Below are positions 1-64,000 of a stretch of 64,000 nucleotides of DNA, one piece after another; within the stretch, counting starts at the first letter, position 1; each line of letters starts with the position of its first letter. Location of the stretch: assembly GCA_947172415.1 (NCBI GenBank), contig OX359192.1:5582501-5646500 (forward strand), read 5' to 3'. The position numbers and the translations under genes were made by a program. This DNA is from Chondrosia reniformis. Taxonomy: Eukaryota; Porifera; Demospongiae; Chondrillida; Chondrillidae. Under the pieces are notes generated by a model that did no database searches, had not been told where the DNA came from, and worked only from the letters and a program-made list of their open reading frames with translations.

Positions 1-1558
1 GTCTTTATGGCCATGTTTATCATGTTATTGTACCATCTACGGAGGGGAAAAGGTAGTTCAACCAGCCAATACCATTTAATTAGCTGTATTCTAATGTGAG
101 CTCACTATGTCCTTGCATCCATAGCTGGCATGAGGTTGTCTTATGAGGCCATTCAGTACCCAATGAAGGTGATGCATTTGCTAATGTTCTTGGAGATTCT
201 GCATGCCGTAACTGGAATTGTTAAAAGCAATTTGTTTTCATCTATTATTCAAGTACGTCTGGGTTTTAGTATCTAAATGGTTGTGGTTTAAGAGTACCTC
301 TCTGTGTAGATATGTGGACGCAATATGATGCTGTTCATGATAGTGTCTCCAGTGGAGCAACTTCACCAGCACCTGGTAGTGTTTACCTTGTTCTTTGCGT
401 GGACAGCAGTTGAGACCATCAGGTACGTATAATTACATGCGTCATTTCATATCCAGGTTTTCTCTTAGGGAGGGAGGTGGGGGCTTTCTCCGGAAGACCT
501 GGCTAATAGTACTGTATACATAATACCACAGCCTCCTCATCCTCATGTTGATTCACTTAGAGCATCACTCAAGTGCTACGTTTCACAACTAGTTATAGAT
601 TTCCTTTCCATATACCTTATCTCCCATGTGTGTGTGTATACATCTGGTTTTCTGCCGTGTCAGGTATCCATACTATGCCTTGTCTGCCCTCGATGTGGAG
701 TTAGGCATGGTCACTTGGCTCCGCTACACAGTCTGGATGGTTCTCTATCCAATGGGTGGTCTCTCAGAAGGTAAGGTTCACCAAGAGCTTCCCTTCGACT
801 GTGAATGCACTTCTACTTCCTGTTTTACAGTTCACTGTGAATGCACTACTACTTCCTGTTTTACAGTTCACTGTGAATGCACTTCTACTTCCTGTTTTAC
901 AGTTCACTGTGAATACACTTCTACTTCCTGTTTTACAGTTCACTGTGAATGCACTTCTACTTCCTGTTTTACAGTTCACTGTGAATGCACTACTACTTCC
1001 TGTTTTACAGTTCACTGTGAATGCACTTCTACTTCCTGTTTTACAGTTCACTGTGAATGCACTACTACTTCCTGTTTTACAGTTCACTGTGAATGCACTT
1101 CTACTTCCTGTTTTACAGTTCACTGTGAATACACTTCTACTTCCTGTTTTACAGTTCACTGTGAATGCACTTCTACTTCCTGTTTTACAGTTCACTGTGA
1201 ATACACTTCTACTTCCTGTTTTACAGTTCACTGTGAATGCACTTCTACTTCCTGTTTTACAGTTCACTGTGAATGCACTTCTACTTCCTGTTTTACAGTT
1301 CACTGTGAATGCACTTCTACTTCCTGTTTTACAGTTCACTGTGAATGCACTTCTACTTCCTGTTTTACAGTTGGCTGTGTTTGGTTGGCACTACCGCACA
1401 TAAAGGAACAAGGATTATTCTCATTTCAACTTCCAAATGAATTCAATTTTTCATTTGACCTCGCCACCTTCCTTCAAGTATACCTCTTTATGGTCCCGTG
1501 TGGTAAGTTGATACTATTAAGGTTATATGTGTCAGCTGACCTCATGCACCACCTCTGA
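1..1558 (+). CDS. HACD: 3-hydroxyacyl-CoA dehydratase (HACD/PTPLA/Phs1 family), 5'-partial
   Basis: This family dehydrates 3-hydroxyacyl-CoA in very-long-chain fatty acid elongation, as a multi-pass ER membrane protein. Exons read as 1-52, 125-252, 310-422, 664-770, 1371-1502 and 1536-1558, 185 codons in phase including the stop. The N-terminus lies outside the window. Family landmarks are FLEILHAVTG in exon 2, FFAWTAVETIRYPYYALSAL across exons 3-4, and LPNEFNFSFD in exon 5. The catalytic Tyr and Glu of Phs1, seven residues apart, are both present in YPMGGLSE (codons 746-748 and 767-769). The C-terminus after the last intron is short and lacks the usual basic tail, so the final exon is less certain. 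Intron 4 (771-1370, 600 bp) is almost entirely a minisatellite. Introns 4 and 5 are multiples of three and stop-free, so retaining either one would keep the frame open. Confidence 0.88.
795..1370 (+). repeat. 36-bp minisatellite, 16 units, filling HACD intron 4
   Basis: Sixteen near-identical 36-bp units differ mainly at two positions (C/T and T/A changes in the middle). Every unit ends in cttcctgttttacag, a pyrimidine tract plus AG that looks like a 3' splice site. The last unit supplies the acceptor that joins exon 4 to exon 5. Because 36 is a multiple of three and the unit has no stop in the gene frame, using an upstream acceptor would insert a multiple of 12 residues in frame. Normal use of the last acceptor is inferred from homology across the junction. 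Confidence 0.95.
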
Positions 1559-1729
1559 ATGCCAGCACAAGTCTGTAGTGCAGCCAGCCTCCATGTACAC
1601 CCTTTAGTTGTTCTGGTTCTTGACACTTTTAATTGTGTTAATGAAATTGTTGTCACTCTTGTAAGTGATGGAAAAATTTGTTATTCTAAAGTTTTAAAGA
1701 GAAGTTGAGTGACTGTTTCCAGCAGTTTT

Positions 1730-2404
1730 ATGATGTCCCTAGGGAGTGGTAAATCTAAGTCAGATGATTCCTATATTGCTCTGATTGCCAAGGCTATCCT
1801 GAAATCTGATAATAATCGCTGCACTTTAAAGGATATTTACAGTTATATCAGTAGCAATCATTTTGACTTTACTGAAAAGTGTGCCCCAAGCTGGAAGAAC
1901 AGTGTTCGACATAATCTCTCTCTGAATGAGTGTTTTATAAAGACTGGACGTTGTGAGAGTGGCAAGGGCAACTACTGGTCTATACATCCCGCTAATTTGA
2001 TGGATTTTGCTCGATCTGATTTCAGAAGGAGAAGGGCAAGGGCCCAGATAAGGCTCTCTTCCACCAACAGAATGATACCTGGAACCTTTGTAGTTTCCCT
2101 TCCTTCACAAGTCTACTCCTCTCTCCCCACACCTCTCCACTTAACAGTAACAGAATCGGTATCCCAACATACCAGCCTAGTGGGGTGCTGCAGTAAGGAA
2201 CTGGTTAATGAATCAGATGAACCACAAGAGATTAATGATAGTGGAGATGAGTTGGATGTTAAGCGTGATGACAGTGGGGAGGAAAATGGTGGAGTAACCT
2301 ACGTTGGAAGTGAAGTGTTTAACAATCTAACTACTAAACTGTCTGATCATAAACTAGAGAGACGCAACGTTATTCTCTTCTCAATTGTTAATATCCTCAA
2401 GTAG
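1730..2404 (+). CDS. forkhead-box transcription factor, FoxQ2-like
   Basis: An intronless ORF of 224 residues whose N-terminal half (about residues 11-110) is a forkhead winged-helix DNA-binding domain. Helix 1 is SYIALIAKAIL, the recognition helix is WKNSVRHNLSLNECF, and the wing has GKGNYWSIHPAN followed by DFRRRRARAQIR. The IHPAN plus DFRRRRAR ending resembles FoxQ2 more than other Fox classes, but the class call is from memory. The usual KPPYSYI start is KSDDSYI here, which is unusual. The C-terminal half is acidic and Ser-rich with no recognised domain. I chose the ATG at 1730; an AG after a pyrimidine run just upstream could be the end of a 5' UTR intron. It begins about 170 bp after the HACD stop. 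Confidence 0.85.
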   Translation: MMSLGSGKSKSDDSYIALIAKAILKSDNNRCTLKDIYSYISSNHFDFTEKCAPSWKNSVRHNLSLNECFIKTGRCESGKGNYWSIHPANLMDFARSDFRRRRARAQIRLSSTNRMIPGTFVVSLPSQVYSSLPTPLHLTVTESVSQHTSLVGCCSKELVNESDEPQEINDSGDELDVKRDDSGEENGGVTYVGSEVFNNLTTKLSDHKLERRNVILFSIVNILK

Positions 2405-2866
2405 CAAGTAAATGTTTTAAAAACCAGCCATTTTTATAAGCCATGTGACATGAGGTAATCCTATGTTTTTGGTAATTTTTAGGTGTCATATGGAACATGA
2501 TATATTTGTCCAATCAAAGAAAAAAGAAGTTATCAAAGCTTAAGGAAGATTAAATAGGCGGACAGTAGAATATGAACACTTACTTATGTAGTTACTGTTT
2601 CAACTATCTAACCTAGTGTAGCAATTATACATTATATAGTACAGCCTGTTCTGTATATTACAATATATTCTTAGTCTGTCATCTGTCCAAGCTAGTTGGT
2701 TTAAGCAAGCAAGCATGCTGATTGCGTGATGCTTGTATAATATATACATGTACTCAGTAATGTTGGTATATATAATCCCCACAATGCAAAAATTAATTAA
2801 AATTAAAATTAAAAACTAGTTAATTGGGCTGGGCTACGGGAAATTCCCATATTTACAGTAGAGAAA

Positions 2867-4568
2867 ATGGCTGACCAGTTAGGAATGCGATCAGTGTCTC
2901 GAGAAAGAACCGTCTACCCTGTGCCTATAAAAGCAGCTATACTTGACGATCTTTGCAGGTTAAATATAAAATAAAGAATAGCCTTTTCTTTGTTTATCGA
3001 TTTCCCCTTTCTGTTGTATGTTGTTACAGTCGCTTTCTAATCAATATCGACCCAAAAGAGAAGAGTGATCCGATAAAATTGTGTTATCACATTGAGCTAG
3101 CACACTGGTTCTATTTAGACTTCATGAGACCGGAAGACAGTGCCCTTCCAGGATGCAGCATGAAGGAATTCATAGCCACAGGTATGAGCACATGATAGTC
3201 ACGTGATCTGTGTTAGATCCTATTTTCCATGTAGTGTTTAAGCATGTACCTTCACTGTCTATCACTGGGCTATCGGTGCATCGCATGATGGAGGAGTACA
3301 AGACATCCAAGAATCGCAGGCCAGTATGTGGTGGAATTATTTTGGATCAATCACTGGAAAAGGTTTATGTCTAAATTTTCTGTCCAATATTAAAGTTTTA
3401 ATTTCTGTTTTGGAATAACTTAGTGCTTGCTTGTTCAAGGGTATGTATCAACTAGTTCTTGGGGATTTCCCAAGGGAAAGCAGGAGGATGGCGAGAAGGA
3501 CATTGATGCAGCCATTAGAGAGGTATTGCTACACATATTGTAGATAACTAGAGAATAGTGTCCTTTGAGGTAGAATAGTATCTTATGAACAGTTCGTAAC
3601 AGAAGCTATGTCTCTAAGTTGCTGTTAAAGCACTTGATCACTATGTTGTACCATTTAAACTTTTCAAGGTATATGAGGAGATTGGCTTGGATGTACGGAA
3701 TAAGATTAACAAAGACTGGTTTATTGAGAGAACAGTTCTTGGTCGCTCCAACAAAATGTACATAATTCCTCATATTCCAGAAGAGACTGTGTTCACCACA
3801 AGAACCAGGAAAGAGATTGGTGTATGTTGTTAAGGTGTATGACCAAGTGTTTACTACTGCAAGATGGAGCTATTAAAAGATACTTAAATCTCTCTTAGAA
3901 AATAGAATGGTTTGATATATCAAGTTTACCTCAACACAGTAAAGATAATACCTCTAGAGCTAAGTTGGGGAAAACACCTAATCACTTTTACCTAGTATTT
4001 CCTTTTATCAAGTAAGCAAACATTTGACTGACCTTGTACGTAATTACTAAAAAGACAATCCTTGTAGGCCACTTCGCGACTGGATTGCGAAGAATAACAG
4101 TAGCAGATCCAAGACGCTAACCAGTAGAACAAGTTATTCAGTGTCACCCAAGAGGACAGCTAAAAGACGATCTGCTACCAAACCCATTTCAGCCACACCC
4201 CCAGGACAAGAGTTAGTCCCTGTTGTTAAGCAGCTATTTGCAGCCTCACAAGGCTCCCCAAAGAAGCAGCAATCCTCAACACCAAGGAGAAGTAAATCTG
4301 GAGACACAAGGAAGCAACTACCCAAAGGCCATCACCCTTCTAGGGTTGTTTCAGCCTCACCTCTGCTTCCTCATAGAGTGCATACTGATGACAATGTCTC
4401 CAGTGCTGTTACCAGTGAAAAGGGTAAGTGTATGTACATGCATGACTAACTTTGGCACTTTTGTACCAAATGGTTTGTTCTGTAGGCTTTCTATCAACAT
4501 TCTCTTTTCAAGCACCTGCTTTTAAGGACTTTAAATTTAATAGAAATGCCATTTCTATGAGTATGTAA
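2867..4568 (+). CDS. DCP2: mRNA-decapping enzyme 2 (Nudix hydrolase)
   Basis: DCP2 removes the m7G cap from mRNA in 5'-to-3' decay, with DCP1, in cytoplasm and P-bodies. Eight exons (2867-2958, 3030-3181, 3235-3362, 3424-3522, 3669-3821, 3899-4011, 4068-4423, 4486-4568) give 391 residues in phase. The N-terminal Box A region includes [19 protein letters not shown] and [11 protein letters not shown]. The Nudix fold starts near residue 115. The Nudix box is complete at residues 142-163: Gly142, Glu148, Arg156-Glu157, Glu160-Glu161, Gly163. Box B-like RDWIAKNN follows the catalytic domain. The tail is basic and Ser/Pro-rich and ends with PAFKDFKFN, resembling the short C-terminal FxF motif of animal DCP2. 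It is shorter than human DCP2 (about 420 residues). Confidence 0.95.
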
Positions 4569-4712
4569 TCCTAAATAACATTAAAAGCATTTTTACTCTG
4601 TTTTCTGTCGAGTACATTCTTGCAATTATCACGTGTAAGTTGATGAGTGTTAGCACTTAAAGCTCTACCTAGATACAAAACAAGTCAATCCGCTGTGTTA
4701 AACAGAAGAGAA

Positions 4713-5603
4713 ATGGCATCCTCAAATGCTTATGAAGATACTTTACAGATGCCTTTAAGTACCAACCTTTCTAGCTTTGGTTTCAGTGAACAGGAACTGG
4801 TCCAGCTTACCTCTCTCATGGGTGACTTTAATCCAGGACAATTGGCCAATGTAATCTGGGATGCTCTTCAAGGAGTTGGCTTTGATGATGTAAGAAAAGG
4901 ACTTGGAGTGTTCTTTGAAAGCGAAAACAGTCAATGCTCGCCCACAGTCCTCTACTGGGATAGTATTGGAGCAATGAAGCTACCTAAAAAGGCATTTCTT
5001 CAAATCTTAGAGTTAATAGCCATCCATACTCTAACAAATAGTAGCAGGCAAATGGGAGCTACCCAAAATGAGTTACTCCAACCTCGGTGTGAGGAGGGCC
5101 AAGCTGAAATAGAGGCTGGGAGGAGACGACTGATTTTAGCTTTAAAGGGTCTGCAGGAGAAGATAGCAACATTTAAAGAAGAAACGTCGTTAAATCAGCG
5201 ACATTTCCGAGAGGGTGGCTTTATTGATGGCGAGGATGAGTTTGCCGTGCTACAACAGACCCAGTGCCGCTGGGAGCACGGAATGGAACAAAGCAGCCCG
5301 ACCTTCGTGAGGAGCAGAAGAGGGTCTCTGGACAGTTTGAAGGTACGAAAAGGCGTCGAGAGCGTACTGGACGGGAGACCATTACCAAAAACTTTAATCA
5401 GAAAACCTCTCAACGAAAGAATACTCGCGAAAATCAAAGCTCTAAATGTAATCAATGCACCTCAAAAGGGAAGGAGCTCGAGGCGCGCATCCGAACCAGT
5501 TCGTGACAAGACTTTGTCAACAGTTAGCGAAGAGACCACGCTCTCAACTATCGAAGATGAGGACGATGAAGTGTTCGTACCACAAAGACACAGCATCAGC
5601 TGA
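4713..5603 (+). CDS. uncharacterised 296-residue protein
   Basis: A long single-exon reading frame between DCP2 and ULK3 on the same strand, 144 bp after DCP2 and 100 bp before ULK3. I recognise no domain. The N-terminal half looks helical and globular (ELVQLTSLMGDFNPGQLANV, then FLQILELIAIHTL). A charged, probably coiled segment follows near residues 130-175. The C-terminal third is basic and holds two RRxS basophilic kinase motifs (RSRRGSLDS and SSRRASEP), then an acidic stretch. The start is the first ATG giving MASSNAYED; upstream frame without ATG remains open. Context and length make it a likely real gene, but function is unknown. Confidence 0.7.
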   Translation: MASSNAYEDTLQMPLSTNLSSFGFSEQELVQLTSLMGDFNPGQLANVIWDALQGVGFDDVRKGLGVFFESENSQCSPTVLYWDSIGAMKLPKKAFLQILELIAIHTLTNSSRQMGATQNELLQPRCEEGQAEIEAGRRRLILALKGLQEKIATFKEETSLNQRHFREGGFIDGEDEFAVLQQTQCRWEHGMEQSSPTFVRSRRGSLDSLKVRKGVESVLDGRPLPKTLIRKPLNERILAKIKALNVINAPQKGRSSRRASEPVRDKTLSTVSEETTLSTIEDEDDEVFVPQRHSIS

Positions 5604-5703
5604 GCACGTGCATGTCCTAAGACATTCATTGCAATTGTGATATGTGTACAGTATATTTACTTTATTATAAAAAGGTAATTCCCCTCCGCACATTAATTAA
5701 ACA

Positions 5704-8573
5704 ATGGCCGCTGCGACTGCTCATTCGAGTCGTCCAACCGTTCAGGGGTATGTCTTACAGGAAAGATTAGGATCTGGATCCTTCGCCAACGTATTCAAAG
5801 CGAAGATGAAGGTAATTATAAGTTCAAGGCAACTAAGGCCCCTGGTGTTGTCACTTTGAGTAGTATCGATGCCGTGGGCTCATTATTTACTGATTGACAA
5901 GTTTGGCTTCTTGTGTAAATCTGGTAGGTTGTGCCGTATGAAGTGGTCGCTATAAAGTGTATCTCTATAAAAAGGCTAAAGAGAAAGGAATCAAAAGATA
6001 ACTTGATTACGGAAATAAAGTTGATGAAAGAATTGAAGCATCGTCACATAGTGAAACTGATAGACTTTGAGGTACAGTACCTGTGGATAATGTGTATTCG
6101 ATATACCTCCTTATTTCTCCACTCCCAGTGGGATAAAAACTATATTTATTTAATTATGGAGTACTGTGAAGGCGGAGATTTGTTTCATTTCATAAGAAGA
6201 AGGGAACACTTACCAGAAGATATTGCTAGAAAATTTCTACAGCAACTGGGTAAGATTAAGCCATCGTCTCAGTGCCTCACTTAAATAAATAGCGTCTATG
6301 TTCAGGTCCTATATGAAAAGCTATAATTTATAGATAACTACAGCTCTCCTAAGAACAAATGTAGTTATTGTTTTCCATTGCAATTGTTTTATTAGAAGTA
6401 AGAGAAGAGTCGTGTCCATGTATTTGTCTTGTGCGTTCATCAATCACCAGTGAATGACTTTAATAGTGATTATTGAAGATATGATATTCTACTAGCTGTA
6501 GCACTGAAGTATTTGCATGATAGGGGAATAGCTCATTTGGATTTAAAACCACAGAATCTGCTGCTTACTAATCTGGATAACCCAATATTAAAGATTTCTG
6601 GTGAGCAGTGCTTTGTCACGTGACTTATTTGTATCACATGACTTATTTGTATCACATGACCTGACTCATCATTTCCTGATTGGATAGACTTTGGTGTGTC
6701 CCAGTATTTGGATGATGGCCAAGTTTCTCAATCCATTAGGGGATCCCCCTTGTATATGGTTAGTACAAAAGAGGTGATGACCACTAACAGTTTCATCGGC
6801 CCATTTCTGTTAACAGGCTCCTGAGGTCCTTTTGTGCCAGAAGTATGATTCTCGAGTTGATCTCTGGTCCACTGGAATTATTCTCTATGGTATCTCCCAC
6901 TACACATTTGATTTATCAGCTCGTAAAGTTTTATTCCTTTTTCTCTTCCTGTAAGAGTTATTGTATGGGAAAGCTCCTTATACTTCAAGTAATTTTGAAG
7001 AATTGTTTGCAAAAGCAGCTGACAGCAGGCCAATTGATGTAAGAGTTATACTACAAATATGTTTGCACTGTGAACCTCTAGTCAGTTGTAAGCATTTGCA
7101 GTTTCCTGCAGAACCAGAGCTTTCAGAGGGCTGTAAAGATCTCCTGAAAAGACTGTTAGAGAAGAATGTTAAGAACAGGCTTACATTTGATGGATTCTTT
7201 TCACACCCCTTTGTTGACCTTGATCATGCTCCTTCACACGAGAGCCTGGAAAGATCTGTAAGCTAAGCTCAACGCTCAACATTTGTTCATATCTTTTATC
7301 TCTTGGGTTTATCAATGATTATAGACTAGATTCCTCAAGGAGGCAGTTGCTCTTGATGCTCAAGGAAAGGTTGGTCCTGCTTTGGATAAATATCAGAATG
7401 GACTGGAACACTTGCTGTTGACTATACACTGTAAGTCAAAGTAGGACATCGTTGAACATGGAAGGGTATATATATTTAATTCACTGATATATAGATGAGG
7501 ATGACCCTGCAATCAGAGTCCATCTTACTAGAGAGGTATTTTGTTAGCTCATACATTGACATTAGATTTTTGAGATATTTCTTGTAACTTTAGCTGGAAA
7601 ACTATATGGAGAGGGCTGAGGTGCTTAAAGGTACCCTAAAGTCCAAAAAATTACAACAATTGGCCCAGGAAGGGAAAATTGGTAAATGTAGCCAAGTAGT
7701 TTGTTATAGTTCAAAAATACAAACACTATAATGTGATGCTACTATACAACATCTAGCTGAGTTGTGGTCCACAAGGATAGCATTAAAGACAGCTCTTGGC
7801 TTAATCAGGAGTGCAGAGAAATGTGAAGCATCTCAGGACTACGAAGGAGCACTAAAACACTACATAAGTGCTATTGATGTGATTATGGGAACCATTGAAG
7901 GTTTGTACATTACGTACGTACGTATGTACTGTAGGGATATGAAGATATGTTTTTTTCAGAAGTAGTCCTTTAATATAGAAGAGGTGCTTTCTGCACCTCA
8001 GTCTTTGATATTATTACTAGCTAAAAGGCAGCTATTGTGCTTGTGCATCAATTGGCAATTCTATCCTCTATTTGATACAGGGAAGTAGTGTTTTTAATAG
8101 ATAAACCCTATTAAATTCCTGCCTACGTACATGCCTAACTGTCTCTTCCCGTTTACATGATAATAACTCTTACATGTAATGAAGAGAGATTGACTGACTA
8201 ATTGTTATTTCAACTTGTAGAAGAAGACATAGCAGAAAACAAGGCACTTTTAAAGTCAAAGGTAAGGAGAAGAACTGCTTGCAGCCTCTCTTCATCTTGT
8301 TGTGTACACTGATTACTGTTGGTGATCTTTCAGGTTACTGTACTATTATCACGGGCAGAGGAATTGAAAGTGATCAATAAAGTAAATCTAAATACCCTCA
8401 CTCACCCCAATGTGTTATTAAATTATTTTACATGCATGAACTTCTCAGAGTGCTATTCCGAAATTAAAAGCAAAGAATAAACTGGAAGGCAAACCCAGTA
8501 AGATAAAAATTATGATGATGTAGTATAATATATATTATCCATTTCTGTTCCTACAGAATGCAAAATTCAATGA
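5704..8573 (+). CDS. ULK3: serine/threonine kinase ULK3 with two MIT domains
   Basis: ULK3 belongs to the unc-51-like kinases, linked in animals to autophagy, Hedgehog/GLI regulation and the ESCRT-III abscission checkpoint. Sixteen exons sum to 463 codons (462 residues, close to human ULK3): 5704-5811, 5928-6071, 6129-6249, 6502-6600, 6688-6758, 6817-6889, 6956-7038, 7102-7257, 7325-7430, 7495-7535, 7594-7681, 7757-7900, 8221-8261, 8334-8381, 8449-8497, 8557-8573. The kinase domain shows the glycine loop [13 protein letters not shown] lysine, catalytic loop AHLDLKPQN (HLD instead of HRD, as in other ULK3), DFG, and GSPLYMAPEV. Two MIT-type helical repeats follow, one starting [13 protein letters not shown] and the second near [18 protein letters not shown]. 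These repeats separate it from ULK1/2. Confidence 0.95.
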
Positions 8574-8929
8574 TTTCCTCAATATTTAATGACAGAGTTG
8601 TAATATTTTGTATGTACACAAGGCAGTACTAACAGCAACAGTTTTATCATTTAAATTACCTGGTAATTTAATTGAACACCCAATTGTGAGGAAAAGTTGA
8701 ATAAAATTTAAACAACTACAATAAGCCTACATTATTATCTTAATTTTAAAATTTTGGAATATATATACCGCATTATAAATACTCTTGTACCCCATTACCA
8801 TGGCAACGGACAGTATCAGTAGGGGTAATAAATCCCATGCAAGGAGAGTAATATCAACAGGAAGTTGTGGCTTTCAATTAGAACACAACACTGCATAATA
8901 GAAATACACTAGTACAGCAAGGAAAAAGG
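8574..8929. other. AT-rich intergenic DNA after ULK3
   Basis: No gene is seen. It should hold the ULK3 3' UTR and the 3' UTR of the minus-strand ORF at 8930-9124. The stretch 8794-8807 reads attaccatggcaac, close to the palindromic RFX X-box on the opposite strand (GTTGCCATGGTAAT); whether it functions is unknown. Confidence 0.6.
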
Positions 8930-9124
8930 TCATTCAAATAGTGAAAACAGCAGTTTGTTGTTCTGCTTCTCAGCTAGGTAGGATAAGTCTTCCGCGGATG
9001 CGTGCCCGAAACGCTTGCTAGGGGATACGGCCGCAGTTGCTGATGGTAAGTATCTATACGTAATAGCTGGGTTCTTAACGAGCTTCAAACGCTTCCTTCT
9101 TGGTTCGCTATTCTCCTTGTCCAT
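8930..9124 (-). CDS. small basic protein with KEN box (64 residues), possible
   Basis: A short intact minus-strand ORF with a KEN motif at residues 3-5 (MDKENSEP), a cluster PRRKRLKL that reads as a nuclear localisation signal, and an SPSKR cyclin-dependent-kinase-like site. The second half (KRFGHASAEDLSYLAEKQN) faintly resembles the start of KIAA1958/ZMYM-type tyrosine-recombinase-like proteins, which suggests a truncated first exon is possible. A perfect E2F-like TTTCCCGC abuts the ATG and a near X-box lies about 40 bp upstream. These features together hint at a cell-cycle gene, but the ORF is short and could be chance. Confidence 0.4.
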   Translation of the reverse strand: MDKENSEPRRKRLKLVKNPAITYRYLPSATAAVSPSKRFGHASAEDLSYLAEKQNNKLLFSLFE

Positions 9125-9132
9125 TTTCCCGC
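9125..9132 (-). promoter_or_regulatory. E2F-like site next to a start codon
   Basis: TTTCCCGC on the plus strand (gcgggaaa on the coding strand) lies directly upstream of the ATG of the 64-codon ORF. It matches the E2F consensus TTTSSCGC by eye. A second candidate site, gctgccatggcaaa at 9161-9174, resembles an RFX X-box palindrome. Neither has functional support. Confidence 0.3.
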
Positions 9133-9186
9133 TAAATAAAATTATAACGCAAGGTGTCCTGCTGCCATGGCAAAGGGGTACAAATT

Positions 9187-9297
9187 AGTTATAACCCGCT
9201 ACCTCGGGCTTCCGGCAAAATACAATTACTCGGCCTCGGCTTCGCCTCGGCCTCGTATTGTATTTTGCCTGCAGCCCTCGGAAGTGGGTTATAACTA
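9187..9297. repeat. imperfect GC-rich foldback (inverted repeat)
   Basis: Both ends carry agttataaccc and, inward, caaaatacaat, followed by CG-rich arms (cggcctcggc against its complement). The two halves of about 55 bp pair imperfectly into one long hairpin. Its base composition differs sharply from the AT-rich surroundings. It looks like a small MITE-type or foldback element, but no clear target-site duplication was found. Confidence 0.75.
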
Positions 9298-10150
9298 CTA
9301 CTTGCATTACACATAGTACAGCATCATTACGTATTGCATGGCGTTGTATGCGTGCGTGTCTTAAGATCTCATTTGTGAGAGGTTCAACTATATAAACTTC
9401 TATACCACAGCAAGGAACATGTATGTAAAAGCACTTTGGTATATACAAGTAAACGTTTTTCGACCATCCTTACTATATAATTATACATTGCACCATTTTA
9501 CATATTATATATACAGTGCAAGTTACAATATACTAAGGTAATCTAAATAAATAATATAATATAATTAAATAATTCATATGGCTCCAAGAAAGGACCTAGA
9601 AACAAAATGGGCATATCGTCATAAAGTTTAGGGTATAAAACTCATTTTAAATTAAGGGATTTTTTATTTAGGCTTCCATTTGTTAGAAAACGGAGGACAA
9701 AGTCTGCATATAAAAGGCCATAGGACTATAGAAAACCTATGGGAAATTTATATTCAAACCATATGTTATATTTATAAAAAAATTAATTTGTCAGATAACT
9801 GTGAAACCAACATATATCATGGTACATATATCATGTGTATAGCAAACGTTTGGCGAAGTTTTGCTTAATTAAATGAGCAAAATAATCAAGATATAATGAA
9901 AAATTCAAGGTTACGATTGCGCAATCTGGTGATGTATTATGTTTTTCTAGTGCGTCACCAACACCTCTCGTATGTCGTGTAGTACTTATATATATATATA
10001 TAGTAAAGTGCTTATACATATAAGTAAGTCATATGAATGGTCCCTTTTGGATGGTTATTTGTTTAAATCTGTCACTTTAATTCCTCTAGTGTCATAATTT
10101 ATTCACGTTTATGCAAGATTCTGTTTCCATTCAGTTTATTTTTCTGTTAG
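9298..10150. other. AT-rich DNA without a supported gene
   Basis: Only short frames are present. I searched by eye on the plus strand for the upstream exons of the USE1-like exon at 10151 and found none I could support. Confidence 0.5.
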
Positions 10151-10321
10151 GTAATTGACCATGCGTCTGTTAAAGCTGACAAGAACATTGATAATTTGGA
10201 ACATGAGACTGAGAGGATCCAGGAACAAAGGAAAAGAAGCTGTTCATGGACAATTTTGATTTTTTTACTACTTGTCTTTGCAACATTTCTAGGCATGGTG
10301 ATGTTTATTAAAATAACATAA
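10151..10321 (+). CDS. orphan terminal exon encoding a USE1-like tail-anchored SNARE end
   Basis: After an acceptor (tttctgttag) a 57-codon frame runs to a stop. It reads VIDHASVKADKNIDNLEHET, then ERIQEQRKRSCSW, a hydrophobic stretch of about 20 residues, and a short MFIKIT end. This matches the last part of the SNARE helix and C-terminal membrane anchor of USE1, the ER SNARE of Golgi-to-ER retrograde traffic (human: ADQNLEKLKTESERLEQ, then the anchor and LFIRI). No other USE1 exons are visible in the window. It may be the last exon of an unrecognised gene, an alternative 3' exon (its phase 0 would fit the ULK3 junction at 8381), or a fragment left by duplication. Confidence 0.5.
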   Translation, partial: VIDHASVKADKNIDNLEHETERIQEQRKRSCSWTILIFLLLVFATFLGMVMFIKIT

Positions 10322-11152
10322 TGTATATGTTTTGGCATTTAGAAAAGCATGCATTAATGGCTGCAAATAACCGAAAATTGCTTCATTGGTGATTTATGAG
10401 GTGTTGCTTGCTAATATATTGGAACTAGCCATTAAAAGAGGAATACTCCAGGAAGTGCATTGCGCAATCATTTCCCACAAAACTATATAAATTGTGCAAC
10501 ATCACAATTAGATAAATATGGCTGTACAGCACTATATATCACTATCAGCAGTATAGTAGCATGTACATAGTATTGGTAGTATCTATAGCAGTAGTATAGC
10601 AGTTGCATATAGTAGCTGAAAGTGACTGTAATAAATCTATAGAAACTTGTTTAGTAATTATTATGAAGCAAATTTTCGAAAATGTTAATGTTAATATTTA
10701 ATAGAATATTCATGCACAGTGTTTCCTTCCTCCGCTTTTGATCTTTTTCAAGTTCTTCTTTGTCTTACCCTTTCACTTTGACTCTATGAACAAAATTAGC
10801 ATACACAATGTGCCCATAAATACAAATAATTCATACCACCATTTATAGTGTGACCATCATGTACATCATATATATTTAGTTCTAAAAATGAACAGCATGA
10901 ATGTAGTTTGTAGTTCATGATCACTGTTCTATATACATCATCATCCAAAATATTCCCTGTAGGGCATAAAGTTACTCTAAACCCTGGTACTGTAGTGTTG
11001 CTTCTTGTTGGCCTTTTCGATGATATTACAGCATCATCAGGCAATCTGATCTTCCTCTTTTTGGATTCTGAAATGTAGATGTTGTCCATAACTATTAATA
11101 TAATATGAGAGTGTATAAGCTCAATTCTTTTCAGCAATATGTAGGACTGTGC
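10322..11152. other. AT-rich DNA; weak minus-strand exon-like frame at about 10797-11072
   Basis: On the minus strand an acceptor-like catttcag is followed by an open frame starting SKKRKIRLPDDAVISSKRP. I recognise no family and cannot join it to other exons with confidence. The rest shows no feature. Confidence 0.3.
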
Positions 11153-11335
11153 CTGTTCTTTTCTTCTTCTTCCTTCCTCTCCTCCTTTTCCTTCATTTTT
11201 CTCTTCTCTTGTTTCTTCCCTTTACTCTCCTCTTCTTCCTTCATCTTCTTTTCCTCTTCTTTCTTCATTTTCCTCTCTTCTTTCTTCTCTTTCCTCTCCT
11301 CTTCTTCCTTTATTTTCCTCTTCTCTTAATTCCTT
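11153..11335. repeat. polypyrimidine/polypurine tract
   Basis: About 180 bp of almost uninterrupted C/T on the plus strand (tcttcctctcc-type low complexity). On the minus strand one frame is an open Lys/Glu/Arg-rich stretch, which could be a charged coil or just a by-product of the purine tract. Such mirror tracts can form triplex DNA. Confidence 0.8.
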
Positions 11336-11574
11336 CTTAAATGGAGAAAACAAAGGAGACAAGTGATGAACAAATGCTTTGGATGGTACATATATACACA
11401 ATTGAAGACAGTGTCAGGAATTTTTACTTTACAACAAACAGTTAACTCCTTCACACCATCAACTCCTTTAGCATCAAATGCTTCCCTGCAGCACCAACCC
11501 CGGTTCCATTCAGCTACAAAATGTAGTACAACAACAAGAATGGCACTTGAAAAACCTAATTGTTTTCGCAGCAA

Positions 11575-12045
11575 ATGCTTGCATGACTGCTATTCCGATT
11601 CTAATGGTGTCGCTTGGCTGTTATTCTGAAAATGAACTGCTAAATATGGCATGACTTGTGCTGAGCTTGTCCTAAAACAATGCCACTGGAACTAGATCAA
11701 CTTATTGTGGCAGTATTCATCACTTTTACCATACATAGTGTGAATATCTCACTTTCTTTTTAACAGGGTAGGCAATCATAAACAAAAAAAAACAAGTAAA
11801 TATTAAAAACTGAATCTAGAAGTATAGGTATGGCAGTGCTGCAAGATAGACTGGTACAAAATACTTAACAAAACAAGACATTGATCCTGTGGTAAGTCTA
11901 ACAATACAGAAGTGGTATACTAAAATATTAATCATATATACACGTCACTTCAGTGTTTGGGCTCACCAAGAATGATAGGCTTTGATAGCTGCATGAAGCA
12001 GGGATGGTATAGGTTTGGCAGACATTTATTCAAACTTTGCAATTG
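11575..12045. repeat. diverged duplicate, copy 1 (paired with 13105-13516)
   Basis: Several collinear blocks recur about 1.5 kb downstream: gaaaatgaactgctaaatat, gtgtgaatatctcactttct, aaaactgaatctagaagta and gggatggtata plus aggtttggcag, in the same order. Spacing between blocks differs, so the copies are old. The minus strand here has a broken frame including LVVVLHFVAEWNRGWCC that vaguely recalls a thioredoxin-like fold; I do not assign it. Confidence 0.8.
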
Positions 12046-13104
12046 GGTAGCCTATTCCCTATAGTTAGTAAAAATTATTCACAATTTAGAACTTGCATAA
12101 GTTCACATGCTAGTACTATTAATTCATTTGAAATAAAGAAGAAAACAATTTCAGAAATTATTAACCATTGCAATGCAAAGGTTGAGGACATTGAAACACA
12201 CTTTGACATCTAGAAAATCATGGATAAATGACTACAATATTGCTTTGTTGCTGATTTATGTAATGAAAATACATTGAATAGGGCGGTCATGCTATGTTTT
12301 CATACAGTTTGTAGTGGCTATACTACGGGCAAACTGTATGAAACACTTTCAGGATTCCTTTGACTATATACCATAAATTCCTTTATAGTAGCTAGATCCT
12401 AAGAATGGAAATGGCTGAAAATATGTACTTTCATTGGCCTGGACTGAGATAGATAACTCTAACAAATGATTCCAATCTGACTTGAAGGAAAATTCAAGTA
12501 TTATATAATTATAACTACCTAATCTGGACTTGTCTTATATACACATACAATGTAGCTACATACAGCTTAGTTTTAGTAAAATATATACGACTCCATTAAG
12601 GATAAAATTCAAATTTAAAACTATTTTATACAAAATATTAACTGCATGTCAAGCCTGAATGTGTGCATATATAATAAACTGCAAGTGCTTCCTCTAGTTG
12701 ACACTTGGTTGGGAAAAATGTAGAAAAAAATGATTGCTCAAACAACCATTCTATAGTTTGTTCTTTAAAAGTGCATGATTATAAGGAATGCATACACACT
12801 GTATATTAGTTATCCCATATACTGTACGTACCTTCCTTTTCCTTTTAGGTAATGGATAATATAATAGAGGTCCCACTGTAATTCCCCTTAACCATCTGTA
12901 TGTACCATAATGTTAGGTAATTATACGTATATACATACAAGCAATCCTTTTATTAAAACCATGCAGCATGCACACAGTTGGTAAATAGGTAGTGTAGATG
13001 TAATATCTACTTCTTACAGTTTACATGTATTCTCATAAAGTCTTGTATATATATATATAAGCCTAATATAATTAGCCAAGAATTAATTCCTAATTATTGT
13101 TTTC
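12046..13104. other. AT-rich DNA, nothing recognised
   Basis: About 1 kb with only short frames and simple TA-rich tracts (around 13047). No gene, repeat family or RNA was recognised. Confidence 0.6.
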
Positions 13105-13516
13105 ACAGCATGGCTGTTATTCCAATTCTACTGGTGCCACTTGGCTGTCATTATGAAAATGAACTGCTAAATATGGCATGACTTGTGTTGAGCTTGACCC
13201 TTTAGTCTGCTTTGTTATGTCCCATAACATAACCAGAACATTCTAACAAAGTTCTCTAATCAGTACACTCTTAAAATTAAAGACTTTCTCAACTAGTCCT
13301 ACTTATAATGACAATATTCATCACTTTTTTTCCATAACAAGGCATACTTTAGTGTGAATATCTCACTTTCTATATTTAACATAACAAGTAAAACAAAACA
13401 TTTTAAAACTGAATCTAGAAGTAAAGTTTAAGTGATATATATACATCACTTCTACACCATGAATGATAGTTGAAGTAGGGATGGTATACGTAGGTTTGGC
13501 AGGAGTTTGTTCAAAA
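13105..13516. repeat. diverged duplicate, copy 2, abutting the macrosatellite
   Basis: It repeats the block order of 11575-12045. Homology ends at ttcaaa, exactly where the first 169-bp satellite monomer begins (13517). The other copy continues into unrelated sequence at that point. This makes the left edge of the satellite complex unusually precise. Confidence 0.75.
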
Positions 13517-13685
13517 GTTAATGTATGGTGAGAGATAGGGCAAATTTTAAGTTTCATCAAAATTTCAAAAACCAATTGGACATGCTCCATAGATGTCTGT
13601 GAATGCTGACACAAAGATTTAGCTTCATATCTCTCCATTTTATGGAGTGACAGCCCTCAATATACATTAAATTCTGGTATACAAA
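13517..13685. repeat. satellite R1, single 169-bp monomer
   Basis: The first forward monomer of the 169-bp family, starting gttaatgtatggtgagagat. It is followed by a switch to inverted-orientation monomers at 13686. Confidence 0.9.
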
Positions 13686-14210
13686 GTTAATGTACATACA
13701 GTAACTTCGTATAGCAGTTATAAAAAGTACATGAAGCGCTGTAACTCTTCCACATTTAGAGATATGAATCTGAAACTCTATCTCAGTATTCACAGGGATG
13801 TATGAAAGGTTTTCATTGAGTTTTGCAAATTTTAATATCTACTCATATTTGCCCTATCTCTTACCATACATTAACTTAGTATAGCAGTAATAAAAGTACA
13901 TCAAGTGCTGTAACTCTTCCAAATGTAGAGATATGAATCTGAAACTCTATCTCAGTATTCACAGAGATGTATGTAAGGTTTTCATTGAGTTTTGCAAATT
14001 TTGATATCTACTCATATTTGCCTTATCTCTCACCATACATTAACTTCGTATAGCAGTAATAAAAAGTACATCAAGTGCTGTAATTCTTCCGAATGAAGAG
14101 ATATGAATCTAACACTCTATCTCATTATTCACAGAGATATATGAAATATTTTTAACGAATTTTGCAAATTTTAATACCTACTCAAATTTGCCCTATCTCT
14201 CACCATACAT
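13686..14210. repeat. satellite R2, three diverged inverted monomers
   Basis: These units are diverged reverse complements of R1. The end tttgccctatctctcaccat is shared almost perfectly with the reverse complement of R1, while the rest is roughly two-thirds similar by eye. Other copies of the core have two R2 units on this side instead of three. Confidence 0.85.
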
Positions 14211-15283
14211 TAGCTAACCCTTATTGCGTAATACTATAAATGGCCGACCTTGAGTAGGTATAAGAGTGAAATACGGTACTTCATATATTTCAGAAAATTA
14301 GAACTCTTTGAAAGACTTCTTATACACATGGATATGCACTGTGTAGTACTTGATTGTTGTTGAAGCAGTATTTATCCACGTATATTATATGGATGTCGTT
14401 AAAGTGAAATTTTGCCGATCGACGGCCAACGAAACTCCAAAGAAAAAAAGTTGGACCATACCGAACGCTACCATCCACGACGCTCAGAGGCCGGGATCGG
14501 TGGTAACGCTCTGCCGAGTTGAGCTTTGGGTGTCACTTGCGTGAGAAGAACCAGTTCTTCTCGATATGGCCGACTCATATGAATCCAAAGATATCAGATG
14601 CCAATCCCACATTACGTGGAACCCCCCCGAAATCCGGATTATTGGTGAGCACGTCTCTATGGCACCAACCGATTAGGAGACAGCTTCAGAGTCTAAGCGC
14701 TACCAACCTCTATGGGAACCGCAACCACCATAGAGATGTGTCCAGGTAGGCCTACTTTATAAGGTTTTGCGCTTCTATTTAAACAAGAAAATTTCAAAAG
14801 GAAACGATTGTGGTTGGCGCAATTCCATACTTAAGAATAGGATATTTGCGAGAAAAATGTAGTCAGATTATATCAAGTTAATTCGGGATGAGTGCATCGT
14901 TCCAAGCCATTTTAAAGGTATATCCAGTATTCGTGGTTCATCTAGAAACTGGGAAAAATGGATAGAATCCTGTAAGTGTCTTGATTGGCGGAGGAGACCA
15001 ACTTTTCTGGTCCCATGTAGAAACGATTTTAGCGAGAGGTGTTCCGATATGAACGTAAACTGGTATAACCAGCCACACTCAATCTCAATTGCAGTAATAG
15101 CGTAATGGCTACCTGCCTCTATGTAAAGACCTTCTGACAGCTGCGTTCTGGACTGTCCCTGCGTGTTTCTAGTTGCCCCATTCATGTCAAAACATTTTAA
15201 CTTGGTATGCCGATAATTTGCATAATAGTATCGCACGATATATATGCTACACCATTTGAGGTCGTATAGTAGAAATTTAATGT
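14211..15283. repeat. macrosatellite core, copy 1 (about 1.07 kb)
   Basis: Core sequence found four times almost identically, with a fifth truncated copy at 30247. It begins tagctaacccttattgcgta. It contains an 8-bp-arm hairpin (gagaagaa, ccag, ttcttctc) and a longer imperfect hairpin built on ctctatgg/ccatagag. It carries short frames of 64 and 76 codons (plus) and 139 codons (minus, 14868-15287). None resembles a transposase, reverse transcriptase or other known protein. The conservation of frames says nothing because the DNA copies are nearly identical. Confidence 0.9.
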
Positions 15284-15419
15284 ACATTATAGTGCTGTAA
15301 CTCTTCCGAATGAAGAATTATGGATCTGAAACTCTATCTCAGTATTCACAGAGATGTATGAAAGGTTTTCATTGAGTTTAGCAAATTTTGATATCTACTC
15401 ATATTTGCCCTATCTGTGA
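15284..15419. repeat. satellite R2, single inverted monomer right of core 1
   Basis: One diverged inverted monomer starting agtgctgtaactcttccgaa and ending tttgccctatctgtgacc, where orientation flips back to R1. The junction forms a local palindrome. Confidence 0.85.
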
Positions 15420-17785
15420 CCAAATGTATGGTGAGAGTTAGGGCAAATTTTAAGTTTCATCAAAATTTCAAAAACCCATTGGACATAATCCATAGATGTC
15501 TGTGAATGCTGACACAAAGATTTAGCTTCATATCTCTCCATTTGATAGAGTGACAGCCCTCAATATACATTAAATTCTGATATACAAAGTTAATGTATGG
15601 TGAGAGATAGGGCAAATTTTAAGTTTCATCAAAATTTCAAAAACCCATTGGACATGCTCCATAGATGTCTGTGAATGCTGACACAAAGATTTAGCTTCAT
15701 ATCTCTCCATTTGATAGAGTGACAGCCCTCAATATACAATAAATTCTGATATACAAAGTTAATGTATGGTGAGAGATAGGGCAAATTTTAAGTTTCATCA
15801 AAATTTCAAAAACCCATTGGACATGCTCCATAGATGTCTGTGAATGCTGAAACAAAGATTTAGCTTCATATCTCTCCATTTGATAGAGTGACAACCCTCA
15901 ATATACATTAAATTCTGATATACAAAGTTAATGTATGGTGAGAGATAGGGCAAATTTTAAGTTTCATCAAAATTTCAAAAACCCATTGGACATGCTCTAT
16001 AGATGTCTGTGAATGCTGACACAAAGGTTTAGCTTCATATCTCTCCATTTGATCAAGTGACAGCCCTCAATATACATTAAATTCTGATATACCAAGTTAA
16101 TGTATGGTGAGAGATAGGGCAAATTTTAAGTTTCATCAAAATTTCATAAACCCATTGGACATGCTCCATAGATGTCTGTGAATGCTGACACAAAGGTTTA
16201 GCTTCATATCTCTCCATTTGATCAAGTGACAGCCCTCAATATACATTAAATTCTGATATACAAAGTTAATGTATGGTGAGAGATAGGGCAAATTTTAAGT
16301 TTCATCAAAATTTCAAAAACCCATTGGACATGTTCTATAGATGTCTGTGAATGCTGACACAAAGGTTTAGCTTCATATCTCTCCATTTGATAGAGTGACA
16401 GCCCTCAATATACATTAAATTCTGATATACAAAGTTAATGTATGGTGAGAGATAGGGCAAATTTTAAGTTTCATCAAAATTTCAAAAACCCATTGGACAT
16501 GCTCCATAGATGTCTGCGAATGCTGAAACAAAGATTTAGCTTCATATCTCTCCATTTGATAGAGTGACAGCCCTCAATATACATTAAATTCTGATATACA
16601 AAGTTAATGTATGGTGAGAGATAGGGCAAATTTTAAGTTTCATCAAAATTTCAAAAACCAATTGGACATGCTCCATAGATGTCTGTGAATGCTGAAACAA
16701 AGATTTAGCTTCATATCTCTCCATTTGATAGAGTGACAGCCCTCAATATACATTAAATTCTGATATACAAAGTTAATGTATGGTGAGAGATAGGGCAAAT
16801 TTTAAGTTTCATCAAAATTTCAAAAACCCATTGGACATTCTCCATGGGTGTCTGTGAATGCTGACACAAAGGTTTAGCTTCATATCTCTCCATTTGATAG
16901 AGTGACAGCCCTCAATATACATTAAATTCTGATATACAAAGTTAATGTATGGTGAGAGATAGGGCAAATTTTAAGTTTCATCAAAATTTCAAAAACCCAT
17001 TGGACATTCTCCATGGGTGTCTGTGAATGCTGACACAAAGGTTTAGCTTCATATATCTCCATTTGATCAAGTGACAGCCCTCAATATACATTAAATTCTG
17101 ATATACAAAGTTAATGTATGGTGAGAGATAGGGCAAATTTTAAGTTTCATCAAAATTTCAAAAACCCATTGGACATGCTCTATAGATGTCTGTGAATGCT
17201 GACACAAAGGTTTAGCTTCATATCTCTCCATTTGATAGAGTGACAGCCCTCAATATACATTAAATTCTGATATACAAAGTTAATGTATGGTGAGAGATAG
17301 GGCAAATTTTAAGTTTCATCAAAATTTCAAAAACCCATTGGACATTCTCCATGGGTGTCTGTGAATGCTGACACAAAGGTTTAGCTTCATATATCTCCAT
17401 TTGATCAAGTGACAGCCCTCAATATACATTAAATTCTGATATACAAAGTTAATGTATGGTGAGAGATAGGGCAAATTTTAAGTTTCATCAAAATTTCAAA
17501 AACCCATTGGACATGCTCTATAGATGTCTGTGAATGCTGACACAAAGGTTTAGCTTCATATCTCTCCATTTGATAGAGTGACAGCCCTCAATATACATTA
17601 AATTCTGATATACAAAGTTAATGTATGGTGAGAGATAGGGCAAATTTTAAGTTTCATCAAAATTTCAAAAACCCATTGGACATGCTCCATAGATGTCTGT
17701 GAATGCTGACACAAAGATTTAGCTTCATATCTCTCCATTTGATGGAGTGACAGCCCTCAATATACATTAAATTCTGGTATACAAA
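15420..17785. repeat. satellite array A: 14 R1 monomers of 169 bp
   Basis: Head-to-tail monomers starting gttaatgtatggtgagag with exact 169-bp spacing. Variants occur at a few fixed sites (agattta/aggttta, gatagag/gatcaag, ctccatag/ctctatag/ctccatgg). Confidence 0.95.
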
Positions 17786-18145
17786 GTTAATGTACATACA
17801 GTAACTTCGTATAGCAGTAATAAAAAGTACATGAAGCGCTGTAACTCTTCCACATTTAGAGATATGAATCTGAAACTCTATCTCAGTATTCACAGAGATG
17901 TATGAAAGGCATCCAATGAGTTTTGCATATTTTGATATATATCTACTCATATTTGCCCTATCTCTCACCATACATTAACTTCGTATAGCAGTAATAAAAA
18001 GTACATCAAGTGCTGTAATTCTTCCGAATGAAGAGATATGAATCTAACACTCTATCTCATTATTCACAGAGATATATGAAATATTTTTAACGAATTTTGC
18101 AAATTTTAATACCTACTCAAATTTGCCCTATCTCTCACCATACAT
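17786..18145. repeat. satellite R2, two inverted monomers left of core 2
   Basis: Two diverged inverted monomers (360 bp) between array A and core 2. The same 360-bp block recurs before cores 3 and 4. Confidence 0.9.
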
Positions 18146-19218
18146 TAGCTAACCCTTATTGCGTAATACTATAAATGGCCGACCTTGAGTAGGTATAAGA
18201 GTGAAATACGGTACTTCATATATTTCAGAAAATTAGAACTCTTTGAAAGACTTCTTATACACATGGATATGCACTGTGTAGTACTTGATTGTTGTTGAAG
18301 CAGTATTTATCCACATATATTATATGGATGTCGTTAAAGTGAAATTTTGCCGATCGACGGCCAACGAAACTCCAAAGAAAAAAAGTTGGACCATACCGAA
18401 CGCTACCATCCACGACGCTCAGAGGCCGGGATCGGTGGTAACGCTCTGCCGAGTTGAGCTTTGGGTGTCACTTGCGTGAGAAGAACCAGTTCTTCTCGAT
18501 ATGGCCGACTCATATGAATCCAAAGATATCAGATGCCAATCCCACATTACGTGGAACCCCCCCGAAATCCGGATTATTGGTGAGCACGTCTCTATGGCAC
18601 CAACCGATTAGGAGACAGCTTCAGAGTCTAAGCGCTACCAACCTCTATGGGAACCGCAACCACCATAGAGATGTGTCCAGGTAGGCCTACTTTATAAGGT
18701 TTTGCGCTTCTATTTAAACAAGAAAATTTCAAAAGGAAACGATTGTGGTTGGCGCAATTCCATACTTAAGAATAGGGTATTTGCGAGAAAAATGTAGTCA
18801 GATTATATCAAGTTAATTCGGGATGAGTGCATCGTTCCAAGCCATTTTAAAGGTATATCCAGTATTCGTGGTTCATCTAGAAACTGGGAAAAATGGATAG
18901 AATCCTGTAAGTGTCTTGATTGGCGGAGGAGACCAACTTTTCTGGTCCCATGTAGAAACGATTTTAGCGAGAGGTGTTCCGATATGAACGTAAACTGGTA
19001 TAACCAGCCACACTCAATCTCAATTGCAGTAATAGCGTAATGGCTACCTGCCTCTATGTAAAGACCTTCTGACAGCTGCGTTCTGGACTGTCCCTGCGTG
19101 TTTCTAGTTGCCCCATTCATGTCAAAACATTTTAACTTGGTATGCCGATAATTTGCATAATAGTATCGCACGATATATATGCTACACCATTTGAGGTCGT
19201 ATAGTAGAAATTTAATGT
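18146..19218. repeat. macrosatellite core, copy 2
   Basis: Nearly identical to core 1; I noticed single-base differences, for example tccacata here against tccacgta in cores 1 and 4. Confidence 0.9.
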
Positions 19219-19355
19219 ACATTATAGTGCTGTAACTCTTCCGAATGAAGAGTTATGGATCTGAAACTCTATCTCAGTATTCACAGAGATGTATGAAAGG
19301 TTTTCATTGAGTTTAGCAAATTTTGATATCTACTCATATTTGCCCTATCTGTGAC
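19219..19355. repeat. satellite R2, single inverted monomer right of core 2
   Basis: Same structure as after core 1, with the palindromic switch to R1 at its end. Confidence 0.85.
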
Positions 19356-20368
19356 CAAATGTATGGTGAGAGTTAGGGCAAATTTTAAGTTTCATCAAAA
19401 TTTCAAAAACCCATTGGACATAATCCATAGATGTCTGTGAATGCTGACACAAAGATTTAGCTTCATATCTCTCCATTTGATAGAGTGACAGCCCTCAATA
19501 TACATTAAATTCTGATATACAAAGTTAATGTATGGTGAGAGATAGGGCAAATTTTAAGTTTCATCAAAATTTCAAAAACCCATTGGACATGCTCCATAGA
19601 TGTCTGTGAATGCTGACACAAAGATTTAGCTCCATATCTCTCCATTTGATAGAGTGACAGCCCTCAATATACATTAAATTCTGATATACAAAGTTAATGT
19701 ATGGTGAGAGATAGGGCAAATTTTAAGTTTCATCAAAATTTCAAAAACCCATTGGACATGCTCTATAGATGTCTGTGAATGCTGACACAAAGGTTTAGCT
19801 TCATATCTCTCCATTTGATCAAGTGACAGCCCTCAATATACATTAAATTCTGATATACAAAGTTAATGTATGGTGAGAGATAGGGCAAATTTTAAGTTTC
19901 ATCAAAATTTCAAAAACCCATTGGACATGCTCCATAGATGTCTGTGAATGCTGACACAAAGGTTTAGCTTCATATCTCTCCATTTGATAGAGTGACAGCC
20001 CTCAATATACATTAAATTCTGATATACAAAGTTAATGTATGGTGAGAGATAGGGCAAATTTTAAGTTTCATCAAAATTTCAAAAACCCATTGGACATGCT
20101 CTATAGATGTCTGTGAATGCTGACACAAAGATTTAGCTTCATATCTCTCCATTTGATAGAGTGACAGCCCTCAATATACATTAAATTCTGATATACAAAG
20201 TTAATGTATGGTGAGAGATAGGGCAAATTTTAAGTTTCATCAAAATTTCAAAAACCCATTGGACATGCTCCATAGATGTCTGTGAATGCTGACACAAAGA
20301 TTTAGCTTCATATCTCTCCATTTGATGGAGTGACAGCCCTCAATATACATTAAATTCTGGTATACAAA
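19356..20368. repeat. satellite array B: 6 R1 monomers
   Basis: Six 169-bp units by start-to-start spacing, of the same type as array A. Confidence 0.95.
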
Positions 20369-20728
20369 GTTAATGTACATACAGTAACTTCGTATAGCAG
20401 TAATAAAAAGTACATGAAGCGCTGTAACTCTTCCACATTTAGAGATATGAATCTGAAACTCTATCTCAGTATTCACAGAGATGTATGAAAGGCATCCAAT
20501 GAGTTTTGCATATTTTGATATATATCTACTCATATTTGCCCTATCTCTCACCATACATTAACTTCGTATAGCAGTAATAAAAAGTACATCAAGTGCTGTA
20601 ATTCTTCCGAATGAAGAGATATGAATCTAACACTCTATCTCATTATTCACAGAGATATATGAAATATTTTTAACGAATTTTGCAAATTTTAATACCTACT
20701 CAAATTTGCCCTATCTCTCACCATACAT
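20369..20728. repeat. satellite R2, two inverted monomers left of core 3
   Basis: The same 360-bp inverted pair as before core 2. Confidence 0.9.
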
Positions 20729-21801
20729 TAGCTAACCCTTATTGCGTAATACTATAAATGGCCGACCTTGAGTAGGTATAAGAGTGAAATACGGTACTTC
20801 ATATATTTCAGAAAATTAGAACTCTTTGAAAGACTTCTTATACACATGGATATGCACTGTGTAGTACTTGATTGTTGTTGAAGCAGTATTTATCCACATA
20901 TATTATATGGATGTCGTTAAAGTGAAATTTTGCCGATCGACGGCCAACGAAACTCCAAAGAAAAAAAGTTGGACCATACCGAACGCTACCATCCACGACG
21001 CTCAGAGGCCGGGATCGGTGGTAACGCTCTGCCGAGTTGAGCTTTGGGTGTCACTTGCGTGAGAAGAACCAGTTCTTCTCGATATGGCCGACTCATATGA
21101 ATCCAAAGATATCAGATGCCAATCCCACATTACGTGGAACCCCCCCGAAATCCGGATTATTGGTGAGCACGTCTCTATGGCACCAACCGATTAGGAGACA
21201 GCTTCAGAGTCTAAGCGCTACCAACCTCTATGGGAACCGCAACCACCATAGAGATGTGTCCAGGTAGGCCTACTTTATAAGGTTTTGCGCTTCTATTTAA
21301 ACAAGAAAATTTCAAAAGGAAACGATTGTGGTTGGCGCAATTCCATACTTAAGAATAGGGTATTTGCGAGAAAAATGTAGTCAGATTATATCAAGTTAAT
21401 TCGGGATGAGTGCATCGTTCCAAGCCATTTTAAAGGTATATCCAGTATTCGTGGTTCATCTAGAAACTGGGAAAAATGGATAGAATCCTGTAAGTGTCTT
21501 GATTGGCGGAGGAGACCAACTTTTCTGGTCCCATGTAGAAACGATTTTAGCGAGAGGTGTTCCGATATGAACGTAAACTGGTATAACCAGCCACACTCAA
21601 TCTCAATTGCAGTAATAGCGTAATGGCTACCTGCCTCTATGTAAAGACCTTCTGACAGCTGCGTTCTGGACTGTCCCTGCGTGTTTCTAGTTGCCCCATT
21701 CATGTCAAAACATTTTAACTTGGTATGCCGATAATTTGCATAATAGTATCGCACGATATATATGCTACACCATTTGAGGTCGTATAGTAGAAATTTAATG
21801 T
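20729..21801. repeat. macrosatellite core, copy 3
   Basis: Appears identical or almost identical to core 2 by eye. Confidence 0.9.
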
Positions 21802-21938
21802 ACATTATAGTGCTGTAACTCTTCCGAATGAAGAGTTATGGATCTGAAACTCTATCTCAGTATTCACAGAGATGTATGAAAGGTTTTCATTGAGTTTAGC
21901 AAATTTTGATATCTACTCATATTTGCCCTATCTGTGAC
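21802..21938. repeat. satellite R2, single inverted monomer right of core 3
   Basis: As after cores 1 and 2. Confidence 0.85.
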
Positions 21939-24900
21939 CAAATGTATGGTGAGAGTTAGGGCAAATTTTAAGTTTCATCAAAATTTCAAAAACCCATTGG
22001 ACATAATCCATAGATGTCTGTGAATGCTGACACAAAGATTTAGCTTCATATCTCTCCATTTGATAGAGTGACAGCCCTCAATATACATTAAATTCTGATA
22101 TACAAAGTTAATGTATGGTGAGAGATAGGGCAAATTTTAAGTTTCATCAAAATTTCAAAAACCCATTGGACATGCTCCATAGATGTCTGTGAATGCTGAC
22201 ACAAAGATTTAGCTTCATATCTCTCCATTTGATAGAGTGACAGCCCTCAATATACATTAAATTCTGATATACAAAGTTAATGTATGGTGAGAGATAGGGC
22301 AAATTTTAAGTTTCATCAAAATTTCAAAAACCCATTGGACATGCTCCATAGATGTCTGTGAATGCTGACACAAAGGTTTAGCTTCATATCTCTCCATTTG
22401 ATCAAGTGACAGCCCTCAATATACATTAAATTCTGATATACAAAGTTAATGTATGGTGAGAGATAGGGCAAATTTTAAGTTTCATCAAAATTTCAAAAAC
22501 CCATTGGACATGCTCCATAGATGTCTGTGAATGCTGACACAAAGATTTAGCTTCATATCTCTCCATTTGATAGAGTGACAGCCCTCAACATACATTAAAT
22601 TCTGATATACAAAGTTAATGTATGGTGAGAGATAGGGCAAATTTTAAGTTTCATCAAAATTTCAAAAACCCTTTGGACATGCTCCATAGATGTCTGTGAA
22701 TGCTGACACAAAGGTTTAGCTTCATATCTCTCCATTTGATAGAGTGACAGCCCTCAATATACATTAAATTCTGATATACAAAGTTAATGTATGGTGAGAG
22801 ATAGAGCAAATTTTAAGTTTCATCAAAATTTCAAAAACCCATTGGACATGCTCCATAGATGTCTGTGAATGCTGACACAAAGATTTAGCTTCATATCTCT
22901 CCATTTGATAGAGTGACAGCCCTCAATGTACATTAAATTCTGATATACAAAGTTAATGTATGGTGAGAGATAGGGCAAATTTTAAGTTTCATCAAAATTT
23001 CAAAAACCCATTGGACATGCTCCATAGATGTCTGTGAATGCTGACACAAAGGTTTAGCTTCATATCTCTCCATTTGATAGAGTGACAGCCCTCAATATAC
23101 ATTAAATTCTGATATACAAAGTTAATGTATGGTGAGAGATAGGGCAAATTTTAAGTTTCATCAAAATTTCAAAAACCCATTGGACATGCTCCATAGATGT
23201 CTGTGAATGCTGACACAAAGATTTAGCTTCATATCTCTCCATTTGATAGAGTGACAGCCCTCAATATACATTAAATTCTGATATACAAAGTTAATGTATG
23301 GTGAGAGATAGGGCAAATTTTAAGTTTCATCAAAATTTCAAAAACCCATTGGACATGCTCCATAGATGTCTGTGAATGCTGACACAAAGATTTAGCTTCA
23401 TATCTCTCCATTTGATAGAGTGACAGCCCTCAATATACATTAAATTCTGATATAAAAAGTTAATGTATGGTGAGAGATAGGGCAAATTTTAAGTTTCATC
23501 AAAATTTCAAAAACCCATTGGACATGCTCCATAGATGTCTGTGAATGCTGACACAAAGGTTTAGCTTCATATCTCTCCATTTGATAGAGTGACAGCCCTC
23601 AATATACATTAAATTCTGATATACAAAGTTAATGTATGGTGAGAGATAGGGCAAATTTTAAGTTTCATCAAAATTTCAAAAACCCATTGGACATGCTCCA
23701 TAGATGTCTGTGAATGCTGACACAAAGATTTAGCTTCATATCTCTCCATTTGATAGAGTGACAGCCCTCAATATACATTAAATTCTGATATACAAAGTTA
23801 ATGTATGGTGAGAGATAGGGCAAATTTTAAGTTTCATCAAAATTTCAAAAACCCATTGGACATGCTCCATAGATGTCTGTGAATGCTGACACAAAGATTT
23901 AGCTTCATATCTCTCCATTTGATAGAGTGACAGCCCTCAATGTACATTAAATTCTGATATACAAAGTTAATGTATGGTGAGAGATAGGGCAAATTTTAAG
24001 TTTCATCAAAATTTCAAAAACCCATTGGACATGCTCCATAGATGTCTGTGAATGCTGACACAAAGGTTTAGCTTCATATCTCTCCATTTGATCAAGTGAC
24101 AGCCCTCAATATACATTAAATTCTGATATACAAAGTTAATGTATGGTGAGAGATAGGGCAAATTTTAAGTTTCATCAAAATTTCAAAAACCCATTGGACA
24201 TGCTCCATAGATGTCTGTGAATGCTGACACAAAGATTTAGCTTCATATCTCTCCATTTGATAGAGTGACAGCCCTCAATATACATTAAATTCTGATATAC
24301 AAAGTTAATGTATGGTGAGAGATAGGGCAAATTTTAAGTTTCATCAAAATTTCAAAAACCCATTGGACATGCTCCATAGATGTCTGTGAATGCTGACACA
24401 AAGGTTTAGCTTCATATCTCTCCATTTGATAGAGTGACAGCCCTCAATATACATTAAATTCTGATATACAAAGTTAATGCATGGTGAGAGATAGGGCAAA
24501 TTTTAAGTTTCATCAAAATTTCAAAAACCCATTGGACATGCTCCATAGATGTCTGTGAATGCTGACACAAAGATTTAGCTTCATATCTCTCCATTTGATA
24601 GAGTGACAGCCCTCAATGTACATTAAATTCTGATATACAAAGTTAATGTATGGTGAGAGATAGGGCAAATTTTAAGTTTCATCAAAATTTCAAAAACCCA
24701 TTGGACATGCTCCATAGATGTCTGTGAATGCTGACACAAAGGTTTAGCTTCATATCTCTCCATTTGATAAAGTGACAGCCCTCAATATACATTAAATTCT
24801 GATATACAAAGTTAATGTATGGTGAGAGATAGGGCAAATTTTAAGTTTCATCAAAATTTCAAAAACCCATTGGACATGCTCCATAGATGTCTGTGAATGC

Positions 24901-27900
24901 TGATACAAAGATTTAGCTCCATATCTCTCCATTTGATAGAGTGACAGCCCTCAATGTACATTAAATTCTGATATACAAAGTTAATGTATGGTGAGAGATA
25001 GGGCAAATTTTAAGTTTCATCAAAATTTCAAAAACCCATTGAACATGCTCCATAGATGTCTGTGAATGCTGACACAAAGATTTAGCTTCATATCTCTCCA
25101 TTTGATAGAGTGACAGCCCTCAATATACATTAAATTCTGATATACAAAGTTAATGTATGGTGAGAGATAGGGCAAATTTTAAGTTTCATCAAAATTTCAA
25201 AAACCCATTGGACATGCTCTATAGATGTCTGTGAATGCTGACACAAAGGTTTAGCTTCATATCTCTCCATTTGATAGAGTGACAGCCCTCAATATACATT
25301 AAATTCTGATATACAAAGTTAATGTATGGTGAGAGATAGGGCAAATTTTAAGTTTCATCAAAATTTCAAAAACCCATTGGACATGCTCCATAGATGTCTG
25401 TGAATGCTGACACAAAGGTTTAGCTTCATATCTCTCCATTTGATCAAGTGACAGCCCTCAATATACATTAAATTCTGATATACAAAGTTAATGTATGGTG
25501 AGAGATAGGGCAAATTTTAAGTTTCATCAAAATTTCAAAAACCCATTGGACATGCTCCATAGATGTCTGTGAATGCTGACACAAAGGTTTAGCTTCATAT
25601 CTCTCCATTTGATAGAGTGACAGCCCTCAATATACATTAAATTCTGATATACAAAGTTAATGTATGGTGAGAGATAGGGCAAATTTTAAGTTTCATCAAA
25701 ATTTCAAAAACCCATTGGACATGCTCTATAGATGTCTGTGAATGCTGACACAAAGATTTAGCTTCATATCTCTCCATTTGATAGAGTGACAGCCCTCAAT
25801 ATACATTAAATTCTGATATACAAAGTTAATGTATGGTGAGAGATAGGGCAAATTTTAAGTTTCATCAAAATTTCAAAAACCCATTGGACATGCTCCATAG
25901 ATGTCTGTGAATGCTGACACAAAGGTTTAGCTTCATATCTCTCCATTTGATAGAGTGACAGCCCTCAATATACATTAAATTCTGATATACAAAGTTAATG
26001 TATGGTGAGAGATAGGGCAAATTTTAAGTTTCATCAAAATTTCAAAAACCCATTGGACATGCTCTATAGATGTCTGTGAATGCTGACACAAAGATTTAGC
26101 TTCATATCTCTCCATTTGATAGAGTGACAGCCCTCAATATACATTAAATTCTGATATACAAAGTTAATGTATGGTGAGATATAGGGCAAATTTTAAGTTT
26201 CATCAAAATTTCAAAAACCCATTGGACATGCTCCATAGATGTCTGTGAATGCTGACACAAAGATTTAGCTTCATATCTCTCCATTTGATAGAGTGACAGC
26301 CCTCAATATACATTAAATTCTGATATACAAAGTTAATGTATGGTGAGAGATAGGGCAAATTTTAAGTTTCATCAAAATTTCAAAAACCCATTGGACATGC
26401 TCCATAGATGTCTGTGAATGCTGACACAAAGGTTTAGCTTCATATCTCTCCATTTGATAGAGTGACAGCCCTCAATATACATTAAATTCTGATATACAAA
26501 GTTAATGTATGGTGAGAGATAGGGCAAATTTTAAGTTTCATCAAAATTTCAAAAACCCATTGGACATGCTCCATAGATGTCTGTGAATGCTGACACAAAG
26601 ATTTAGCTTCATATCTCTCCATTTGATAGAGTGACAGCCCTCAATATACATTAAATTCTGATATACAAAGTTAATGTATGGTGAGAGATAGGGCAAATTT
26701 TAAGTTTCATCAAAATTTCAAAAACCCATTGGACATGCTCCATAGATGTCTGTGAATGCTGACACAAAGATTTAGCTTCATATCTCTCCATTTGATAGAG
26801 TGACAGCCCTCAATGTACATTAAATTCTGATATACAAAGTTAATGTATGGTGAGAGATAGGGCAAATTTTAAGTTTCATCAAAATTTCAAAAACCCATTG
26901 GACATGCTCCATAGATGTCTGTGAATGCTGACACAAATGTTTAGCTTCATATCTCTCCATTTGATAGAGTGACAGCCCTCAATATACATTAAATTCTGAT
27001 ATACAAAGTTAATGTATGGTGAGAGATAGGGCAAATTTTAAGTTTCATCAAAATTTCAAAAACCCATTGGACATGCTCCATAGATGTCTGTGAATGCTGA
27101 CACAAAGGTTTAGCTTCATATCTCTCCATTTGATAGAGTGACAGCCCTCAATATACATTAAATTCTGATATACAAAGTTAATGTATGGTGAGAGATAGGG
27201 CAAATTTTAAGTTTCATCAAAATTTCAAAAACCCATTGGACATGCTCCATAGATGTCTGTGAATGCTGACACAAAGGTTTAGCTTCATATCTCTCCATTT
27301 GATCAAGTGACAGCCCTCAATATACATTAAATTCTGATATACAAAGTTAATGTATGGTGAGAGATAGGGCAAATTTTAAGTTTCATCAAAATTTCAAAAA
27401 CCCATTGGACATGCTCTATAGATGTCTGTGAATGCTGACACAAAGGTTTAGCTTCATATCTCTCCATTTGATAGAGTGACAGCCCTCAATGTACATTAAA
27501 TTCTGATATACAAAGTTAATGTATGGTGAGAGATAGGGCAAATTTTAAGTTTCATCAAAATTTCAAAAACCCATTGGACATGCTCCATAGATGTCTGTGA
27601 ATGCTGACACAAATGTTTAGCTTCATATCTCTCCATTTGATAGAGTGACAGCCCTCAATATACATTAAATTCTGATATACAAAGTTAATGTATGGTGAGA
27701 GATAGGGCAAATTTTAAGTTTCATCAAAATTTCAAAAACCCATTGGACATGCTCCATAGATGTCTGTGAATGCTGACACAAAGGTTTAGCTTCATATCTC
27801 TCCATTTGATAGAGTGACAGCCCTCAATATACATTAAATTCTGATATACAAAGTTAATGTATGGTGAGAGATAGGGCAAATTTTAAGTTTCATCAAAATT

Positions 27901-28190
27901 TCAAAAACCCATTGGACATGCTCCATAGATGTCTGTGAATGCTGACACAAAGGTTTAGCTTCATATCTCTCCATTTGATAGAGTGACAGCCCTCAATATA
28001 CATTAAATTCTGATATACAAAGTTAATGTATGGTGAGAGATAGGGCAAATTTTAAGTTTCATCAAAATTTCAAAAACCCATTGGACATGCTCCATAGATG
28101 TCTGTGAATGCTGACACAAAGATTTAGCTTCATATCTCTCCATTTGATGGAGTGACAGCCCTCAATATACATTAAATTCTGGTATACAAA
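21939..28190. repeat. satellite array C: 37 R1 monomers
   Basis: The longest array, about 6.25 kb. Spacing stays at 169 bp. Neighbouring monomers often alternate between agattta and aggttta variants, and a gtacatta variant recurs, suggesting weak dimeric or higher-order repeat structure from block duplication. Confidence 0.95.
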
Positions 28191-28550
28191 GTTAATGTAC
28201 ATACAGTAACTTCGTATAGCAGTAATAAAAAGTACATGAAGCGCTGTAACTCTTCCACATTTAGAGATATGAATCTGAAACTCTATCTCAGTATTCACAG
28301 AGATGTATGAAAGGCATCCAATGAGTTTTGCATATTTTGATATATATCTACTCATATTTGCCCTATCTCTCACCATACATTAACTTCGTATAGCAGTAAT
28401 AAAAAGTACATCAAGTGCTGTAATTCTTCCGAATGAAGAGATATGAATCTAACACTCTATCTCATTATTCACAGAGATATATGAAATATTTTTAACGAAT
28501 TTTGCAAATTTTAATACCTACTCAAATTTGCCCTATCTCTCACCATACAT
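28191..28550. repeat. satellite R2, two inverted monomers left of core 4
   Basis: The same 360-bp inverted pair as before cores 2 and 3. Confidence 0.9.
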
Positions 28551-29626
28551 TAGCTAACCCTTATTGCGTAATACTATAAATGGCCGACCTTGAGTAGGTA
28601 TAAGAGTGAAATACGGTACTTCATATATTTCAGAAAATTAGAACTCTTTGAAAGACTTCTTATACACATGGATATGCACTGTGTAGTACTTGATTGTTGT
28701 TGAAGCAGTATTTATCCACGTATATTATATGGATGTCGTTAAAGTGAAATTTTGCCGATCGACGGCCAACGAAACTCCAAAGAAAAAAAGTTGGACCATA
28801 CCGAACGCTACCATCCACGACGCTCAGAGGCCGGGATCGGTGGTAACGCTCTGCCGAGTTGAGCTTTGGGTGTCACTTGCGTGAGAAGAACCAGTTCTTC
28901 TCGATATGGCCGACTCATATGAATCCTTAAAGATATCAGATGCCAATCCCACATTACGTGGAACCCCCCCGAAATCCGGATTATTGGTGAGCACGTCTCT
29001 ATGGCACCAACCGATTAGGAGACAGCTTCAGAGTCTAAGCGCTACCAACCTCTATGGGAACCGCAACCACCATAGAGATGTGTCCAGGTAGGCCTACTTT
29101 ATAAGGTTTTGCGCTTCTATTTAAACAAGAAAATTTCAAAAGGAAACGATTGTGGTTGGCGCAATTCCATACTTAAGAATAGGGTATTTGCGAGAAAAAT
29201 GTAGTCAGATTATATATCAAGTTAATTCGGGATGAGTGCATCGTTCCAAGCCATTTTAAAGGTATATCCAGTATTCGTGGTTCATCTAGAAACTGGGAAA
29301 AATGGATAGAATCCTGTAAGTGTCTTGATTGGCGGAGGAGACCAACTTTTCTGGTCCCATGTAGAAACGATTTTAGCGAGAGGTGTTCCGATATGAACGT
29401 AAACTGGTATAACCAGCCACACTCAATCTCAATTGCAGTAATAGCGTAATGGCTACCTGCCTCTATGTAAAGACCTTCTGACAGCTGCGTTCTGGACTGT
29501 CCCTGCGTGTTTCTAGTTGCCCCATTCATGTCAAAACATTTTAACTTGGTATGCCGATAATTTGCATAATAGTATCGCACGATATATATGCTACACCATT
29601 TGAGGTCGTATAGTAGAAATTTAATG
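28551..29626. repeat. macrosatellite core, copy 4
   Basis: Same as the other cores except small indels: gaatccttaaag where others have gaatccaaag, and an extra ta in attatatatcaa. It shares the tccacgta variant with core 1. Confidence 0.9.
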
Positions 29627-30246
29627 TACATTATAGTGCTGTAACTCTTCCGAATGAAGAGTTATGGATCTGAAACTCTATCTCAGTATTCACAGAGATG
29701 TATGAAAGGTTTTCATTGAGTTTAGCAAATTTTGATATCTACTCATATTTGCCCTATTTGTCACCAAATGTATGGTGAGAGATAGGGTAAATTTTAAGTT
29801 TCATCAAAATTTCAAAAACCCATTGGACATGCTCTATAGATGTCTGTGAATGATGACACAAAGATTTAGCTTCATATCTCTCCATTTGATAGAGTGACAG
29901 CCCTCAATGTACGTTAAATTCTGGTATACAAAGTTAATGTATGGTGAGAGATAGGGCAAATTTTAAGTTTCATCAAAATTTCAAAAACACATTGGACATG
30001 CTCCATAGATGTCTTTAAATGCTGACACAAAGATTTAGCTTCATATCTCTCCATTTGATAGAGTGACAGCCCTCAATGTATATTAAATTCTGGTATACAA
30101 AGTTAATGTATGGTGAGAGATAAGGCAAATTTTAAGTTTCATCAAAATTTCAAAAACCCATTGGACATGCACTTTAGATGTCTGTGAATGCTGACACAAA
30201 GATTTGGCTTCATATCTCGCCATTTGATAGAGTTACAGAACTACAG
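29627..30246. repeat. one R2 monomer then array D: 3 more diverged R1 monomers
   Basis: R2 runs to about 29764; R1 units start near 29765, 29933 and 30102. They carry more substitutions than units in arrays A-C, and the last is truncated, as expected at the edge of a satellite where homogenisation fails. Confidence 0.9.
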
Positions 30247-30405
30247 TTAATGTACTGTTTTGTTAGAGAAAATTGCATAATACAATATATGGCCGACCGT
30301 TAGAAGGTATAATATTATAATAAAGACAAAAATTCCATACTATATCTGAAAATCTAGAATACTTTCCAATTTTTTTATACATATGGATATGCACTGTGTA
30401 GTACT
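30247..30405. repeat. truncated, diverged fifth core copy
   Basis: It begins like the other cores (gcataatac, atggccgacc) and ends at ggatatgcactgtgtagtac, matching the first ~140 bp of the core with many substitutions. A foldback element follows at once. Confidence 0.8.
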
Positions 30406-30419
30406 ATATATATATATAT

Positions 30420-31045
30420 TTAGAAATCCAAGTGATCCCTAGGATAATCAGTATTTTAAATAGTACATATAGTTGCTGGCTTTGAAATCCTCAACTACTG
30501 CATAGAGAGTAGTAGTTGATACAGATAATCCAATTGTAAGCTAGAACACATGGCCTACCAATTACCTTTTCACACCTTAGTATAGACTGAAGATTCATTT
30601 GCATAATCAACAGGGTTAGAGACCATTTTGTAACTTGTATGCAAGGACATAAAAGGCCATGCAAGGCCTTTATTATACGTATGTCATATGATGTCCCTTG
30701 TGTACAAGTTACAAAATGGTCTCTAACCCTGTTGATTATGCGAATGCATGCATGCAACTGACCATCGGTATTCTTAGCCCCCTCACAATGCAAATCAAAT
30801 CTGCTGTGGTCATTAGCTGAGACCCCTTTAAGACTGGAACCTTTGTTGATATATGGCATGGCGATGCATCATCTTCAGTCTATACTAAGTTGTGAAAAGG
30901 TAATTGGTAGGCCGTATGTTCTAGCTTGCAATTGGATGATCTGTATCAACTACTACTCTCTATGCAGTAGTTGAGGATTTCAAAGCCTGCAACTATATGT
31001 ACTATTTAAAATACTGATTATCCTAGGGGTCACTTGGATTTCTAA
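30420..31045. mobile_element. nested foldback element
   Basis: Outer inverted-repeat arms of about 175 bp (30420-30594 and 30871-31045) start ttagaaatccaagtga on both ends and differ at only a few positions. Inside lies a second inverted repeat (30601-30650 against 30690-30741, gcataatcaacagggttaga and its complement) around an aaaggcc hairpin. TA repeats and gcactgtgtag flank both sides. No transposase is present, so it is a non-autonomous foldback or MITE-like element. Confidence 0.85.
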
Positions 31046-31764
31046 CTTGCACTGTGTAGCTAGTATATATATATATGTGCTCAATCATGATTGACAATGA
31101 CAGGTCTAACTCAATATACATTATACATTACGCATCTCTGTATTACACATTGACCAAATTAATAATATACATTCAAAATTTTATAACCATGCATAAATAG
31201 TATATATCATGAATGATCATTTTCCTACATATTAGATGCCTACTCTGTATTAAAAAGCTTATATGGAACTAAGCCTTATGAGAGCTTGGAATACAGGATT
31301 GGAGTCTTTTCTTCTTCTTTTGCTCCACAGCTGTTTCTGGGAATTACACCCTTCATTGATTCAGTGACCCTGGGAATCTCTCTTTTCTTGCAACATTTTC
31401 CCATATACGTATATATATACATATCTCTAAACAGTCAACTCTAACATGGTAAATATACTAGTGATTATACTTTGACACTCACAAAACATACATACTGTAA
31501 GTGCTTTGAATTGATCACAATCAAACACCATTCCTGCTTCAGTTTGGTGTGCCCAAACACAGAAGTGTATGGTTAAATTACTTAAATTTCAGTATGCAAC
31601 TTCTGTATGGTTAGCCTCATCACATAATCACTGTCTTGTTTCGTTACGTTTTGCAGATGTACTAGTCACTGGTACAAGACTGCCATTCCTACTTCTAACA
31701 TCATTTTTTTACATTATATCCATACAAGCTTTAGATGCCATTTAATACATGTGGTGACTGAACA
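31046..31764. other. intergenic DNA, probable 3' UTR of the next minus-strand gene
   Basis: No coding frame or repeat was recognised apart from short TA tracts. Confidence 0.5.
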
Positions 31765-32465
31765 TTACTGTTTATTTGATTTATCTGGGGAATCCATTGT
31801 AGTCTTAGTAGAGTTAAAAGATGGATGAAATTGTTTCATTTCTTCTAGCAGATGTTCACTCATTAATTTGACTTCATATTTCTTCTTTAGTATCCGTTTG
31901 TTTGATCTGTAGAACATGTTGATTACCATGTACCAGTAAAAGGCAAAAACGTTTGTATACTTTGCTAGTCATACCGTTCCATGGCCCTCAAAGTGACTAC
32001 CTGCTCCTTTAGCATCTTTGCAATGTCTGTATTCAAACTTGTAACTTTCCTGTATAGCAAGAAACATATTATTGTCATTAATGTATAATGAAAGCTAAAG
32101 GGAGATCTGTGTGAACAGTAAACTCATCTTACACTCCCTTATGGAATACACTTTATGTAAGCGACTTACTTTTCATAATTATTGTGTCTCCTTTCTGCTT
32201 CCAAAGATGATGAGGCAAGGAAATCCTGATACAGCATGGCACTTTTATCTCTAGATGTGAACCAAGCAGAACACATACTGAATACACACAAAACATTATA
32301 ATCCTTGCTGACATACGGCAAAGTGGCCACTTCACTTCTAGTTAGGCCTCTTCCGTTAAGTTGTGTCTCTTTATCAAGGCCATGTATGGATAGGTAGTGT
32401 TGAACTAGGGGGCTCTTGGAGAAGAGAGAGAATTTTATACGTTCCATTTCCATTCTTGATCCCAT
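31765..32465 (-). CDS. uncharacterised 170-residue protein, coiled-coil C-terminus
   Basis: Three exons (32465-32170, 32049-31975, 31906-31765) read in phase to 170 residues. The N-terminal half (MGSRMEMERIKF to LSIHGLDKETQLNGRG) looks globular. From about residue 85 it becomes charged and helical (LEAERRHNNYEKKVTSLNTD, then KRILKKKYEVKLMSEHLLEE), consistent with a coiled coil. I recognise no family. The start codon is only 40 nt after the stop of the upstream gene on the same strand, and a good acceptor (ttgtctcatgccttag) lies between them, ending 9 nt before the ATG. It may be a separate gene, a trans-spliced second cistron, or part of one longer gene. Confidence 0.65.
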
Positions 32466-32505
32466 CGGATGTGACTAAGGCATGAGACAAATGTCACACC
32501 AACTC

Positions 32506-34441
32506 TTAGAGCCAAATGTCTTCATCTTGTAGATACAGTGTACTTTCTAACAGATCCACGTACTTCCTTTTTAAAGTGAGTGCTATGATCTTGACTTTGA
32601 AACCTAACGTGGCTCTTTTCAAGATCCTTTCTATTAACTACAAGCAGGCAGATAGTAAAAAGTTATTAGAGTTGGCTACAAAGTGATCTAAATGAGTACA
32701 TACAGTATCCAAAACAAACATGCTTACTTCCACTGCTACCCTGTTGCCGAGGAACGTATCCTGATAATTTAAAGAGTTGCATTACAGGCCAATTTTCCCA
32801 GCAATTGGGAAAAGGTTTCAAACCTAAAACCACATTAGCAAATTCAGTCTCTAAACAGATTTGTGTGTATGCTATTAGCCAACTGACCGGTAATCCATAA
32901 GGCTACAAGATTAACTAAGTCACTACAAAAGCCTCCACCAAAATTCTTTCTTGAAGATGGATAAGCTTCACAAAATATTACATAAATTGCCTCGGCTAAA
33001 TATCTTGGAAAGTGCTACATTTTTGAAAGAACATTTACTTCGTTCTCTTGTTAGGATAGACACTATATCACTGTAATTTACCTGAACAAACTTGTCCGAT
33101 TCATGCAAGTTTAGAGGCATAATAATGTTCACGTATATTTTAGCAACAATATCATACAGTTTATCCTGCAATTCTCTGTGTGGCTGTATATTAAGAAAGA
33201 CCAGTAATTCTACAAATCAGCAGGTACCACATATACACCAGACTAGAAGCTAAAATCAATACCTTAAACTTTTCTAGTAAAAACCACCAGAATGTCCCCT
33301 ATAGATAAAACAATGATAGTCCAGGGTATCATGATCAGAGATGCACATCTACCATATAAGTACCACTACTGGGGTGAGTCACACAGAGAAAGGACGCTAA
33401 AGAATACAGTTAATGCGTACGTCAATCAACATTATATAAATCTAACTTGTAGCAAGTTTAAAGTTGCCTTTGTGTAGCAAAATCGTTTCCAAAGTTTGGT
33501 ACCTTCACCCTGTATAAATAGAGTATATTTAGGCAACTTACCAGGTGGCCTGTTGGTCTAGGGGTATGATTCTCGCTTTGGGTGCGAGAGGTCCCGGGTT
33601 CAAATCCCGGACAGGCCCTTTTACTGTTTTTTTTTTTTCTCATACCTGGTCGTGCCTTGCAACTACTTCAACAACATGTACTGGATCAACTTGATTTGGT
33701 AGTCCAGGAATGACGTTCTCCTGGAACTCCGAGGGTACTACTGTAATCTGTAATTAACAACTTTACTTATACTTACATTTACAATTGTTAATTATCCTGG
33801 ACTAACATCATTGATTGACCTTTCCTTTCCTTTATTAACATCATTACCAGCTAATACTGATCTCAGATGCCTTTCATTCTCTAACAAACGCTCAATCTTC
33901 GAATTTTCTTTTTCGGCCAATTCAGTAAGGAAGGCTTTGGTTAAGACAACATTTTAAGAAGTTAAGATTGCAATGGAAAAAAATCACATTATTATATTCT
34001 AACCTTTAGGAAATTGGCTTAATCCATCTTTCAAAAGTAAATCAGCTGGTTTAGACTTTGTTCCAAAGTAAAGAGATCTATACTGGCGTAATAAAATCTC
34101 TAATTTTTCCAGCTCTCTATCTATCAAATCAAGAAAACTGGAATCCCAGGCTAAACAAAAAAGGAATTTCATCTGAACGGTCTTCAGTGCGTAGCATGGT
34201 TAGACTTGCAGCTTTATTGCACACCTGCATATCGTCTGAGGTCTTCAGCAATATCACCAACATCTCTAACAATTTGGTATTTTTCGATCGGACCAAATTC
34301 ACCTTCGCACTCAGCTTCTTTGCTTGCGTCATTCCATCCTAATTTTTCCAGCCAGTATTCTAAATTATCTTCTGGAGGTGGTTTGTGGGGCATTAGACTC
34401 TTTTTGTCTGCATTTCCACCATCCAGTTGCGCATTCGCCAT
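32506..34441 (-). CDS. uncharacterised 270-residue coiled-coil-like protein
   Basis: Seven exons (34441-34225, 34150-34004, 33934-33848, 33740-33646, 33183-33082, 32760-32728, 32637-32506) give 270 residues in phase. It starts MANAQLDGGNADKK and has a short motif NLEYWLEKLGW. A helical middle follows (LIDRELEKLEILLRQYRSL and AEKENSKIERLLENERHLRS), and it ends LYLQDEDIWL. No family recognised; the helical pattern recalls kinetochore or augmin-type subunits but that is only an impression. One intron holds a tRNA-Pro gene on the opposite strand. It is divergent from XPC, 263 bp from its ATG. Confidence 0.7.
33547..33618 (+). tRNA. tRNA-Pro (TGG)
   Basis: A full cloverleaf of 72 nt: 7-bp acceptor stem ggcctgt/acaggcc, D arm with tggtctaggggta, anticodon stem ctcgc/gcgag with loop tttgggt (anticodon TGG), and T arm cccgggttcaaatcccgg. 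Box A and box B are intact, and a T-run serving as Pol III terminator follows. It lies antisense within an intron of the minus-strand gene at 32506-34441. Confidence 0.95.
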
Positions 34442-34463
34442 CTTGTTCGATCGTTGGCAACAC

Positions 34464-34539
34464 TAGTCTCGTGAACCAGACCACTATCTCGCCTTCATAT
34501 TTACTTGATGACACCAGGGCGGTCTGGTTCACGAGACTA
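34464..34539. mobile_element. 76-bp element with perfect 19-bp inverted repeats
   Basis: Arms tagtctcgtgaaccagacc and its exact complement enclose 38 bp. It sits in the short divergent promoter between the minus-strand gene starting at 34441 and XPC. Size and structure suggest a tiny MITE; an exact target-site duplication was not evident. Confidence 0.7.
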
Positions 34540-34704
34540 TGGCAAGCCATCATTGTCGGATATTGGCCCAATAAGTGCCTGCAAGGTCAGAGTACAATAA
34601 GGCTTGAACTTGAGATCCTTTCAATAAGGAATTCTACGGCGCGTAGCAAGGCCTAGCTCCCATAGTGGTAATTAAATCTTTCCCTGCTGAACAGGTGTGC
34701 TATT

Positions 34705-36894
34705 ATGTCAAGTGACGGAGCTGGAACGGATACGGGCGATTTACCTAAGTACACCTCTCCTGAGGATCCTGTGGCGCCAGCCAGCAAAAAGTAGGTGGTC
34801 TAGATATAGTGTAGTAGTCTAGGTGTATGTTATTTTCAAACGTGGGAAAATGAGTTTTAAAAACACAGGTGACTGGAATTTAGGAATGCATAAAAACGGC
34901 GTTCAAGCAAAGGATAATATGATTTTCAGATTTCACGTGACGTAATAATTTGCTCCCTTAGGGAGTATAGCGACTCTGAAGAAAGTGTTGACTGGCAAGA
35001 TGTTGACGAAGGAGAACACATTGAATCCATCTTGGCTGACCACAACGTAGGTTGTGATGACAAGGACATCCAGTCATCATCACTACAAGTCATGGTGGAT
35101 GCAAATGCTCCCTTGGTAAAGGGACGCAAGAAGAATTTTTATCAACTGGCACAAGAGAAATTTGAGAGGGAACTGCGGCAAAACACACACCGAGTACACT
35201 TGCTATTACTACTTGCTCATGCTTTGAGACTCAACAGACAATGCAATAATGACCTTGTTAAGGGGTACATTTTATCACTGCTGCCCAACCACCTGTCTGC
35301 TTGTCCTCAAGATACAGCCTCTCTCAGCCGATTGCTGGGCTGGTTCACAGACATGGCAGATGGACTTGTGAAGGGCCAGCCCTCTGCCGCAGAGTTGGGC
35401 TGTCCACAGCTCAGCTCTGTACAGCTCTTAGTGTCGCTGTTAAGGCTGCTTGAATGTAGAGCTAGACTTGTTCTTGTCTTGGACCCTTCACCATACAAGA
35501 AAACTGTTCCTAGAAAGCGTCCACCACCACCCAGTAGCAGTAAGGACAACAGTAAAAAGGGAAAAAGGAGGAAGGAATCTCAAGTAAAGGAGACTGCTTT
35601 GGGGGAGGATGTTACTTTGGAGGAGGATGGAGAGCCACCAAAGAAAAGGAAATGTAGACAAAGGCTTTGTACAAATTCAGGAGATGCTACTTCATTGAGT
35701 GTGGCACAAGGCAAACCAATGAAACAAAAATCTACCTCACTTTCATTATCAAAGAAGTTGAAAAGTAAACTCGGAAATTCTGTACAGCCTAATAAAGAAG
35801 CTTCAGTTCAAAGCCGTACCACCTTACAAGGGAAAGTCCCCTTAGAAGAAAGCAAAGGAAACTTTTATGATGGTACAACTAGTTGGGTGGAGGTTTATAG
35901 TGAGAAGGTACCTAGAAAATGGATTACCCTTCATTTACCATCAAATTCTGTTGGACAAGCACACTTGGCAGAACTGGCCTGTCCAAAGCCTCTGATATAT
36001 GTTGTTGCCCTTGACAACAGAGGCTGTGTGAGGGATGTTACGCCATGCTATGCAGCTAATTGGTGTACTAGAGAGAGAAAGGAGCAGATAAGTGAAGACT
36101 GGTGGAATAGGGTATTGGGAGTCTTCTCACCTCCTCAAAGTGAAACAGAAGTAGAGGATGAAGCCATCAATGCGCTCTTACTTAGCCGACCACTTCCACT
36201 CAAAACACAGCACTTTAGGGGCCATCCTCTCTATGTGCTGAAGAGCCAGCTGCTCAAGTACGAGGCTCTTTATCCTGCTTACTGTGAGATTTTGGGGTAC
36301 TGTGAGGGTGAGCCAGTTTTCTCTAGAAGTTGTGTTTACACGCTTCACTGTAGGGAGCAATGGCTGAAGGAAGGCAAAGTTGTACAGAAGGGAGAAGCTC
36401 CTTATAAGGAAGTGAAAACCATGTCTGTAAGAAAAAGGCGCAGTGCAGGTCCTGAAAGTGAAAAGAAGGTTGAACTATTTGGAAAATGGCAGACTGAAGA
36501 TTACATTCCTCCACCAGTGGAGAATGGCAGAGTTCCAAGGAATGAGTTTGGCAACATTGAAGTATTTAAACCATCTATGGTGCCAAGAGGAGGTTGTCAT
36601 CTGCGAATAGCTGGCATTCAGAAGGTGTTGCGATCTCTGAATATTGACTACGCTTCGGCTGTGGTTGGGTGGGAGTTCAAAGGTTGCTATAGCTACCCTG
36701 TGATTGAAGGTGTGGTAATTGCAGAAGAACATCGTAAGCTTGCCATGGATGCTTGGAGAGAGAAACAACACATATTAATCAAAGATAAAGAGGAACGTAG
36801 AATCAAGCTAATCTTGGACAGATGGGTCAAACTAGTTAAGGGTATTTTTATCCTTGAGAGGGTCAAAAGAAGATTTTCAACCGGAAACAATTAA
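34705..36894 (+). CDS. XPC: DNA damage recognition protein XPC/Rad4
   Basis: XPC recognises helix-distorting lesions and starts global genome nucleotide excision repair, with RAD23B and centrin. Two exons (34705-34790 and 34962-36894) join in phase to 672 residues. The acidic N-terminus includes SEESVDWQDVDEGEH. A transglutaminase-fold region spans roughly residues 75-440, interrupted by a long basic insert (KKGKRRKESQVKE). BHD1 begins near residue 449 (HPLYVLKSQLLKYEALYP, then CEGEPVFSRSCVYTLHCR). BHD2 and BHD3 follow (GKWQTEDYIPPPVENGRVPR, then NIDYASAVVGWEFKGCYSYP). It is shorter than human XPC (940 residues), mainly in the N-terminal region and insert. Confidence 0.95.
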
Positions 36895-37554
36895 ACTGTG
36901 ACATGATTTTTATTACTATAGTAAGGAGACTATGGATAGAAATACAGTAGAATAAGTTTTTAATAGGCTTGTCTTTACGACTACCTATATGCTAGAAATC
37001 AAGTATATTATTATTGTATATTAGCACATTCTAAATGGCAATCCAGCTAATTATCTTGCATACATTTCATTAAAGTGATCCAGATGTTCTAAATGGGATT
37101 AATGACTTTACACTCAGTATCTGAGTCCAAGTGGTAGTCCAGTTTCTGGATATTTTCATTAATGACTATTTGCCTGTGTGTATAGTCAGTCACTGAAAAG
37201 ACCCCAGGGTCGAAACTTCTGACTAAAGTACAACAAAACTGCGTCTCCAGGCGCTCAAAAAGTCAAAGGATGAACCATCCAAGAGGTGTGTTGTCGAACC
37301 GAAACGTTTTTTGACAATTTTCGGATGTGGAAATTAATGTTTTTGTAACGCTACTCTAGATCTCTATCTTATCTTTCAGTTGATCTACTTTTCAGTTTAT
37401 TGCCGAATACGACCGTTGACGAAATTGAAACTAATCACGATTCGCCATCTTGCTTTAGCTCATTTAAAATTCGACAGGTTCGTGCGGATCCGTTGTCGGC
37501 ACGTTTCTTCTACACAGCATACATCCTGTTTATATTGAACGATCGAGAGAAGAG
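36895..37554. other. intergenic DNA upstream of the proton channel
   Basis: It should hold the XPC 3' UTR and the HVCN1 promoter and 5' UTR. The short stretch at about 37187-37217 (cactgaaaagaccccagggt, then cgaaac) resembles a degenerate hammerhead-ribozyme core; see the finding. Nothing else is recognised. Confidence 0.5.
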
Positions 37555-39513
37555 ATGGCATCCAGTCCCTATGTTGAGTATGGTGACAGCAATCCCCTTC
37601 CTCCCCCTAGCCAAAATGTGCCCCCGGATGATCAAGGTCAGAATGGAACTGACGACGATGAACATTCTCTACTAACTGAGACGGAATCGGAGTTAGACTT
37701 GGACCACGATGTCCAGTCGATAGCCTCAAGTTTGGATGATAGACTGACGTGAGTTGCCCTGAACTTTAAACTTATCGTTTCGAAAGGAAACCATCTCCTC
37801 CCCTTTCTAGGTGGAGAGGTCGAATGCAGGTAGTGCTTCACAGTCACTGGTTCCATCTTTTTGTCATCATTTTGGTTTTGCTAGACTCATTGATAGTCTT
37901 GTTTGAGCTATTAATTGACGTTGGCGCCTTCGGTGAGTACTTAATCAAACTTGTATATACGGTCGTTAATTGTTCACTTGTATCTTATATTTTGTAGGTA
38001 ACCTTAAATGTACGGCTGATGTTGACCGAGTTTTACAAGCAGAATTTTGTCATTTTCATAATGAATTCAGTGCCGGTTGCGCAGCGCCTTTTTCTAGTTT
38101 TCTGTGCAACGGTTCAGACCTAGAGCACGCGGGGTTTAATGAATGCACGGCCTTGCATACTGGTCAGGTTCCACGTGTGTGTGTTTGTGGACTACAGCAC
38201 GGCAAGCGAGTTTGTGTTCCATGTGAGTGACAGTAATATGGAAGGAATACTTTATTTAATATTGGTCCTCATTTTCCAGTTGGTACCCCAAATGGTGTCA
38301 ATCCAGGCCAGGTGTTGCATGGCCTCAGTATTGCTATCTTGACCATCTTTGTGCTTGAAGTAATCTGTAAGCTGATTGCATTCCGGTTCAAGTTCTTTAC
38401 CCACAAATTTGAGGTGCATTGCTTGATCATTCATATAGAATTAGCTGTTGAATGTATTGCATCTATATTCCCATGTGTGTTTAGGTATTTGATGCTACCA
38501 TTGTCTTTTTGTCTTTTGTACTGGATGTTGCATCAATGTAAGTGTACTAATTTGATATGATGAATATTTGAAGCTGAAGCTTATCCATGTATAAGTGAAC
38601 AATGAATGCATTTCACTATAAATATAAATTTTCATAGTCTTTTTACATTTTGGGAAGAATGGAATGCCTTTTGTATTTTAAAGCTTAAAGGTTAATTTAT
38701 CTGCTTGCCAAAGCATGCAATGTTTAGTGTTTGGTGGTTTGAAAGTGATTATCATTTAAACCACTTCTTCAAAACAAATACATGTACATTACATATACTC
38801 TAGCAAGTGAGTAGAAAATAGTGCAATTTAAGCAGTATTAAGATAACAGATCATTGCTATACTGTGTCTTATGCTTTACTGTTATCTATAGAATTGATGA
38901 AGTTGCATTCGAAGCAGCTTTTACACTGATCATTCTTTTGAGGTTATGGAGGGTTGTCAGAGTTGTGAATGGATTTGTTCTCTCCTCAAAAACCCAACAG
39001 GACAACCAGCTTAGTGAAGTGCGTGGCGAGGCAAAGAAAATAATTCACATTTTACACAAAACTGAAAATCGTCTCAAAGAAGAATTGGTGAGTTTTAATG
39101 TATTATAATGCAACACTTTCCTTATAACATGTATGTGCATGTACATAGGACGAAAAAGATAAAATGTTGGACCTAATGACAGCCCATAAGATACCATACA
39201 CTCCAGCTCAGAAGACTGTACCATTGAAGAAAGTAAGTTAATGCTATATACTAATGCTATACTAATGGTACACTATACTATACTAATGGTACACTATACT
39301 ATACTATACTAATGCTATACTATACTATACTAATGGTCACTATACTATACTAATGGTCACTATAATATACTAATGGTACACTATACTATACTAATGGTCA
39401 CTATACTATACTAATGCTATACTACTCTACTAATGGTACAGTATAGCTGCATATGTATTTCCAACTGCTTCTTGTTTTCCAAACAGAGAAAATCGCAGAA
39501 TGATCCAGCATAA
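37555..39513 (+). CDS. HVCN1: voltage-gated proton channel Hv1
   Basis: Hv1 is a voltage-sensor domain without a separate pore; it extrudes protons on depolarisation. Eight exons (37555-37748, 37811-37932, 37998-38222, 38280-38413, 38485-38537, 38892-39087, 39149-39232, 39487-39513) sum to 344 residues. S1 (FHLFVIILVLLDSLIVLFEL) carries Asp90, equivalent to the selectivity Asp112 of human Hv1. S2 is LSIAILTIFVLEVICKL, S3 is FDATIVFLSFVLDV, and S4 is LRLWRVVRVVNG with Arg260, Arg263 and Arg266. A C-terminal coiled-coil region follows (KKIIHILHKTENRLKEEL). The S1-S2 loop is about 85 residues with eight cysteines (110, 123, 133, 142, 155, 167, 169, 178) and an NGS sequon; the human loop is short and lacks these. 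Confidence 0.95.
39238..39445. repeat. short tandem repeat in the last HVCN1 intron
   Basis: Irregular repeats built from actatactaatggt and tgctatacta, about 200 bp, lying between exons 7 and 8. Unit lengths vary. Confidence 0.85.
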
Positions 39514-39693
39514 GTGGAGGTGAAACCTTTCTTAGTCTTTTGGTGTGAATAATAACAATAATTACTCATCAATTGTTGTAGTTTAAATGTATTGTTAATG
39601 TATGTACTTTATACACACCCCTAATCTATGGAGTGGAAACATTAGCAAAATATAATGTAGGTATATCACATCGTTACGTGTAATTTGTTTTTA

Positions 39694-39723
39694 GCTGATG
39701 AAGGTCCATGGACCGAAACGTTC
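39694..39723 (+). ncRNA. hammerhead-ribozyme-like core motif
   Basis: CTGATGA is followed by a perfect palindromic stem (ggtccatggacc) and GAAAC, the order of conserved elements in the hammerhead core (CUGAUGA, stem II, GAAA). The cleavage-site strand and stems I and III are not obvious in the flanks, so this may be a decayed copy. Type I hammerheads of this form occur with Penelope-like retroelements and retrozymes in animals. Confidence 0.4.
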
Positions 39724-40063
39724 TATTGTGAATCGTGAATTGCTACGGATAAGTTCAAGACTACTAATTAATATAATCAACTAAACCTAGCAATGAACCT
39801 CTATAATAATACCATATTGCTGTTTAAATTAAAATGAAATTGCCAATTTAAGTGAATAGGTATACCATTATACTTACATACTGACATTAGTACAATAAAC
39901 AAAGATATCAAGTTGAATTGTATTCATAGAGAGTTCTTGAAAACACAATGTCTAACACAGTCACTGATAATGACCACACGAGGAGGTACGTAAAACAACT
40001 AAAACATGTAAACATTATATGAAGAGAGAGAGAGAGAACTGCATTTACAGAAGGAAAGCACTA

Positions 40064-43000
40064 CTATAGTGTAACTGGGTTATGCTTGACTGCCTTCTCC
40101 ACTATTGATCCAAATTTCTTAAGAAACTTTGTAACTTCTCTCTTGCCAATAGTCCTCACAACAGCTGGCGGAGCCCAACCACCAGGGTTAACTAGAGAAA
40201 AGGAGGAGGTTCCATTTGTTGCCTAGCAACAAGCACCTTAAATGTCATCTTACCATTTACAGCATAAGTCATTTTGCATGTGACCTCATTTCGTTTTAAA
40301 TTAGATTCCCTTCCTTTTTCTACTGGTTGTTCAACCAGGGTCTGACAAACCATGCCAGCGTGAAGTGTAGCTCTAATTAGCTTACTGGTTTGAGGTGCCT
40401 TGTCATGGTCAATTGAAAAGTTGCACACCATCCATGTCCGGCCAATCATGTTGTCAGGGTGGGGTGCATTGGGGAGGGTGCACAGGTGAGAGCAGAACAC
40501 CGTGTCACGCTGAGTGGATGGCCACACCCTCTTGTGAAACTGATGGAAGATGATGGTATCATCAGCCAAAGTTTCAAGTCTTTTGACTGACTCAAGTGTA
40601 CCTGAGAATGGATTAAGAAACAGATCCTAATACACAAGCAGTCATGATAACTCCCAAGACAGGAGAAGATCATTTCATTATCTAACTGTATCAAACTTAT
40701 CTTTTGGATGGTACGTATACATATATCTTTTGACTCTTTGAGCATCTAAAGATGTAGTTTTGGTTGGATCTTTTGGTCAAACATTTCAACCCCAAGGGTC
40801 TTCATCAGTGACTGATGGATTGGATCTTCAGTAATCTTTTAATAGACACCAACCAAGATCCAAAACAACCAAAAATTTAGATGCTCAAGTAGGTGGTAAA
40901 AGATAAATCACCCAAGAGAACTTTCAGTTACTCATTAGACATTACTGCCTGGTTCCTAATAAGCCAGGAAGGTGTTGTTTTGGAAACCAATGAAGTGAAA
41001 TATAAAAGCACTCCCTTTGCGCTCAAGGATGCTACCCACATACCTTCCCACTCCAATCTTGTGTCCTCATTGAAAAAGTATTCCACGCACTCCCGGGCAG
41101 TCACACCCTACACAAGTCAGAAAGGAGGATGAGATGATACTGCTGCCATCTTTACTGATGCACCCCACAAGTGTACCTTAACTGTGAACTGGGCCTTGAG
41201 AGGGTCCACAACAATGCCATTTTCCTCTAGCTCTCTCCTATACACCTTCATATCCCCATCTTCATGGGTAAGACCCCAGTGATTATCAACTGGTTCAAAT
41301 ATATACTTGGCATATAAGGCAGTCTTCTCAGATACCTATATATTATGTACACATGTATATCACTGTGAGCTAGTTGGTTAGGGATGCAGGGACAAGGGTC
41401 CTTGTAGTTGTGGTGGCAAAATTAACACAACTTTTACCATTTCTGACATTCTGTGCTCAACTCCAGTGATGCTTTGAGGAATTAGTTTATCTGGTATAGC
41501 CTCTTGGTTAATTGAAGGACTTTCCTCAGTGTCCTAAGATTTAAATTATACATTACATGAATAAAAAGTGATATACACGTAAGTAGTAAGAACTCACTAT
41601 CTTTACTGAAGTATCCACTTCCTCTAGACCATCAGTGCCCTCCTCCTTCCCCATGGCACCCTCCTAAAGGTAAAAGAAGCACTTTGAACAGTATTAGAAT
41701 CTCCAAGCATTGCACAGTACCTCATTTTGATAGGCAAACTCAAGTGCATCAAAGAACTCCTCCTCTTTCAGCACACTATGGGGACCTTCCTGTAATTAAG
41801 TTACGTAAGTATACATATGAACAGACAGGTAAAGAGACCCAATTCTACTCATGGTAATACTGTGTACATCATTAAAGATACATTAACCTCATTACCTCAT
41901 AGTCAGGACCAGCATATTTACTAGCACCAGCCTTTGGACCATTCATGGCTGCATGAGCAGCCACCTCCGCTTTACGCCTGCGTTCCTGCTCCTACATGGA
42001 ACACAACCACACACACATTAACAGCCTTAATGTCCCAATAACAACACCATATATGGCAGGAAGCCTTAGACACCCCATCTCATCACATGACAATCAGTAT
42101 GGCATTCTAAGGATTCCTTGGTCATAATGGCTTCTATCAATCAGGTTAAAATGTTGTGAATTACACTAGTTAGATTTCAATTACCAAACCAGATAAGCTT
42201 AGGAAGGGGATTGAATTGAAGAAAACTTAGCATTCCTTTTCTAATTACCACACACCACCTGGTAAACATGTGTACATGAGTACCTGATTTACCTTATCCA
42301 GTTTCTGCTGCCATGTTTCTTCCCTCTTGTACACCATGTCTATCACTTGCTGAAGACTGGTGAGAATGCCTATTGTAGTTGCTTTAAAAGTGGTTGATTC
42401 GCTCTTAAAGTCTATGTGTGGTGGCGGACTGCAGGATGTGAAGCCGTGGGATACACGAGGATGGAGCTTTGTATGAGTTGGGTAGTTACGAAATGCAAAT
42501 GGATCTGATCCTGTACGCTTATGTCCCCTGTAGTTGGACATGATGGGGGAGTGTCTCTGTCCGTAAGGGAGGGTGTGTACTCTGGGAGGGGTCTGGTCCC
42601 CGGCCTCGCTCCACCCCCTCACAGTGTGCTCGTTTGTACTCTCACTACTGCTGGTAGTGGCACTGTTGCCAGCATTGAAATCCAAACCAGAATCTAGACT
42701 TTCTCTGATTTCTGATTGGTCAGATTTGCCGCCTTCATCGTCTGGTATGGACTCATCGGAGCCACTCTTTCTGTTCTGTCTTGTTCCTACCAAAAAAGGG
42801 AGAACTATTAACAACATCATCCTTAAACACAGATACACATTGAGGTGCTGTCATACCACATAGCATAAACACGTTCTCCTGAACAATCATTATTTGAATA
42901 CTGTACTACACTCATTACCAGCATATAAGTACATACATACATGTATGTCCACCATTGTTAGGCACATACGTAATAGGTCCTATAGTATAAAATATTATGT

Positions 43001-45456
43001 GTTTATAATGCATCTTATCCTTAAGCTAACTATATTTATGTCACACAACAGGTAGGTACGTCACACAACAGGTAGGTATGTCACACAACAGGTAGGTATG
43101 TCACATAACAGGTAGGTACGTCACACAACAGGTAGGTACGTCACACAACAGGTAGGTACGTCACACAACAGGTAGGTACGTCACACAACAGGTAGGTACG
43201 TCACACAACAGGTAGGTACATCACACAACAGGTAGGTATGTCACACAACAGGTAGGTATGATGCAACAGGTAGGTATGTCACACAACAGGTAGGTATGAT
43301 GCAACAGGTAGGTATGTCACACAACAGGTAGGTATGATGCAACATTGTAGAGGCTCATATATTACCAGTCATGGACAATGAAGTCTTCCTATCTACGTAA
43401 TTATCTCAGAAATAGGAATGTAGCACGACAGGTGATCATGTCTGAATGACCAGTGAGAATGTAACTTGCCATTCTGCTGAGCTTGATAATCCATTTGAGC
43501 ATCAAAAAAGTTTTGTAGTGTGTCCAGCTGTCGACAAAGGATTGCTCTAAATGTGTCTATTTCTGATAACTTCTCTTGGAGGTCATTCTTCTACAGATTA
43601 ATATGTATGAACGCATGTACATTACACATTTCTATGTATGTAATACATTACACATTTCTATGTACGCATCTAACACACTACAATAGACAGGGCATATGTT
43701 GTCTATCCAACTGTCAAAGGAATAGATACAGGATTAAGTACTTGACTAAGAATAAAAACATAAATGAAATTGTCAAAGTAAGACTTTCCGCTTTAATGCA
43801 CAATATTTTCTGTTTCATTAAAATGATATTTAACTGTAAAGTGTGTCCATTAAACTCACAATTAGAAGACTCTAAATGTGATTCTTACAGATATATCAAT
43901 TTAGTGGTGTGTGCAAACATACCTTGCAGGAAGCAACTGATGCAACTGAATGAATGGAAGCCAAAGACAAGATGGAGCCTTGTCTTCTAATATTTGTGTC
44001 TAGATTACCGAGGTCCTGGAGGTATATCTAGAGAAGAAAAAAGAGGTGCATGACAGTCTTGGAAATACATCAAAGAGGAGACTTCAAAGGAAAGTTTTGT
44101 TTCAAAATTGAGTGGCCTGATTGTTATTTTGCACATTAGGTGAAAGGAAACACTTAGTTACCCTTGGCAACCAGATTCCAAAATGGATGACGATGATGAT
44201 GTCACAGGTATCAGGTTTGAAATGTGATGAGATAGCACAATAGTGGTGGATCATATCATGGGGGAAAGGTGTCATATGGATGGTTCTAAATTTAGAAGTG
44301 ACAAAGGAACACCTAAACTTCTTGCCCTAGAACTATGCATCTTAGAGGTATGCAGGAGAGACAACTCCTTCTATGTTGACACGTGCAATTTTAGATGTAG
44401 TATGTAGCAGTTGTTACTGGGACCTACAAGTTCATTTCATTTCAAATATCAATTACATCCCATTATTTACTAATAGTATTCATTAAGATGAGGTGCTTTT
44501 AAAGATATTCATGTCATAGACAAGACATTATATGCTTCCATGCTTCTAGACTATGAATATACTTGAGGACAACACCAAAAGTCTGTTATCAAAACCCACA
44601 ATATTGAAGTGACACTTGTTAATGAACTGTTATCAGATTACTAACATTATCAACATCCCACCAAGTTCTCCATCATTCAAGCAATAATACTGCTTACATA
44701 ATTCAAGTTGACAATATGTAGGCAATTTCCTATCAGAAATACATTGACATACACAACACTTTCCTATTCACTGCTAAACAATATAAATGTGGTAAAATGG
44801 CTGTCTCACCTTGTTTGCTTCAATCACATCTATCCACTGTTGCTTTTCTTCCACACTGGCAGCTCGCAGGAAGTAGGTACAGTCGTGAACACGAATGTCA
44901 AAACGCAACTCATCAAATTCATGGCACTACAGAAACAAAAATTGATGCAATGTCAAAGTTAATATGAAATTTGGCACAACAATTATATTAGCCTAAAGCG
45001 ACACCAATAATTGAAAGGCTAGTATCACTCTTCCGACCCGCGAATTTAGATTGGAACACAACCCATAATTTACTATCACTGGAAGGCCTGCTTTGATAAC
45101 TCGCGAGGCAAACTTACGGTGATGATAGCACGTTGCAAGCTGACAGACCCTCTACATCCATACTTGGTGTCTACTTCCGACTTGTAATACGACAACAGGC
45201 CATCTGCAACGTTAAAGTAACGATCCTGCCACCCGTGAAGGTAGTTGGTCCATTTTGAAAGAAGTCCTCTCTTACTGGAGCACGGCGGTATGTGGACATC
45301 AAAACTGTCTTCCTCTTCCTCACTGCTCCCGACAGTCTGCATCTCCAGCGACGGCGCCCGTAACAGGGGAGGCTCGGAGACATCGGGTGCGTCCGGGCCA
45401 AACACTCTCAAAGGTGCCGTCAACCCTCCAAATATAGTCTTGACTAGTTTGGCCAT
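40064..45456 (-). CDS. CERT1: ceramide transfer protein CERT (STARD11)
   Basis: CERT moves ceramide from ER to trans-Golgi at contact sites. On the minus strand exon 1 (45456-45118) starts [12 protein letters not shown] and opens a PH domain ([20 protein letters not shown]). Exon 2 (44926-44810) completes it ([20 protein letters not shown]). A middle region follows ([27 protein letters not shown]-like [16 protein letters not shown]). A FFAT motif [11 protein letters not shown] (about 41720-41790), which binds VAP proteins at the ER, comes next. The START domain spans roughly 41340-40064 ([27 protein letters not shown], ending near [20 protein letters not shown]). A Ser-rich segment like the phosphoregulated SR motif of CERT lies after the PH domain. 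The first ATG of the conserved frame was chosen. It is divergent from HMGCR. Confidence 0.93.
40735..40893. mobile_element. short inverted-repeat element with a hammerhead-like core
   Basis: Arms near gagcatctaaa...gttttggttggatct and agatccaaaacaaccaaaaa...ttagatgctc are mutually inverted. Inside, on the minus strand, CTGATGA is followed by a gaccc/ggggtt stem and GAAAT, a hammerhead-like core with one change. It lies in a CERT intron. Probably a non-autonomous retroelement remnant. Confidence 0.45.
43041..43345. repeat. 20-bp minisatellite in a CERT intron
   Basis: About fifteen units of tcacacaacaggtaggtacg with T/C variation, the last few alternating with a shorter atgatgcaacaggtaggt form. 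It lies within an intron and has no coding potential. Confidence 0.9.
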
Positions 45457-46085
45457 TATATTACCCTTCCAATTCAACTGAGCTAGACAAGATCGCTTCA
45501 ATTCAACTGTAATACATTTTTCTTTTTGTATATCCACGCAAGTATTCCTTGATTGATTCTCCTTGATCTACTATCTACGGCTGCTGTATAATGACCTTTT
45601 GGCGTTAACCTAAAACCTATTTGACATCATGAATTCCGTTACTTCAAAGGGTTGCTTGTCACACGAATATCACATGGACCAGGTTTATGTGTAATTATCT
45701 ATATATAGACAAATATATCTATAATTAGACACTGTTAGAGTTACTAAAAATATACCAATGTCGCAATCGTGCGATAAAACCTCAATTGTTGAGAAACGTC
45801 GCCAGTCAGAGTGGTTTGGTCGGTGTGTAAACACGTGAATAACATTAAATATATCGGGCGGTTCTGGCGTGATCGGACCATGCCAGATGAGGTTGGGATA
45901 TCATATCGTACGGGCGCCCTGTCGCCAGTGTAACTCGGCTGAAGGTGCGATAGAAGCAAACTCAGCGACACCAAAAAAGGCAAGGTATGTTAACATGAGT
46001 AGAATCTTATTTCTGGAGTCCAAACATTCATTAATTAGTCTAATAATTAAATGCAGCACTTACTGGATTTTCCCTACCATTTAGA
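45457..46085. promoter_or_regulatory. divergent promoter region between CERT and HMGCR
   Basis: 629 bp separate the two ATG codons. On the HMGCR side a 5' UTR intron is likely (donor gtatgtt near 45984, acceptor taccatttag just before the ATG). Both promoters must lie here or overlap. I cannot name specific sites such as a sterol response element with confidence. Confidence 0.6.
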
Positions 46086-49000
46086 ATGGGACTTTCACGC
46101 CTACTTATGAGTGACGACAATGATTCAGTTCAAGCTAGATTCCTGAGGGCCAAACTTGGAAAATATTTTGCAAGCTATGGGAGGTTCTGTGCTAGCCACC
46201 CGTGGGAGGTAATAGTCAGTTGTGTCACTCTAACAGTGTGTGTACTGTCCATGAGCATCTTCAGCGGAGGAAAGGTCGCCATTCCGTGCAGCATGGCAAG
46301 TGGCTGTGGGGAAGTTAAGACTGTGACATCTGATGACTTTGAGGTTAGAAAACACTGTCAATTTGTGACATTTAGTCAATTTATGTTGTCTCCCAATCTT
46401 CTACTTTTTAACAATTTTGTTTAATGACTTGCAAGCGCCTGCAATACATACTCCTGGTCTCTTACATACTCCTGGTCTCTTACATACTCTTGGTCTCTTA
46501 CGTACTCCTGGTCTCTTACACACTCCTGGTCTCTTACATACTCCTGGTCTCTTACATACTCCTGGTCTCTTACGTACTCTTGGTCTCTTACGTACTCCTG
46601 GTCTCTTACGTACTCCTGGTCTCTTACATACTCCTGGTCTCTTACATACTCCTGGTCTCTTACATACTCCTGGTCTCTTACATACTCCTGGTCTCTTACA
46701 TACTCCTGGTCTCTTACATACTCCTGGTCTCTTACATACTCCTGGTCTCTTGCATACTCTTGGTTTCGATAACCCGGTCTTGCAATATGCTAGACACTCC
46801 ATTCATAAGGTGTTAGTGTTAGTTTGTTGAAACCTCTTTATTTACCTCATTTCTCTCCAGCCCTCTGATGAGCTAGACATGTTGTGTATGCTGGTAGTCA
46901 ACTGCTTGGCCATCCTCTACGTATACACTCAGTTTAGGAGTCTAGGGAGAACAGGATCAAAGTACATCCTAGGTCAGAAACAACAGCACCTCCCCACTTG
47001 TATACTCTTCTGGTGATGTATATACGTACATACAATCTAATTTAAGGCTTTGCTCTATACATGCGTACGTCTCTTTACCTGCGTATATACGTACATAGGT
47101 TTTTGTGGCTCTTTTGTCATTTTCTCAAGTTTTGTGTTCGGAATGGGAATAACCTTTCTCATAGATCAGGATATTGGCATCCTAGTGTAAGCGACTTACG
47201 ATGTTTTGTAATACCTACGTATGTGCGTATGTACGCACCTGTCTAGGACAATACCTAAGTATATTGTGGTAATTTGGTTGTCTTCTGTAGTGAGGTTGTC
47301 CCTTTCTTTCTTTTACTGACTGACTTGTCCATCGGAGCCAAGCTAGCAAAAATAGCAATGACATCATCAAATAAGGTGCACATGCAATTGCTGTGGTGAT
47401 TGTATCTCAGTGGCAGAGCACTGGTGGTCATAACCAGTTGTTCTGGGTTTGATTCCCAGCAACTACATATTTCTTTCATGTTTCTCCCTCTTCATGATGT
47501 TTGAGGCTGATTATAATTACTTGTGGTTTGCTTATCACATTGATTATTCATGTAAGTGGATGTTGTCTTAAACTAAAGTTGTGCCTCTTGTGGTAGATTG
47601 AAGTGCAAGAGAACATTGGTCTGGCCATGGCACAGTTGGGACCATCCCTAACGCTGGACACTCTTGTCACTGCATTAGCAGTTGGAGTTGGAGCCATGTC
47701 AGGAGTGCATAAGCTAGAGTTGATATGTTGCTTCGGGTTTGTTACCATAGTAGCAAATCTGATCATCTTCATAACCTTCTTCCCAGCTGTCCTTGGGCTG
47801 GCCATGGAGGTCAGTGCACGTGCATACGTATGTATACCACGTTATTTTGTATAAACAACCCCAAATTGAAGAAAGAGCTAAGAATCTAAAAGAACTTTTA
47901 GAAAGATTCCCAGGGTCATTGATGAAGAGTGGTATTCCTTCAAATAACAGCTCTCTGGTCCAGTGGAGCAGCAAAATATAAGAAAAGACTCTTGTATCCT
48001 CATTCAAAGCTCTCACTAGGTTTAGTTCCCTTTAGGCCTTTTACATACATACTATAGAATAGATGTATGTATGTAGTATGTAGGAAAATGTTACTCCTGC
48101 AGACCAGAGGCCTATTTAAGTGCACTTAAAGTTTCTTTTATCCCTGCATGCCTCTCAATTACTGTTTCCCATGTCTTTGTTCTGTTGAATGTGTAGGTGT
48201 GTCCAAGCAATCCCAGTTCCTACTGGCGTCTAGATGACTTTGTGAAGAAGATGCAAGAAGAAGAGCAACAGAAGAAACCTAATCCAGTAGTTCAAAGGGT
48301 CAAACTAATTATGGTAAGACACCATTTCTCTTGCATGAGTGCATCTCTGCCACTTCCTTCTTCTCTGCTTCACAGTCACTAGGGCTGGTTGCTATACATT
48401 TTCACAGTCACAGTGGCCTTTTCAGCCAGATTACAGGTTTCTCCCTGACTGACACTCTGATGAGTGGATCCGGTACCACTAGTAAAGACAACCCAATGTA
48501 TCATAAAGTAGAATTTGTCCCTCTACACCAATATGTTATCTGGAAAATGCAACATTTAACTATTGAACAGGTACGTATGTATGTGTACTGTGCTGTGTAT
48601 TGGTAGTAGTCACGGTAACTGTAGTAGTCGTGGTAATGATAGTAGTCATAGTTGTATAGGCTGGTTTGTCCCCCTCCCCCAGCTGAGACCTCGGTTATTG
48701 GCTGGTTTGACATAATACATACATATATTCCATAAGAGTAGGCACATATGTAGGTATGTACGTAGGTACGTATGTAAATTTAACTTTGTTGCCATTCTTT
48801 AGGTTATAACATTGACGTTGATGGTTGCAGTGATTATCAAGTATGTGTGTTTTGACCAACCGGGCAAGATCCCAGAAGGAATCCTGAGGAGGAAGAGCCT
48901 CCTGGCCAAGAGGGTAGCCTTTGCTGCCAAGGACTCGGGAGACTTTGAAGGTGACTATCCATCCGAAGAGAACACTTCCAATGGCGGCCATGTTGTGTCC

Positions 49001-51540
49001 AATCAACCAACAGAGGATAGTAACAGTCAATCAGCCAACACAGCAGACAGTAAACCCGCACTAGGAGTAGATGTCTTCAGTAAACTGCTTGAAGGCCATC
49101 CTGCTGCCTTTATGAACATTGAAGACTTACAGAGAACAGAAGAAGAGGAGGAGCAGGAAAGTAAAACTGATAAACAGGAGAAAGAAGGCCTTTCAGAGAG
49201 AGATGGCTCCATGAACACAGATGACAGTGACACAATTGCCAATTTCTCCATAGGCAGCCTGCCTGGTTCTCGTAGGACCAGTATTGTTGACTTGACTGAG
49301 CAATCTCTTCCGTTAGAGCTGTTGGCGGAGAAACAGCATCCATTACCCTCACACTCTGACAATGAGGAGGAAGAAAGTTCTCCCACTATAGGGCCAACAA
49401 AGCGAATACGAACTCTTGAGGAGTGTTCCTTGCTTCTGTCCACTAACAGAGCTACTGAGCTAGAGGATGAGGAGGTGATACAGCTAGTGAAGGCCAAACA
49501 GCTTCCCTCTTACAAGCTGGAGTCGTTGCTTGGAGACTGTGAAAGAGGTGTGTCTATCAGGAGGATGTTATTATTGGCAGACCTATCTGAGCAGCAAATA
49601 AACATGGCCGACCTACCCTTTGCGGGATATGATTACTCAAAGGTTGGTTAACTTGTGTACTATATATTTGCCTCTCATCCATATTGGCCACTGGTTAGGT
49701 GATGGGTGCATGTTGTGAGAATGTCATTGGCTACATGCCTGTACCTGTTGGAGTTGCCGGACCACTGTTACTAGATGACAAGCAGTATCATGTTCCCATG
49801 GCAACCACAGAAGGTTGCCTAGTAGCCAGTACCAACAGAGGCTGTAGAGCCATTACAGTGAGCACAGCTAATAATCACTTTATTGACATGTATACATCAA
49901 AATTCTCAAGATTTAATTCCCTAATTAATTCAATAGGCAGTTAGTCATAAGTCATACGTAGGTGTACGTAGGAAAATGGTGTTCTAGTTTAGTCATGTTC
50001 CAGTTTGGGTATCCCTTCCTGTGTAGCTATCTGGAGGAGTTAAAAGCTACATTGTCAGCGATGGAATGACGAGAGCTCCGGTGGTCCGCTTGCCCTCCGC
50101 TGCACTCTCATCAGCAGTAAAGCTGTGGCTAGATAGACCAGAGAACTTTGAAATTATCAAGCAACGGTTTGACTCAACTAGTAGATTTGCCAAACTGCAT
50201 TCCATCTCAGTAGCTATAGCCGGTCGATTGGTGTACATCAGATTCAAGGCCAAATGCGGGGATGCGATGGGTATGAATATGGTATCAAAGGTACGTACAT
50301 ATACATGTATGTACATGTAGTATTATTTGTAGTGTAAGCTTGCATTATGCCTGATCTGTAGACACAGCCTCAACTGAGTACTTCAGTATTTACTTGCTGT
50401 ACATTTAGGGAGTTGAATTTCTGATTCAAAATTTCTGTTTTTGAACTGTTACTGATGCTCAAATATACATATACCTACCTCCCATATTTATTTATGAACG
50501 CAACAAATACCTATTTCATGTAGGGAGTTGAATATGTTTTGAAGTATTTAAAGTGTGATATATTTCCAGAAATGGAGATAATCAGTTTGAGTGGAAACTA
50601 CTGTGTGGACAAGAAGCCCTCGGCCATCAACTGGTAAAGAAATCCCCTCCCCACTACCCAGGGATAACTATCCATTGAATATATGTAATTTTACCTATTA
50701 GGATTGAGGGGCGTGGCAAATCAGTTGTTTGTGAAGCAGTAATCCCTCAAAAGATTGTCAAAGATGTACTCAAAACTAATGTGGAATCACTAGTAGAAAT
50801 AAATACTTACAAGAACCTGATTGGCTCAGCAATGGCTGGATCAATAGGAGGATTCAATGCTCATGCAGCAAACATAGTCACAGCTATATACATTGCTACT
50901 GGGCAGGTGCATACGTACATAATTTGGTAGTTTGTGAGTGTTTCCGTTTGCTTACTGTAGACTGCTTCTTTTCAATGTAGGATCCAGCACAAAATGTAGG
51001 TAGTTCCAATTGCATCACTTTACTCGAGTCCTGTGATAATGGTAATCTCAGAATGTCCTGTTCCATGCCCTCCATTGAAGTAGGCACAGTTGGAGGCGGT
51101 ACCTTTTTGGCACCGCAGGCTGCCTGCTTAGAGGTGAGTGATTTGTTAAGGAAACAGTTGAGAAAATTTTCATCCTCTAAAGTTTAGTGTTTACTATTCT
51201 GAAATCCATCCAGTACCAGTTCCCATTCCCATTTCAGGTGCTAGGTGTGAAAGGAGCTGTTGAGGAGAACCCTGGTGATAATGCCAGTAGTTTGGCACGT
51301 ATTGTCTGTGCCACGGTCTTAGCTGGCGAGCTGTCACTTCTCTCAGCCCTGGCTGCTGGTCACCTAGTGAGAAGCCATATGACTCACAACAGGTAACAAA
51401 GGCTCATTGTCAACTTCTTGCTACTTCATACTCAATGGATGCACCTTTGCCTCTGTAGGTCTAGATCAAATCTGTCAAGCCTTTCTTCCATCCCTGAGAA
51501 TCAAATACCATCTAATAACTGTGACAGCAAGCAGTCATGA
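46086..51540 (+). CDS. HMGCR: HMG-CoA reductase (class I, with membrane sterol-sensing region)
   Basis: HMGCR reduces HMG-CoA to mevalonate with NADPH, the committed step of the sterol/isoprenoid pathway, in the ER membrane. Exon 1 (46086-46343) carries [19 protein letters not shown]. Further exons supply the membrane region ([53 protein letters not shown]). A long linker exon (about 48803-49642) follows. The catalytic part shows [32 protein letters not shown] (Glu), [21 protein letters not shown] (Lys), [12 protein letters not shown] and [11 protein letters not shown] (His). HNRSRSNLS keeps the Ser equivalent to the AMPK site of the human enzyme. The first intron holds an 18-bp minisatellite and another a tRNA-like sequence. 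Confidence 0.96.
46446..46769. repeat. 18-bp minisatellite in HMGCR intron 1
   Basis: About eighteen units of ctcttacatactcctggt with c/t and a/g variants. The unit is a multiple of three and open in several frames, but a stop after exon 1 read-through prevents coding from the gene frame. Confidence 0.92.
47396..47467 (+). tRNA. tRNA-like sequence (Met-like CAT), probable pseudogene or SINE head
   Basis: Box A-like tatctcagtggc and box B-like ggtttgattcc are present. The acceptor stem gtgattg/caactac has one mismatch and one wobble. The anticodon stem actgg/ccagt closes a 9-nt loop tggtcataa, two bases too long for a functional tRNA. It lies in an HMGCR intron. A tRNA-derived SINE or decayed tRNA is more likely than an active gene. 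Confidence 0.45.
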
Positions 51541-51689
51541 ATATTTTAGATAGGAATATTTATTTCTAAATTTTATGATTATAACCTTTTCATGTGTGAA
51601 TATTGTGTGGTTTATTTATATTTGTAAGATGTATGAAATTATCCTTTTATGAGTATTAGTCTAAGTCGGCCACGTGGTAGTATGTTTAT

Positions 51690-52993
51690 TACGGGGTGCC
51701 ATATGTTCCAATACTATCATTTCCTGTCTCTTTAACTTCACCCAACCGATTTACTATATCGAGCAAGCGATTTACTATATAGGCTGATTTAGTAAATCGA
51801 TATGCCGCTTTAGTAAATAAGCCTGTCAATTTAGTAAATCAGACTGCCGATTTACGGTAAATCAGGTTGCCTACTTAGTAAATCAGACTGCCTATTTAGT
51901 AAATCAGACGGCCTATTTAGCAATTCAGATTGGCTTGAAATAATGGATTAATGCCCATTATCCTTAACAGCCCAAGGTCTCCTCTTAAGAATCCCTAACC
52001 AAAATATAATATATAATATATGTCAAAATATATCAATTGCTTATATCATTAATTAGCCTACCAACACTGAAGATGGCTCAGATCTAGATGGAAGCGATCA
52101 TGATAGTTCACAATTGTAAGATCCCACAGAACCTCATGCGGGTCATGTGCAGGCTGAAAGACAGGCCATTTTGGAATCAGCCTCTGAGGCAGTGGAAGTG
52201 AACAATCTGAGATTCCAACCTTGTCGGGACATTTTTTCAGAATTGAATACTATAAATGAGCAACCTTCTGAGAATAATGGATATGACCTGTATTGTAGGG
52301 CTACAATTTCCTTGGGAGAACATTTGAGGAGTGGCCAATGTACTGAATGTGACTATCTGTAATGCATGAAGAGTAGAATTGCGGTGCTTCCACTACCAAT
52401 TATAACTTATACATAAGCATATAGAGTATAGTTCAAAGATGTCATCATTTAACAGTTGCAAGTATAACTCAAAATTATTATAAGCCATGAATATGCATGT
52501 TGATGGGAAAGAATAGTATAAAAGCATTACACCGATAATACATGCAGCTGCATGATCCTCTGCATGTAAAGTTCTATATCTATATCTATATCATTGATGG
52601 TGGTTTGTTCGGGGGGGGGGTATCTGCCATATGGGTGCGTATTACTACTAAGATACTCCTTGTAAGACTCACCAGTGTTCAAACAATGATATCGACAGTG
52701 ATATCAGTGTTTCTCTTTTCTTATTAATTGTTATATCCTTATTGTTTGCATTAAGTGGCATAAGGCTTCTTAAGCTAAGAGCTTAGGGCTATTATGGCTT
52801 AATGTAGTCTGATTTACTAAATAGACATTCTGATTTACTATATCGGCATATCGATTTACTAAATCGGAAGTCTGATTTACTATATCGGAATATCGATTTA
52901 CTAAATCAGCAGTCTGATTTACTAAATCGGTCGATATAGTAAATCGGTTGCGTGAAGTTAAATAGACAGGAAATGATAGTATGGCACCCCGTA
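51690..52993. mobile_element. non-autonomous DNA transposon with long terminal inverted repeats
   Basis: Ends tacggggtgcc and ggcaccccgta are inverted, and similarity continues inward for about 200 bp (ctatcatttcctgtct, caaccgatttactatatcga). Both inner ends carry tandem copies of a ~20-bp unit like tttagtaaatcagactgcc. The 6-bp gtttat flanks both sides (51684-51689 and 52994-52999) and reads as a target-site duplication. The interior has one 71-codon frame (52147-52362) of unknown origin and no transposase. Confidence 0.85.
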
Positions 52994-53051
52994 GTTTATG
53001 TAGGGTTTGTGTAGCTACTCCATTTTTTATCGGAATCCAGCATGCAAAGCA

Positions 53052-54548
53052 ATGGCTTCTAAATGCCAGCCTCTGAACAGCACTAATTGCATACGAGAAG
53101 AAGACCAGTCTGCGCGATCTCGCACTGTGTATCTGGATGTGCTGCTGGAGTACATAGGAATAGGACCCTTTCAAGTATTCCTCTTTGTCATCTCCTGCGT
53201 TGGCTACTTTGCTTTTTCAGCCGAGATAATGTTGTATATATTTTTGAGTGACAAATTGTCTTCTGTATGGACGCTGAGTGTTTACCAATATGCCATTTTA
53301 CCAGCTAGCAGTGGTTTGATGAACATTGCGGGTAGCTATAGCGTAGCTGTCATTAGCGACCGATTAGGAAGGAAATGGCCATTCATCGTATGTGGAGGGC
53401 TCATTGCTGTCTTTGGACTTGGATCAGCCTTTGCTCCTTCATTTTGGGTATTCCTAGGTCTACGTAGTTTTGTATCATTTAGCATAGGAGGCGTTTTGCC
53501 ATGCCTTTTCCCTCAAATGCTAGAATTTTTACCTGTGAGGAATAGAGGACGGGCCATGACCTTTGTCACCTTCTGTGGCGCCTTGGGTGCCTGCTTCTGC
53601 GGTGGAATAGCCTGGTGGTGCATCCCTACCTTTGAAGAAGGATGGCGTTACCTTACCATTGCTTGTGCATTGCCTAACTTTCTTCCTGTGTGCCTGCGAA
53701 TGTTTCTACCCTTTGAGACTCCTAGGTTCCTTTTGGCAAAGGGGAAACAAGACCAATTGAAAAGGGCCTTACAAGCAATGATGTATTGTAATAGAAAGAA
53801 ATTTCAAGATGACTTTGGAATTGAATTTGACAATGTTTGCATAGTTGACAGTACAGTAGAAAGAGATCCAGATTGTGAACCCCTGATCAAAAAGGAACTC
53901 ACCAATGTTCCTATGCAAAGGAACATATTAATAAGATTATGCATGCTGTGTTGTAGCTTAACACTGCTCTGCAGGAAACCTCACACAGTAAAGACTATTC
54001 TACTGACTGTCATTTCTGGTTGTCTAGCTGTTGGATTTTGGGGATCTGGCCTATTTATAATTCAATATTTCACTTCAATACAAGTGGATCCATATTTCAC
54101 TCTTTTTACAGCCTATTTAGCAGAGTTACCTGGCATTGCATTGGTCACTATCATCATAGAGTGGCCCAGAGTTGGCAGGCTTAACACTATTCGTCTGTTT
54201 TCGCTCATTGCTGCTCTATCTCTTATAATCTTTGCCTTTACAAATTTCAACCACATTGTTGCTTCAGTCTTTATCATATTTGCCTACTTTGGAATGGTAC
54301 CACTGTACGCTGTTCTATTTACCTATGTTCCAGAATCCTACCCAACCAGTATAAGATCTGTGGCCACTGCTTACAGTATTTTAGTGACGTGTATACCAAC
54401 TGTCTGTACACCCTTTATCAGTGGCTATCTATCTGATTCTACAGCACCTTGGGTTTATCCCTTTGTTTGGGGACTTGTATTTGCCATCATGTTTTTAGCA
54501 TCTTTATTTTTGAAGTATGAAACGCTGAACAGAAATCTAGATTCATGA
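53052..54548 (+). CDS. major facilitator transporter, SV2/SVOP-like (SLC22-related)
   Basis: An intronless frame of 498 residues with about twelve membrane segments. MFS signatures include DRLGRKWPF after TM2, RNRGRAMTF after TM4, and VPESYPTSIRSVATAY near TM10. These are typical of the SVOP/SV2 and organic-ion transporter group. The substrate cannot be inferred. The first residues (MASKCQPLNSTNC) form a short cytoplasmic tail. Lack of introns contrasts with every neighbour of this size and may reflect retroposition. The ATG lies 58 bp after the transposon end, so that element probably supplies or displaces the promoter. An upstream in-frame extension lacks a better ATG. Confidence 0.9.
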   Translation: MASKCQPLNSTNCIREEDQSARSRTVYLDVLLEYIGIGPFQVFLFVISCVGYFAFSAEIMLYIFLSDKLSSVWTLSVYQYAILPASSGLMNIAGSYSVAVISDRLGRKWPFIVCGGLIAVFGLGSAFAPSFWVFLGLRSFVSFSIGGVLPCLFPQMLEFLPVRNRGRAMTFVTFCGALGACFCGGIAWWCIPTFEEGWRYLTIACALPNFLPVCLRMFLPFETPRFLLAKGKQDQLKRALQAMMYCNRKKFQDDFGIEFDNVCIVDSTVERDPDCEPLIKKELTNVPMQRNILIRLCMLCCSLTLLCRKPHTVKTILLTVISGCLAVGFWGSGLFIIQYFTSIQVDPYFTLFTAYLAELPGIALVTIIIEWPRVGRLNTIRLFSLIAALSLIIFAFTNFNHIVASVFIIFAYFGMVPLYAVLFTYVPESYPTSIRSVATAYSILVTCIPTVCTPFISGYLSDSTAPWVYPFVWGLVFAIMFLASLFLKYETLNRNLDS

Positions 54549-55158
54549 TGTTCATGTAACAATCTTTGCAAATGTTTTAATACTGTATGTATATGTATAT
54601 CTATTATGATATGTTACAAATTACTAGAACAATCTAATAATTATATAAATGAAAAAAATTAAGATCTGATGCTGATCTTAAAGCTTTGATATCCACATCA
54701 TTAGACCCATGATTTTACCTCACAAGGGGAGACTCTGATTCCCAAGTGACCTTGATTCCATCCATGGCTCATTGTGCTCCTCAGGAGACATGAGTGGGTG
54801 GGGATAGTATAGCATAATGAGGATAATTGTATAATTGTATATGGTAGCATTAATTATTGTAATATATAACCACTCTGGAAAAAGACACATGTAAAGAAGC
54901 AGAATTAAATAAAACATTGTATATCAAAGAGAAAACTCAATTTACATGTATACGTACGTATATATACTGTACTCATAAACAGCTACGTATATATGCTACT
55001 CTCATTTGATGAAGATTCAAAAATGACTACATTTCACAAGTTATAATTTAAATCTTAGTTCGTATATATACATAACCTAACTTTTGAGAGTATATAATGA
55101 TTCGTTAATTGAGAAATATTGTGATAAAAATGTTGAAAGCTGTACGTATATTACCCAA
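54549..55158. other. intergenic DNA between convergent genes
   Basis: It should hold the 3' UTRs of the transporter and of SYCP2. No other feature seen. Confidence 0.6.
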
Positions 55159-58100
55159 CTACAAGTGGAAAGACAGCCAGTTCTGAACAGCATTTTGTAC
55201 TTTGAGGATACTCTCCTTTCTCTAAATATGGATACATAGCAAAAATATTTAGTAAGTTTATTTGATATGATCTACATACTATATACACATGTATGTAAGA
55301 TGTGTACATATATAATACCGTTCTCTCCATAAATTTCTTTGCAATATGGTGGACTTCAGTGTTGAGGTCAGACTATGGGAAAAGAGATACACTTGTAACA
55401 TTGTACATTTAGGTAATAGGTGAAGGATGTCCACCTCATTAGCTTTTATATCTCTGCAAGACTGGATCCATTCCTTATCAGCCAGCTGAGCCTCAGTTGC
55501 TAGCACATCCAATCTACATACACACAAGTCAGGGCTGCTGTATGCAGAACTTGAGGCCAGGGGGGCAAAATGAAAATTTTCAAAATTTAGGGGGGCAATG
55601 GTATGAGGGTGTCGAAGCAGTTTAGGGGGTTCCCAAAGTCTAAGGGGGAGGGCAAAATCAATTCTAGGGGGGTGAATGCCCCCCCCCCCCCCACTCCCCC
55701 TCTATGCAGCCCTGCAAGTGTATGATGAATATACGTACATACATGTGTCTTTGGATAAATAATGGAGGAGAACATGTTAATATTCCTATTATTATAGTAC
55801 CAGTAAGCTTTTACCTCTTAGATTGATTCCCAAGAGTGTAAGTTATGACATTATGTTCATTTCTTACATCAGACTACAGTAGGATAGATAATACAGTACA
55901 TTATATATCATATTTACTATATAATCTGCATTAAATCAATATTCTAAAACACATTTTTCCTATATGCATGTATAGATATGCACGTATTACTTTTGAATAA
56001 TCACAAACCATAACCCTTTGAATATTTTGGAAGGCTTCACACATTGTGCCTACATCTTCTTCTATGTTTTTGACTAATGGGGAGACTTTGGCAGACAATC
56101 CATTCCTCACACTGTCCCTACATTTGTATTGAGAAGCAAATCATCCTTAGCTTGCTAGTTTCTTTACTCACATAGATCAAATTAGCTTACCATTTCTCTG
56201 TACAGAATTGCCAATGTGACTCTGTTACTTTAGCACTGTTATGGATGAACTGCTTTATCCTTTCATTGTTAGATTCCTTTGACTTTGTGTATACAAGAGA
56301 AGACACAATTATACATAATACCTATAGAGCACAATTGAATGTACATGTAGTGTGTCGCAACTGACTTTTCTCTTATTGTTCAATTTACCAGAAAATTTCT
56401 GAAATACTTGATCTAGCTGTGTGCTGGGACAAGCCATGCAACAAATACAGGTTATCAATGTAATGTAGTCAGTTACAGCATGGCACCTACATACATACCC
56501 AATGCCAGGTTGTGACGAACTCTCCTCCTCATAAATAACAGGCAATTCATCCTCTGTAGTAGGTTGATCATACACATATATACATCTATGTATACGTATA
56601 CGTACATGCTAGGCATTTTAACATTTTGGTATGCCTCACCTTGAAGAGACTGGCTCCCTGACATTGGGGATGGGAGAGAATCTTGTTCTCCAAAAGCTAT
56701 TGAATTATTATATACTACAATGCTATTCATAAAATCCCATATACAGTCATTAATGTATAACACATTAAATTGATACATGCTATTCCTATATTAATATGTT
56801 ACTATATACTTTATGATATACTGCCTCCAAAGGTATATCTACTCACCTGTCTCCTTCCAGTTTTCCATTGATGAGAGTGCTGTCTCCTCATTTTCCAAAA
56901 GCTGAGGGATTCCCCTTTTAGTGGTGGTCCTCTTTGCAGATTCTCTCTTAGATACTGTTGCCTTAGTAACCTTGGGTTTCTTAGCTACCGATGTAGTATT
57001 GGAGGTTCTCTTTCTAGACTGAGCACTATTTGGAGTCGCATTGACCAAACCACTTGTACTTTTGGCACCTTGTCTGGAGGTCTAGCCAGGACAAAAACAC
57101 TTTGTAGATTTCATACTAGGAACAGGGTTGTGAGTATCTACTGTACCTTAGCCCTTTGAGTTGTTTTTAAGTTATTTGGTACTCCTGCCTGAGCAATAAC
57201 ATCCTAACCAGATTAATAATATTATACATATCTCCTTGATGTACATCTGGAAGGTGTACGTATATATGAGTATATAATGCTTACTTTACAGATGGCCTCA
57301 AATTCTAAGGTGATATTTCTTATATCAGTATTGGTCTCAGAATATGGATTGTTAGCCAGTTTTGTGACTTTACTGCTTTGACCGTCTTTGCCAGAGTAAT
57401 GATAACTTTGGAGAGGAGACTTGGCAAGTGGCTGCTGTGGGTATGGAAGACTGATCACTTTGCTGGTCTCTCCACTGTCTGTCGGATCTGTGAGCCCCTC
57501 CCCCTCCTCCTGGCCAATAGGATCACACCTTGGCCCGCTATCCATCATGACATCCACATCATCAATTTCCCTCACAGGTGATGAATGGATGGAACTAATG
57601 GGAGGACTATGAACTGGAGTAACTCTGCTATGTTGGGCTGAGGCACCAGATTTTGTGAAGCGACTGAGAGTCTTGCCTCTCTTTTGGCTGGTGCTTCTAG
57701 ATACAGAGGTTTCTATGGGTGTGGTCTTCCAGACCTTTTCTCTGCATGCTTCTTTGAGAAGGATTGGTGACAAGCTTGGCTCCTTTGCTGGTTGTTTCAT
57801 TGAAGGTGTCTTTCTTCTAGATTTACTGCTCCCCCCTTTTTGGGACCTGGCAGACTGTTTTTTTAGATCTGGGAGATAAGATTCATCACTACTATGCCTA
57901 GGTGACTGAGAAATTGATTTATCCAATGGTGCTGTAATACACTTCTTCTTCTTGACATCCTTTAAGTTCAGTGGAGCTTTCTTTTTTTCATTCCTTGCAA
58001 CGTCGGTAACGCCACTGTTTTCCACTGTGTCTGACAAATCCAAGCTGTAATTAGCTACATATGATCTAGATTTGCCCTATGAACATACAGAGAATACTAC

Positions 58101-61100
58101 ATTTTATATATACCAATATGTGTTCATATTATTGAATACAGAACATTTGTAAAATAAATCACAGGGATATTCACTTTGGCAAAATAAGTTAACTGCATAC
58201 TATATATATAAAACTCATTAACTACAGTAGAACCTGCTTAGCACAGCTATCTATGCACCTAATTATCTGGCTACATTAAACAGGTGACTGGATTATCCGT
58301 ATATTATTCAGGTGGTCACTTAAAGCAACTGACTGACTTAGAGAGGTCGCAGTTTCACAGTATGTTCAACTCATAGCAAACAATAACAGCTATGGCACAC
58401 ACATATGAATGGCAACCATATACGTATATTAGTACTCCACGCGTAACATACAGTGTATACTCGAGGCTGTTTTTCTTTTAGGCCAGGTACATCTTGCTCG
58501 TACCACTTTCTGGGAGGCTTCTGCTTTGAGGGCTGAGTGACCATAAGCGGTGAATCCCTTTCATTAAAGGCATAAGGGTCACTCTCAGTGGAGTAATCTT
58601 TCTGTCTCAATCCTTTACTAGCAGTTAAGATATGTGATGTGGTTAAATTAGAAGAGAGATTGTTCCATTGTTTTTTCTTTGAATCATTTTTGCGTCCAGC
58701 ATTTCCCTTCATCTTTGCTTGTGACTAAGACATCAATATAATACAGTAAGTAATCAGTATGTATATACAGGCACAAACCTGTTGTATACAAGCTTTCTGA
58801 GGAGGTCTTTTAGATTTGGGTTCAGGCATTGAATCTTGAATGACATCCAATTCCATACTAATGTCAACAACAGATTTGTCTCTGCACCAATATCAGAATA
58901 ATTTAAAAGTTAAGAGACCTGTATGAAACATGTAAGAAACATATGTACCTTTGATAACTTTGATTTTGAATACGTGAAGATCTTCTGGTCGGCTTTGTTG
59001 AATTAGCAGTTGGCTTTGCTGTGTTGGTTATGTCCTGGAGGCATCTAGTTTTGGGCTTACTAGGAGCTTTTGGCTGCTTTTCATGATTGGCTTTCTTTTG
59101 TTGTTTACCCTTTACAATAATACTGCTTTGGTCGTTTTTCTTTTGATCAAGGGAAGAGACACAGTTCTTTGATGTCTTGACCTCTTTGGTGTTCTTGCCT
59201 CTGTCTGACACTAGCTGCTTTCCTTTGGGTGCATCTAGAGATGCTGGCTTCACTGGTCGCTTGTGAGTCTGAGGTTGCTTGTCTGAAGGGACAATTGGGG
59301 CTTCTGAGAAGGATTCTTCCAAAATGACTTCAGTTATTGTTTCATGTAGTTTAGGAGCTCTGACGGGGGTTGACGTTCTTGGTGTTTTATGCAGAACACT
59401 TGTAGCAGGCGTGTTGCTAAAATGTTGAAATTCAGAACCCACAGCCTATGTATGTAGATGTAGTGAAGGTAATTTGTGTATATTATATGTGCTGCATGCA
59501 TTTTCAGGACTTTCTGACCAAATGGTGTACTATTCTTTTTCCTATCATTACTATTTGGTTTGATCTCCTAGAGTATGAGTCACCTACACTATCAGTCATT
59601 GCTTACATCTGCCTTGCTTGAAACTGTCGTAGTCTGTGCTGACTCAGGTGTTGAAACAGCCTTCTGCCTAGCTGGGCTTGCCGCTGAGGGTGTTTCCAGG
59701 GTCTGCCTAGGGTGCATCTACATACGTAGTAAGTCAAGTAGATTTCACAAATACTTAAGTTACATATATACAGACAAGTACAGTTAATATTTTTTAGAGC
59801 CACTTACCATACAAACTGGAGCATAAAATTTCTTATTGGACACCATAATGAATGAATCAGCCTGAGATACCTTTCGCCTAGGCACCACTGGATCAGTAGT
59901 TGTTGAAAGACACAAGGGAGTATGTGACATTGGCCGACTGCTTCCTAGTACTTCCTCTAATGACCTTAAAAGGCCATGTAAATTAACAGTTAAGGCATAT
60001 ACATACAATTAAGACTACTTCACTATTCAATACATAGAGATACGTATATACGTATACAAAATACTTTAGCACACTATATTACTACTTGGAAATACTGGTG
60101 GATATCATAAAGGTTTCGGTCAAATGAGATTTTTAGACTGCTGTTCTTGGAATTCCCTTCCCATCCCTTCACCAATTTCAAGGCTGGCTTGTTTAGCTTG
60201 ACTTCTAGAACAGCACTGTTCTGCACAATGCACAGCTTATGGGATAGTACATCACTTTTGTAAAGTTTCACTTCTACCCAGCCACCCAAGTCACTGTCTT
60301 CCTACAAAAGATATTTCTGTTGGATATTCAAGCAACAAACAAGTATTCAATTGCAGCACCTCTTCATTAGGTGACTCCATATCTTCCACATACGCTGAAA
60401 TACTGTTGCTATGATAGTTGAAGTCAATCCAAAACTGGTCAGAGTCCTTTGGTCTATCTAGCTGCATACGCATGGCATATTAGAACATGCAAGGTACAGT
60501 TGTATTACAGCTACCCAGTGGCTCGTATCTGGTATATACTTACATGTCTGTCCCCTAAGGTGTAGGTGCTACAAGGAAAAGATGCCACACTACAGAGGGA
60601 AAGTGGAGAGGAACCAAAGAGAAGAGATTGAGCAAATCTTTGGACTTATATCTGTGAAATAGTTATAGCTTACCATTTTTTTAATCCTTGAGCCTTATTT
60701 AGGCAATTCAGAAACATTCTACCACCCTGTGCAAAATGTGAACAAATGAACCCAGAGATAATGTGTTAATGTGGTAAACTAACAATGTCAATCTCTTTTG
60801 GATCAATTGCCAGTAATGTTTCCTGAAGTTTAGCCTCGCTAAACGATTCTGCTACAAATTTACTTCTCATCCTCCTGTCACTGAGCCTGAAGATGGCTTC
60901 TAGCATTAAGAGCTGGACTTCAAAATCTAACAGTTTTAGTCATGACATTACAAGCTGCATGTATATTGCCACACCAAAGTTACCATACCTCCTGTTTGGG
61001 CTATAGATTGCAGCCACCTCTTGCTACATCATATATAAAGCAAAAAAGAAAAAAACAGAAATGCTAGCTATAGACTATTTAAGTTTTTCATGGTAGTGAT

Positions 61101-62216
61101 TGTAGAGATGTTTCAGTTAGTGTGGGGCACCCTGACATGACTGACCTATACTTGTTCCCCATTTGTTCTTTTTTTCCTGTTGGTACACCATTTCCAAGTA
61201 AATCATTGATGGCACTAAACAGCTACAATATCGATTCATATTAATATTACCAAATCCATGCAGCTCAATTGTGGTTGGAATTACCTTGGATTTTTGGAAT
61301 ATTGTTAGCTGTAAGCAGTCACTCAAGGCCAGTAAGTGTGGCACGCATCCATCAGAGATGGACCCTTGATAGCCCTGCAGCCCACATACACGCAGAGATA
61401 CACTGGAGCACATCCAATTAGGTTTATATACTTACCAAAAGACTTATTACAAGCAGTGCTACTTGTTCAATAGTATCTGTCCATGTACCAAGTACCTTGA
61501 AGTTTACCAATTTGGACAGGATGTCACAGATGTGTATGGAAAATAAAGAGAGTACACGTATATACATGCCATTCATACAATGGCAAAATATCCCCAGGAG
61601 GATGGTATGTGGAGCATGTAATGCAGCTTCTAAATATCACTTGGATGGGCCCAATATAAGGATATGCATAGTATTGACAATTTGTAGATATGCTTGAGTT
61701 GTGCAACTTATCATTTCAGAGCTCTTCTTTAATACTGCTTCAGAGGGGTTATCATCGAGGTCACTGAGAAGGTATACCACGATCTTCAACAGATAAAACA
61801 CAAATTCAGAATTTCGGTGTTGCAATTCCTATGAATGTTTATCAGTGAATATAAACGCCTGTTCCAGTCAGTCAGTTGACACTTCAAGGTGGCGTCTTAC
61901 TCTATTCAGATGTTTTTGAATGTCAAACAACAATTTTAAACTCGGTGGAGAAATGCAGTCTTGAATGTTGCCCTTTGAGAATAGGTATTTCAGCTTATTA
62001 AGAAGCTCTTTTGGTTTTGAAGAAAGCGTTTGGAAAATGATTCCAATCTATCGTAAGCATGCAGTTTCTTATTGTAAAACAAAGTTATTTTGTAATGAAA
62101 CAACAGCCTACCTTTTCTGTCATAATTCTGCTAAGTGCTTTGCACAGTTGACCGCTAATAAATCCGCAGTTACGACCGCCGCGGGCAGCGAGGTCGCTAG
62201 GTGACGATGACGTCAT
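55159..62216 (-). CDS. SYCP2: synaptonemal complex protein 2 (SYCP2) homologue
   Basis: SYCP2 is a lateral/axial element protein of meiotic chromosomes. The minus-strand gene has many small exons; I give the span and not every boundary. It starts MTSSSPSDLAARGG, then armadillo-like helical exons (FVFYLLKIVVYLLSDLDDNP, LLNKLKYLFSKGNIQD). The Spt16M-like domain is clear near 60470-60080: KDSDQFWIDFNYHSNSISAY matches human EFWIDFNLGSQTLSFYI. A long Ser/Lys-rich disordered region follows (about 60000-56800) with many SP, RRSSR and KKKK stretches. The end is a coiled coil including LDQVFQKFSGKL (human KIFQKFSAY) and ESILKVQNAVQNWLSFHL. The stop is at 55159-55161. Its ATG is 62 nt after the stop of the HAD gene. 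Confidence 0.85.
55532..55716. mobile_element. G-run-rich MITE-like insertion in a SYCP2 intron
   Basis: Ends cagggctgc appear in inverted orientation on both sides. The inside has five runs of G (ggggggcaaaat, ggggggcaatgg and similar) ending in a run of 15 C. The G runs could form a G-quadruplex on the plus strand. No protein is encoded. Confidence 0.65.
62208..62215. promoter_or_regulatory. CRE palindrome tgacgtca overlapping the SYCP2 start
   Basis: A perfect TGACGTCA lies across the first codons of SYCP2. CRE sites drive many meiotic genes in mammals through CREM, but position inside the coding start and the single occurrence leave chance possible. Confidence 0.3.
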
Positions 62217-62278
62217 AATTTGCGTACCCCAAACGTGTCTCTATAAGTATGTATGTTTAGACCATAGACTATCTTTAA

Positions 62279-63258
62279 TTACACATACAATCGAAAGGGT
62301 GAAGAAAAGAGTTGCATTAGTTCCTGTAATGAATAAACCACAATATCAGCCAATTTAACAGCATGATCATTTGAAGAGTTTTTCAGCAAGATGGTCACTA
62401 TATAGAGACAAACCATATAGAGTGACATTAAAAATAATAGACATTTAACATATTTAACTTGTCATTTAAAACAAAGGATTGGGAGATAGAGAGGTATTCT
62501 CACCTGTCCCTGCACTTTTTCCCGCTTGCATGTCATTTAGCCCATCTCCAACTAGAACCACATTTGCTGGCTCCATTTCCCATTGATTACAAATGTGCAG
62601 TATAGGAGCAGGGTCTGGTTTAACTGGAGTAAAGTCTCGACTTAGAACCTGATATAAAGATTTCAATTGTTACTGTGCAATTCTCTAAAGTATGGTCAGG
62701 AACAAAATTATTGTAATTCTATACAGCAAAACAATTTTATGATATGGGCAATTGCTTTCCACCCACCTCGGAAAATAGGGGCCAAATCGATTCCTCGTCC
62801 TTCAACTTTTGTTGCATTTCTTCTTGAAGTTTCGTCAGGAAAATGTCGACGCTTTTCCTCGAGTTTCTTGTTACTAATGCCCTTTTGACATCAGCAATAC
62901 TTACATAATGCAACATTTCAACGCAATGCGGCTGAAGAGCAAGGTTTTCCAAACCCTCATTTTCGAACTCTTCTATGATTTTGTAGTATTGCTCCTTCTT
63001 CTCGTGATCCATAGCATTAACTGACTTAAGAATATCTGTTCCTTCTGCAACGTTTAACATTCGTCTCAATTTAGCAAAATCTAGGACCGGGAGTGTTAGG
63101 GTCCCGTCCATGTCAAATATCACGCCCTGTATTTTGTAAATTCGTTCATTCCCAGCACTGCAATCATCGCGATCGTGTGCTCTCTCAGATGGTAATTTGG
63201 TGCCCAATCCAGCCGAAAAGGGCCTGTTAATAACTTTATAGACAAATCGCGACACCAT
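62279..63258 (-). CDS. HAD-superfamily hydrolase
   Basis: Three exons (63258-62767, 62648-62504, 62397-62279) give 251 residues in phase. The first 25 or so residues (MVSRFVYKVINRPFSAGL) are basic and hydrophobic and could be a mitochondrial targeting signal. HAD motif I is VIFDMDGTLT with both nucleophile aspartates, motif II is the Thr of LVTRNS, motif III the Lys of KPDP, and motif IV GDGLNDMQAG. It resembles phosphatase-like HAD proteins of the HDHD/AT2G33255 type; substrate unknown. It shares strand and extremely short spacing with SYCP2 downstream. Confidence 0.9.
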
Positions 63259-63429
63259 TTTACCACACTGTATTATTTCGAAATGTACTTAGATATGCCA
63301 AACCACAACCTTTTCATTTAGCATACATGTGAAGACCTAATATGACCTTGTCTCTCTCTACAACTCTAAGTACAAATAATAACAGCTGCTCTGTTGTATA
63401 TATACAATACTCCTTTATTATTGTTCTAA
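63259..63429. other. short intergenic spacer
   Basis: AT-rich, 171 bp, between the HAD gene start and the 3' end of the next minus-strand gene. It must contain the HAD promoter. Confidence 0.6.
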
Positions 63430-63965
63430 TTACTTTTGCCTGGTAACTTTCCTGACACTAGATCTCTTTGACTTAGACAGGGCAGTTTTCTTTCTGCTTT
63501 TCCTTGAGGAAGCTTTGGATATCTTGGCTGCTGGCTTGGCAGCACCTTTAGGGGTGGTCTTGATAGAGACCACTTTTGGTGCGGGTCTACTTTTCTTTGC
63601 CATTGAGATCCTCTTTGGTGGTGGAGTGACAGAAGCATTAGATTGACCAAACCTCTTCCTTGATGATCGTCTAAGTGGTACTGATGTTGGAGAAGTTGTT
63701 GGAGTTGGCAGCTGAATGGTTAGTCTCTGCACCGGCTTAGCCCTTGGCATTGCAGACCTGCCAAATGGAGCTGCGGATGTGCCAAATGGAGCTGCGGATG
63801 TGCCAAATGGAACTGTGGATGTGCCAAATGGAACTGTAGATATGCCTGTTCCTCCAAATGGTTGACTGGTCCAATTCTTGCCCCAAGCACTACCACCATC
63901 ATAACTCTCCTTCTTTTTGGGGTTCTTCTCTAGCTCAATAATTTTATCAATCATTTCCAAGTCGC
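63430..63965 (-). CDS. C-terminal exon of an unknown basic protein, 5'-partial
   Basis: After an acceptor (tgctaatag) at the window edge the frame reads GDLEMIDKIIELEKNPKKKE and continues for about 178 residues to a stop. It contains four to five imperfect decapeptide repeats centred on PFGTS (VPFGTSTVPFGTSAAPFGTS). A highly basic tail follows, rich in Lys, Arg, Ser and Ala (KPAAKISKASSRKSRKK), resembling linker-histone-like or chromatin-binding tails. I recognise no family. Earlier exons lie outside the window. Confidence 0.7.
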
Positions 63966-64000
63966 CCTATTAGCAGTGGAGTGCAGTAATCGCAATACAC

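Follow-up and report, generated by a model that had tools for sequence, protein, structure and literature searches.

A quantised macrosatellite of the sponge Chondrosia reniformis as the possible spacer of a putative multi-copy RNA gene

Organization of the locus

On chromosome 4 of Chondrosia reniformis, a macrosatellite combines four cores, all in the same direction, with arrays of 169-bp monomers that vary in length. Which part of such a repeat is kept alike between copies, and what might keep it so? We addressed this in a window of 64,000 nt, the whole stretch of DNA analysed here (GCA_947172415.1, contig OX359192.1, positions 5,582,501 to 5,646,500). An earlier note on this DNA had described the locus as a constant block of 1569 bp plus n × 169 bp, and this was borne out exactly: TAGCTAACCCTTATTGCG opens every core, at positions 14211, 18146, 20729 and 28551, and the core-start spacings of 3935, 2583 and 7822 bp, less 14, 6 and 37 times 169 bp, leave 1569 bp in all three cases. 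The features of the locus are listed in Table 1.

The 21-bp head of the forward monomer (up to 3 substitutions) occurs 61 times within the window. This gives 60 successive spacings, of which 56 measure 169 bp exactly and the remaining four 1903, 1738, 1738 and 1742 bp; TRF reported a single array (15423-28199, period 169, 75 copies). The idea of one fixed block holds for the 1569-bp remainder but not for every unit, since unit 1 contains one additional inverted monomer (1903 versus 1738 bp; 3.1 versus 2.1 copies in TRF) and unit 4 is longer by 4 bp. Inverted monomers do lie beside the cores, as had been described, but they belong to a second subtype, whose complementarity to the forward monomer is about 70-77%, and are not its plain inversion.

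The left limit of the macrosatellite (13515/13516) interrupts a copy of another dispersed repeat, which does not continue elsewhere in the window; four other copies of this repeat pass through the corresponding site unbroken. On the right, the macrosatellite stops at about 30405, where a fragment resembling the opening ~140 bp of the core (76%) ends. Six ORFs within the locus and at its edges contained no Pfam domains. The locus is flanked by ORFs with Forkhead and Rad4 domains.

Table 1. Features of the macrosatellite, in positions of the window
Feature	Position	Strand	Remark
Whole macrosatellite	13516..30405	+	four units with cores, three inner arrays, monomers at the edges, and the truncated start of a fifth core
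Left-edge forward monomer	13520..13688	+	abuts the break in the other dispersed repeat
Inverted (second-subtype) monomers left of core 1	13695..14212	-	about three; TRF
Core 1	14211..15290	+	
Core 2	18146..19225	+	
Core 3	20729..21808	+	
Core 4	28551..29634	+	
Partial inverted monomer right of core 1	15291..15422	-	head to head with forward array
Forward array 1	15423..17788	+	14 monomers of 169 bp
Two inverted monomers left of core 2	17795..18147	-	TRF; likewise 20378-20730, 28200-28552
Forward array 2	19358..20371	+	6 monomers
Forward array 3	21941..28193	+	37 monomers
Forward array 4	29767..30238	+	3 edge monomers, last one shortened
Fragment like core positions 13-140	30272..30405	+	76%; stops before TA repeat
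Near-invariant block in core 1	14451..14754	-	proposed RNA gene
Near-invariant block in core 2	18386..18689	-	
Near-invariant block in core 3	20969..21272	-	
Near-invariant block in core 4	28791..29096	-	
TATA-like box ahead of block	14755..14762	-	TTATAAAG on the minus strand; also from 18690, 21273, 29097
T-run past block	14443..14449	-	7 T on the minus strand; also from 18378, 20961, 28783
Coding-start remnant	14389..14508	+	40 codons; overlaps first ~60 bp of block, antisense to proposed RNA

Change of spacer length by whole monomers

The three inner arrays have identical first monomers and identical last monomers, with different interiors, and 34 of the 61 monomers in the window are distinct. 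Such a combination of shared ends and variable interiors is consistent with unequal exchange. Over 1907 bp, units 2 and 3 show no difference; unit 1 departs from them by 14 substitutions and unit 4 by 12, besides gaps. Core spacing is also quantised in other clusters: for those on chromosomes 1 and 2, among the matches listed, the best period was 169.5 bp (mean cosine 0.539, 163 pairs), against a maximum of 0.263 in 200 jittered control sets scanned in 2-bp steps. Chance is excluded, as these units are also found on other chromosomes and control searches with reversed patterns had 0 matches. We regard the change of spacer length by whole monomers via unequal exchange as well supported. With four kilobase-long head-to-tail units that are locally near-identical, and with length changing in monomer steps, the locus has the properties of a macrosatellite, in line with the hierarchical tandem series proposed earlier.

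A near-invariant block within the core

What the earlier note overlooked is the part that mainly stays alike between loci, a module of ~306 bp (core positions 241-546) that has the look of an RNA gene. We aligned the copies in the window with those of loci chosen by a tag outside the block and grouped them by hand into subfamilies, one of which, B, is mixed (identity within B of 0.758 over core 1-240). In 20 of the 25 aligned copies, block identity between subfamilies was 0.994-0.998, equal to that within subfamilies (0.993-1.000). The flanks of the block are mostly 69-87% identical between subfamilies: 0.785-0.868 for core 1-240, and 0.688-0.757 for core 547-640 in five of the six comparisons, the exception being A versus B with 0.970. 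The other five aligned copies (W2-W4, L015a and L016b) were omitted as near-duplicate or partial. Core hits that were fragments, interrupted or cut by the locus end had been excluded before alignment (those in L010, L011, L013, L017-L023, L026 and L028); block pieces in the excluded L010, L013, L018 and L022 are 96-100% identical.

On the minus strand, the block runs from a TATA-like box at its upstream edge to a T-run at the other edge. Among 53 copies profiled, all of them selected through a 44-bp tag within the block, the TATA-like box was present in 51 and the T-run in all 53, counts that come from related and hence not independent copies in an AT-rich genome, with no random control. Neither an A box nor a B box was found in the proposed core RNA.

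A diverged relative with a match to an HDV-like ribozyme

A diverged relative, F2, gave 78 matches to a 32-bp tag, 70 of them exact, distributed over all 14 chromosomes. F2 too spans TATA to T-run; a TATA-like box upstream and a T-run at the other end, as in RNA polymerase III genes with an external TATA (type 3), are found in both the core and F2. The fetched copies, L053-L059, represent 7 of the 40 scored. Identity was 0.973 within TATA to T-run versus 0.746 and 0.759 outside (7 copies; L059 was excluded from this comparison, as its left part is missing). On the same strand, 7 of the 8 F2 copies examined scored above the gathering cut-off of the HDV-like ribozyme model RF02682, and the eighth reached 42.8 versus 44. 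We treat this stretch as a match to the ribozyme model, with cleavage predicted. Counted from an assumed start site, 28 nt after TATA, to the start of the ribozyme, the F2 RNA would be 289 nt long. The sequence upstream of TATA is poorly conserved in F2, one A-box-like match was observed, and the segment common to most scored copies ends about 160 bp past the ribozyme. No HDV-like match was found in the core with Rfam.

A coding block was considered and rejected. Frame-breaking indels occur in both the core and the F2 family, indicating that the module is non-coding, although P0001-P0003 (3 of 4 matches) are longer open copies. In locus L022, the core start is continuous with a broken coding sequence, from which we infer that a coding ancestor existed; this remnant has what we take to be a HIRAN-like look. 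A search for Pfam domains found none in the two coding-remnant pieces of L022 or in P0001.

The RNA-gene proposal and DNA-level exchange

Each unit is made of a core and a spacer of ~169-bp satellite monomers, and the units of the locus form a single tandem cluster within a large repeat family. In our proposal, the core module would be a minus-strand gene whose RNA is roughly 290 nt long, with a TATA-like box, a body and a T-run terminator as for RNA polymerase III, and the satellite would form the variable spacer of this dispersed, multi-copy gene. Drift would alter the flanks, whereas the module would stay alike through selection on the RNA combined with exchange between copies. This reading of the satellite as the spacer of a repeated gene for a putative ~290-nt RNA is tentative, and we place it just short of probable. 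If it is correct, the sponge has hundreds of near-identical gene copies for an RNA absent from Rfam, spaced by a satellite that varies in whole steps. It would then provide a clear case of a satellite array as a gene spacer, and two natural endings for related RNAs.

A broader version of this reading is possible, though it lies on the unlikely side. The module would then represent a new class of structured animal RNA of ~290 nt, with about 750 satellite-associated and about 78 dispersed gene copies, ending in a T-run in one family and in a self-cleaving HDV-like ribozyme in the other; the macrosatellite would be the spacer of the gene family, and dosage or RNA-level selection would keep the block invariant.

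Alternatively, the block could be homogenised by DNA-level exchange alone, as a recently spread gene-conversion or homing-like module with no RNA under selection. The equal identity of the block between and within subfamilies agrees with such exchange, as do an indel at core 376 and SNPs at 499 and 513, which cross subfamily lines, and a single deletion junction in the coding remnant that is common to the tagged cores. If there is no RNA gene, an effective exchange mechanism is needed to maintain a module that, among the copies compared, is more than 99% alike inside flanks that mostly differ by 13-31%. However, in the core family and in F2, which are related but distinct, the conserved stretch is bounded by a TATA-like box and a T-run, edges for which pure conversion offers no reason, and F2 copies are mostly far apart. 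We consider exchange alone unlikely, and retain the RNA-gene reading as the preferred one.

Folding and searches for known RNAs

The predicted folds of the proposed RNA are unremarkable. The core minus strand gave z-scores of -1.64 and -1.44, the whole core -0.59 (plus) and -1.00 (minus), and the plus strand of the core was slightly better (-1.83 versus -1.44; -2.71 versus -1.55). For F2, the values were -0.60 and -0.52, or -0.10 and -0.45 with the ribozyme included. A long-range helix formed in both families is a weak signal, with 25 of 26 paired cells compared to at most 24 in 60 column shuffles. When the 23 polymorphic sites of the block were placed on the fold, 9 were unpaired (the overall unpaired fraction is 0.304) and 3 kept the pair, so that overall these sites lend the fold no support; L013, whose block is cut by an inserted element, was left out of this test.

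The Rfam 15 covariance models gave no match in the block, the only listed match (E 3.8) being at 29111-29134, outside it. We rejected a tRNA, rRNA, snRNA or hammerhead, none of which was found in the core or the monomers, and a telomerase RNA was rejected by eye, the proposed RNA containing no TTAGGG template. Retrozymes carry a hammerhead ribozyme in a tandem monomer; no hammerhead was detected between 13000 and 31000 (Rfam, E up to 5).

Genomic distribution of the family

A genome search with the 44-bp core tag, which lies inside the block, found 704 exact copies and 751 with up to 3 mismatches. Among the matches listed (100 of the 704), the exact tags are all on chromosomes 1 and 2, in 34 groups, and those on chromosome 1 extend from 0.07 to 10.33 of 10.41 Mb; core tags were also among the matches listed on chromosomes 3-7. 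Exact core or block patterns had 0 matches in bacterial genomes and viral contigs (from which records near this genome were possibly excluded), and plasmids gave no match. The earlier note had set its hierarchical satellite against a core occurring alone, with no arrays. The first 20 loci were selected from the core-tag list for their isolated appearance, and 19 of 20 core-tag loci carry monomers, the twentieth being a 67-bp fragment.

The family consists of hundreds of dispersed copies, many of them singletons. This dispersal, and the coding ancestor indicated by L022, would suit an ordinary non-autonomous transposon similar to Helentron/HINE elements, with an internal satellite and with the core and arrays transposing as a unit. 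Cg_HINE, a Helentron-type element of Crassostrea gigas, is reported to have satellite-like central repeats in a constant array orientation (PMC7492417). In Chondrosia, by contrast, the orientation of the monomers relative to the core differs between loci, and the edges of the repeat block in 20 loci, inspected by eye, fall at varied monomer or core points with no common terminus, unlike the fixed ends of HINE. Moreover, the window contains no continuation of the dispersed repeat that is cut at the left edge. The idea of an element with a fixed end at core 140 was dropped, since the core continues beyond this point in most copies. We judge such a transposon to be quite improbable.

A structural satellite, in which a near-nucleosomal monomer matters for centromere or heterochromatin and the core is passive, would suit the 169-bp monomer and the long tandem clusters but is very improbable, and the centromere-specific role suggested earlier is unsupported: instead of one main site per chromosome there are many (on chromosome 1 and, among the matches listed, chromosome 2), the locus here sits between genes, and monomers of other loci are often just 72-85% like the forward monomer of the window while the block stays alike.

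Comparison with known systems

In rDNA and 5S-type arrays, a conserved RNA gene alternates with a subrepeat spacer, and the array is homogenised by unequal exchange. The proposed RNA gene resembles these systems in combining a putative conserved RNA gene with a spacer whose length varies in whole subrepeats, but the Chondrosia module belongs to no Rfam family and its copies are scattered, in clusters and as singles. Macrosatellites and higher-order alpha satellite are hierarchical tandem repeats with a near-nucleosomal monomer and in-register exchange. The Chondrosia repeat shares all these properties with them, but its two monomer subtypes are arranged head to head, each of its units contains a core that is not satellite, and it is not confined to one site per chromosome.

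Like the units described here, Cg_HINE pairs conserved single-copy parts with satellite-like monomer arrays in dispersed units. It is reported to have one array orientation and defined left and right flanks with substructures (PMC7492417), whereas the Chondrosia units have variable orientation and ends, an internal conserved part and quantised tandem clusters.

In the open-licence library searched, we found no paper on sponge satellite DNA and tandem repeats, or on Chondrosia satellite DNA, and the papers listed there on HDV-like ribozymes, retrotransposons and sponges named no such module in the title or the start of the abstract. In R2-type retrotransposons, an HDV-like ribozyme is reported to form the 5' end of the element (PMC3414825). 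The F2 stretch resembles it in matching the HDV-like Rfam model, but the F2 ribozyme would instead cut off the 3' end of the ~290-nt RNA.

Unit layout and array evolution

The window lies at C4:5582501-5646500, within a 117.38-Mb genome of 15 contigs; the Chondrosia reniformis genome note gives the assembly a QV of 69.8 (PMC12181767). The spacing arithmetic of the earlier note proved exact: once 14, 6 and 37 monomer lengths (169 bp each) are subtracted from the distances between the four core starts, 1569 bp remain each time. Successive monomer heads, of which the window holds 61, were exactly 169 bp apart in 56 of 60 pairs. The block that the earlier note took as constant is however not strictly fixed, unit 1 having one inverted monomer more and unit 4 being longer by 4 bp. 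The monomers described as inverted are not plain inversions of the forward monomer but form a subtype of their own, whose complementarity to it is about 70-77%, so the unit holds two monomer subtypes, head to head.

In-register exchange had also been proposed. The three inner arrays open with identical monomers and also close with identical ones, and the interiors vary (34 of the 61 monomers are distinct). Units 2 and 3 are identical across 1907 bp; relative to them unit 4 shows 12 substitutions and unit 1 shows 14, gaps not counted. Array ends alike, varied interiors and near-identical units are what unit duplication with in-register exchange predicts. Within array 3, the 37-monomer forward array, differences between monomers hardly depended on lag (1.9-2.4), and hence no multi-monomer sub-repeat was seen there.

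Quantised spacing holds beyond the window, in the clusters listed on chromosomes 1 and 2. The first 100 of 704 exact core tags, i.e. those listed, all on these two chromosomes, formed 34 groups (15 of them singletons), and 63 of 66 neighbouring cores at most 13 kb apart were co-oriented. For within-cluster differences of neighbour distances among these tags (163 pairs), a scan of 140-200 bp gave a best period of 169.5 bp with a mean cosine of 0.539; the maximum in 200 jittered controls, scanned in 2-bp steps, was 0.263.

Positions of the locus, its parts and other features
Feature	Position in window	Position elsewhere	Remark
Locus	13516-30405		four core units with ~169-bp monomer arrays
Core starts	14211; 18146; 20729; 28551		units 1-4
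Invariant block		core 241-546	near-invariant; proposed RNA on minus strand
TATAAATGG motif		core 25	plus strand
ATG		core 179	plus strand
Conserved island	14231-14250 (e.g.)	core 21-40	outside block
Conserved island	14315-14370 (e.g.)	core ~105-160	outside block; also alone in locus L023
Conserved island	14391-14410 (e.g.)	core 181-200	outside block
Insertion within invariant block		L013 5303-9648	~4.3 kb; CCCGAAATCCGG at both sides; similar inverted ends
Insertion in core		L020 5543-6101	carries a 59-bp core piece, inverted, twice
RF02682 match		L028 8966-9038	46.9 bits
Left-edge dispersed repeat family	13236-13515		parts; family >1.1 kb
Weaker relatives of that family	11690-12583		
Inverted-repeat element	30420-31045		175-bp inverted ends, 96% identical
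36-bp tandem repeat	798-1379		16 copies; three frames open
21-bp tandem arrays	51787-51929; 52808-52930		~0.9 kb apart; apparently mutual reverse complements
20-bp minisatellite	43037-43336		
18-bp minisatellite	46445-46764		reads HTPGLL repeats

A near-invariant block within diverging cores

A 23-bp core tag matched the genome 535 times with at most two mismatches, and its reversed control not at all. Twenty isolated-looking loci among the first 100 of these matches were fetched, and in 19 the core was paired with monomers, the twentieth being a 67-bp fragment; the core occurring alone, which would have spoken for an ordinary transposon family, was thus not the pattern found. The cores of these loci divide into subfamilies. 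In an alignment of 25 copies, fragments and interrupted cores excluded, the block of about 306 bp was near-invariant throughout. Twenty of the 25 were grouped by hand into A (11), B (2), B2 (4) and C (3); between these subfamilies the block was 0.994-0.998 identical, against 0.785-0.868 over core 1-240 and 0.688-0.757 over core 547-640, where A versus B was the exception (0.970). Group B was itself heterogeneous on the left side (0.758 within B). The same profile was obtained for 53 copies from the window, the earlier loci and 20 further ones, a profile conditioned on the exact 44-bp in-block tag by which the latter were chosen; this tag is exact in 704 of 751 genome matches.

A predicted RNA gene and its relative F2

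On the minus strand, the block begins at a TATA-like box in 51 of the 53 copies and ends at a T-run in all 53, the copies being related; all four window cores have both. The two exceptions are L013, which is interrupted by an inserted element, and L043, which has TAATATAG. Frame-breaking indels rule out a coding function of the block, and no Rfam match to it was found.

Locus L028 contains a diverged relative of the block, belonging to a separate dispersed family, F2. Of 135 F2 candidates 40 copies were scored, most spanning a segment of about 613 bp or more, and a 32-bp F2 tag had 78 matches with at most two mismatches (70 exact), mostly far apart, on all 14 chromosomes. Identity among seven copies was 0.973 from TATAAATAG to the T-run versus 0.746 and 0.759 outside. 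Directly after the RNA-like part, on the same strand, L028 matches RF02682, the Rfam model of an HDV-like ribozyme; seven further copies (L053-L059) scored 47, 47, 45.4, 45.4, 44.5, 44.2 and 42.8 bits against a cut-off of 44. In this sponge genome the best-matching model was the one from Faecalibacterium prausnitzii. Rfam gave no HDV-like ribozyme in the core itself. With transcription starting 28 nt after the TATA box, as assumed, and self-cleavage at the point where the ribozyme begins, the predicted F2 RNA would have 289 nt; the corresponding core RNA, its start likewise assumed, would have about 290 nt.

Shuffled sequences folded as low as the core RNA in 18 of 300 cases, and in 11 of 150 in a second run, only a modest advantage for the core RNA; its plus strand was slightly better in z than the minus, which counts against the strand chosen. 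The F2 fold was no better than shuffles (73 of 300 and 39 of 150 as low; 47 of 100 with the ribozyme). A long-range helix common to core and F2 was paired in 25 of 26 cells; none of 60 column shuffles exceeded 24. The case for an RNA therefore rests on the block edges and the ribozyme match in F2, not on folding.

We tentatively favor, as the most likely reading at somewhat less than even confidence, that the units form a predicted RNA gene in many copies, with satellite DNA as its spacer. The TATA and T-run counts, drawn from related copies and not set against a random control, lower that confidence slightly. Unequal exchange would set the spacer length and make neighbors homogeneous, while the module would be held alike by exchange combined with selection on the RNA. 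According to the principal rival, exchange keeps the block alike with no RNA product: an indel at core 376 and two SNPs (499 and 513) recur in several subfamilies and point to exchange, and it is the block edges and the F2 ribozyme that speak for a product. A Helentron-like element or a centromeric satellite, the latter a role raised in the earlier note, is less likely than either.

A coding ancestor of the core

The plus strand of the core carries the TATAAATGG motif, an ATG and a 40-codon remnant starting MDVVKVKF; the first ~60 bp of the block lie within the remnant, which runs antisense to the proposed RNA. In L022 the same coding start runs on into a broken coding sequence, and three of four proteins found in an outside database have this start and, judged from a letter comparison, about 30 extra bases at the junction. 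The core thus descends from an element or gene with a coding start, the remainder having been lost. The conserved islands outside the block perhaps represent the promoter that once drove the lost coding sequence, together with its 5' leader.

Edges of the locus

Across the 20 loci the edges of the repeat blocks vary in position. At the left edge, the array begins within a copy of another dispersed repeat, whose corresponding site is uninterrupted in four further copies (L029-L032, 94-97% identical mutually). The remainder of the cut repeat was not found rightwards in the window, so the array did not arrive here through a clean insertion leaving both halves. At the right edge, core 13-140 recurs as a 76%-matching fragment, followed by a TA repeat and then by the inverted-repeat element. 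GCACTGTGTAG, with a TA repeat close after, flanks this element on both sides; the ends of the element also turn up in copies across many chromosomes.
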